Virus record (IMG/VR): IMGVR_UViG_3300018080_000328
Coordinates: 1 to 39,100 of that record
DNA from: a virus
DNA length: 39,100 nucleotides
Strand: one strand, 5' to 3'
Shown here: in pieces, positions 1 to 39,100 of the stretch
How the letters are laid out: each line of letters starts with the position of its first letter
Numbering within the stretch: position 1 is the first letter of the stretch
The notes under the pieces: generated by a model
The model's database searches: none
Told to the model about the DNA's origin: nothing
The model's input: the letters and a program-made list of their open reading frames with translations, nothing else
Program-made: the position numbers and the translations under genes

Positions 1-15
1 CCAGCCCCGATGCCA

Positions 16-559
16 TCACGTCTCGTCGTCCCAGTCCTCCTCTTCGTCCAACTCCGGGTACTGGGGCGGGCTGGCGCCGACCCGCTTGGTCACCCGCGGG
101 TACGTGCCCTCGGGCGCCTCGTCGCGGATGGCTGCCACGTTGATCTGGTGCCACCAGTCGTCACCGAAGTCGAACCAGTAGCCGAAGGCGTCGTCCACCT
201 TGAGGTCGAGGGACCCGACGGAGGTGCGCCTCACGTCGCCGGCGGGCTTGGGGATGCCGGGGATGGGGTTATCGAATTTACCGCGGAGCACGTACTGCCG
301 GGCCTTCGGGTCCATCGGCCCCCTTGCCGCCGACCTGGAACTCGTACAGGTGCTCGTCTTCGCGGTCAAAGGCGTCGAAGATGGCGTAATGCAGGTCTTC
401 GAGCATCTGGTCGCCGCGAATCTCGATGGTCCGCGAGACCACCGGGTTCTCATCGGCGAACTCTTCGGCCACGGGCCCGCCGATGAGCGCGATCTCCAGG
501 GTGAAGAGCCGGTCGTCTTTCAACACCCACCCTCTCGTCCGCCGCTTGCGTTTGGCCAT
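16..559 (-). pseudogene. pRiA4b ORF-3-like (IS1096 TnpR-like) protein, frameshifted
   Basis: Two reading frames together give one protein of the plasmid pRiA4b ORF-3-like family, whose function is unknown. The N-terminal part (from ATG at 559) contains MLEDLHYAIFDAFDREDEHL followed by YEFQVGG. The C-terminal part (ending at 16) contains FGYWFDFGDDWWHQI, the usual Y-DFGD-W-H signature. The frames join at a run of five C on the plus strand (319-323). Removing one base there gives a continuous frame of about 180 codons, close to the family's usual size. This may be a real one-base insertion that kills the gene or a homopolymer sequencing error. The C-terminus is very acidic. The gene lies downstream of a DUF6896-like gene with a 40-base overlap, so the two were probably co-transcribed. 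The family call is from remembered motifs and is fairly firm; the inactive state is uncertain. Confidence 0.65.
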
Positions 560-1005
560 GGTCCACCCCTTTCAAGATGCGGCGACGGCAGCCACCGGGG
601 ACTGAAGATCACGTCCGAGTGTTGCAGTTCCTCCAAGGCTCGCTCAATGAGGGCCGCATCCTGGAACTCCGGGTAGGCCTGCGGCTGGCTCTGGGCAAAG
701 GTGTGCAGCCGCCAAGCGTCGAAGCCGTCGTGCCGCTCTTCAGGGCCAAAGCCGAAATCGACGTCGGCATCGACCGTTTCCAACTCACACCCCGTTCCGT
801 GGAACCGGAACGCGGACTCCTGAGCATCGTCGAGGTGGCCTTCTTCCGGCAACCGGCCAGTCAAGGGTGCAGCCAGCAGGTCTTCTTCGCCGAAGAAAGC
901 CTTGGCCGCTTGGACGAATCGGCCCACCCGCCGCTGGTAATCCCTGATCATCACCAGCATGCGGTCCCTGACGGCCGGTGGCACAAGCATGTTCTCGTCG
1001 GTCAT
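520..1005 (-). CDS. hypothetical protein, DUF6896-like
   Basis: This is a 161-aa soluble protein without signal peptide or membrane segment. Its centre holds FRFHGTGCELETVDADVDFG, then FG and DGFDAWRLHTFA. A His-Gly-x-Gly-Cys stretch followed by an Asp-rich strand and a D-x-W-R-L motif recalls DUF6896 proteins, which have no assigned biochemical role and often sit in polymorphic-toxin immunity or defence neighbourhoods. The ATG has a GAGG about 9 bases upstream. The last 40 bases overlap the start of the frameshifted pRiA4b-like gene, so the extreme C-terminus may be read-through rather than conserved protein. It is separated from the regulator gene upstream by about 420 bases, so it need not belong to the restriction-like operon. 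The family match is from memory and moderate. Confidence 0.5.
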   Translation of the reverse strand: MTDENMLVPPAVRDRMLVMIRDYQRRVGRFVQAAKAFFGEEDLLAAPLTGRLPEEGHLDDAQESAFRFHGTGCELETVDADVDFGFGPEERHDGFDAWRLHTFAQSQPQAYPEFQDAALIERALEELQHSDVIFSPRWLPSPHLERGGPWPNASGGREGGC

Positions 1006-1424
1006 TTCAACGCCTCGTGAACCTTGGGCCTCTCTCGTTATGTCGTCCAGCCCGGTTCAGCCAAAGCGCCATGGTCATCACTCCCGCATTCTCAGGGCCT
1101 ACGGCTGATTCTCCTTCGAGAACTGCCACAAGGCTCGGTCCAGCACCCGGCGTCCCTGCCTCCAGGCCACGCGTCTCCGTCTCGCTCTCGGTCTGTTCGA
1201 ATTCACTGGGCCCGAGACCCGGTGGAAATTCCTGGTTTTGGTCGGGAAGCCACTCGCGGCTCTGCGGTGGGCCTTCTTGTGAAACGGCATCAGCAGGGGG
1301 GGTGTACGCTTGGCCGAACCGGAAAACGAAAACGCCGCAATAGAGCGACTACACTCCTCACGAATCTTCGAGCAAGGTTAACAATAGTCCCGAGCATCTT
1401 GGTCTTCCCCCTGACCGAGCCTGC
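1006..1424. other. 420-base stretch without a recognisable gene
   Basis: No recognised gene, tRNA or long inverted repeat was seen. The minus strand has a 63-codon frame (1099-1290) rich in Arg, without a ribosome site, and a 21-codon frame from an ATG near 1081 that stops one base before the DUF6896-like start codon. The latter could be a short leader frame, but nothing else supports it. The stretch must hold the end of the regulator transcript and possibly a promoter for the two downstream genes; I could not identify either with confidence. Confidence 0.4.
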
Positions 1425-2315
1425 TCATTCTCTGTCACCGACCCTGAGCATGTCCCGCCCCTTATCGGAGATTTCCCAGACGCCGCGGGGCGAGTCGGCT
1501 TTCAGCAGCCCTTCTTCGACCATCGAGTTCCGGGCCCACTGGGCCGCGTTCCGCCAGCGGGGCGCACCGCCGTGACTGGGAAGCGGTTCGTAATCCACCT
1601 CTTTGAAGACCGGTTTCATTGCCTCTCCCACGCGGTCCAGGACCTCGGCCACCTGGCCCGACCCATCCAACTCGTTAAGCACCTGGAGGATCGGGCGGTA
1701 GTACTCCGACTGGGGCGTGCGAACCCCGGGGTCCAGACGGCCCATGTAGCGGCGTTCCTGCCGGCCTTGCTCGTCATCCTCCGGCCCGGCCGCGGCCGCA
1801 AGGTCCGCCCATTCCTCGCACAGACTCTCCAACCGATCCCTGAAATCGACCAGCGCAGCAGCACGTTCCGACGCCTCTTGTGCTTTCTCGTAATCCTCGT
1901 CGTCAAACGCCTTGCGGCCGGTTTCTCTGGCGGATTCAATCTCGGCCTCAACCTTATCCCGCAATGCCTCAAGATCCGACGACACGTCAGGCTCCGGCAC
2001 CAGAGGTCTCGCGACCTCGGCTGCAACCCCCGGTGTCAACCTCGCGAGCATATCCTGCAAAGCTGCCACCCTGTCGGGGTTGATCTCGTACACCACGGAC
2101 TTGCCTTCCCGGACACTGTTGACCAGGCCGACGCGTCGGAGGAGACCCAGGTGGTGGCTTACGGTCGGCTGCTTCTGATCCAAAGCCTTGCATAAAGCCG
2201 TGACGTTCTTCGAACCCGCGGAAAGAAGAGCCAGGATGCGCAGGCGAGTGGGGTCGGACAGTTGGCCGAACTCCTGCGATAACAGGTCGAAGTCCACGTC
2301 GTTCATGGCATTCAT
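1425..2315 (-). CDS. ArsR-family HTH fused to an Mrr_N-like winged helix
   Basis: This 296-aa protein has three parts. Residues 8-95 are an ArsR-type winged helix (LSDPTRLRILALLSAG, then TVSHHLGLLRRVGLV and a wing REGKSVVYEI). Only one Cys is present in the recognition region, so the classical metal-binding ELCVC-type site is missing. Residues about 115-175 are a charged, probably coiled-coil linker. Residues about 200-290 (TPQSEYYRPILQVLNELDG, RWRNAAQWARNSMVEEGLL, GVWEISDKGRDML) resemble the Mrr_N winged helix normally found at the N-terminus of Mrr restriction enzymes; no nuclease domain follows it. The protein probably binds DNA and controls the operon it ends, perhaps through the inverted repeat at 10756-10777. 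Its start overlaps the preceding gene by four bases (ATGA), which implies translational coupling. The ArsR part is firm, the Mrr_N part is recognised from memory. Confidence 0.75.
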   Translation of the reverse strand: MNAMNDVDFDLLSQEFGQLSDPTRLRILALLSAGSKNVTALCKALDQKQPTVSHHLGLLRRVGLVNSVREGKSVVYEINPDRVAALQDMLARLTPGVAAEVARPLVPEPDVSSDLEALRDKVEAEIESARETGRKAFDDEDYEKAQEASERAAALVDFRDRLESLCEEWADLAAAAGPEDDEQGRQERRYMGRLDPGVRTPQSEYYRPILQVLNELDGSGQVAEVLDRVGEAMKPVFKEVDYEPLPSHGGAPRWRNAAQWARNSMVEEGLLKADSPRGVWEISDKGRDMLRVGDRE

Positions 2316-2662
2316 GTCTGAGCGACCTCCTCCTGGTTCTCACCCTCCGGCGCTTCCCCTGCAGCGAGCATCTTCTCGCCCGCTTCCTTTGTCAGGCGGC
2401 AGTAGAAATACAGAACACACCCTGCGATTGCGAATGCAGCGACGCCTGCCAGTCCAATCAGGATTTGTCGGAAACACTCGTCCAGGCCTTCGGCCAACGC
2501 GAGAACGATGGGCCCGCCCAGGCCGAACACTGTTACCGCGAAGGCTGCAAAGGTGGCAACGGTCTTGAATAACTCTGACCTGGTCTTTTCGCGGATCTTG
2601 TGCCGCTCTACTCCCGTTGTCGTCTCACCCCGGGCCAGCTTCATATCCGAGTCATTGGCCAT
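2312..2662 (-). CDS. small two-helix membrane protein
   Basis: This 116-aa protein has a charged N-terminus of about 30 residues, then two hydrophobic helices at about 33-58 and 66-90, joined by a short acidic loop (ALAEGLDECFRQ), and a charged acidic tail. It should sit in the inner membrane with both ends in the cytoplasm. No family is recognised. It starts 11 bases after the stop of the four-helix membrane protein and overlaps the regulator start by four bases, so it is clearly part of the same operon. Small membrane proteins beside nuclease or methylase genes often act as membrane-disrupting effectors in abortive-infection systems; applying that here is inference. Confidence 0.7.
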   Translation of the reverse strand: MANDSDMKLARGETTTGVERHKIREKTRSELFKTVATFAAFAVTVFGLGGPIVLALAEGLDECFRQILIGLAGVAAFAIAGCVLYFYCRLTKEAGEKMLAAGEAPEGENQEEVAQT

Positions 2663-2673
2663 ACCGAGTCCTC

Positions 2674-3411
2674 CTACTCGCCGGGTTCTTCCGGCTCCTC
2701 CTGATCTCGTGCAACATCAATCTGGGCGTCGCACAGCCTGAGCATCTTCCGGCCGAAGTGGACAGGGCCGAGTGCGGCGAGAAGGAAACAGGCCGTGCCC
2801 ACCCACGGGATCGCCGTGCGTAAAGCCGTCATGCCAGATCCCAGGTTCACGGCTTCCTGGGATTGCTCGACGACGAGACTGAAGCAAACGAGTTGTGAAA
2901 CCGGGTCGGCCGAGGTGGCGCCGCTCGTGGCACCCGACGCAATGTAGCCCAACGGGGTGACGAGTGCGATTCCGAAAACGAAAGCCAGCCAGAAGTACTT
3001 CACGATCTCCGGCGGGGTGCAGCACGGAATGACACCCCACAAGCACCTCTTTCTGACATCTTCGACCGGGTCGTCCTGGCCGCCGGGCCACCCGGCCATC
3101 ATGATCTCCTTAAGACCGAAGCGATGCTCAAGCAGCGAAACCTGCAACGTCAAGTATCGGTAGTTGTAGCCCAGCGTGAGTGCGTAGAACGCCCCCACAA
3201 GAAACACGAGAAACACGCCGTAGGTCCCCACGATGAGCGCACCGGCGCGGTAAGGCGAGTCAACCTGGAATAACCATACGAATCCGCCCAACGTTGAAAC
3301 CAGGATCAGGACGAAACGCACGATGTCCTGTTCACGGTGGCGCAGGGCATTCAGGTAGGCCTTGTGCATATTGAGCAACGCCTCGTCACCGCATTTCCGT
3401 TCGTCGCTCAT
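2674..3411 (-). CDS. four-helix membrane protein
   Basis: This 245-aa protein begins with a charged amphipathic stretch (MHKAYLNALRHREQDIVRF) and has four likely membrane helices, at about 29-50, 54-82, 139-158 and 193-220. A roughly 55-residue cytoplasmic loop with several Cys and Pro (CLWGVIPCCTPPEIV) lies between helices 2 and 3. The tail is acidic (QEEPEEPGE). I do not recognise a named family. It starts 24 bases after the methyltransferase stop codon and precedes the two-helix protein by 11 bases. The tight linkage to a restriction-like gene set suggests a membrane effector or anchor, but a transport or housekeeping role cannot be excluded. Confidence 0.7.
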   Translation of the reverse strand: MSDERKCGDEALLNMHKAYLNALRHREQDIVRFVLILVSTLGGFVWLFQVDSPYRAGALIVGTYGVFLVFLVGAFYALTLGYNYRYLTLQVSLLEHRFGLKEIMMAGWPGGQDDPVEDVRKRCLWGVIPCCTPPEIVKYFWLAFVFGIALVTPLGYIASGATSGATSADPVSQLVCFSLVVEQSQEAVNLGSGMTALRTAIPWVGTACFLLAALGPVHFGRKMLRLCDAQIDVARDQEEPEEPGE

Positions 3412-3435
3412 CGCAAGGTCCCTCCCTGCAATACG

Positions 3436-6400
3436 TCAGGCCCTTCGGATCTGCGTGCCGGCGGATTCGAGGCGGTTCTGGCGGAGGAGGCCGGTGATGG
3501 CGGATTTGAAGGCGGCTTTGATGCGTTTGCCGGTGCGGGCGAAGCCGAGGTGGCGGGCGGCGTCGCGGATGGCGTCGTCGCGCTCGATCCAGTCGGTGCC
3601 CACGACCTCCAGGAGGGCGCCTTTCAACTGGTCGCGGTCGAAATCCTTGATGGAGACGGAGCCCGACTTCGCCTTGCCGGCCGGGGCCTTCTTCGCCGAC
3701 TGCTGCCGGGTGCCCGCCTTGCTGTCTTCCAGGTCCAGGCGGCCGGTGACGGTTCGGGTGTCGGATCGCAGGGCGAAGTTACCCTTGCCCGAATCCGGCT
3801 TCTTTGCCGCCTTGGCAGGAGGGGACGGGGCGGATACGGTCCTGGATGCTTCTTCTGACTCGGTGTCCATGGGTTCGGTGATGAAGGCGTCGGGCCAGCC
3901 GCCGTGCTCTTCGATCACCTCGTCGATCTCGCCCATGATGCGGATCGTTTCGCTGATGGCGACGATGATCTTCTGGTAATGCTCGATGTCCTCGTCCGAG
4001 AGAGCCCGTCCGCGCCGGTCCTTGAGCCACTTGTGGCAAACCTGATAGCCACCAACGTAGAAGTTCCAAACCCCCTCAGGCACCCCAACGAAGCCACACG
4101 TCTGTTTCTTGTCAAGCCAAACAGTCTGGTCGGCGTAAGCGACCTTCTCGACCTTTGGATCTCGAGTTCCGTCGTAGTTCGCCAGCGGCTCAGTGAGACG
4201 CGGCGACTGGAGGAGGTGAAGTGCAGCAAGGTCGCTTCCGAAATCGGCAAGAGCTCGGAATAGGCACATGCTGGAAGCCAGCGGCAATCGCGGAAAGTCC
4301 GTCTTCAGGAACTCCGCGTAGCGGCTGCGGTAACTGGGGCTGTGTAGAACGGCATAGGCGTAGTGGAATATGTCTTCCGCCTCAAGCTCCGCTGCAGGAG
4401 AATGGTGGTTGACATCCCCTAACGATAAGCTCCTCCGCACGGCTGCAAGGAAGTCGCGGCTGAAGTTCTGGCGTGGCCCTTCAGACCCAGACAAGTCGCT
4501 GCCCTCGTACAGGTAAAGAGGGAATACTCGGTCTGAGACATGATGCCCAATCACAAGATTTATGTCGCATATCCATTGTGTGCAAAACACGTGACGGAAT
4601 GCGTTATCCACGGTTTGTCTCAAGGTTGCCAGTGCAAGATTGGGTCTCAGGAGGTGGCGAAACACTGCTTTGCGCGATCGACCAAGAATCTGATCGTCGT
4701 AGTAGATGAAGCGGATGTCAAATGGCCGATACAGATAAGGCCTTATCCGGTCCTCAGAGAACTGGACGCCATTTAGGCAATCAGGTTTCCACCCGGCAGA
4801 CGGTTCAAGTGGATACTTGGCTGCTACGTTGTCCTTCGGGCCATGGGCGAGGACTTCCTGCATCCTGGAGGAAAGTGCCTCCAGGTCGAAATCAATGAAC
4901 AGAGCATCGCGCTTGGTCTGGACGGCTGACGTTGCTACCGGCATCGCCTCATTAATTGGAAAGAAGATCTCCCACTCGGCATCGCAGGTCGTGTTTCTCG
5001 GAATGAAGAAGAAGTAGCGGGGCTGCGGAGAGAGCGTATTCCATGTCATTCTTGCGCAACTGCTCGTGCTAAGCCGCCTGTACTTGGACTCGCGGCTTCC
5101 CAAGAGATCGGCATGCGATATCAGGCGACGACTGCTCTCAGGCCTTTTGGCCAGAAGCCCGATGGCAACCCCCTGTCGAATATCAAAGACATTGACGTCA
5201 GCGGTTCCATCTGGCGGTGCTTGGCTCTTGATCACGCTGCCGTGGAGGTCCAAGATGCGAATAAGCGGAAACACTTCCATCAGAGACTCGCGCATGCGGC
5301 GGTGTGTAATTCCGTCGATGTATGTGCTATTGGTAATCATGCCAAGAACGCCCACTTGCGTGGATTCTATCTGGCTTTGGGCATACCGGACGAATTTGAT
5401 GAAGTCGTCGTCGAGATTGAGCATCTTCTCGCCGAGGCCGTGTTTGTAATCCTGAAGGAGGTCGAGTATGAACGGGTTCTTGTTCATCTGCCCGAAGTTC
5501 GAATATGGTGGGTTGCCGATCACAGCGGTGAAGCGTTGGTGGCGTTTGACAGTGTTGACGGCCCGTGCTTCATGGGCGAGTGCCGGTGCGTCGAACTCGA
5601 ACCGATCCGAGAAGTCATGCGGTGGTTCGAGACTGTTGGTCAGGTACACTCGCAGTCGCTCGTTTGCCCCAAAACGGTAGTCCGTCGCGTTGAGTTTCAG
5701 ACCGGCCTTCATGTGGCAGATGGTGTACGGGGCCATCATCAGCTCGAAGCCGTAGAGGCGCGGCAGGAGGTGCTCCGGGACGTACTGATTCCAGAGGCGA
5801 GGAATCTCGTTAAGGTCCATGTGGCCTTCGGCCCGCCATTTCTCGACCATCGTCTTGTGGATGAGTTCAATCACCTCCACGAGAAAGGTCCCCGTGCCGC
5901 AGGCGGGGTCGAGGATTTGGACGAACGGTTCGTCGGGGCTGACGCCCTCAGGAATCTCCAGGTCCTCGTGGCGCTCGGCCATCTCGCCCCAGGTGGTCGT
6001 GTCGGCCAGGCCGTCTTCCAAGCCGAACTCGGTTTGGAGGATTTCGTGGACGCTGCGCACGATGAAGGAGACGACCGGCCGGGGAGTAAAGAAGACGCCC
6101 CTTTGGATCTTCTTCTTGCGGTCGTACTCGCTGAGGAAGAGTTCGTAGAAGTGGATAACGGGGTCCTCTTCCTGCCGCAGGTCACCGAAGTCGCGCTTGA
6201 TAGCCTCCAGATCAGTGTCCTTGTCCGTCAGAAGGTCCACGACCTCGTTGACGCCGAGTTCGTCGAAGTCGATGTGGCCGCGCTTGCCACCCACCTCCAG
6301 GAACGTGCCGAGGAGTTCTTTCAGGAACGGGTTGGTGACGGGGACCATGTCGGCGAGGTTCTCAGCGACCAGTCCCGCCGGGCGGGAGCAGGCGGCCGCG

Positions 6401-7197
6401 AAGAGGCCATAGGTGACCGTCTGGGCGTACATGTCGGCGAAGTCGTCGGGCGTGAGGTCGTGGATAAGGGCTTCCCGGAAGGCCTTGTAGAGTTTCGTGA
6501 GGGGGCCATTTTCGGTTTCGACCTCAAGGACGGTGCCCGCGCGGTTGCGGATGCGGGTGGCGAGTTCGGCCATGCGCTGGGCGAGTTTCTTCGAGGTCCT
6601 GATGACCTCGCGGGGGCGGAGGGTGAAGGCCGAACCCCAGGTGGTGCGCCAGGCGTCCAGGTCCTCTTCGTCGTCGGGCCAGCGGAGTCTCTCTTTGAGG
6701 GTCTCGTGGGCGTGGTCGAGGTGGAGGACGGTGTCCTTATCGTCCCAGGCGAGGACGCGGAGGGCCGGGAGGGTGCTGGGCTCGTCGCTCTCGGAGAAGT
6801 GGGCGAAACTGATCACCCGGTCGCCGGATTCGCCGTAGGAGGAGACGAAGAGGAGGTCGTGCATCTGCCAGTACGGGCGTTCGGCCTTCTGGGCGGAGTG
6901 GCGTTTCCTGACGACCAGGGACCGAAGGATTCGGCGCATGACGACGATGGGGAGGCGCCGGGGCTCGAACTTGATGAAGAAGATGCCCCAGGGCTGGCTG
7001 TCGGTGAGGGGGCGGAGTTGCTTGATGTCCTGGATCTTGGCCGCGACCTTGGCGTCGGGGACGAGTTCCTCGGGCTCGTACTCGAAGGTGAGGTCGTTGA
7101 AGTCGTCGGTTTCAATGGGCCAGTCGAGTTCGTCGCGGAGATACTTGACGAGGGACGGGAAGGTGTGGATGGAACGGAGACGTTCGGCTTCGGACAT
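3436..7197 (-). CDS. Eco57I/type ISP-like adenine-specific DNA methyltransferase
   Basis: This is a 1253-aa N6-adenine methyltransferase with its own target-recognition region. A helical N-terminal region (1-360) leads to GVFFTPRPVVSFIV (367-380), the SAM-binding motif DPACGTGTF (430-438) and the catalytic NPPY (562-565). The later part (TADVNVFDIRQGVAIGL, PYLYRPFDIRFIYYD) matches the specificity half of type ISP/Eco57I-like enzymes. No nuclease motif was seen in it, unlike true type ISP enzymes. After a low-complexity linker (about 1130-1180) comes a C-terminal winged-helix-like domain (RDDAIRDAARHLGF to the end). The start at 7197 was chosen because the family N-terminus begins there and GGGAG lies 8 bases upstream; the frame stays open further upstream but overlaps the 75-aa gene. 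It probably protects host DNA from the nuclease-helicase encoded upstream. Confidence 0.88.
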   Translation of the reverse strand: MSEAERLRSIHTFPSLVKYLRDELDWPIETDDFNDLTFEYEPEELVPDAKVAAKIQDIKQLRPLTDSQPWGIFFIKFEPRRLPIVVMRRILRSLVVRKRHSAQKAERPYWQMHDLLFVSSYGESGDRVISFAHFSESDEPSTLPALRVLAWDDKDTVLHLDHAHETLKERLRWPDDEEDLDAWRTTWGSAFTLRPREVIRTSKKLAQRMAELATRIRNRAGTVLEVETENGPLTKLYKAFREALIHDLTPDDFADMYAQTVTYGLFAAACSRPAGLVAENLADMVPVTNPFLKELLGTFLEVGGKRGHIDFDELGVNEVVDLLTDKDTDLEAIKRDFGDLRQEEDPVIHFYELFLSEYDRKKKIQRGVFFTPRPVVSFIVRSVHEILQTEFGLEDGLADTTTWGEMAERHEDLEIPEGVSPDEPFVQILDPACGTGTFLVEVIELIHKTMVEKWRAEGHMDLNEIPRLWNQYVPEHLLPRLYGFELMMAPYTICHMKAGLKLNATDYRFGANERLRVYLTNSLEPPHDFSDRFEFDAPALAHEARAVNTVKRHQRFTAVIGNPPYSNFGQMNKNPFILDLLQDYKHGLGEKMLNLDDDFIKFVRYAQSQIESTQVGVLGMITNSTYIDGITHRRMRESLMEVFPLIRILDLHGSVIKSQAPPDGTADVNVFDIRQGVAIGLLAKRPESSRRLISHADLLGSRESKYRRLSTSSCARMTWNTLSPQPRYFFFIPRNTTCDAEWEIFFPINEAMPVATSAVQTKRDALFIDFDLEALSSRMQEVLAHGPKDNVAAKYPLEPSAGWKPDCLNGVQFSEDRIRPYLYRPFDIRFIYYDDQILGRSRKAVFRHLLRPNLALATLRQTVDNAFRHVFCTQWICDINLVIGHHVSDRVFPLYLYEGSDLSGSEGPRQNFSRDFLAAVRRSLSLGDVNHHSPAAELEAEDIFHYAYAVLHSPSYRSRYAEFLKTDFPRLPLASSMCLFRALADFGSDLAALHLLQSPRLTEPLANYDGTRDPKVEKVAYADQTVWLDKKQTCGFVGVPEGVWNFYVGGYQVCHKWLKDRRGRALSDEDIEHYQKIIVAISETIRIMGEIDEVIEEHGGWPDAFITEPMDTESEEASRTVSAPSPPAKAAKKPDSGKGNFALRSDTRTVTGRLDLEDSKAGTRQQSAKKAPAGKAKSGSVSIKDFDRDQLKGALLEVVGTDWIERDDAIRDAARHLGFARTGKRIKAAFKSAITGLLRQNRLESAGTQIRRA

Positions 7198-7234
7198 TGG
7201 TGCGGCTCCCGTGCGATGTACGCGGTCGGCTATC

Positions 7235-7462
7235 TCAATTGCCGCGACGGCTCTTGCGTTCGAGGCGGCTGGCCTTGCCGGCGCTGGCGAGGGCCGTCCA
7301 GAGATCGTGCCGGATGATGACACGGCCGGTGCGGGCGATGAACTCGGCGTAGAGTTGTTCGAAGTCATCGGTGTACGGCAGATCGTCGCGTGTGCGTTTG
7401 GCCGCGTGGTAGAGTTCGGCCAGGACTTCCTTGTGTGCGTTGCTGAGCCGGATCTTTGGCAT
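7235..7462 (-). CDS. 75-aa protein between helicase and methyltransferase
   Basis: This short basic protein (starting MPKIRLSNAHKEVLAELYHA) is probably all-helical with no membrane segment. It contains TRDDLPYTDDFEQLYAEF and an Arg/Lys-rich tail (ASRLERKSRRGN), which would suit binding DNA or a large partner. No family is recognised. It lies 30 bases after the helicase stop and 37 bases before the methyltransferase start, so the three are one transcription unit. Its position between the two large enzymes suggests an accessory or bridging subunit; that is inference. The coding frame differs from both neighbours and has a normal start. Confidence 0.7.
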   Translation of the reverse strand: MPKIRLSNAHKEVLAELYHAAKRTRDDLPYTDDFEQLYAEFIARTGRVIIRHDLWTALASAGKASRLERKSRRGN

Positions 7463-7492
7463 GGTGCCCCCCTGGCTATTCTGCGACCGCCC

Positions 7493-10400
7493 CTACGCGA
7501 GTTCCATCCAGGCCTTGAGGGTCGGCTTGACACCGACGGGGGCTTGGACCTTCCGAAGGTAGTTCTTTTTGATGTGGGCGTCCATCTTTTTGCGGATGTC
7601 GGCGAGGGTCTCCTGCTCGGCCTTGCAGACGCGGGGCGTTTCGGGCGTGGAACGGATGAGTTCGATGATCTCGCCGGGGTCCTCAATAACGTTCTCCGTG
7701 GCGAGGTCGTACAGATACCACTTCACGTCGCCGGCCTCGGTTGTCCATTCGCCGCTCTCGGGGTCCTTTGCGGGACGGGCATAGCAGAAGAACACCCCGC
7801 GCGACTCGGGCTGCGGGGCCTCCTTGCCGCTGAAGACACGGTTCGGGAAGCGGTTCAGGTGTTCTTCCAGGTCGGGGTCCCCGGCCAGGAGGCGCTGGAG
7901 TTCGAGGCTCATCTCCTCAGTCTGCGACTTGGTTCCCTCGCACTGGCGGACGAAATCGCGGAGCACGTCGTAGTCGTCGTCCGGCCGGAGGAGTTTGCCG
8001 TGCTCGATGCCGAAGGTCTTACTGATGCGAAGGGTCTTGTGGGTGACGGTCTTGTAGAGGCTGAGGAGTTCGTTGAGTTCGTCGGGCGGCAGGAAGTTGT
8101 AGTAGCGGATTTCGTGCCGGGTGCCCTCCTGGTCCGGATGGTCGGCCAGGAGTTGGGCCTCGGTTTCAGGGTCCATGCGGCGGTCGATACGGCCGATGCG
8201 CTGCATGAGGCGGACGGGGTTCCAGTGGAGGTCGTAGTTGATGAGGCGGCGGGCGTCCTGGAGGTTCAGTCCCTCGGACAGGACATCGGTGGAAATGAGG
8301 ATGCGGATTTCGTCCTGGCCGCGGGCTTGGAGTTCGGCGCTGGAGGAGCCGTTGTAGTACGGCGAGAAGCGTTTGAGGATACGGGTCTGGTGCCGGCCGG
8401 CGGTCTCGGAGTCGATGGCGGCGACGCCTTCAACGTCGTTCTCGCGGAGTTGCCCGGCGAGGTAGCGGGCGGTGTCCTTGAACTCGGTGAAGATGAGGAC
8501 CTTCTGCCGCTGGAGGGCCACGTCGCCCAGGCCGCTGAGGTGGCCGCGGAGGAGTTGGATGAGGGCCTGGAGTTTCTTGTCCTGCCTGGGTTGGAACCTG
8601 GCGAGTTCCTTCAGAAACTCGGCGATGGTGTCGAGGTCGTCCAGGGCGTCGCCCAGGATGGCGGGGATGTTGAACTTGTCGGGATCGAGCCGGTCTGCCG
8701 AGGCGTGCTCGAAGAACTCGGGTTCGACGACGTCTTCGTCGGCGAGTTCGAGTTGGAGGTCGTCGCCGAAGAGGTGGGCCTGCTGATTCGGGTCGTACCC
8801 GGTGATCTCCTTGTTGCGGATGAGCCACTTCTGGAGGCGGTCCTGGTCGTGCTTCTCTTCCGCATGCACGTGGTAGAAGGCGAGGAGTTTCTTCATGAGC
8901 GTGCGGCAGGAGGCGGTGAACGCCTCGACCGAACTCTCGAACCGCTTAAGGAAGGCCGTGCGGATGAGGCGGACGACCTGGCGCTGGCGGCCGACCGTCA
9001 TCGCCAGTTCCTGCTCCTCCAGGTCGGCCGGGTCGCCCGTGTAGTGCTCCCAGGGGTAGTACATGGTGAGGGAGAAGAGCGGCCTCTGGCGATGGAAGGC
9101 GTCCTCCACCATGGCGAGGATCTTGCCGTAGGTCTGCTTCACGGAGTACGGGACGACCTTGGGCGCCGCGGCTTCGGGGAAGAGGACTTCGCCGTCCTCC
9201 TCTGCGAGCGAGTCTTTGACGAACGAGCGGCTGCGCTGGACGACGAGTTCCTGGAACAGGGAGTCGTCGCGGAGGATTTCCTCGGCCTCGGCGAGGTTCG
9301 TGTCCGGCCCGTCGGGGTCGCCGTCTCCGTTGCCGCCGAGTTGCTTCTCGCGCTCACGGGCGGCCCGTTCAACGGCCTTCTCCAGCGTGCGGATGTGGCC
9401 GGGCAGGGAATGGATGCCCAGCGGGGCCATGTTGAAGTAGTCCGCCTCGCCGCGGGAGAAGAGTTCGACCATGTGCTGGAAGTCGGTCAGACGGTTGTTG
9501 ACGGGCGTGGCCGTTAGCAGGTAGACCTGCTTGCCCTCGCAAATGTCGAACATGCGCCAGTAGCGGCTGCGGCGTTCGCCCTCCCTCTCGCCCTTCAGGC
9601 CCCGGTTGCGGAAGTGGTGGCCCTCGTCGATGACGACCACGTCCGCCTGTTCGCGCATCTGATTCAACTGCATGGGGATTGGCCGCGTCTTCCGCTGCAG
9701 GTCGGTATGGTTGTAGATGCGGAAGGGGAGGAAGCCGCCCAGGAGTTCCGGCACGTAGCGGGCGATCTTGTCTTCCCAGACGGACTCGCGAGCGGCCTTG
9801 GGCACGAACAGGGCGACCCGTTTGCCCTCGTGCATCACCAGACGCTCGATGAGCATCAGGCCGATGAACGTCTTGCCGAGACCGACGCCGTCGCACAGCA
9901 GCGCGCCGCCGTAATTCCTCGCCCGCTTCAGGAGGCCCTCATAGCCTTTCTTCTGGTAGGAGGCGAGGATGGGGTACATCCTGGACTCCGAGTTCTCCCA
10001 TTCGCCGGCGGTCATCTCGTGGCTGCGGAAGAACTCCTGGAGGGCCTTGGCGTACACCTCGAACGGCGTGTACTCGCGGGTGTGCCGCTCGAAGGTGCGG
10101 AGGATTTGGGGGGTGACGTCCTCGGCCTTGTCCCAATGCTCCTCGTACCACTCCTGGAGGGCACTGACTTGGCGGCCGGTGATCTGGACGTTCAGTTCAA
10201 CGTTCTCGGTCAGGCCGGGATAGGTGAGGTTGGACGATCCGACGAGGCCGAAGGCGCCGATGACCTCCTGGCGAGCGTGCGTGATGCAGGCCTTGGCGTG
10301 GAAGCGGTCCTTCCGGTAAACGCGGCAGGCGATCTTGCCCGAGCGGATGGCCTCGACGATGGCCGGCACGCCGGCGAGGAAGTCGTTCGTCTCCTTCTCG

Positions 10401-10699
10401 TGTTCCAGGCTGCCGTCCAGACGACTCGTGATCTTGCCGAGGGCCTCGGTGAATAACTGCTTGGTGCGGGGGGCGACCTCGTCGCCCATGAGGATGCGGA
10501 TCTGATCGACCTTCTGCCACTCTTCATTGAGAGCCAGGAGGGCGCCGACCTCGAAGAAGCCGGTGGCGATGTCCATCTGCCGGGACAACTGGCACCACTC
10601 GTGGAGGTACTGGAGGACCTTCCAGTCGGCGTCGCTGTTATCGACGATGAAGAGTTCGCTGCCAGCGCGTTTGGGAGTTGTCTTGCTCGTCTTCGCCAT
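7493..10699 (-). CDS. PLD-nuclease/SF2 helicase fusion protein
   Basis: This is a 1068-aa protein. The N-terminal domain (about 10-200) is a phospholipase D-type nuclease with one catalytic set, H134-x-K136 followed by GSSN (154-157), so it probably works as a dimer, as BfiI does. The rest is an SNF2/SF2-type helicase: Walker A GVGLGKT (271-277), DEGH (358-361), TATP (396-399), motif V STDVLSEGLNLQ (803-814) and motif VI QRIGRIDRR (833-841), with a long insertion and a 220-residue C-terminal extension. It is likely the restriction or DNA-translocating component paired with the downstream methyltransferase. GGGAGG lies about 9 bases before the ATG. It is the first gene of the operon. The DISARM genes drmA/drmB and the BREX genes pglZ/brxC are not present, so it is not a standard form of either. 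Domain assignment is firm; the role in restriction is inferred. Confidence 0.88.
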   Translation of the reverse strand: MAKTSKTTPKRAGSELFIVDNSDADWKVLQYLHEWCQLSRQMDIATGFFEVGALLALNEEWQKVDQIRILMGDEVAPRTKQLFTEALGKITSRLDGSLEHEKETNDFLAGVPAIVEAIRSGKIACRVYRKDRFHAKACITHARQEVIGAFGLVGSSNLTYPGLTENVELNVQITGRQVSALQEWYEEHWDKAEDVTPQILRTFERHTREYTPFEVYAKALQEFFRSHEMTAGEWENSESRMYPILASYQKKGYEGLLKRARNYGGALLCDGVGLGKTFIGLMLIERLVMHEGKRVALFVPKAARESVWEDKIARYVPELLGGFLPFRIYNHTDLQRKTRPIPMQLNQMREQADVVVIDEGHHFRNRGLKGEREGERRSRYWRMFDICEGKQVYLLTATPVNNRLTDFQHMVELFSRGEADYFNMAPLGIHSLPGHIRTLEKAVERAAREREKQLGGNGDGDPDGPDTNLAEAEEILRDDSLFQELVVQRSRSFVKDSLAEEDGEVLFPEAAAPKVVPYSVKQTYGKILAMVEDAFHRQRPLFSLTMYYPWEHYTGDPADLEEQELAMTVGRQRQVVRLIRTAFLKRFESSVEAFTASCRTLMKKLLAFYHVHAEEKHDQDRLQKWLIRNKEITGYDPNQQAHLFGDDLQLELADEDVVEPEFFEHASADRLDPDKFNIPAILGDALDDLDTIAEFLKELARFQPRQDKKLQALIQLLRGHLSGLGDVALQRQKVLIFTEFKDTARYLAGQLRENDVEGVAAIDSETAGRHQTRILKRFSPYYNGSSSAELQARGQDEIRILISTDVLSEGLNLQDARRLINYDLHWNPVRLMQRIGRIDRRMDPETEAQLLADHPDQEGTRHEIRYYNFLPPDELNELLSLYKTVTHKTLRISKTFGIEHGKLLRPDDDYDVLRDFVRQCEGTKSQTEEMSLELQRLLAGDPDLEEHLNRFPNRVFSGKEAPQPESRGVFFCYARPAKDPESGEWTTEAGDVKWYLYDLATENVIEDPGEIIELIRSTPETPRVCKAEQETLADIRKKMDAHIKKNYLRKVQAPVGVKPTLKAWMELA

Positions 10700-10755
10700 T
10701 GGCCATTGCCTCCCGCTATAATCCCACGTCTACTCGAAGCCTGCGGGGGCATCAA

Positions 10756-10788
10756 AATCCATCTTACAGAATGGATTCGGTCTTGCAA
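10756..10788 (-). promoter_or_regulatory. predicted promoter and palindromic operator of the defence operon
   Basis: On the minus strand a -35-like TTGCAA (10783-10788) is followed, 16 bases later, by a -10-like TAAGAT (10761-10766). A perfect inverted repeat AATCCAT/ATGGATT (arms 10756-10762 and 10771-10777, 8-base spacer) covers the -10. Transcription would begin near 10754 and leave a leader of about 55 bases before the helicase ATG. The overlap of promoter and palindrome is what an ArsR-type repressor site looks like, and the operon's last gene encodes such a protein. Both elements are only 4/6 matches. Confidence 0.45.
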
Positions 10789-10812
10789 CCATGTTTGGGC
10801 AGTGGGTCTGGG

Positions 10813-11082
10813 TCAACTTTCCAACTTCAGGCTTTTGACGCGGGGCATGAAGACCTCGCGGCAGCGGGCCGTTGTTTGGACCATCCAGTCGAGAACGTTC
10901 GGCCAGGTATCTCGGTCCCACACGTCGGCGTCGCGCTCGACGGCGATGATCTTGTCTCAATTCTCGGGGTGGGGATTCCACTGCATTCCGAAACCCAATT
11001 CCTTCTCAATCTCGTCTTTGTGTTCGAGGAGCTGTTCAAGCGATTCTTCGGCCACAGTGCTGTGCAGGTACACACGCACGCC
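10813..11082 (-). pseudogene. C-terminal remnant of a DUF4268 protein with an internal stop
   Basis: Reading the minus strand from 11082 gives VRVYLHS, then EESLEQLLEHKDEIEKELGF, GMQWNPHPEN, an in-frame TGA, then DKIIAVERDADVWDRDTWP, NVLDWM and EVFMPRVKSL before the normal stop at 10813-10815. The pattern of an aligned K/D-x-IE-x-x-LG, a conserved W, a W-P stretch and a final F-x-P-R is that of the C-terminal half of DUF4268, a domain often attached to PD-(D/E)XK nuclease-like regions in restriction proteins. The N-terminal half is missing: coding similarity stops where the partial first CRISPR repeat begins. The gene was probably a neighbour of the restriction-like operon on the same strand. 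The truncation and nonsense codon make it non-functional. Confidence 0.6.
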
Positions 11083-14000
11083 AATCGCCGCTCAGGTACA
11101 CTTCAGCTTGTTGTCCAGCGTCGGCGAGACGCGCTGTGGCTTGACGGGAATCGCCGCTCAGGTACACTCGACGGCCTTCTCGGCGCTCTTGGCGGCCTGC
11201 TGTGGCTTGACGGGAATCGCCGCTCGGGTACACTGCTCGACCGCGCGGTGCAGCGCACACAGGCGCTGTGGCTTGAAGGGAATCGCCGCTCGGGTACACT
11301 GTTTCGACCAGCGCCGGTTCTCCGCTTCCCGCTGTGGCTTGAAGGGAATCGCCGCTCGGGTACACTTTCCTGGGGCGGCACGAGACGCCGACCGGGGCTG
11401 TGGCTTGAAGGGAATCGCCGCTCGGGTACACTCGTCTCCAGGGCCAGGCTGCACCCCGTCTCGCTGTGGCTTGAAGGGAATCGCCGCTCGGGTACACTGC
11501 CGCTCATGCTCGCGCCGGACCCACTCCTGCTGTGGCTTGAAGGGAATCGCCGCTCGGGTACACTGCGCACTCTGTCAGGTCCCCTTTCATCGCCGCTGTG
11601 GCTTGAAGGGAATCGCCGCTCGGGTACACTTTGAAGGGTCAGTTGGCTTTGCCGAAGATCGCTGTGGCTTGAAGGGAATCGCCGCTCGGGTACACTCGGG
11701 CGTGAACACGTCATCCGTCACGTCGGGCTGTGGCTTGAAGGGAATCGCCGCTCGGGTACACTGCACCGACCTACGAGTACGCGTGTACGCGGGCTGTGGC
11801 TTGAAGGGAATCGCCGCTCGGGTACACTCGTGGACGCCGACGAGACCGTCCGATCGAGGCTGTGGCTTGAAGGGAATCGCCGCTCGGGTACACTTCAGCA
11901 GCCACTCGGCCTCGGCCAGCTCCGCTGTGGCTTGAAGGGAATCGCCGCTCGGGTACACTCCTCCTCCGGGTCGTAAGCGTGTGCCACTAGCTGTGGCTTG
12001 AAGGGAATCGCCGCTCGGGTACACTCTTCCCAGTCCTCCGCCGTCTCGCAGATGTGCTGTGGCTTGAAGGGAATCGCCGCTCGGGTACACTGACGTGGGA
12101 GATGGACCGGGTGGAGAGCGAGCTGTGGCTTGAAGGGAATCGCCGCTCGGGTACACTGAAACGCCCCCAGGCAGAGTTCCTGCCCGAGCTGTGGCTTGAA
12201 GGGAATCGCCGCTCGGGTACACTTGCGGTCGGCGCGGTCCGCCCAAGGCAAGGGCTGTGGCTTGAAGGGAATCGCCGCTCGGGTACACTCTTTTTACCCT
12301 TTCGATACCGTCTACCAAGCTGTGGCTTGAAGGGAATCGCCGCTCGGGTACACTCCTATGCGCCCGAAGTACATCAACCGTCTGGCTGTGGCTTGAAGGG
12401 AATCGCCGCTCGGGTACACTCGGAGGTGCGTGGAAATGACGCCCTCCAGGCTGTGGCTTGAAGGGAATCGCCGCTCGGGTACACTTGCACGCCAGGCGTG
12501 GATCCAATACGAGAAGCTGTGGCTTGAAGGGAATCGCCGCTCGGGTACACTTTGCCTCTACCCGCTACACTGGTGGTGGGCGCTGTGGCTTGAAGGGAAT
12601 CGCCGCTCGGGTACACTAAAGGGTAGAGCCATGACTGCTGAGCAACAGCTGTGGCTTGAAGGGAATCGCCGCTCGGGTACACTACGACCAGGCGACAGAA
12701 ACCTGGCGACCGGGCTGTGGCTTGAAGGGAATCGCCGCTCGGGTACACTGCCAGGGGATCGTACGCCCGCTTGGCCGTCGCTGTGGCTTGAAGGGAATCG
12801 CCGCTCGGGTACACTGGCAGGTGACGACGGTGACGGCTCAGTTCCGCTGTGGCTTGAAGGGAATCGCCGCTCGGGTACACTCCAGGCCATTGCGGCCATG
12901 TTCGAGTAACCGCTGTGGCTTGAAGGGAATCGCCGCTCGGGTACACTAAAAGCCTCCGAGAGGAAGCGGCCTCCCGGGCTGTGGCTTGAAGGGAATCGCC
13001 GCTCGGGTACACTGACCCGGCACAAGACGCCACAGCAGGCGTAGCTGTGGCTTGAAGGGAATCGCCGCTCGGGTACACTCCCCGCAACGTCGAGGTGCTG
13101 CTCCGGGGCGCTGTGGCTTGAAGGGAATCGCCGCTCGGGTACACTGCACGCCGCGGGGCTGGGAGACGCGCTGGGCTGTGGCTTGAAGGGAATCGCCGCT
13201 CGGGTACACTGATTCAGGGACTGGAGCGTCGCCATCAGGAGCTGTGGCTTGAAGGGAATCGCCGCTCGGGTACACTGCGTCCTCCTCGGTCGCCGCGTTC
13301 CGGACGGCTGTGGCTTGAAGGGAATCGCCGCTCGGGTACACTGATGGAGGTCACCGACATGAGCGGCGGGCGGCTGTGGCTTGAAGGGAATCGCCGCTCG
13401 GGTACACTTTGAAGGAGACGAGAGACATGGACAGGAAAGCTGTGGCTTGAAGGGAATCGCCGCTCGGGTACACTAGCGGCAATCGGCACGAATGGCGTCT
13501 GGCCGCTGTGGCTTGAAGGGAATCGCCGCTCGGGTACACTCGGCCCGTCGCGCCAGCGCGGTCAGCAGGCGCTGTGGCTTGAAGGGAATCGCCGCTCGGG
13601 TACACTTGAGCGGCTTGTCGGGCCGGGCACAGATGGGCTGTGGCTTGAAGGGAATCGCCGCTCGGGTACACTCGCCGGCGAGCTCGGCTCGGCGTCGTTC
13701 GGGCTGTGGCTTGAAGGGAATCGCCGCTCGGGTACACTTGCAAAGGCGATTCGGGTGGCGAACAGCCAGCTGTGGCTTGAAGGGAATCGCCGCTCGGGTA
13801 CACTCGTATCGCTCGCGGACTCCGGTACCATGGAGCTGTGGCTTGAAGGGAATCGCCGCTCGGGTACACTACCGTCGATTTGTGTGTTAATTGTGTTAAG
13901 CTGTGGCTTGAAGGGAATCGCCGCTCGGGTACACTCCTTGAGCACCTCGACCCGCGCCCAGACCTGCTGTGGCTTGAAGGGAATCGCCGCTCGGGTACAC

Positions 14001-14988
14001 TTCACGAACCCCGGCACGCTCGTCGCGGCGGGCTGTGGCTTGAAGGGAATCGCCGCTCGGGTACACTTCTGCTCGCCGGGTTTCGGGCGCTTCCAGGCTG
14101 TGGCTTGAAGGGAATCGCCGCTCGGGTACACTCCCCCGAAATCGACCACGCGCCGCCGAGGTGCTGTGGCTTGAAGGGAATCGCCGCTCGGGTACACTCC
14201 GTATAAGCTGCTGCCATGATCGACATAGGCTGTGGCTTGAAGGGAATCGCCGCTCGGGTACACTCAAGGCCGGGTGGCACGTGCGCGAGGCGGAGCTGTG
14301 GCTTGAAGGGAATCGCCGCTCGGGTACACTTCATCACGAGGAACACGCTCCGCCTCGGCAGCTGTGGCTTGAAGGGAATCGCCGCTCGGGTACACTTGGC
14401 TCGTGCTGCACGATCGGTTGACGAACGCTGTGGCTTGAAGGGAATCGCCGCTCGGGTACACTACGCCGCCGTCAGGGTCGGCGACTGGATCAGCTGTGGC
14501 TTGAAGGGAATCGCCGCTCGGGTACACTCAACCAGGCCCAGAGGGTCTCGACCATCTCGCTGTGGCTTGAAGGGAATCGCCGCTCGGGTACACTGAGCCG
14601 GTCGCCACAGCCTCGGCCGGGTGGCTGTGGCTTGAAGGGAATCGCCGCTCGGGTACACTCGGTGTGAGCAGCCGAAAGGGCGGCAGGGGCTGTGGCTTGA
14701 AGGGAATCGCCGCTCGGGTACACTGATTCCGTGGATCGACGCGGTGACCAGGTTGCTGTGGCTTGAAGGGAATCGCCGCTCGGGTACACTTCGACGCTTC
14801 GGTCGACGATGCCGTGGAGCGCTGTGGCTTGAAGGGAATCGCCGCTCGGGTACACTCAGCACCTGCCGCGTCAGGCCGAGCGACGCGCTGTGGCTTGAAG
14901 GGAATCGCCGCTCGGGTACACTGAGCCGGTCGCCACAGCCTCGGCCGGGTGCGCTGTGGCTTGAAGGGAATCGCCGCTCGGGTACACT
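11067..14988 (+). CRISPR. type II-C CRISPR array, 60 repeats and 59 spacers
   Basis: A 36-bp repeat (begins GCTGTGGCTT, ends GGGTACACT) recurs from 11133 to 14988 with spacers of 29 or 30 bp, giving a period of 65-66. An additional partial repeat at 11067-11102 matches only in its last 20 bases. Repeats 2 (11133) and 3 (11199) have a C in place of an A in TTGAAGGG; repeats 1 and 2 have CTCAGG in place of CTCGGG; all later repeats look identical. Variant repeats at the left end mark it as the old end, so growth is probably at the cas2-side end. Strand was assigned from the tracrRNA: its anti-repeat pairs with the plus-strand repeat RNA, so crRNAs read towards cas2, opposite to the cas genes, as known for Neisseria and Campylobacter type II-C loci. 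Spacers 54 and 59 are the same sequence. Confidence 0.98.
11273..11300 (+). promoter_or_regulatory. repeat-embedded crRNA promoter (representative copy, repeat 4)
   Basis: Within each repeat, TTGAAG (repeat positions 9-14) is separated by 16 bases from TACACT (positions 31-36, the repeat end). This resembles a -35/-10 pair pointing into the following spacer, so transcription would begin several bases inside each spacer. Type II-C arrays of Neisseria and Campylobacter are known to use such repeat-internal promoters. Repeats 2 and 3 have TTGACG, closer to consensus. The match is 4/6 for each element; transcription itself cannot be seen. Confidence 0.55.
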
Positions 14989-14991
14989 CGG

Positions 14992-15020
14992 CCCCCTGTA
15001 ACGCCTTGCGTTGCAGGGGG
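14992..15020. terminator. 13-bp hairpin at the cas2-side end of the array
   Basis: Starting three bases after the last repeat, arms 14992-15004 (CCCCCTGTAACGC) and 15008-15020 (GCGTTGCAGGGGG) form a 13-bp stem with one G-T pair and a CTT loop. It lies between the array and the cas2 stop at 15039. There is no good T-run on either side, so it may stop array transcripts imperfectly, protect the 3' end of the cas mRNA, or mark the site of spacer insertion. Confidence 0.45.
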
Positions 15021-15038
15021 TTGCGGCATGATGGGCGG

Positions 15039-15344
15039 TCAGAAAAGGGCCAGTTGCTGCGGTGCAGACTCGGCCTTACGCCGTTTTCTGCCTTCGAAGA
15101 TGACCATTTTCCCAAACTGCTTGTCAGTGACGGCCACCAGCCGGACCTGTCCCTGGGCCGGAAGCCAAACACGAATGCGCCGGCAGAAGGTTCGGCTCCG
15201 TTCCTCGGACGCACAGTATCTCGCGTAAACGGAGAACTGGAGCATCTGGAAGCCTTCTGCAAGCAGCGCTTTCCGAAACCGCGTATAGGCCCGTCTGGCT
15301 TTCTTCGTGTCCACCGGCAAATCGAACATCGCAAAGAGCCACAC
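15039..15344 (-). CDS. cas2: CRISPR-associated endonuclease Cas2
   Basis: This 101-aa Cas2 forms, with Cas1, the integrase complex that inserts new spacers. It starts MWLFAMFDLPVDTKKARRAY with the conserved Asp at residue 8, followed by FRKALLAEGFQMLQFSVYAR and VTDKQFGKMVIFEG, as in other type II Cas2 proteins. The frame is open further upstream, but the GTG at 15344 was chosen because it gives the family N-terminus and has GGAG 9 bases before it. The first ATG would be at 15329 and would remove part of strand 1. It lies 40 bases after the cas1 stop and just before the array. Confidence 0.95.
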   Translation of the reverse strand: MWLFAMFDLPVDTKKARRAYTRFRKALLAEGFQMLQFSVYARYCASEERSRTFCRRIRVWLPAQGQVRLVAVTDKQFGKMVIFEGRKRRKAESAPQQLALF

Positions 15345-15384
15345 GGCCTTATACTCCGATGGGCAGTTACGCCGGGGCGACACA

Positions 15385-16275
15385 TCAGATCTCCGGCAAA
15401 GCCAGTTTCTGCGAACCATCCTGCAGAGCGGCCACCAAGGAAGAGGCTGTCCGGGCCAGCGTGTTGAACAGGGTGCGGGATTCTCCTTCCAGTGTGAGGC
15501 GAGCCGTACAAATGCTGAGGAGCGTCTGTTTGGTGGCTGGATCGAGAGGGGCTTTGGGACCCTGTGCGGTGACAATTTGGCATACGCGCACATCCACCAT
15601 GGGCCGAAACGGCTCCATCATGTCATCGGCCATACAAAACGCATTATATCGGTTATGATGGTGAATGCCAAGGCTGGGGTGCAAGCCTGCCGCGCAAATC
15701 GCTCTGGCGACAACCGCTCGCAGAACGGCATAGCCGTAGTTCAGAAGCCGGTTCTGATCATCCCGGTTTGTGTCCCGGCGGAACGTGATATCCCCGAAGA
15801 GAGACGGCCAGTAGCGCCGAGACGCCTGCGCCTCTACGTTTGTCGCATCGCCCGATTGAACAGTCCGGGCCAGGGCCACGAGGCCGTGATCGTCGCCGTG
15901 CAAACGCGCGAGCAGGCGACCCTGGGCGGCCACCTTAGCCGTAACAAGTTGCTGCCAGAGGCGCTTGCAGCGCGGCTTCGTAGTATTGGCTTGCAAGGCA
16001 AATCGCTCTGCCTGGACATAGTTGGCCTCGATGGGCAAGAGCATGCCGACCGGCAGGTGCCGACGGTCACATACCACCAGCGCGCCGCCGTATTCGACGA
16101 GCCCCGAAAGAACTGCCTGGGTATAGGTTACCTGCGGATGCGAGACAACTAAAGCGGCCACTTCGCCGAGGGGAAACTTCGCTACAGTTTCGCCGTTCCG
16201 CTCGATGACGAGACAACAGCGGTCTACTCGGAGGTAGGCCGATTCCTGCGCAACATCCAGGACGTGTTTAGTCAT
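15385..16275 (-). CDS. cas1: CRISPR-associated integrase Cas1
   Basis: This 296-aa Cas1 is the catalytic subunit of the spacer-acquisition complex. The metal-binding residues are visible: E148 in NVEAQASRRYW, a His of GIHHHNRYN (205-207), and D217/D218 with E221 in MADDMMEPFRP. The length and the LGIHHHN and EPFRP signatures are those of type II Cas1. Its ATG overlaps the end of cas9 by eight bases (ATGACTAA), so it is translated by coupling to cas9. There is no cas4 or csn2, which with cas9-cas1-cas2 order defines subtype II-C. Confidence 0.97.
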   Translation of the reverse strand: MTKHVLDVAQESAYLRVDRCCLVIERNGETVAKFPLGEVAALVVSHPQVTYTQAVLSGLVEYGGALVVCDRRHLPVGMLLPIEANYVQAERFALQANTTKPRCKRLWQQLVTAKVAAQGRLLARLHGDDHGLVALARTVQSGDATNVEAQASRRYWPSLFGDITFRRDTNRDDQNRLLNYGYAVLRAVVARAICAAGLHPSLGIHHHNRYNAFCMADDMMEPFRPMVDVRVCQIVTAQGPKAPLDPATKQTLLSICTARLTLEGESRTLFNTLARTASSLVAALQDGSQKLALPEI

Positions 16276-19200
16276 TGGCCCAGCGTATTTCGCCGAGGGG
16301 AGTGACCGTGACCTTTTGGGCGTTCCGTTTGCGCAGGGTATCCAGGGCTGGCGATTGCCAGTCCCCGGCAGTTCTGATATCGGCTTTTTGGCGGGCGTCC
16401 TTTACATCAACATACTCGACGCGCGTCGCCCCATTCCGCTGTTTGCTGACACTTCGTATTGAGTAAAGTTGCCGTCCGCCGTCGTCGGCGTCGAGTTCGA
16501 TGGTATCTCCCGGGGCAAGGGAGAAGACGAACTGGCCTTCGGGGTGGGTGCGGTTGACGACGGGTTCGTGTCGGCGCAGGCGCTGGAGAGCGTCGAGGCG
16601 CGTCACCATGCGGCCGATCCACTTCTTCCGGCCCTTCTTGCCTTCGACTTCGAAGATCTCGAGATGGTGATTGCCGCTGGGCATGACGTGGCGGGCCGAT
16701 GGACCGTCACCAACCGTCACGGTTTCGGCGGCCTTGCGGATGCGCACGCTGTGGATTGGGATGGATCGGCCGTCCCTGGTGGTGATGGCCGGGTGATTCT
16801 TCGGGGCTCCGAAGGCCTTCTTCGGCGTCGTGCCGAGGGCGCGGAGTTTGTCTCGGACGAGTTCGCGGACGGTGGGGTCGACGATGGCGTCGCCCTCGAT
16901 CTGTTTCGTAGTGAGACTTTGAAGGGGCTCGCGAATGTGGACCCAGCGATTGCCCTTGGCGTCCTGCTTCTCGGGGCTGTAGAGTTTCTCGGCATGCAGC
17001 GGACCGCCGACCTGGCGTTTGGGGCGGTGGGAAACGTTGATGGCCTCGATGGCCTCGACGGCCTGATCGAAGAAGCCGGGCCACGGGTCTTCGATGCGTT
17101 CAAAAAGATGACCTCCGCCTTCGCGGGGCCGCTGGGCAGCATCGGCCAGCGCCTTGACAGTAGCGGGGTTTGTCAGCGCGACGACCAGGGCGTCCACGGC
17201 GTGGTGGCGGTGGTCGCTGCGGGTTTTCTTGCCATCCTCGCCCAGGATGTGATTCAGATACCAGGCACCGCGCAGGAAGCCGGTGGCTGTGCCTCGCACG
17301 GCCTGGACCCTGCGCCTGCCCTCCGCATCCCAAAGGCCGCCGTAGAGAAGGCCGAGGTATTGAAGGGCCTGTCGGGATGCGTAGCGCGTGTCGTTCATCT
17401 GCTGCGTGACGAAGTCGGCTTGGTCTTGGAGGTCTTCGGCGATGAGTTGGAAGCGGCGAAGTTTCTCCCTCACAAGCCCGTTGTCGCCCTTGAAATTCTT
17501 TACCCGCTCGAGAATTGCTTCCCATGTCTCGGCATTACCGGCGTACGCCTCGGCCGGCGTACGGTTGCGCTTACGGTTTCGGTTCTCCGCCACCTCGCAA
17601 AGCGTCTTGTTCAGAAACGAATTGTCCAGGCATTGACTGAAGGGCACGATATGCTCGATATCGAATTGGGGACTGTCGCCGAACATGGAACCCATGGAAA
17701 TCGGCCGGCCCGTGTAGGGGCACTGCCAGCCACACTCTTCCGCAAGGAGTACCCGTTCGATGTCCGACCGACGCGGATTCTGGATGCCGGCCTCCTCGGC
17801 CAACCGCCTGGCGGCATCCTGGCGCTGTTTCTCCCGGCGACGGTTGCGCCGCGAGGATTCCTGCCGCTGGCTCTTGGATCGCCTCAGGTCGCGGGCGAGT
17901 TCAACGCGGATGACTTCAGGTTTCCCGTATTTCCGCACGATGGCGTTGACGACCTTCCGCAGTTCCGTAAGCGCACGGTGGACGGCCGGGTTCTTGAGGT
18001 GCGGCAGTGCCTGGGCGACGGCCGGGAGGGATTCGACAGGTTCGCGCTGCTGATGAAACTCGCCGTAGACCTCCTTCACAGCCGTAGCGTAAGGAACACC
18101 ATCCTCCAGGTAAGGCAGCAACTTCCGCATGGCCCGGCGAGAAAGCCGGGCGTAGTCAGATTCGAGTTCCGTTTCCGCGAACCGGACCGCGGCGTCCGGA
18201 TCGAGCCTCCAGACCTCCCGGCCACGGCGCTCCAGCGCATCGCGTTTCTGGATGCTGCGAAGGTCCTGGATGATCTGCTCGCGGTCTTCGTCGGAGAAGG
18301 TCCACCACCGCTCGCTGAAGATGTCTGCCAGTTGGGCATTCGTGCGGTTCCCTACGAATCGTTTCTCGCCCCCCTCCTCGAAGGCGAACTTGCAGCGGGC
18401 GCTGATGCCCAGGAGTTTCTTGGCATCCTTGAAACCCAGGTCGCCTTCTCGCTCCAACCGGTCGAGCAAGGCGTCCCGCTCGTCCGCGGTCAAGTAGCGG
18501 TGTTGGCCGTCCGGCTCGATGACGCTTGTATTCGTCACCTGTTGGACGAGGCGGAAACGCTGTGCGAGCGGAAGCGCAAGCGGCGCACGGCGCGAGTTCG
18601 GCTCGAACTCGCAAGGGCCGACCAGCCCCTTGGCACTCTTAAGGGAGCGTTGGAAGAAGATGGTGTCGTGCAACCGGCCCTTGAGGTCGGGCGTGAGGCG
18701 GTCCGGGTCGTGCGACGCCTGGGCGTTCCAGATCGCGTCGAACTCGTCTGTGTGCATCTGGCGGGAGGTCCAGCGGGCACGGATGCGCTGCTCGCACGGA
18801 TCGAGACCGGCGAGGTATTCGCCGAGAGTGCGGGCGCCAGCTTCCTCAATGTTGCGAGCAAGTTCGCCGATGGCCTCGCGGACCTGGCCTTCGTCCTCGT
18901 CGTCGCGCCGGGGCCGGCGACGGTTGCTGGCAAAGCCGCGGTGCTGGGCGAGGTGGTAGATGGCCCGGCCAAGTTCGTAGGGTTCGATTCTCTCATCCAG
19001 GGCTCGCGCCCGGAGGTAGAACGGCAGCGTGTGTGCGCGGCGTCGGCGGGAATCGGAGTCGGGCGGGAGAGATCCGACGTGCTTTTCGGCTAGTTGGCGG
19101 TCCAGTTTCGGGAGGACTTCGTCGGCCTCCCCTTCCGGAAGCAGTCCCGCCTCTTGCAATTGGTGTAGCAGCCGCTTCTTGCGCCGGGCCCGGCGGTCGT

Positions 19201-19417
19201 GCTGACGGCGCATAAGACGCGCCCTCCGCCGGGGCGCGGCCCGTGATTCGCCGCGGCCTGACTGGAAGTTTCCCTCGACGCCTGCGTCGAAAACGCGGGT
19301 GCCGCTGTCAGCAATGCCAGCCGGTTCTTCGTTCTCAAGACGGACGGCCGCCCATCCCACGGAATTGGCACCGATGTCCAAGCCGAGAATGTAGTTACAG
19401 CGTTCCTGACGCGGCAT
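16268..19417 (-). CDS. cas9: Cas9 endonuclease, compact type II-C
   Basis: This is a 1049-aa RNA-guided DNA nuclease that cuts both strands of targets matching its crRNA, using tracrRNA. All catalytic parts are intact: RuvC-I with D14 (LGLDIGANSVGWA), an Arg-rich bridge helix (about 58-92), RuvC-II with E506 (VIRVELARDL), an HNH domain with D586, E588 and H589 (FDIEHIVPFSQCLDNSFLNK) plus N612, and RuvC-III with H739 and D742 (DHRHHAVDALVVAL). The PAM-interacting C-terminal region covers about 800-1049. The size is typical of the short II-C group. The ATG at 19417 has AAGGAG 7-8 bases upstream. Its predicted promoter lies within the tracrRNA gene, on the opposite strand. The PAM cannot be read from the sequence. 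Confidence 0.98.
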   Translation of the reverse strand: MPRQERCNYILGLDIGANSVGWAAVRLENEEPAGIADSGTRVFDAGVEGNFQSGRGESRAAPRRRARLMRRQHDRRARRKKRLLHQLQEAGLLPEGEADEVLPKLDRQLAEKHVGSLPPDSDSRRRRAHTLPFYLRARALDERIEPYELGRAIYHLAQHRGFASNRRRPRRDDEDEGQVREAIGELARNIEEAGARTLGEYLAGLDPCEQRIRARWTSRQMHTDEFDAIWNAQASHDPDRLTPDLKGRLHDTIFFQRSLKSAKGLVGPCEFEPNSRRAPLALPLAQRFRLVQQVTNTSVIEPDGQHRYLTADERDALLDRLEREGDLGFKDAKKLLGISARCKFAFEEGGEKRFVGNRTNAQLADIFSERWWTFSDEDREQIIQDLRSIQKRDALERRGREVWRLDPDAAVRFAETELESDYARLSRRAMRKLLPYLEDGVPYATAVKEVYGEFHQQREPVESLPAVAQALPHLKNPAVHRALTELRKVVNAIVRKYGKPEVIRVELARDLRRSKSQRQESSRRNRRREKQRQDAARRLAEEAGIQNPRRSDIERVLLAEECGWQCPYTGRPISMGSMFGDSPQFDIEHIVPFSQCLDNSFLNKTLCEVAENRNRKRNRTPAEAYAGNAETWEAILERVKNFKGDNGLVREKLRRFQLIAEDLQDQADFVTQQMNDTRYASRQALQYLGLLYGGLWDAEGRRRVQAVRGTATGFLRGAWYLNHILGEDGKKTRSDHRHHAVDALVVALTNPATVKALADAAQRPREGGGHLFERIEDPWPGFFDQAVEAIEAINVSHRPKRQVGGPLHAEKLYSPEKQDAKGNRWVHIREPLQSLTTKQIEGDAIVDPTVRELVRDKLRALGTTPKKAFGAPKNHPAITTRDGRSIPIHSVRIRKAAETVTVGDGPSARHVMPSGNHHLEIFEVEGKKGRKKWIGRMVTRLDALQRLRRHEPVVNRTHPEGQFVFSLAPGDTIELDADDGGRQLYSIRSVSKQRNGATRVEYVDVKDARQKADIRTAGDWQSPALDTLRKRNAQKVTVTPLGEIRWAND

Positions 19418-19428
19418 CAGAATTCTCC

Positions 19429-19457
19429 TTGACAGTGCGGTCCCGTTTGGTTATGAA
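19429..19457 (+). promoter_or_regulatory. tracrRNA promoter
   Basis: A perfect -35 TTGACA (19429-19434) and a -10 TATGAA (19452-19457) are separated by exactly 17 bases. Start would be near 19465, the first base before the anti-repeat. The promoter lies within the 5' leader of the divergently transcribed cas9 mRNA, 12 bases from the cas9 start codon. Confidence 0.75.
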
Positions 19458-19465
19458 GGCGTACA

Positions 19466-19494
19466 AGTGTACCTGAGCGGCGATTGTTCCTCAA
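19466..19494 (-). promoter_or_regulatory. predicted cas operon promoter inside the anti-repeat
   Basis: On the minus strand the anti-repeat reads like a CRISPR repeat and carries TTGAGG (19489-19494), a 17-base gap and TACACT (19466-19471), the same element pair as in the repeats. A start near 19459 would give cas9 a leader of about 41 bases. Its -10 occupies the first bases of tracrRNA, while the tracrRNA -10 lies in the cas9 leader, so RNA polymerase cannot occupy both at once. Confidence 0.5.
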
Positions 19495-19545
19495 GTCACA
19501 GTAAGGAACTTTCGTTCCGCGGGCAACGCCCCACGGGGCGCACCC

Positions 19546-19585
19546 GGCACCTCCTCCCGCAAGGATGAAGGGGTGCCTTCTTTTT
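19546..19585 (+). terminator. tracrRNA terminator
   Basis: GGCACCTC (19546-19553) pairs with GGGGTGCC (19570-19577), 8 bp with one G-U pair, followed by TTCTTTTT (19578-19585). A smaller hairpin GAAGG-GGTG-CCTTC (19567-19580) directly before the T5 run could serve as well. Confidence 0.75.
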
Positions 19586-19666
19586 GGGATGAGGACAAGG
19601 GGTTGAGGCCGAGGCTCTCCAGGTGTTTCGGTGAAGGGGTGCCTTCTTTTTGGGATGAGGACAAGG
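19566..19666. repeat. 35-bp direct repeat, two copies 66 bp apart
   Basis: The 35 bases at 19566-19600 recur without change at 19632-19666, with 31 different bases between them. Each copy contains a short palindrome (GAAGG/CCTTC) and a T5 run. The first copy includes the 3' arm of the tracrRNA terminator. On the minus strand the copy at 19632-19666 continues into CCGAAAC, resembling the GAAAC end of many type I/III CRISPR repeats, whereas the other copy does not. It could be a one-spacer mini-array of another CRISPR type, or a duplicated terminator. Confidence 0.6.
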
Positions 19667-19805
19667 TGACGTGTTCGACTGATGGCAAAGAAAAACGTAG
19701 CCACACGATATGTGCCCCCGGACCGCTAGGCAAGGCATTTACAAACAGAGCCTGCGGAATTGACCTTGCCTGTATTATACGCCTTCGTGTATGGTATCCG
19801 CGCCC

Positions 19806-19870
19806 GGCCGGGTTGGACCGGCCGCGGCTTGTGCCCCGTACCTTTGTCCCCCCGAAGGTGCGGGGCCTTT
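19806..19870. terminator. two adjacent hairpins at the end of the prophage late operon
   Basis: GGCCGG/CCGGCC (19806-19811 with 19818-19823) is followed by a 12-bp stem GCCCCGTACCTT/AAGGTGCGGGGC (19833-19844 with 19855-19866, one G-T pair). On the plus strand CTTTCT follows. It lies about 110 bases beyond the last minus-strand phage gene and could end transcripts from either direction. No gene was seen between 19667 and 19974. Confidence 0.5.
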
Positions 19871-19974
19871 CTATGGTACACCCGCACTCGGCCAGATGAA
19901 CAGCCGCTTGCCTGTGCCGTTGCCGGCGAGGCGGGCGACCATCAGGTGAGGATGCCAGCAGGAGCAAAGCCGGC

Positions 19975-21066
19975 TCAGCAGTACTCGAACCCGCCGGGCA
20001 CGTCGTAGCGGAGCAGCGCGGCGCCGCTGGGGATGTCTGGGATAATCCAGCCGGACACCTTGTAGCCGTGTGAGATGCCGCCCGGCGGCGGTTCCGGGAT
20101 GCCGGGCCAGTTCGGCCTGGCCGTGCCGCCGAGCGCCGCGCTACTGACGATTTCCCGCCAGCCCGACGCCCCGGCCGGTTCCGTCTGCGAGTGCCAGAGG
20201 CTGTACGCATCCTCCAGCACGTCGTCGCCGTTTGCGTCCCACGACATGTGGGCGTCAGGCGGTTTGCTGGCGTGGGCGAAGAAGTCCACGCCGCAGGCCC
20301 GGTCACCAAGGTACTCCCCGGTCGCCAGGTAGGCGTAATACCGCTCCAGGTAGGCGACGTAATCACTGTACCAGGGGCTTCCGGTACTGTGACACTGCGG
20401 CGGTTCGTCGTCCGCCTGATACCACGGACCCCATTTCGCTTCGGCGTCGGCCTTGGCCAGAGGCCAGGTGGCCTTCGGGTCGCCGTCTCCCTGATAGGCG
20501 TTCGTCTCGCCCTCGTTCGACCATTCCGCCCCTTCCCAGTCCTGCTGGGGGCGCGTGCCGCGGGTCGTGGTGCCCCGCCACACGAGCACGTTCAGCGCGG
20601 CCTGGATGTCCTCCAGCAGCCAGGGGCCGAGGACGTCGCCTTCCTGGGCGACGCCGTACTGGACGCCCCCGCCCTCGGCCGGGTGGACGGTGTATCGCCG
20701 CCAGTTCGAATGGGGAAACCCGGCAGCGGCGAACACCTCGGCCAGGCTCCCGTAGCAATCGTCGTGCGGCGGCGCGGCGCCGCCCTCCCAATGGCCCGGA
20801 TCGCGCCGGACGCCGGCATCGTGCGAGACGACGAAGAAGTTGTGTTGGGCCTGGACGAACCCCTGCAGGTCCCGAATCCAGTTGTGCCCGCCGGACGCGC
20901 GACAGTGGCCGGTGGCCATGTCGCCCACGGACTTCTCGACGTACAGGTCCGTCTGCCCGTTGATGGCCCCTTGCCGCTCGTTCGCGGCCTTGATGAAGTC
21001 GTTCACGTCCGTCAGGGTAATCCAGGGGACGCCCGAGGCGCTCGACCAGTCGCGGTTCCAGCCCAT
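19975..21066 (-). CDS. phage virion protein of unknown function
   Basis: This 363-aa protein is rich in Trp, Gly and Asp and has no signal peptide or membrane helix. The start (MGWNRDWSSASGVPWITLTD) and an N-terminal stretch that names a helix (VNDFIKAANERQGAI) are followed by a long region with frequent W and Y (WYSDYVAYLERYYAYLATGE) and a Pro-rich end. It is the last gene of the late operon and starts nine bases after the preceding stop. Position suggests a tail-tip or baseplate-associated component; no family is recognised. Confidence 0.6.
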   Translation of the reverse strand: MGWNRDWSSASGVPWITLTDVNDFIKAANERQGAINGQTDLYVEKSVGDMATGHCRASGGHNWIRDLQGFVQAQHNFFVVSHDAGVRRDPGHWEGGAAPPHDDCYGSLAEVFAAAGFPHSNWRRYTVHPAEGGGVQYGVAQEGDVLGPWLLEDIQAALNVLVWRGTTTRGTRPQQDWEGAEWSNEGETNAYQGDGDPKATWPLAKADAEAKWGPWYQADDEPPQCHSTGSPWYSDYVAYLERYYAYLATGEYLGDRACGVDFFAHASKPPDAHMSWDANGDDVLEDAYSLWHSQTEPAGASGWREIVSSAALGGTARPNWPGIPEPPPGGISHGYKVSGWIIPDIPSGAALLRYDVPGGFEYC

Positions 21067-21075
21067 GCGTGGTTC

Positions 21076-21926
21076 CTAGCCGTCGACGACACGGGGCCAG
21101 TCCATATGCCAGCGGCCGTCCCCGTCCACGAAGAGGCCCTTGTATTGGTACGTCCCCGCCTCCCCGGGGTCGGGAAGCGGCGGCTCAAAGTACCACTGCG
21201 GATTGCCGTCCACGTCGAACTCCGGGCCGAAGAGGCGGACGACGGTCCCCGCATCGACCACCACCCGGTCCTGCACCAGGTACGCCTTCCCGTCGTCGGT
21301 CGAGTTGCGACTGCCGCCGCTGACGGCCTCGGTCCACGTCCAGCCGCTCGCCTGGTCGCCGCCGGTGATCTCGGCCCACAGGCCGTCGGGCTCCAGCGCC
21401 TGGCCGAGGCGGACGACGGCCCACACCACGCCCGTGCCGGACGCCTTCCACAGGACCCGGGCCGACCCGAACGGCCGGAGTTTCAGGTATCCCGTCGCCT
21501 CGGCCACGTCGGCGTACTCGTAAGTCTCCCAGCCCTCTTCCACGTCAGGCGGACCTGGCAGACGCCGGAGGCCCGGGCCCGGCCGATCCTGCCGGCGGGA
21601 ATCGGATCGAGGAGCACGGCAAACTCGCCGAGGTCGTCGGGCACAGAGGGCGTCCCGCCCTCGAAGGCGGGCCGCTGGCGGAACTCCGACTCGTTGTCGG
21701 CGGGGGTGATGACCGGGTCGCCCAGGGCGAGAATATCGAACTGGTCGCGGTCGCCGCTGTTGTTTCGGACCAGGACGATGCCGCCGTCGGCGGGGCCGGG
21801 CATCGGATGGGCCTTCGGCGGCCTGGCGCCGCCCTGATGTGCGCGGGCGGCGTCGCAGAAGGCGTTCCAGTCGCCGGCCTTCGGGCGGAACGGCTGGCCG
21901 CTCTCGACGTGCTCGAGGTCCGCCAT
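21076..21926 (-). pseudogene. phage virion protein, split by a frameshift
   Basis: The first part begins at ATG 21926 (MADLEHVESGQPFRPKAGDW) and runs through GRIGRARASGVCQVRL. The second, in another frame, continues with VEEGWETYEYADVAEATGYL, FGSARVLWKASGTGVVWAVV. Together they look like one virion protein whose middle normally reads through a G-R-A-x-x-S-G-V-x-x-V strand into an ILWKESGTG-like strand. The switch is near 21543-21552, where one missing base restores one frame. The two open frames overlap over 21483-21543. It may be a real frameshift mutation, a sequencing error, or two overlapping genes with the second starting at GTG 21543. AGGA lies upstream of the ATG, and the preceding gene stops two bases before it. 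Confidence 0.55.
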
Positions 21927-21928
21927 GT

Positions 21929-22789
21929 TCAGATTCCTAGGGCCGAAAAATCGGTCTCGTGGTAGACCTGGTCGACGTAGGCGCCGATGGCCTTGGCATA
22001 GAGCCGCCCCGCGCCGGCGTCCTCGGCCTGTTCGTACCGGCACCAGAGATAGTCCCACCCCCGCTTCCCATCCACGGTGATGCCGGTACCAGGGATGGTG
22101 AAGTTGGCCCGGTTCTGCCGGACGGCGAAGTTATAGGTGATCTCCAAGCCGCCGTCGCTGCGTGCGGCGCCCGCCTCATGGCCGCGGAAGAGACACTCGC
22201 CGGCGGCGCAGGTGATGGTCCGGCCGGTCCGGCTGTCGGTCACGCTGAACTCGGCGCTATTGACGGTGGCGGCCAGAGCGCGGAGCGTATCCTCGGAAGG
22301 GGCGCTGGCAGGGTCGGTGAAGACCTTCGTGACGGTGAACTCGTAGCGGGGGGCCTCGACGTCGACGCCCTCGATGTTGCCCTCGCCGTCGTCGCCGATG
22401 CCGTGGGCGGGCGGGGCCGCTTCCGCCCCGGGCGTATAGGCGCCGCGGTGGGCGATGGCGACGACCAGATGCTCCGTGCCGCCGCCGGAACGGCTGCGGA
22501 TGAGCGTCTCGCCGAGCTCGGGTTCGGGGCGCTCCGTCTCGGCCGGGCCATATTGGACGGCGCCCTCCCACAGGCAGACGGCGGGGTTCTGCGAGTCGAT
22601 GAAGACGGGGTCAACGTCCCAGGACTTGCGGTAGAGACCGTTGTAGGTGGCGGGGGCCTCGGCCGCCAGGGCGGCCTTGGCCTCCCCGCCGTCGGCCGTG
22701 CCGCGAACGAGGTAGCGCTTCTCGTCGCGCTTCCGCTGGCCGTCGGAGCCAGAGCCGCTGTCCGGCCGTTCGGTCACGGTGATGGCCAT
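21929..22789 (-). CDS. phage virion/tail protein of unknown function
   Basis: This 286-aa protein starts MAITVTERPDSGSGSDGQRK and is predicted to be mostly beta-strand. A Ser/Gly/Asp-rich N-terminus is followed by YLVRGTADGGEAKAALAAEA, a typical phage tail-protein beginning, and by two later regions (EFTVTKVFTDPAS and NFAVRQNRANFTIPGTGITV, GWDYLWCRYE). No catalytic motif was seen. It lies between the small Gly/Arg-rich gene after the tape measure and the frameshifted virion gene, in the place where distal tail or baseplate components usually lie. Confidence 0.65.
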   Translation of the reverse strand: MAITVTERPDSGSGSDGQRKRDEKRYLVRGTADGGEAKAALAAEAPATYNGLYRKSWDVDPVFIDSQNPAVCLWEGAVQYGPAETERPEPELGETLIRSRSGGGTEHLVVAIAHRGAYTPGAEAAPPAHGIGDDGEGNIEGVDVEAPRYEFTVTKVFTDPASAPSEDTLRALAATVNSAEFSVTDSRTGRTITCAAGECLFRGHEAGAARSDGGLEITYNFAVRQNRANFTIPGTGITVDGKRGWDYLWCRYEQAEDAGAGRLYAKAIGAYVDQVYHETDFSALGI

Positions 22790-22816
22790 GATGGGGCCCT
22801 ATGCGTGCGGCCGCTC

Positions 22817-22984
22817 TCAGTCCTGCCGGCCGGCGCCCTTGCCGCGGCCGGCGCCGTGGCCGGGACCGCTCTGCCGGCAGGGACCGGTGTTGCGGCCGTC
22901 GCGCCGGCCGCCGGAGACGCCGCGTCCGCCACCGCGTCCGTCGCGGGGCCGGCTGCCGCCGCCGGGTCGTGTGCGGGATGCCAT
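22817..22984 (-). CDS. 55-aa Gly/Arg-rich protein
   Basis: Starting MASRTRPGGGSRPRDGRGGG, this tiny protein is almost entirely Gly, Arg, Ser and Pro, with one Cys (NTGPCRQSG). A strong ribosome site (AAAGGAGAA) precedes the ATG, which argues that it is translated despite its low complexity. It follows the tape measure gene by about 20 bases. Composition resembles small GR-rich proteins of unknown role; no function is proposed. Confidence 0.5.
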   Translation of the reverse strand: MASRTRPGGGSRPRDGRGGGRGVSGGRRDGRNTGPCRQSGPGHGAGRGKGAGRQD

Positions 22985-23006
22985 GACGATTCTCCTTTGC
23001 ATCAGT

Positions 23007-25598
23007 TCACGAATAGGCCAACTCTCCGCGACGTCGGTCGCGTTCGTCCATCCGCTTGGTGCGCTTGGCCGTTTCCTCGTTGGCCTTGAGGTTCCGCTCG
23101 GCCGTCCGGTCGCGGACGGCAAGCCCTGCGGCCCGGGCGCTGAAGGTGCCGCGCGTGGCGAAGCGGTCGGCGATGTCCCTTGCGGCGCCGAGGGCCTTCA
23201 GTTTGAGGCCGTAGAGTTTCTCGACGAGGCTCCGCTCGCCCGCCGTCTCGGCCTCGGCGAGGGCCTGTTTCTTCTCGAGCTGGAGGAGGGCTTTCCGCTG
23301 CGCGACGCCCTCCTTGGTGTTCATGATCTCCTGGCGGGCGATCCGGCCGCGGAGGTCCGCCTCCCGGTTCGCCTGGGCCTGCATTTCACGGGCCGCCTCC
23401 TCCCGCGCCTCCTTCTCCTTCGCCGCCACCGCCTCGGCGTACCGCTTGCGTTCGGCGGCCAGTTTCTCGTCCCGGACGCTTTGAAGACGGGCCAGGGCCT
23501 TTTCCGAGGCGCCCTGGTCCTGGAGTTGGCGGTATCGTTCGTCGTACTCCTGCCGGATCATGGCCATGCGGCGCTCGTGCTCGTCCTCGAAGGCCTGAAT
23601 CTTCAGCCGCACCAGTTCATCGAGCAGTTGTTGTTCGGTGTCGGCCCGTTTCTCGGCCACTGCCTCGGCGGCCTTCCGGGCGGCGTCCTGGGCGGCCTCT
23701 TCTTCCGTCGCCTCGGCGCCGCCGGTCAGGGCCTCTTCCCCGCCGATGCCGAGCCTGAGGGCCGCGCGGCGTTCCTCAATTTTCGCGGCCTGGGCCTGCA
23801 GGGCATCGAGCCGGTCGTACAGCGCCTTCACCTCGTCCGGCATCTCGCCGGTCGCGATGGTCCCCACCACCTGGATCGGGTGGGCGAAGATGTCGGCGTG
23901 GGACTCGATCTCCTTCTCGATCTCCGCCATGTTCTCAAAAATCTCTTCCTGCCGGCGGGCCAATTGGAGCCGGGTCTGCTCCCGCATCTGCTCGGTGACT
24001 TCCTTGAAGGCCCCGGCCATGCCGGAGATGGCCCCGGTGGCCTTGTCCACGCTGACCTTGACGCCGTCGTACTTGCCGCTGAGCTCGCCGGCGAGCCGCT
24101 GGGCCTCTTTGATCTCGGCGTTGGTCTTTTCGTGTTTGCCCTGGAGCTGCTTCAGCCGCTCGATTTTCGCCAGGTCCGCCGCCCGCTCCTTGTCGGCCGT
24201 GGCCAGGATCTGCTTCTCCTGATCGTGCAGTTTGGCCGTGTACTGCGTCAGTTGACTGATGGCAACGCCCAGGGCGACGACGGCCCCGACGCCGACGAGG
24301 GCCCATCCCAGGGGGTTCGAGGCGGCAAGCGCGCTGAACGCCAGGTGCAGCGTCTTCACGACGCCGACCAGGGCGGTGATGCCAGCGCCGAGCTTGCCGA
24401 CGATGACCAGCAGGCCACCGATGGCGCCGGCCCAGAGGCCGACCTTGAGTGCGATCTTCCCGATGGTGGCGATGAGGTCCTTGTTCCGCTTCACCCACGC
24501 GACCACGCCGTCCATCCACTCCTTGACGCCCTTGATGAGCCCCTTCATCGTCCCGCCGAGGGCCTCGCCGATACGGCCGGCCGCCACGACCGCCGCCTGC
24601 TTCATCTGGTTGAAGGCGTGGGTCAGGGTCTTGGTCATCTTCTCGTAGGCCTCTTCGGTGGCCCCGGCCCGGGCGCCCATCGCCTCGATGTCCTCGCCGA
24701 ACCCCTCCAGGTTCTCAAGGGCCGGCACCACGCCGCGGAGGGCACGGATGTTCGGGAAGATTTCGGCCACCTGGCCGGGGTCGAGGTCGGCCAGGCGTTC
24801 GAAGACGCCCGCCAGGCCCTCGGCCTTCAATGTGGCGGTGTCGAGGGAGAAGCCGAGGTCTTTCGCGGCCTTCGCCGAGGCGGGCGTCGTTTTCAGGAAC
24901 GTGGCGACGATGCGATTGACGGCCGTAATGGCGTTCTCGGTCCGGACGCCCGCCCGCGTGAGCACCGCCACGCTCGCGCCGAGTTCCTCCATGCTGAGGC
25001 CGGCCGAGGCGGCCGTGGAGGCGACCATGCCGATCTGGGGGGCAAGCTGGCCGAAGGTCGTCTTGCCCCGGCGGACCACGCTGAAGAGGAGGTCCGAGAC
25101 GTCGCCCGCCCGCTCGGCCGAGAGGCTGTAGGCGTTCAAGACCGTCGTGATGGCGTCGGCGGCGGTCTTGGTGTCGGTCATGCCGGCCTTCGCCGCCTTG
25201 ACGGCCGTCTCCAGCACCTCGAGGGCCTTCGCCGGGGCGACCGACGCCGAGAGAATGTCGTACAGGCCGCCGGCGAGGGCCTCGGTCGATTCGCCGAACT
25301 CGACCGCCATCTTCCGGACGCCCTCGGTGAACCGGCCCATGTGGGCGCCGGTGTCGGAGACCATCGTGGAGACGTTCGCCATCTGCTGCTGGAAGTCGGC
25401 GAAGGATTTTGTGGCCAGGGCCATCGGCGCGAGGATGCCGGCGGCGGCGGTCGTCATCTGCATCCCCAAGGCCTGCACGTCTTCGGAGAAGTGTTTCAGG
25501 CGGGCCCGGGCGCGGGCCAGGCCCCGCTGCATCCGGTCCTTCGTCGTCAACTCGACCGAGGCGCGGCCGGCCTTGATGTCGCGGGCGTAGGAGGGCAC
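23007..25598 (-). CDS. phage tail tape measure protein
   Basis: This 863-aa protein sets tail length and probably helps DNA delivery. It matches TP901-type tape measures: residues about 15-330 contain FADFQQQMANVSTMVSDTGA, GGLYDILSASVAPAKALEVL and ENAITAVNRIVATFLK. A hydrophobic region follows (IGKIALKVGLWAGAIGGLLV, then a second at about 435-475), and the C-terminal 350 residues are a long charged coiled coil rich in Glu, Lys, Arg and Ala (ERRAALRLG, KRYAEAVAAKEKEAREEAAR). It starts three bases after the gp10-like gene, in the order seen in many siphophages. Confidence 0.92.
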   Translation of the reverse strand: MPSYARDIKAGRASVELTTKDRMQRGLARARARLKHFSEDVQALGMQMTTAAAGILAPMALATKSFADFQQQMANVSTMVSDTGAHMGRFTEGVRKMAVEFGESTEALAGGLYDILSASVAPAKALEVLETAVKAAKAGMTDTKTAADAITTVLNAYSLSAERAGDVSDLLFSVVRRGKTTFGQLAPQIGMVASTAASAGLSMEELGASVAVLTRAGVRTENAITAVNRIVATFLKTTPASAKAAKDLGFSLDTATLKAEGLAGVFERLADLDPGQVAEIFPNIRALRGVVPALENLEGFGEDIEAMGARAGATEEAYEKMTKTLTHAFNQMKQAAVVAAGRIGEALGGTMKGLIKGVKEWMDGVVAWVKRNKDLIATIGKIALKVGLWAGAIGGLLVIVGKLGAGITALVGVVKTLHLAFSALAASNPLGWALVGVGAVVALGVAISQLTQYTAKLHDQEKQILATADKERAADLAKIERLKQLQGKHEKTNAEIKEAQRLAGELSGKYDGVKVSVDKATGAISGMAGAFKEVTEQMREQTRLQLARRQEEIFENMAEIEKEIESHADIFAHPIQVVGTIATGEMPDEVKALYDRLDALQAQAAKIEERRAALRLGIGGEEALTGGAEATEEEAAQDAARKAAEAVAEKRADTEQQLLDELVRLKIQAFEDEHERRMAMIRQEYDERYRQLQDQGASEKALARLQSVRDEKLAAERKRYAEAVAAKEKEAREEAAREMQAQANREADLRGRIARQEIMNTKEGVAQRKALLQLEKKQALAEAETAGERSLVEKLYGLKLKALGAARDIADRFATRGTFSARAAGLAVRDRTAERNLKANEETAKRTKRMDERDRRRGELAYS

Positions 25599-25601
25599 GG
25601 T

Positions 25602-26075
25602 CTATCCCTTCACGCTGTCGTGCCAGAAGGAGGCGAGTTTCGGTTCGGAGCGCTCCAGGGCCGGTCCCATGTACGGCCTGGCAGGGTAATGGCCGGAACG
25701 CCCCGGCTGAAACCCGAGGCCGCCGAACTCCAGAAGGGCCGGCACGTCCCGGTTCGGCGTGAACACGCGGGGTCCGATGACGACGGACTCGGCCGCAAGG
25801 TCGAAGGCGTAGTAGATCTGGTCGCGCAGGAAACCGCGGTGTGAGTGTGGCGGATTGCCCGGCCGGGAAGCGCCGGGCCGCTCATGGATCAGGTGCCGGG
25901 CCACCGTCCGCACGTAGGCGCCCTGCCGCACCAACACCCTCCGCTTTGCCCGGTCAACCGCACGCTGAACCCGAGACCGGTCGAAGAACGTTCCGACCCC
26001 GAGATTCATCATGAGCATGTCGTCGCCGATGCCCCGGCTTCCGCCGGTTCGCACCATGCGTTTCATCATGCCCAT
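25602..26075 (-). CDS. gp10-like tail completion / virion morphogenesis protein
   Basis: This 157-aa protein contains VDRAKRRVLVRQGAYVRTVA followed by SHRGFLRDQIYYAFDLAAES, VVIGPRVF, a VPALLEFGG stretch and a final ARPYMGPALE. The order of an N-terminal helix, a G-P-x strand and a R-P-x-x-x-P-A-L ending is characteristic of HK97 gp10/lambda-Z-like neck or tail completion proteins. It lies immediately before the tape measure rather than with the connectors, which is an unusual position. The N-terminus is rich in Met, and the true start could be one of several ATGs. Confidence 0.7.
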   Translation of the reverse strand: MGMMKRMVRTGGSRGIGDDMLMMNLGVGTFFDRSRVQRAVDRAKRRVLVRQGAYVRTVARHLIHERPGASRPGNPPHSHRGFLRDQIYYAFDLAAESVVIGPRVFTPNRDVPALLEFGGLGFQPGRSGHYPARPYMGPALERSEPKLASFWHDSVKG

Positions 26076-26084
26076 GACAGATCC

Positions 26085-26444
26085 TCACGCGCCGGGCTTG
26101 GAGTTGAGCGCGCCCGTCGCCTCCAGTTCGGCGTGCTTCAGGCGGATGCCTTCCTCGATGTCTCGTCTCTCCCACGCAGGCGGCATCCGGTCGTTGGCCT
26201 CATGGTAGACGCGGAGCACGTAGGCCAGGGCATGGTCGAATCGCCGCAGCGACTTGTTCTCGGCGTCGTCGGGGATAGCCTTCTCGGCATGTTTGACGGC
26301 CTCGACGATGGTGCCCTCCCAATCCTCCCACGCCGGGTATCGCTGACGGGCCTTCTTCAACAGGTACAGCGCCAGGGCCGCCACGGCCGTGATGCCGAGC
26401 GGCGAGTTCAGGAAGGTCCAGGTCGCTCTCAGTGCGGCGTCCAT
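26085..26444 (-). CDS. small phage protein with one membrane helix
   Basis: This 119-aa protein has an N-terminal hydrophobic helix (about 12-30, SPLGITAVAALALYLLKKA) and a charged, helical, cytoplasmic rest (EDWEGTIVEAVKHAEKAIPD). One helix plus a charged tail would suit a holin-like or anchoring protein, and the nearby lipoprotein makes a role in lysis or envelope modification possible. It may also be a virion accessory. No family is recognised. Confidence 0.6.
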   Translation of the reverse strand: MDAALRATWTFLNSPLGITAVAALALYLLKKARQRYPAWEDWEGTIVEAVKHAEKAIPDDAENKSLRRFDHALAYVLRVYHEANDRMPPAWERRDIEEGIRLKHAELEATGALNSKPGA

Positions 26445-26457
26445 GTCAGTCTCCTCC

Positions 26458-26670
26458 CTAACTCATCAGGTCGAACACGTCGATGATTGTGTTGATGGCC
26501 TGTAGTACCTGATTCATCTGGGCGGTGTCCACCAGCCCTTTCTGGTACCGGGCCTCGATGTCGGCCCGCAGGGCATTCAGAGTTTCGACGGCCGTCGTCA
26601 TGTGGACGGGCTGGCGGTCGGCGGCATCCTGATGTTCGTGATTCATTTCTGGCAGAGGATTGTCGGTCAT
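26458..26670 (-). CDS. 70-aa helical protein
   Basis: This acidic protein (MTDNPLPEMNHEHQDAADRQ) has a helical C-terminal half (NALRADIEARYQKGLVDTAQ, NTIIDVFDLMS). No membrane segment or known family is visible. Its ATG overlaps the stop of the lipoprotein gene by four bases (ATGA), so the two are coupled. Confidence 0.55.
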   Translation of the reverse strand: MTDNPLPEMNHEHQDAADRQPVHMTTAVETLNALRADIEARYQKGLVDTAQMNQVLQAINTIIDVFDLMS

Positions 26671-27182
26671 GGCTTTTTCTCCCTGACGGCAGCACTTGCG
26701 TATTCGGCGGCCATATCGCGAAGCTCGTCCAGCGTCGCGTACCGCCGGGTTTCGATTTCCACAATCTGACCGGACACTTTGCGCATCCAGTCACACAACC
26801 CCATCATCGTCGTATAGCGTTTACGCTCCACTGCTCGTTCTGCGTCGAGTGAGGTTTGCTGGTCTTCATATCGGGCAAAGGCATCGGCCAATCGTTCGGC
26901 CACGTCCGCCACCGTGACAGTCTCCGGGTCGACGTCGGCACGGAGGACCTGGACGACATATTCGGCAAGGTCAGATTGCAACGCGGCTCGCTGACGTGCG
27001 GCAGCCCGGTCAAATTCCTCGACGGCGGCCGTGTGGTATTCGTCGATGCCCGTCTCCAGCTGATTGGCCCCCTCGGCTATGGCTGCCGGGGCGCGCTGGA
27101 GAAATTCATGACCACCACATCCGGCGGTCAGCAAGGTTGCGGCGAAAAATACCACGGCCACGGCCATCTTTGCGTATCTCAT
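26667..27182 (-). CDS. phage-encoded lipoprotein
   Basis: This 171-aa protein has a classical lipoprotein signal: a basic start, the hydrophobic MAVAVVFFAATLLT and a lipobox-like TAGC with Cys 22 as the lipid attachment site. The mature part is nearly all helical and rich in Ala, Glu and Arg (VEEFDRAAARQRAALQSDLA, DVAERLADAFARYEDQQTSL), so a coiled coil is likely. It would be attached to the periplasmic face of a membrane. Phage lipoproteins can be outer spanins or block superinfection; the coiled coil fits a spanin, but no partner inner-membrane spanin was identified. It is placed between the tail chaperone and the tape measure. Confidence 0.75.
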   Translation of the reverse strand: MRYAKMAVAVVFFAATLLTAGCGGHEFLQRAPAAIAEGANQLETGIDEYHTAAVEEFDRAAARQRAALQSDLAEYVVQVLRADVDPETVTVADVAERLADAFARYEDQQTSLDAERAVERKRYTTMMGLCDWMRKVSGQIVEIETRRYATLDELRDMAAEYASAAVREKKP

Positions 27183-27514
27183 CGTCTATCTCCTTGGGTA
27201 AAGACTCTGACGAACGTGTCCCAGTTCTCGCGGGTCACCTTCATACCCGACTGCCGGCGGCGGGCGGCCGAATCGTAGAGGTCAAAGTCCTCCGGCCGGG
27301 CCTTCCGGCTCCGCCGCCGGTCGCGGTGAACGTTCGAGAGCAGCGCAAGGAGCAGGGCCGCCTGCCGGGACCGGACCCGCTCCGGTCCCAGCCGCCCCTC
27401 GGCCATGCGGGTCAGTTCCCGGAGGGTGAAGGGGCCGGGGTCGACGCCGCAGAGTCCGGCGAGGCGGTCGATGGCTTCGGCGAGGGAGATGTCAGTATCC
27501 GCTCGATTTCCCCG
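27179..27514 (-). CDS. tail assembly chaperone, downstream (GT-like) part
   Basis: This minus-strand frame has coding character (SLAEAIDRLAGLCGVDPGPF, TLRELTRMAEGRLG, LLLALLSNVHRDRRRS, KARPEDFDLYDSAARRR) but no credible start codon at its conserved beginning. It overlaps the C-terminal third of the preceding gene in the -1 frame. In lambda-like phages the G and GT proteins are made this way, the second by ribosomal frameshifting. I infer a fused product that starts at 27900. No canonical slippery heptamer was found in the overlap, so the exact shift point is unknown. The shown start is only the beginning of the overlap. Confidence 0.6.
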   Translation of the reverse strand, partial: RGNRADTDISLAEAIDRLAGLCGVDPGPFTLRELTRMAEGRLGPERVRSRQAALLLALLSNVHRDRRRSRKARPEDFDLYDSAARRRQSGMKVTRENWDTFVRVFTQGDRR

Positions 27515-27900
27515 CTCGCCAGCATTGCCTCCGCCTTCGAGAGGATCGCCTCCTCCGCCTTCCCGCCCCTCTCCACGAGACCCCGAATCAGCCGGGCCTT
27601 GCGCTTCGGGCAAAAATCCGCCAGGGCCTCCAGGAAGGCCCGGGCGGCGGCGTCGAGCGCGTCGCCACGCATGGCCCGCCCGAACTCTTCGTCCGAGACG
27701 CCGTCGCGGTCGGCCTGGTCCTCGCAGAGGACGTACAGCACGTCCACCAGCAGGACCGGGTCGTCGGCCAGGCGTTCCAGCGTCGGCCCGCCGATGGCGT
27801 CCATGAGGTTCAGGTCCAGCCGCTTCCGCACCCGCCGCAGGGCGTCGACGTCGATGTCGACGACCCACTCCCGGCCGGCGGCGTCGGTGAAGGTGGCCAT
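27412..27900 (-). CDS. tail assembly chaperone (G-like)
   Basis: This 162-aa protein starts MATFTDAAGREWVVDIDVDA, continues with LRRVRKRLDLNLMDAIGG and VLYVLCEDQADRDGVSDEEF, and is mostly helical until a Ser/Pro-rich end (LTSPSPKPSTASPDSAASTP). That end coincides with the overlap with the -1 frame and is probably not conserved. Its position, two bases after the tail tube gene and before the tape measure, is that of lambda G. It would keep the tape measure soluble during tail assembly. Confidence 0.75.
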   Translation of the reverse strand: MATFTDAAGREWVVDIDVDALRRVRKRLDLNLMDAIGGPTLERLADDPVLLVDVLYVLCEDQADRDGVSDEEFGRAMRGDALDAAARAFLEALADFCPKRKARLIRGLVERGGKAEEAILSKAEAMLASGEIERILTSPSPKPSTASPDSAASTPAPSPSGN

Positions 27901-27902
27901 GC

Positions 27903-28352
27903 TTACACCACCTCATACTTTTCAGGTGCGTGGTCCGATGGCGCGATCTGCAGCGTCACATCGGCAGTCTGGATGTCACCCATCGGCTGGTTTTCTGTGA
28001 ACGACATAACTTCAAATGTCGCCCGCAGGCCGGTGACGCCCACTTCGTCGATGGGGCCTTCCAGCATCAGTATCTCCAGCGGCGTTGAATCCCAGAAACT
28101 GTCCTGGAACGCCTCGAAGTGGTTGTCGGCGGAGCGCTTAACAACCAGTTGGGCGTCGATGGACCCTTTCTTGAGGGTGCCGACTGCCGCGTACCATCCG
28201 TTATTCGCGCGGGTAGTCGCATCGGCCTCATCTTTCTCCTGATTCCGGGTCACGTCCCGGAGGTTGCCGACCTCGGACCAGTTGGGCGCCTCGTAGGTGC
28301 CGAGGTTCCGGTACAGGGCGGCGTCGATGCCGCGTCTTACGTTCGGGGGCAT
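27903..28352 (-). CDS. phage major tail tube protein
   Basis: This 149-aa protein is beta-rich: RRGIDAALYRNLGTYEAPNW, EVGNLRDVTRNQEKDEADAT, STPLEILMLEGPIDEVGVTG, FEVMSFTENQPMGDIQTADV. The W-x-x-V-G-N-x-R-D-V and D-A-T-T-R elements are typical of tail tube (major tail) proteins of long-tailed phages. It is placed just upstream of the tail chaperone, as expected. It polymerises into the tube around the tape measure. Confidence 0.8.
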   Translation of the reverse strand: MPPNVRRGIDAALYRNLGTYEAPNWSEVGNLRDVTRNQEKDEADATTRANNGWYAAVGTLKKGSIDAQLVVKRSADNHFEAFQDSFWDSTPLEILMLEGPIDEVGVTGLRATFEVMSFTENQPMGDIQTADVTLQIAPSDHAPEKYEVV

Positions 28353-28449
28353 GGCGTGTCTCCTTTCGGGTGCTCACAAAAGACAAGCCGACCGAGGGGG
28401 GTGCGGCCCCGCACGGCCGGCTTGCCTGCTACGTTCGGTTGTCTCGCCG

Positions 28450-28719
28450 TTACTGCGGCAGCTCCGCCGATTCCTCGTCCGTGACCGACTTCAGGGCGGT
28501 CTTGAGGGCGTCGTAGGCGCTCGCCATCTCGGCCGGACTGTCGCCCTGGGCCTGGACGACCTGGGCCAGGGGCTGGCGGCCGTGGCGGCCGACCTCGCGC
28601 CTTACGTCGCGGACGGCCTGCCGCATAGCCATGACCGCCTGGCCGAGCCGCATCCGGATGCGCTCGACGCTCCGCTCTTCCGGTGTTTGCTGCGGCTGGC
28701 GTCGCTCATAGATTGCCAT
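28450..28719 (-). CDS. 89-aa helical phage protein
   Basis: The protein starts MAIYERRQPQQTPEERSVER and is Arg- and Gln-rich with long predicted helices (RIRMRLGQAVMAMRQAVRDV) and an acidic C-terminus. No domain is recognised. It follows the tail fibre gene by 15 bases and precedes the tail tube gene by about 100 bases that hold no gene. Confidence 0.6.
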   Translation of the reverse strand: MAIYERRQPQQTPEERSVERIRMRLGQAVMAMRQAVRDVRREVGRHGRQPLAQVVQAQGDSPAEMASAYDALKTALKSVTDEESAELPQ

Positions 28720-28734
28720 CAGCGATTCTCCTCG

Positions 28735-29856
28735 TCAGATTGCCTCGACCAGTTCGACGCGGGCGACCCAGTGAATCGTATGCCCCGCCTCGCCCGTGAC
28801 CTTGATGGCCAATGCTGAATGTTCTGCGTCTGCCGACAGTTCCACCCGCCAATTGCCAGGCGTGGCCCCTCCGCTCGAGCCGCCGGTAAGGGTGTCGTCC
28901 GGGGCCTGGTCCCCGGAAGGACCCGAGTAATAAAGGTCCCCACCGTATTCCGCGCCGTCGTTCAGCAGCAGGGCCTCGAGGTTCCACCGGGCGCAGGCGA
29001 AACCGCCACCAGCCTTATTCGCGACAACTTCCACCCGGACGTTCCAGGCCATGTAGCCCGACGGCATGGCGATGACATCATCGGTGCCGTCCAGACAGAG
29101 GTTGGTCTTGGTCCCATCGTTCGTGTCGCCCCAAGCCACCAGCCGGGAGACCTGCCCAAGCCAGGAGGCGCCCGATGCGTGGGCGTGTTGGGCATACTTG
29201 TCTGCTTTCGCCCCGTCTCCTTCGGCGTGGGCAGCGTAGCCGGATGCCTCAGTGCGGTTTCCTTCGGCGTGAGACCGGTCGCCAGACGCCGTACTGGTCC
29301 CCTCTGCGTGGGAATAGGGCGCGGATGCGCTACTGCCCCCTTCGGCGTGAGAATAATCACCAGATGCCGTACTGTTTCCCTCTGCATGGGACACCTCGCC
29401 AGTCGCCGCCGAGGCATCGCCTTCGCCGTGCGCGAATCTTCCGGAGAAGTTCAGGGCCCCGCCACTTTGGTCCGAGACGTTATTCCTCGCGACCTCCCTC
29501 CAGGCGCTGCCGTCCCATTGCAGGCGCAGCCAAGCCGGGCCGACGTAGTCGTGGACCCCGAACTTGAAATCGCCATGGAGATTCACGTTCCCCGCGTCCT
29601 GGATGATGAAGGGGTTGTCATTGTGTCCAAATTGGCCGATGGCAAGGGAGACGAGCAGTTCCTGCCCCTCGTAGGACCCGTCGGCGATGGGCGTGGTGCC
29701 GTCGCTCGTCCAGTCCTGCCAGTCGCCCGCCAGGACTAGGACCGACGCCCCGTGGTGCTGGAGCGTGAAGCCGTCGCCATAGTCGGCGGCGTCGGCGATC
29801 TCGACGGCCAGGTGGCGGGCCTCGACGGAATGGTCCGGCGGCAAGCGATGCGGCAT
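28735..29856 (-). CDS. tail fibre-like protein with SHAEG (YadA-head-like) repeats
   Basis: This 373-aa protein is a probable receptor-binding fibre. Its centre (about 145-215) has five or six short repeats of the form G-x-x-SHAEG (EVSHAEGNSTASGDYSHAEG, APYSHAEGTSTASGDRSHAEG split here as two runs), which build left-handed beta rolls in YadA heads and phage fibres. The N-terminal part (HSVEARHLAVEIADAADYGD) and the C-terminal beta-sandwich-like part (NWRVELSADAEHSALAIKVT) may attach and bind. The ATG at 29856 was chosen because GGAGG lies 8 bases upstream and the previous gene's TAA overlaps it by one base (TAATG); the frame is open further upstream but is the wrong frame for the 84-aa gene. 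It lies before the tail tube gene, not at the operon end, which is unusual for a fibre. Confidence 0.75.
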   Translation of the reverse strand: MPHRLPPDHSVEARHLAVEIADAADYGDGFTLQHHGASVLVLAGDWQDWTSDGTTPIADGSYEGQELLVSLAIGQFGHNDNPFIIQDAGNVNLHGDFKFGVHDYVGPAWLRLQWDGSAWREVARNNVSDQSGGALNFSGRFAHGEGDASAATGEVSHAEGNSTASGDYSHAEGGSSASAPYSHAEGTSTASGDRSHAEGNRTEASGYAAHAEGDGAKADKYAQHAHASGASWLGQVSRLVAWGDTNDGTKTNLCLDGTDDVIAMPSGYMAWNVRVEVVANKAGGGFACARWNLEALLLNDGAEYGGDLYYSGPSGDQAPDDTLTGGSSGGATPGNWRVELSADAEHSALAIKVTGEAGHTIHWVARVELVEAI

Positions 29857-30110
29857 TACCAGGTCCCTCCGATCACGGTCACGACGTCGCCCGCCGTTCC
29901 CTTGATCTCCACCGCCGCCAGGTCGATTGCGTAGAACGTGTGCCACTCGCCGGGCACCCAGGGGACCTCCTGGCCGGTGTCGCCTCGGAAGAGCACGTCG
30001 CCGGCGTTGCCGGGCGAGCAGGAGATCGTGACGCTGGCGACGGTCCGTTCGCCGGCGAGCGGCGCGAACTCGGCCGTCACGTCGACCTTGCGCATGACGC
30101 AGTTGTTCAT
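29856..30110 (-). CDS. 84-aa beta-rich virion protein
   Basis: The protein (MNNCVMRKVDVTAEFAPLAG, VTISCSPGNAGDVLFRGDTG, VPWVPGEWHTFYAIDLAAVE, GDVVTVIGGTW) is a small beta-sandwich by pattern. Such proteins occur in phage structural operons and may decorate a tail or fibre base. It overlaps the previous gene by four bases and the fibre gene by one, so it is translationally coupled on both sides. Function is unknown. Confidence 0.6.
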   Translation of the reverse strand: MNNCVMRKVDVTAEFAPLAGERTVASVTISCSPGNAGDVLFRGDTGQEVPWVPGEWHTFYAIDLAAVEIKGTAGDVVTVIGGTW

Positions 30111-30541
30111 TGCACCACCTCATAGGCGAGGGTCAGCACGGCCACGAACAGGTGCCGGCTCTTCAGTTCCTCCGGGGCGTAGGGCGTCGACCATTCGGCC
30201 CCCGACCACCGGGCCACGGCGCCGCCGGCCAGGGTCAACGTGCCGCCGCGCAAGGCAGCGGCGATTCTCTCAACGAGGTCCATCAGCCGGTCGATGCCCG
30301 CCACGTCGCCGGGGTCGATGCGTTGCTGCACCGCCACGTCCACCCGCGGCCGGAACATCGTGCACGCACGGTCCAGCGGCTCCTCCTCCATGTTCCCCGG
30401 CACGACCGTCACGTGGAGCCGGTCCATCTCCCTGAGCTCGAACTCCGGCCGGTAGCCGCGCCTCGCCGCCAGCGACTGGCCGAACTCCTGGACGTTCAGG
30501 GCATCGGCGACGGCCTCGGCGGTGTCGGCGAGCAGCGACAT
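30107..30541 (-). CDS. minor tail / tail-terminator-like protein
   Basis: This 144-aa protein starts MSLLADTAEAVADALNVQEF and contains FRPRVDVAVQQRIDPGDVAG, IDRLMDLVERIAAALRG and a C-terminal LFVAVLTLAYEVVQ strand. The order of an N-terminal helix, a central V-D-V-x-V-Q-x strand, a D-x-L-x-x-x-E helix and an F-x-S/A-V-L-T-L-x-Y strand is that of tail-terminator or neck proteins (gpU-like). A ribosome site TAAGGAG precedes it. It follows a 55-aa membrane gene. Confidence 0.6.
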   Translation of the reverse strand: MSLLADTAEAVADALNVQEFGQSLAARRGYRPEFELREMDRLHVTVVPGNMEEEPLDRACTMFRPRVDVAVQQRIDPGDVAGIDRLMDLVERIAAALRGGTLTLAGGAVARWSGAEWSTPYAPEELKSRHLFVAVLTLAYEVVQ

Positions 30542-30551
30542 CCACGGCTCC

Positions 30552-30719
30552 TTAGAGGGCCCAGACCAGGGCCACGGCCAACGTCACCGCCGCGCTCAAA
30601 GCGGCCAGCGTGACCGCCCAGTGGTGTTTCAGGTGGTTCGTCATGCACCGCTCGAGTTTCGCGACGCGCTCGTCGATGCGGATCAAGAGATCGTGGTCGC
30701 TCATGGGTCCGTCCGCCAT
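30552..30719 (-). CDS. 55-aa coiled-coil plus membrane helix protein (XhlA-like)
   Basis: The protein starts MADGPMSDHDLLIRIDERVA, continues KLERCMTNHLKHHW and ends in a hydrophobic helix (VTLAALSAAVTLAVALVWAL). This short coiled coil plus C-terminal membrane helix is the layout of XhlA/hemolysin-type phage lysis accessories. GGGAG precedes the ATG at 30719; an in-frame ATG at 30704 is possible. It lies between the head-tail joining and tail-terminator-like genes, where a lysis protein is not expected. The gene is shorter than usual gene-calling thresholds. Confidence 0.65.
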   Translation of the reverse strand: MADGPMSDHDLLIRIDERVAKLERCMTNHLKHHWAVTLAALSAAVTLAVALVWAL

Positions 30720-30749
30720 CTCACGTTCTCCCGGTATCCACGTGCCCGC

Positions 30750-31118
30750 CTACCGGCGGACAAGCTTGGTGTGAATCCGCCAGGCCGTCGCCTGCGGGTC
30801 CGCGGCGGTGTAATGGCTCATATCCCCGCCCGGCGCCATGACCTCGTACACTCTCCCGTCCTGGAGCCGGATGCGGTCGCCCGCCTCCGGAAGCGTCCGG
30901 ACGCCGGCGACGACCAGGTCCGCGGCCGTGACGATGAAGTCCGTCGACTCCACCCACACCGACGCCCCGTATGAGTCGGCCACCTCGTAGGCCTTCCGGC
31001 CGACCGTGGCGGCCACCTGCACGGACCGGCCGTCGCGCTCGTAGGCGACCGTCCGGCTCAGGTGCGCCTTGCGCTTCCCGTCCAGCCAGGCGGCCGCGTT
31101 CTGGAGCGCATCGCCCAT
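30750..31118 (-). CDS. head-tail joining protein
   Basis: This 122-aa protein has a helical start (MGDALQNAAAWLDGKRKAHL) and a beta-rich rest (VAYERDGRSVQVAATVGRKA, RIRLQDGRVYEVMAPGG). The D-G-R-x-Y-E-V-M strand near the C-terminus is typical of small head-tail joining (FII-like) proteins that cap the head-side neck. Position between capsid and tail genes agrees. It follows the 111-aa gene by three bases. Confidence 0.65.
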   Translation of the reverse strand: MGDALQNAAAWLDGKRKAHLSRTVAYERDGRSVQVAATVGRKAYEVADSYGASVWVESTDFIVTAADLVVAGVRTLPEAGDRIRLQDGRVYEVMAPGGDMSHYTAADPQATAWRIHTKLVRR

Positions 31119-31121
31119 GGA

Positions 31122-31457
31122 TCACACGCTGGCGGCGTCGATGACGGCGACCGTCACGCCCGTCTCGTCCGTGTAGGCCAGGGCCACCTTCCCGTCGCCG
31201 TCGTTGTAGACCTGCGGCGGGAACGGACCGACGAGGTGCCGCTCGCCGGCGCCGATGGTGATGACCTTGTCCGCCACGGCCTCGCCGTCGACGGTCTTGG
31301 TGGTCGTGATCGTCAGGTCCATGCTGTCCACGTCGTCGTTCTCGATGACGAGGAGTTTTTCGCCGTCGTTCAGGAAGTCGTCGCCGCCGGCCGCGGCCGC
31401 CTGGCCGGCCAGCGGATTGGCCTCGCGGGCCGGGGCGACGGGTGTCAGGGTAGCCAT
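31122..31457 (-). CDS. 111-aa head-associated protein
   Basis: A short Ala/Pro-rich start (MATLTPVAPAREANPLAGQA) is followed by a beta-rich domain (NDGEKLLVIENDDVDSMDLT, ITIGAGERHLVGPFPPQVYN, VALAYTDETGVTVAVI). It resembles the small decoration or connector-region proteins found after capsid cement genes in related phages, but I cannot name a family. It starts 70 bases after the cement protein gene. Confidence 0.6.
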   Translation of the reverse strand: MATLTPVAPAREANPLAGQAAAAGGDDFLNDGEKLLVIENDDVDSMDLTITTTKTVDGEAVADKVITIGAGERHLVGPFPPQVYNDGDGKVALAYTDETGVTVAVIDAASV

Positions 31458-31527
31458 CGGATATCTCCTCCGGGTTCGGGTTCAGGATCACACGCCAGGG
31501 CGAGCGGACACCTTGCCGCGGTGACGG

Positions 31528-31875
31528 TTACTGGCTCAGGCGGACGCGGACCGTGGCGTCGTCGTCGCCGGCGGCCTGCACGGCCTTGCCCATGAGTTTG
31601 TTCGCCCCGGCCTCGGCGTCGGTGCCGGCCTCGCCCTCGGCCGCGTCCCAGTAGACCTGGGCGCCGGCCGCGATCCCTTCGCCTACGCCGGTCGCCTTCG
31701 GGACGTCGAAGACGCCGGTTACCGCCAGCGCGCCGAGCGCGCCCGAAGCGATGGGCGTCTTGGCGATGGCCACCAGGTCCTCCTGGACCACCACGTCGCC
31801 GGCGGCCACGTCCGAGCCGGGCGTGTAATCGACCGACTCGCCTTCATGCACAAACGTTGCCGTTGCCATGCTCAC
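31528..31875 (-). CDS. capsid cement protein, DUF2190-like
   Basis: The 115-aa protein (ATFVHEGESVDYTPGSDVAA, GDVVVQEDLVAIAKTPIASG, GALAVTGVFDVPKATG, GAQVYWDAAEGEA) shows the strand pattern of DUF2190, whose members stabilise the outer surface of phage capsids. It starts 17 bases after the capsid gene, as usual for cement proteins. MSMATATF offers two in-frame start codons (31875 and 31869). Confidence 0.8.
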   Translation of the reverse strand: MSMATATFVHEGESVDYTPGSDVAAGDVVVQEDLVAIAKTPIASGALGALAVTGVFDVPKATGVGEGIAAGAQVYWDAAEGEAGTDAEAGANKLMGKAVQAAGDDDATVRVRLSQ

Positions 31876-31892
31876 TCGCTCCTTATCTCAGG

Positions 31893-34085
31893 TCAGTTTT
31901 CACCTTTTGCTTTCACCCCGCCCTTCGGGTCCTGAAGAGCACAACCAAAATCGTGGTAGCCACGCATCTGGACGCCCAGGCGGTTGAAGTCCGCCTCGGC
32001 CGTCTCGATGGTCGGCGACTCCTGGCCGTTCAGGAACGCGACCTCGATGACCGGCAGGTCCGCGGGGCTCGCCAGCAGATACCACGCCTTGGCGCTCGCG
32101 CCGGTGTACTGCGTGTTCGCCAGATACCGGCTGACCTCGGCCCGGAACTTGCCCTGGTGCGGGTTGGCGATCGGGTACTTCGTGTCCGCCGTGGTGTCGC
32201 GGATCTCCAGGCTCTTCTGCAGCGTGGTGGCGATGGCCGAGAGGGCCGTCGGCACGAGCAGCACCTGCGGCATGAGGCCGATGGGCTTGCCGTCGGCGTC
32301 CACCTGTTCCAGGAACTTGACCTCGGCCTTCGTCAGGCCGTCGACCGTCAGGGCCGTGTCCGCCCCCGTGATGTAGTTCTTGTTGGCGGTCTTGAAAAAG
32401 CCGGAGTTGTCGAGGAACACGGTCCAGAAGACGTCGTTGATCTTCAGGCCGGACCCCCGGCCGAGTTTCCGCGGCACGCTGGTGATGGCCCCCAGGTCGT
32501 CGTTGATGACGTCCCGCCGGTCGATGGCGAGCAGCAGGCCGTAGGTGTCGGCCTTGTTGGTGTAGGATTCCTCGCCGAGGGTGCCGTGCTTCAGTTCCCC
32601 GCCCGGGGCGACCGGCTTGTAGGTGTCGGCCCCGACGAGGCGGTAACTGGTCACGGTCTTGAAGTCGCTGACGTTGCGCACCGCGCAGATGTTCCGCCAC
32701 ACCCGCTCGACGCTGTAAAAACCTTCGAGGAGGAACTTGTTGGAGACGCCCGAGAGGATGCCGCCGATGTCGATGGTGGAGTACCCGGCCGCGGCGATGT
32801 CCTGGGCGAAGGCGTAGCGGAGGACCTCCCGGCTCGCCCGGAAGTTGCGGCCGGTGTAGCCGTTCGCCCAGGCGGCCTCCAGCAGGAGTTCCTGCAGGCC
32901 GATGCCGCCGCGGAACCGCTTGGCGGCGAGGTCCAGGGCCTGCTCCTCGCAGTGTTCCTCGGGTTTGGCGAGGCCCGCCGTCAGCATACACGCGGCCTCC
33001 AGGACCCCGCCCGTCACGCCGCGCTCCGGCACGTGGGCGGCCGGGGCCTTGGGCCGGCTGGCCCGGAGGACCTCCAGTTCGGTCCGCGTCCCGTCCCACC
33101 CCTCGCCGATGGCCTTCGCCTCGATGTCCGGGCGGGCGCCTGCGCAGATCTTGCGAATCGCGGCGATCCGCTGCGTCTCGGCGGCGGCCCGGCTGCGGAT
33201 GTCGGACACCGGGTCGGGCAAATCGTCCGTCGCGGCCGCGGCCGTCACGGTGGACGGCTCGGGCGGCGGGTCGGTCGCCCCCTCCGGTTCGGTCGGTGCC
33301 TCGGGCTTCTTCGGCTGCGGCTCGGCGCCGCCGTCGGCCTGGACCGGGTCGGTCCCCTTCTCCGTCTCCTGCGTCACGTCGGTCTGGGTCTCGTCCATCG
33401 CATGTCTCTCCTCACTGGCCGAGGCGGCCACGCTCACCCGCGCGCCGGCGTCGGCACCAAGGTCCACGAAACTGATCTCTCCCAGCGTCGCCCTCCGGAC
33501 GACGTTCACGGGGCCGGCGAGGTGCCGCCCGTTCACACGGACCCTCTGGCCGGCCTTGACGAACTCCACCTCCTCCACCCGCACCCCGATGGAGGCCTGC
33601 CACGGGAACCCGTTCTTCGCCGAGGCCACGACCTCGCGGGCGGCGTCGGTGTGGCGGGACACGACGCCGGTGGCAATCAGGCGGCCGCCGGTCACGCGGA
33701 TGGCGTCGGTGTGCCCCACGCCGGCCGAGGCGTCGTGGCCGAAGCGAATGGGCCGGTTCTGCGACGGGATGGCAAGACCTGCCAGGTCCACCACCACCGG
33801 ATACCGCCACCCGGCGATGCGCATCGGGCCGCCCGTGTAGGCGACCATCGTAAAGTGCGGCAGCGCCGCCTGGCCGTCGCCCTCCGCCGCGGCGGCCTCG
33901 ATCTCCAAAGCGCCCGGCTCGGAGAGCAGTTCCAGGGCCCCCTCGGCTCTGGCCTCGGCCTGCCGCTCGCAGACGGCCCGGCGCTGTTTCGGGTCGGGAT
34001 ACTCGCGGACCATGACCTCCTCGCCCATGCAGCGGTCGAGGAACGCCTCGTGGGCCTCGCCCTTGCGGCGCTCAGGCAGCGGCAC
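31893..34085 (-). CDS. prohead protease, scaffold and major capsid fusion
   Basis: One 730-aa polypeptide has three parts. Residues 1-230 are a prohead protease: catalytic-type His 117 (PIRFGHDASAGVGHTDAI) and Ser 165 (PWQASIGVRV), then LGEISFVDLGADAGARV. Residues about 230-300 are a charged, Pro/Glu-rich linker that could act as scaffold. Residues about 370-730 are a major capsid domain (QDIAAAGYSTIDIGGILSGV, PVAPGGELKHGTLGEESYTN, AIDRRDVINDDLGAIT, TKYPIANPHQGKFRAEVSRY). In many phages these are separate genes. Protease cleavage would release the capsid subunits. Its start overlaps the portal stop by 14 bases. Confidence 0.88.
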   Translation of the reverse strand: MPLPERRKGEAHEAFLDRCMGEEVMVREYPDPKQRRAVCERQAEARAEGALELLSEPGALEIEAAAAEGDGQAALPHFTMVAYTGGPMRIAGWRYPVVVDLAGLAIPSQNRPIRFGHDASAGVGHTDAIRVTGGRLIATGVVSRHTDAAREVVASAKNGFPWQASIGVRVEEVEFVKAGQRVRVNGRHLAGPVNVVRRATLGEISFVDLGADAGARVSVAASASEERHAMDETQTDVTQETEKGTDPVQADGGAEPQPKKPEAPTEPEGATDPPPEPSTVTAAAATDDLPDPVSDIRSRAAAETQRIAAIRKICAGARPDIEAKAIGEGWDGTRTELEVLRASRPKAPAAHVPERGVTGGVLEAACMLTAGLAKPEEHCEEQALDLAAKRFRGGIGLQELLLEAAWANGYTGRNFRASREVLRYAFAQDIAAAGYSTIDIGGILSGVSNKFLLEGFYSVERVWRNICAVRNVSDFKTVTSYRLVGADTYKPVAPGGELKHGTLGEESYTNKADTYGLLLAIDRRDVINDDLGAITSVPRKLGRGSGLKINDVFWTVFLDNSGFFKTANKNYITGADTALTVDGLTKAEVKFLEQVDADGKPIGLMPQVLLVPTALSAIATTLQKSLEIRDTTADTKYPIANPHQGKFRAEVSRYLANTQYTGASAKAWYLLASPADLPVIEVAFLNGQESPTIETAEADFNRLGVQMRGYHDFGCALQDPKGGVKAKGEN

Positions 34086-35571
34086 GGTCGGTCTCCTTCT
34101 TGCCCGCGTCGTCTGTTTTCTTATCGCGGCCCTTCGGCTTCGGCAGCGCCTCGGCGGCCGCGAGGCCGAGTTCCTCCATCAGCCGCTTCTCCTTCGCCCG
34201 CTGCCGGAGCTGCTCCTCCCAGTCGAGGCCGAGCTTCGCATACTCCATGGCGAGCGTGGTGGTGTTGCTTGCCAGCCGCCGCTCCTGGGCCATCGCCTCC
34301 TTCGCCGGGTCGACGTGCTCGTGCCCGTCCCAGAACCACTGGTGGGCGAACCGGCCGCGCCGGTTCAGCAGCAGCCACCGCAGGTCGAAGACCCGCGCCG
34401 CCTCGCGCATCCAGGCCTCCAGCACGCGGTCCAGGACGACCGCCCCGAGGTGGGCCTGCTCCACGCGGATGGACTTGAAGTACGTCTGGTGGTCCAGCCG
34501 GCCCGAGGCGTAGTTGTAGCCCGAGGAGTTGCACGCCGCGATGTTGAACGGCATGTTCAGGCACCGGGCGATCTCGTTCAGGATCTGGTTCTTGAACTCG
34601 GCGTAGGTCGTGGCCGGTTGCTCGGCGTGGACCTGGCCCATCTTCCAGCCGCCCGGCATCGTCAGGAGCATCCGTTTCTCCAGCTCGATGGCGTCCATCG
34701 GTTCGATGGGGTCGGCCTCGCCGCTCGGCGGGGCGTCGGTGTAGAGGACGCCGGCGAACTCGGCGGCGGTCTCGGCCGCCGCGACCACCGCCAGGGTGAA
34801 CCGCCTGAGTTGGGCAAAGAGCGGCAGGGCCGGCAGGATGTCCGGCAGACCGCGGGACTGGCCCGGCCGGTCCGACCGGAACCAGTGGATCATCGCCTCG
34901 GCCGGGACGGTGTCGTAGTCTAGCCCCACGCGGAACCGGTTGCCGCCGGGGTGCTCCTTCAGGACGTGGTACTCGGCGGGGTTCCCGAACGGGTCGAAGA
35001 CGATGCCGTCGACGCCCTGCGCCTCGTCCGGCAGGAGGTCCGGCGTTGCCACCTGCTCGGCCTCGATGAGGCGGAGGTCGAGTTGGATGGGGGAGTCCAG
35101 GCGAGAGTTTGAGACGAGCATGGCGAACGCCTCGCCGTCCTGGGCCCGGGCCATCCGCATCGTGCGGAGTTTTTCGGCCAGGCCCACCTCCCTGGCCCAT
35201 TCCACGAACGCCCGCTCGATCCGCCGGTTCGCGTCCGCCTCGTCCGAGAGCATCTGGAGCCGCGGCCCGGTGCCGACGACGTCGTTGGCGAGCGTCAGCA
35301 CGATGCCGCGGGCGTAGGCGTTGTTCGCCACCTCGTAGCGGGACCGGTTCCGCAGGATGCGGCGGACCTCGGCGCTTGCGGCCGCGTCGGCCGAGAGGCC
35401 GTCGGCCTTGGCCCAGTGGCGGCGGTTGTCCTCGGTCGTCCGGGCGGAGTCGAACTTGCCCGCCAGTCCGTAGGCGGGTTTGGCCCGGAGGAGGCGGTAG
35501 GCGAGCCCGCGCCCCTCGCTCGCGCGGCGGCGCCTGGCGGCGGCCCGGATTCGTTTCAGCCAGTCGAACAC
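34072..35571 (-). CDS. phage portal protein, lambda (gpB) family
   Basis: This 499-aa protein forms the ring at the head vertex through which DNA is packaged. Family features are ANNAYARGIVLTLANDVVGT, TGPRLQML, MARAQDGEAFAMLVSN, IHWFRSDRPGQSRGLPDILP, then EFKNQILNEIARCLNMPFNI and NYASGRLDHQTYFKS, all typical of lambda-type portals. The GTG at 35571 was chosen: GGAGG precedes it by 7 bases and the family N-terminus VFDWLKRIR starts there. The frame is open upstream but that part reads across the stop of the gpW-position gene. Confidence 0.92.
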   Translation of the reverse strand: MFDWLKRIRAAARRRRASEGRGLAYRLLRAKPAYGLAGKFDSARTTEDNRRHWAKADGLSADAAASAEVRRILRNRSRYEVANNAYARGIVLTLANDVVGTGPRLQMLSDEADANRRIERAFVEWAREVGLAEKLRTMRMARAQDGEAFAMLVSNSRLDSPIQLDLRLIEAEQVATPDLLPDEAQGVDGIVFDPFGNPAEYHVLKEHPGGNRFRVGLDYDTVPAEAMIHWFRSDRPGQSRGLPDILPALPLFAQLRRFTLAVVAAAETAAEFAGVLYTDAPPSGEADPIEPMDAIELEKRMLLTMPGGWKMGQVHAEQPATTYAEFKNQILNEIARCLNMPFNIAACNSSGYNYASGRLDHQTYFKSIRVEQAHLGAVVLDRVLEAWMREAARVFDLRWLLLNRRGRFAHQWFWDGHEHVDPAKEAMAQERRLASNTTTLAMEYAKLGLDWEEQLRQRAKEKRLMEELGLAAAEALPKPKGRDKKTDDAGKKETDRAAA

Positions 35572-35621
35572 GCCTTGTCCTCCGTAGCCCGCCACAGGCG
35601 GGTAAACTCTGGCGAAGGGGG

Positions 35622-35813
35622 TTACGCTCCCGGCGGGACGACCTTCCTCACGCGGAACCCGCGGCCCTGCCGCACGGCCTCCTTGGAGGCGAGGTAACGG
35701 TCGGCCTCGACCTGGTCCTTCAGGTCGTGCTGCCGCACCGACACCGAATCGCCCTCGGCCTGCGACGGCCCCTGGGCGTTCTCGCGGATGGTCTCGTCGA
35801 GCCCGTCGGCCAT
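35622..35813 (-). CDS. small head-tail joining protein in gpW position
   Basis: This 63-aa protein (MADGLDETIRENAQGPSQAE, then VSVRQHDLKDQVEADRYLAS and VRKVVPPGA) matches lambda gpW in size and in position just before the portal gene. The sequence pattern with E-A-D-R-Y-L-A-S is common in such phage genes. It is the first gene of the capsid operon left of the AbiE cassette and starts about 370 bases from abiEi on the other strand. Confidence 0.6.
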   Translation of the reverse strand: MADGLDETIRENAQGPSQAEGDSVSVRQHDLKDQVEADRYLASKEAVRQGRGFRVRKVVPPGA

Positions 35814-36034
35814 GGTAGCGCGGTCCTTTCACCTATGTCTTTTTGCGGAAGGCCCCCGATCTTTGCGTAGAAAATCGGAGGGCCGGAGAATTTCCGCCCG
35901 CGGCCGGACTCAGCGGCGGCTGCGCTGGCCGCGTTTGCCCTCTACATCTGCCTGAGGGGCGGATTTGATGCGCGAATTCTGGGGGAAGGAGGTAGGCCGC
36001 ATCGACTGGCAGCGGGACTTGTGCTTGGATTGAC

Positions 36035-36063
36035 TTGACGCGGCGCCCGGTATGGGCTAATAA
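36035..36063 (+). promoter_or_regulatory. upstream AbiE promoter with a GGCTAAT half-site
   Basis: TTGACG (36035-36040) and TAATAA (36058-36063) are 17 bases apart. The -10 overlaps GGGCTAAT, the same motif that forms each arm of the palindrome at the second promoter 74 bases downstream. AbiEi antitoxins are known to bind more than one site cooperatively. Confidence 0.55.
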
Positions 36064-36108
36064 ATGGTGCCTTTCCGAGGGACAGCGTCAAGTGCTGGGG
36101 AGCTTGGC

Positions 36109-36145
36109 TTGACACCATCGTCGCTAAAGGCTAATATTATTAGCC
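36109..36145 (+). promoter_or_regulatory. main AbiE promoter with palindromic operator
   Basis: A perfect -35 TTGACA (36109-36114) is 17 bases from TAATAT (36132-36137). The -10 lies inside the perfect palindrome GGCTAATATTATTAGCC (36129-36145). Transcription would begin near 36144, leaving a 37-base leader with AGGAGGG before the abiEi ATG. Binding of AbiEi here would block RNA polymerase directly. Confidence 0.75.
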
Positions 36146-36180
36146 CTTTCGGACGATGAAGTCAAGTAGGAGGGAAATTC

Positions 36181-36990
36181 ATGGGATTGCGGGAGTTTTT
36201 CGCTACGCACCCCGTGTTTACCACGGCGGAGATGGCTGACTACCGGCATAGCAGCGGCTCCCAGAGCCGCTGGACCCGCAAGGCGCTCCTGGCCCATCAC
36301 CGGGAACAGGGCCGACTCCTCCTGATCCGTCGGGGGCTGTATGCCGTCGTCCCACCCGGCGCAGACCCGGAGACCTATGCAGTCGATCCGTACCAGGTGG
36401 CAGCCAAGTTGCGAAACGATGCCGTGCTCGCGTACCACACCGCCTTGGAGCTACGCGGCAAGACGTACTCGGTGTTCAACGAGTTCCTCTTCCTCACCCA
36501 CAGGCCCCCTCACCAGCCGACGAGTCTGCGTTCGCACCGCTTCCGGGGCGTGCTGTTTCCTAAGGCCCTCCGGGACAAGGGCAAGGAAGAGCACGGCGTC
36601 ACCCTGGTCGACCGATCCGGTGTCGATATCAGGGTGACCCGCCTCGAACGCACGCTGGTCGACGTCCTCGACCGGCCCGACCTCTGCGGCGGATGGGAGG
36701 AGACGTGGCGCTCCCTCGAATCGGTCGAGTACTTCGATCTGGACGAGGTGGTGACGTATGCTCTACTACTCGACAATGCGACGACGGCGGCCAAGGTGGG
36801 ATACTTTCTCGACCAGCACCGGGAGCGCCTGATGGTCACCGAGACACATCTCAAACCCTTGAAGAGGCGCCTCCCCAAGCAGCCACACTACATGGAGAGA
36901 AGCCGAAGAGGCAAAGGCCGCCTTGTGAGCGACTGGAACCTCGTCGTACCGGCGCATGTTGCCGAGCGGTCCTGGGAGGAGGCGATATGA
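36181..36990 (+). CDS. abiEi: AbiEi antitoxin / transcriptional repressor
   Basis: This 269-aa protein is the antitoxin of the type IV system AbiE, which counters the toxin without tight binding and represses its own promoter. Residues 1-60 form the winged-helix DNA-binding domain and end in the signature RRGLYAVVP (50-58). Further family marks are LAYHTALELRG (83-93) and VTRLERTLVDVLDRPDLCGG (152-171), the conserved T/E-R-T-L-V-D element of the antitoxin domain. The family length agrees. AGGAGGG lies 7 bases before the ATG. Its TGA overlaps the abiEii start by four bases. The gene is transcribed against the surrounding phage genes, so it has its own control. Confidence 0.9.
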   Translation: MGLREFFATHPVFTTAEMADYRHSSGSQSRWTRKALLAHHREQGRLLLIRRGLYAVVPPGADPETYAVDPYQVAAKLRNDAVLAYHTALELRGKTYSVFNEFLFLTHRPPHQPTSLRSHRFRGVLFPKALRDKGKEEHGVTLVDRSGVDIRVTRLERTLVDVLDRPDLCGGWEETWRSLESVEYFDLDEVVTYALLLDNATTAAKVGYFLDQHRERLMVTETHLKPLKRRLPKQPHYMERSRRGKGRLVSDWNLVVPAHVAERSWEEAI

Positions 36991-37964
36991 AGATCTCGCG
37001 AGAGAGACTCCAGGCTGAAGCCCAAACGACCGGCTTCCGGGCCGAGATCCTCGAGAAGGTTGCCCAGTTGCTGGGCCTCCTTGAGGCATTCGAGAGCCAT
37101 CCGTTTCTGAAGGAGCGGCTTGCCCTGAAGGGCGGCACGGCGGTGAATCTCTTCCAGTTCGATCTGCCTCGTCTGTCAGTGGACATCGACCTGAACTACA
37201 TCGGTGCAACCGAACGAGCTGCGATGCTTGAGGAGCGGCCCAAGGTTGAGCGGGCCGTGCGAAATGCCTGCTCGCGCGAGGGCATGAGCGTCACACGACA
37301 GCCCGATAGCGATGAGCACGCTGGCGGCAAGTGGAGACTTCGCTACGACAGCGCGATGGGCGAGGGAGGCAACCTGGAAGTCGATCTGAACTTTATGTAC
37401 CGGGTGCCGCTGTGGCCGGTCCTCCGCAGGGACTCCCGCCAAGTCGGATCGTTTTCCGCAAAGCGGATTCCCGTCGTGGACCTCCACGAGCTCGCAGCGG
37501 GGAAGATGGTCGCACTCCTCTCGAGGCAGGCTAGTCGAGACCTCTTCGACGTCCATCGACTCCTGACGCTGGGGATCTTGGACAGTGGCAAACTGAGGCT
37601 TGGGTTCGTCCTGTTCGGTGCCATGAACCGCAAGGACTGGCGGACTGTCAGCCAGAACGATGTGGGTGTCGAGGCGCAGGATTTACGGAATCATCTTCTG
37701 CCGTTGATGCGTTCCGATGACCTCGAGGGCATCGGCAATCTCGGCGCCTGGACGAGCCGGCTTGTCGACGAATGCCGCGAACACCTCGGCGTCGTGCTGC
37801 CCTTCGCCGAGAATGAAAAGGAGTTCCTGAATCATCTTCTCGACCTCGGCGAGATCTCCGCCCCTCTTCTCACCCAGGACAGCGAGATGGCCGACCGCAT
37901 CAACAGGCATCCGCTGCTTCGGTGGAAGGCCTTGAACGTCCAGAAGTACAAGCGCAAGAGATAA
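36987..37964 (+). CDS. abiEii: AbiEii nucleotidyltransferase toxin
   Basis: This 325-aa protein is a DNA polymerase beta-like nucleotidyltransferase; relatives (MenT) add nucleotides to tRNA ends and stop growth, which limits phage production. The motif LALKGGTAVNLF (46-55) followed by LSVDIDLNYIG with D66 and D68 gives the metal-binding site, and EVDLNFMYRVPLW supplies the later Asp strand. AGKMVALLSRQASRDLFDVH is a further conserved element of the fold. The ATG at 36987 overlaps abiEi by four bases; the frame is open upstream but inside abiEi. All catalytic residues are present, so the toxin should be active. Confidence 0.9.
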   Translation: MKISRERLQAEAQTTGFRAEILEKVAQLLGLLEAFESHPFLKERLALKGGTAVNLFQFDLPRLSVDIDLNYIGATERAAMLEERPKVERAVRNACSREGMSVTRQPDSDEHAGGKWRLRYDSAMGEGGNLEVDLNFMYRVPLWPVLRRDSRQVGSFSAKRIPVVDLHELAAGKMVALLSRQASRDLFDVHRLLTLGILDSGKLRLGFVLFGAMNRKDWRTVSQNDVGVEAQDLRNHLLPLMRSDDLEGIGNLGAWTSRLVDECREHLGVVLPFAENEKEFLNHLLDLGEISAPLLTQDSEMADRINRHPLLRWKALNVQKYKRKR

Positions 37965-38171
37965 GCGCGAAGGCGAGAGCCTGGCAGGTCCAAGAGCCTG
38001 GAATAGCCGCCATGTGCGAACGTCTACCCGTTTTCCGGCAAGTGTCAAGAGAACGGCACAGGGCGGGTCTTTCCGGTTCCGCGATCGGGCTTGTGCCGAG
38101 TGTGTGCCGGTCATCAGGAAGCGGAAAGCCTTTCGCACACCTTCTGGCGACCGCTCCCGGGCAGGCTTCCC

Positions 38172-39100
38172 CTACCGCCTGCCCCGCTGCAGTTCCGACA
38201 GCCGCACCCGCTGCCGCCGTGCCTGTTCCCGCACCTCCGTCCCGAACAGGACCGCCCCCTGGATCGACCCCGCCGCGGCGCAGCCGACGAGGCAGTCCAG
38301 CCAGTGGTTGTCCGGGCTGCCGGCACGGGGCTTCCACTCGTCCACGGTCCGCCCACGGCCCTCGGTCTTGACGCGGTACTCGGCCGTCAGATGGTCGGCG
38401 AGAAGGCGGTGGGCCTTTGCGTCCCGCCCGAAGAGCGACAGGCACCCCGGATCGCCCATCGGCACGGCCAGGCGGGCATGGACGAAGGACTTCCAGTAGT
38501 TCGTGTCGACCACCGCGTGTCGCACGGCCCGGCGGCCCCTGACGTTCGGAATCCGCCAGTGGTGGCCGACGCGGTCACCCGCCTTCCGCTTGTACTCGGC
38601 GAACGGCACGCTGGAGGCCCCGACGTACCGCCCGTGGCTCGGCAGCAGCACCGCCGAGTGGGCCGACTGCCGGCAGAACTGGTACACGACGTCGGTCGAC
38701 TGGCCCCAGTTCGCGTCGATGAGACACCGCTCAATTCGCATGGCGGCGCCGTCGTCCCGTCGCCATTCCTGCCCCATCAACTCCTCACAGAGTTTCTCGA
38801 GGCCGCTGTAGATCGCCCCCTCCAAGCCCGCCTTCGGGAATGACCGGCCGAGGGTGCGCGTCACGTCCCTGAGCATGAAGTACGCCCGCTTCTGCTCGGG
38901 CCATGTACCGTAGTGCAAGACGTAGCCGGTGAAATCGTCCTCCCAGGCCGCGACGAGGTAGAACAGGCACTCCTTCTGCACGTCGATGAACGCCGTGACG
39001 TGGTTCGCCCCGACCGGGACCTCGCCGCGGCGCATGCCGTTGGTCTTGGCCGCGATCTGGTCGGCGGTGAGCATATCCGGGTCGCCCTCGTCCTCCGGCA
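38172..39100 (-). CDS. phage terminase large subunit (GpA-like), C-terminal nuclease part
   Basis: The gene runs off the right edge: the frame stays open beyond the first visible ATG (39074) to base 39100. The visible 300-plus residues are the nuclease domain of a GpA-type terminase: AAKTNGMRRGEVPVGANHVT, AFIDVQKECLFYLVAAWEDD, then CLIDANWGQSTDVVYQFCRQ and SPDNHWLDCLVGCAAAGSIQ. The Asp residues in FIDVQ, LIDANWG and HWLDC are the likely metal ligands of its RNase H-like fold. The ATPase half must lie to the right of the window. It cuts and packages phage DNA. Downstream 207 bases to abiEii hold no gene, and the two genes converge. Confidence 0.9.
   Translation of the reverse strand, partial: PEDEGDPDMLTADQIAAKTNGMRRGEVPVGANHVTAFIDVQKECLFYLVAAWEDDFTGYVLHYGTWPEQKRAYFMLRDVTRTLGRSFPKAGLEGAIYSGLEKLCEELMGQEWRRDDGAAMRIERCLIDANWGQSTDVVYQFCRQSAHSAVLLPSHGRYVGASSVPFAEYKRKAGDRVGHHWRIPNVRGRRAVRHAVVDTNYWKSFVHARLAVPMGDPGCLSLFGRDAKAHRLLADHLTAEYRVKTEGRGRTVDEWKPRAGSPDNHWLDCLVGCAAAGSIQGAVLFGTEVREQARRQRVRLSELQRGRR

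Follow-up and report, generated by a model that had tools for sequence, protein, structure and literature searches.

Promoters embedded in CRISPR repeats, from which individual crRNAs are transcribed, have been described in the type II-C arrays of Neisseria meningitidis and Clostridium cellulolyticum (PMC7038990) and of Flavobacterium (PMC10309648); in the literature on these repeat promoters we found no statement that an anti-repeat inherits such a promoter in the direction of cas9. In type II-A systems, tracr-L acts as an RNA guide that brings Cas9 to the cas promoter, Pcas (PMC11417352), and CreR has been described for types I-B, I-E, and V-A (PMC13131331). Bacterial bidirectional promoters form a class in which one symmetric -10 element is used on both strands, with starts typically 18, 10, or 23 bp apart; in all five tested in Escherichia coli basal firing was too low for competition between the two directions, and repression was seen only when one direction was strongly activated (PMC12825309). 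Little is known of how type II-C systems set the levels of cas9 and tracrRNA. For the locus analyzed here, a tracrRNA promoter and a cas promoter had been proposed to interlock at the anti-repeat and to exclude one another.

The window, which is the whole stretch of DNA that was analyzed, is an IMG/VR record of 39.1 kb that contains a bacterial type II-C CRISPR-Cas locus (Table 1). cas9, cas1, and cas2 form a single run on the minus strand, with cas1 and cas2 downstream of cas9, and neither the interval from cas2 to the array nor the region past cas9 was found to contain csn2, cas4, or any other cas gene; a gene content of cas9, cas1, and cas2 only is that of type II-C. The predicted tracrRNA, which is on the plus strand and points away from cas9, has an anti-repeat that should be able to pair with the repeat, as expected for the type: a linked repeat-tracrRNA molecule was predicted to fold at -98.9 kcal/mol (z -10.4), with the expected duplex first and then hairpins and the terminator. 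No Rfam family was matched anywhere in the window. The array has the opposite orientation to the cas genes, its repeat has the sequence GCTGTGGCTTGAAGGGAATCGCCGCTCGGGTACACT in crRNA orientation (plus strand), and 50 of its 58 spacers are 30 nt long. Every one of the 59 repeats ends in TACACT and has TTGAAG 16 nt upstream of it, and the arrays of relatives agree, with repeat ends that start with TA in 38 of 38 and fit TAnnnT in 36. The repeats thus appear to carry an embedded promoter with a -10-like element at the end of each.

Table 1. Coordinates of features in the window and, in the last two rows, in loci of Cas9 relatives
Feature	Position	Strand	Remarks
Defense island	1425-10699		beside the array
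Degenerate end unit and first full repeat	11067-11168		contain CTCAGG
CRISPR array	11067-14988	+ (crRNA strand)	59 full 36-nt repeats and a degenerate unit at 11067
Spacers sp53 and sp58	14595-14623; 14923-14951		near the cas2 end
ORF with cas2 as C-terminal half	15039-15593	-	TIGR01573, 4e-18
cas1 (type II)	15385-16275	-	TIGR03639, 7e-77
cas9	16268-19417	-	1049 aa, type II-C-like; TIGR01865, 2e-202; start at 19417
cas9 Shine-Dalgarno AAGGAG	19425-19430	-	7 nt before ATG; two bases in common with the tracrRNA -35
tracrRNA promoter -35, TTGACA	19429-19434	+	from sequence and family comparison
tracrRNA promoter -10, TATGAA	19452-19457	+	N17 after the -35; 8 bp before the anti-repeat
Predicted tracrRNA	19464-19592	+	anti-repeat, hairpins, and terminator GAAGGGGTGCCTTCTTTTT; both ends predicted
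Anti-repeat	19466-19501	+	on the minus strand resembles a full repeat
Repeat-type -10, TACACT, facing cas9	19466-19471	-	copied from the repeat end
-35-like TTGAGG, facing cas9	19489-19494	-	N17 to TACACT; not conserved in relatives
Duplicated 36-bp site	19564-19599; 19630-19665		35 of 36 bases identical
30-bp insert	19600-19629		with both copies (19564-19665), likely an ectopic spacer
Alternative cas9-ward candidate, TTGCCT-N17-TATCGT	19705-19733	-	upstream of the tracrRNA gene; score 9.0
Prophage head and terminase genes	31893-39074	-	
AbiEi/AbiEii-like pair	36181-37964	+	between the head and terminase genes
Solitary units in relatives	L077 3574-3633; L088 2717-2776; L128 3376-3435; L130 2916-2975; L131 3781-3840		oriented to cas9
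HicA/HicB-type genes in relatives	L130 about 2330-2830; L313 5011-5519; L312 627-1069; L315 5181-5384		also in L128

Several features of the surroundings may be recorded here. The defense island encodes an ArsR/Mrr_N protein, a type IIG-like restriction-methylation enzyme (1416 aa), and an SNF2 helicase with a PLD domain (1068 aa). The CRISPR locus borders a prophage, and an AbiEi/AbiEii-like pair lies among the structural genes of the latter. Within the array, sp53 and sp58 are identical over 29 nt. The sequence CTCAGG is common to the degenerate end unit, the first full repeat, and the anti-repeat; the remaining full repeats have CTCGGG, which forms a G-U wobble with the tracrRNA. The anti-repeat is more like the older repeats of the array.

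The original prediction placed TTGACA-N17-TATGAA in the cas9 leader as the tracrRNA promoter and TTGAGG-N17-TACACT, aimed at cas9, on the other strand inside the anti-repeat. All four boxes were confirmed, with exact sequence and coordinates. A strict scan of the window with the σ70 consensus accepted neither promoter, and scoring was therefore performed at the level of the family. Relatives of the Cas9 were gathered from genome contigs and whole genomes and their loci were retrieved; a search of viral contigs with Cas9 returned no relatives. Anti-repeats were placed in 58 loci, the window counted, of which 38 had an array of their own. On the strand opposite to cas9, in the stretch beyond the cas9-side end of the anti-repeat, the best promoter directed toward the tracrRNA has a -35 that begins with TTG in 52 of the 58 loci and with TTGAC in 32, its -10 ends 6-8 bp ahead of the first base of the anti-repeat in 46, and it outscores shuffled versions of that stretch (p < 0.05) in 44. 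Judged by this conservation of position and sequence, the tracrRNA promoter in the cas9 leader is genuine, in agreement with the prediction. With the -10 at this distance, the predicted tracrRNA start coincides with the anti-repeat or lies within one or two bases of it. Judged as promoters, the two in the window are of moderate strength. The -35 of the tracrRNA promoter also overlaps the Shine-Dalgarno sequence of cas9 (TGTCAAGGAG, 19425-19434), an overlap tighter than the one first reported. It is present in 10 of the 42 loci in which the start codon could be assigned with a Shine-Dalgarno sequence, namely the window and nine relatives (L014, L059, L061, L065, L066, L069, L071, L076, and L095).

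In every locus in which it was placed, the anti-repeat lies upstream of cas9 with its repeat sense on the cas9 strand. It is full-length repeat-like DNA, a likeness that had been noted for the window and that may reflect either an origin as a relic of the repeat or a constraint imposed by pairing. The window contains 60 instances of the pattern TTGA-N17..20-TACACT, 59 in the array repeats and one in the anti-repeat, as compared with 0.01 expected, and an origin of the anti-repeat boxes by chance was thus rejected. Since the pattern is restricted to the repeats and the anti-repeat, the boxes facing cas9 are inherited through likeness to the repeat, with one extra base in the anti-repeat (spacing N17 versus N16 in the array repeats).

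The two boxes differ in their fate among the relatives. At the -35 position, TTG is found in 29 of 38 repeats but in only 5 of 38 anti-repeats of the same loci (Wilcoxon test on -35 scores, p = 1.8e-5) and in 11 of all 58 anti-repeats, and the -35 scores of anti-repeats are no better than local background (p = 0.60); in the window, 5% of local positions equal or exceed the anti-repeat score. AAAAG or a comparable sequence stands in place of TTG in many loci, at a point where the repeat:anti-repeat duplex would form an internal loop. Mapped on the Cas9 tree, TTG switches between presence and absence seven times or more, and the sisters L060/L061 and L095/L133 are among the pairs that differ. 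Seven of the 11 anti-repeats with TTG have cas9 within 75 bp; enrichment of such anti-repeats in compact loci was rejected (p = 0.65-0.74). At the -10 position, the last six bases of the anti-repeat equal the end of its own repeat in 32 of 38 loci, and anti-repeats also copy repeat ends that have drifted to TACGGT, TAGAAC, TACAAC, or TATACT. The six -10 bases have changed in 11 of 228 cases, as compared with 4 of 228 for the six stem bases that precede them (p = 0.11). Where cas9 is no more than 75 bp away, TAnnnT is kept in 28 of 32 loci; where the distance is 150-950 bp, it is kept in 9 of 10 (p = 1.0), and L128, L130, and L131 have a HicBA-type gene pair between the anti-repeat and cas9. 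Loss of the elements from related anti-repeats with pairing retained, which the proposal itself had named as contrary evidence, was thus observed for the -35; the -10 is kept but is inseparable from pairing, because it follows the repeat end even where this makes a poor -10 and where cas9 is distant. By this comparison the boxes are not kept beyond the demands of pairing, and the proposal of the anti-repeat as a cas promoter did not hold as a conserved trait.

These results lead us to the following account, to which we assign a probability of about 0.68: a real tracrRNA promoter accompanied by a cas9-facing by-product that is unselected across the family and is not a tuned switch. A conserved σ70-type promoter in the 5' leader of cas9 would fire away from cas9, and the tracrRNA would begin at the first base of the anti-repeat. 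The other strand of the anti-repeat would bear a repeat-type -10, with a weak -35 in the window, because the anti-repeat must complement a repeat that has its own crRNA promoter; it is by mirroring the end of the repeat that anti-repeats would retain TACACT-like ends. The promoter-like sequence that faces cas9 would then be an inherited by-product of guide-RNA pairing, and looks mostly like this rather than like a conserved on/off switch. It may nevertheless drive some cas9 transcription in the window: weak local transcription from the anti-repeat is possible, and so is main cas9 transcription in loci like the window and several relatives. That the same 36 bp serve as pairing segment, RNA start, and working cas9 promoter in compact loci with both boxes (the window and 8 of 55 others) is rather unlikely.

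The fuller proposal, in which the anti-repeat is the true promoter of the cas9 operon and excludes the tracrRNA promoter so that tracrRNA and Cas9 are balanced, is improbable, but several observations speak for it. The box geometry is real, both cas9-facing boxes are present in 9 of 56 loci, and the anti-repeat is just 48 bp from the cas9 start in the window, a leader without room for another promoter. Moreover, of all positions upstream of cas9, the anti-repeat alone has a cas9-ward signal conserved in position (mean score 3.3 versus -7.9, sd 1.5), no other conserved cas9 promoter having been found in a positional search of the loci, and it is the best cas9-ward candidate in seven relatives (L059, L061, L102, L118, L122, L133, and L134). 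However, the -35 is gone in 33 of 38 anti-repeats with pairing intact, and the -10, not kept beyond pairing, is yet kept where direct use by cas9 is impossible. The geometry implies that, if both promoters fired, polymerase could not bind them simultaneously; the step from there to a balance of tracrRNA and Cas9 by mutual exclusion is unsupported, and the five bidirectional promoters tested in E. coli did not compete at basal levels (PMC12825309).

A cas9 promoter could instead lie upstream of the tracrRNA gene, as in the alternative candidate of Table 1, in which case the leader would be antisense to the whole tracrRNA and could be cut by RNase III. Within about 400 bp in the window the anti-repeat, with a score of 8.2, is only the second-best cas9-ward candidate after this one; no terminator-like site was found on the minus strand between the latter and cas9, and strong upstream candidates are present in L060 (TTGACA-N18-TACATT) and L078 (TTGACA-N19-TAAAAT). 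Such candidates are not conserved in position, though, and scores of this size are moderately frequent by chance in AT-rich loci, so that we consider this arrangement distinctly improbable.

The mirroring of the repeat end was also considered at the level of wobble pairs. Among the 38 loci, G-U wobble in the repeat/anti-repeat stem accounts for 5 of 241 cases in the last 13 positions versus 30 of 168 in the nine positions before, a mirroring that seems stricter than pairing alone obviously needs. The near-absence of wobble could reflect the needs of an RNase III substrate or a constraint at the level of DNA. A common DNA-level role, such as the binding of a regulator or integrase, that keeps the repeat end and anti-repeat identical is highly improbable: it would explain the lack of wobble, but there is no candidate binding protein and RNase III substrate needs could yield the same pattern.

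Two further findings are stronger. The first is located at the 3' end of the tracrRNA gene, immediately beyond the terminator. In the whole window, the sole exact repeat of at least 20 bp outside the array belongs to a duplication whose copies are 66 bp apart, which is the array period; a 36-bp site is present twice and flanks an insert of 30 bp. Because these lengths fit the 36-nt repeats and the usual 30-nt spacers, the segment is likely to be an ectopic spacer, in the form expected from Cas1-Cas2 integration outside the array. Two IMG/VR viral contigs (L135 and L136), found with a 21-nt pattern taken from the insert, match all 30 nt exactly and are phages related to the resident prophage of the window. 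Among the spacers of the array only sp21 matched related phages, as the ectopic insert did, and these matches yielded no PAM. Non-canonical integration is discussed in several papers. In vitro, a type II integrase is known to insert at sites outside an array (PMC6895254).

The second concerns seven relatives (L077, L088, L128, L130, L131/L313, L312, and L315) that have a solitary repeat in crRNA orientation between the tracrRNA and cas9. The guide next to the repeat matches sequence upstream of the cas9 of its own locus. (i) In four of the seven, the match includes a perfect seed of 10-16 nt. (ii) For the remaining three, ungapped alignment gives identity at 12-14 of the 16 PAM-proximal bases, and on visual inspection the match becomes longer when a 1-nt bulge near the repeat is allowed. 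The permutation p for the 16-base match is <0.05 in six units and 0.1 in L128. The matched sites have the PAM-like flanks CGGATATT, GGGATATT, AGGGTAAA, AGGATACA, AGAATACA, AGAGGACA, and CAGCAATG, and three of the sites (those of L088, L128, and L130) fall between -35 and -10 boxes that face cas9. It is possible that these units are a type II-C autorepressor of cas9 analogous to CreR or tracr-L; no report of a II-C autorepressor of this kind was found in the literature on such units. A HicBA-type pair adjoins the unit in five of the seven, lying between unit and tracrRNA where the tracrRNA was placed; Pfam identified HicA in L312 and in L313, which belongs to the genome of L131, sequence likeness identified it in L128 and L130, and L315 has a weak HicB-like hit. 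By analogy, the units possibly repress the toxin instead, as a CRISPR-controlled toxin-antitoxin pair of the CreTA type. This finding also indicates that cas9 is probably transcribed in these loci from an ordinary promoter some distance from the anti-repeat. Array spacers in general are not aimed at the cas9 promoter, as 819 array units, with the L130 solitary unit and its self-match set aside, gave one hit of at least 10 nt. A search of the 2.5 kb ahead of the window's own cas9 found no solitary repeat-like unit or matching guide that could act like tracr-L or a crRNA-like autorepressor.

The comparison reveals a fixed layout, in which the predicted tracrRNA start is exactly at the anti-repeat and its promoter is inside the cas9 leader, and it explains the promoter-like sequence that faces cas9 without selection for one. 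Pairing makes such a sequence unavoidable, and RNA data are therefore needed before an anti-repeat is taken for a cas promoter. The window locus resembles the known II-C systems with repeat-embedded promoters in that the -10-like element is formed by the last bases of the repeat and the array is opposite to the cas genes, and, as in C. cellulolyticum, the tracrRNA is encoded upstream of cas9 (PMC7038990). In C. cellulolyticum and N. meningitidis the repeats have an extended -10 at their end, whereas those of the window lack the TG extension and have TTG about 16 bp upstream. The proposed coupling of tracrRNA to cas9 expression recalls the autorepression of Pcas by tracr-L in type II-A (PMC11417352), and the solitary units of the relatives resemble both tracr-L and CreR (PMC13131331). 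With the bacterial bidirectional promoters of Warman, Grainger, and colleagues (PMC12825309), the locus shares opposite-strand starts within one short stretch and an arrangement in which one RNA polymerase would block the other. Unlike them, it has two separate -10 elements 8 bp apart, with predicted starts ~5 bp apart, and would thus fall outside the class defined by a shared symmetric -10.
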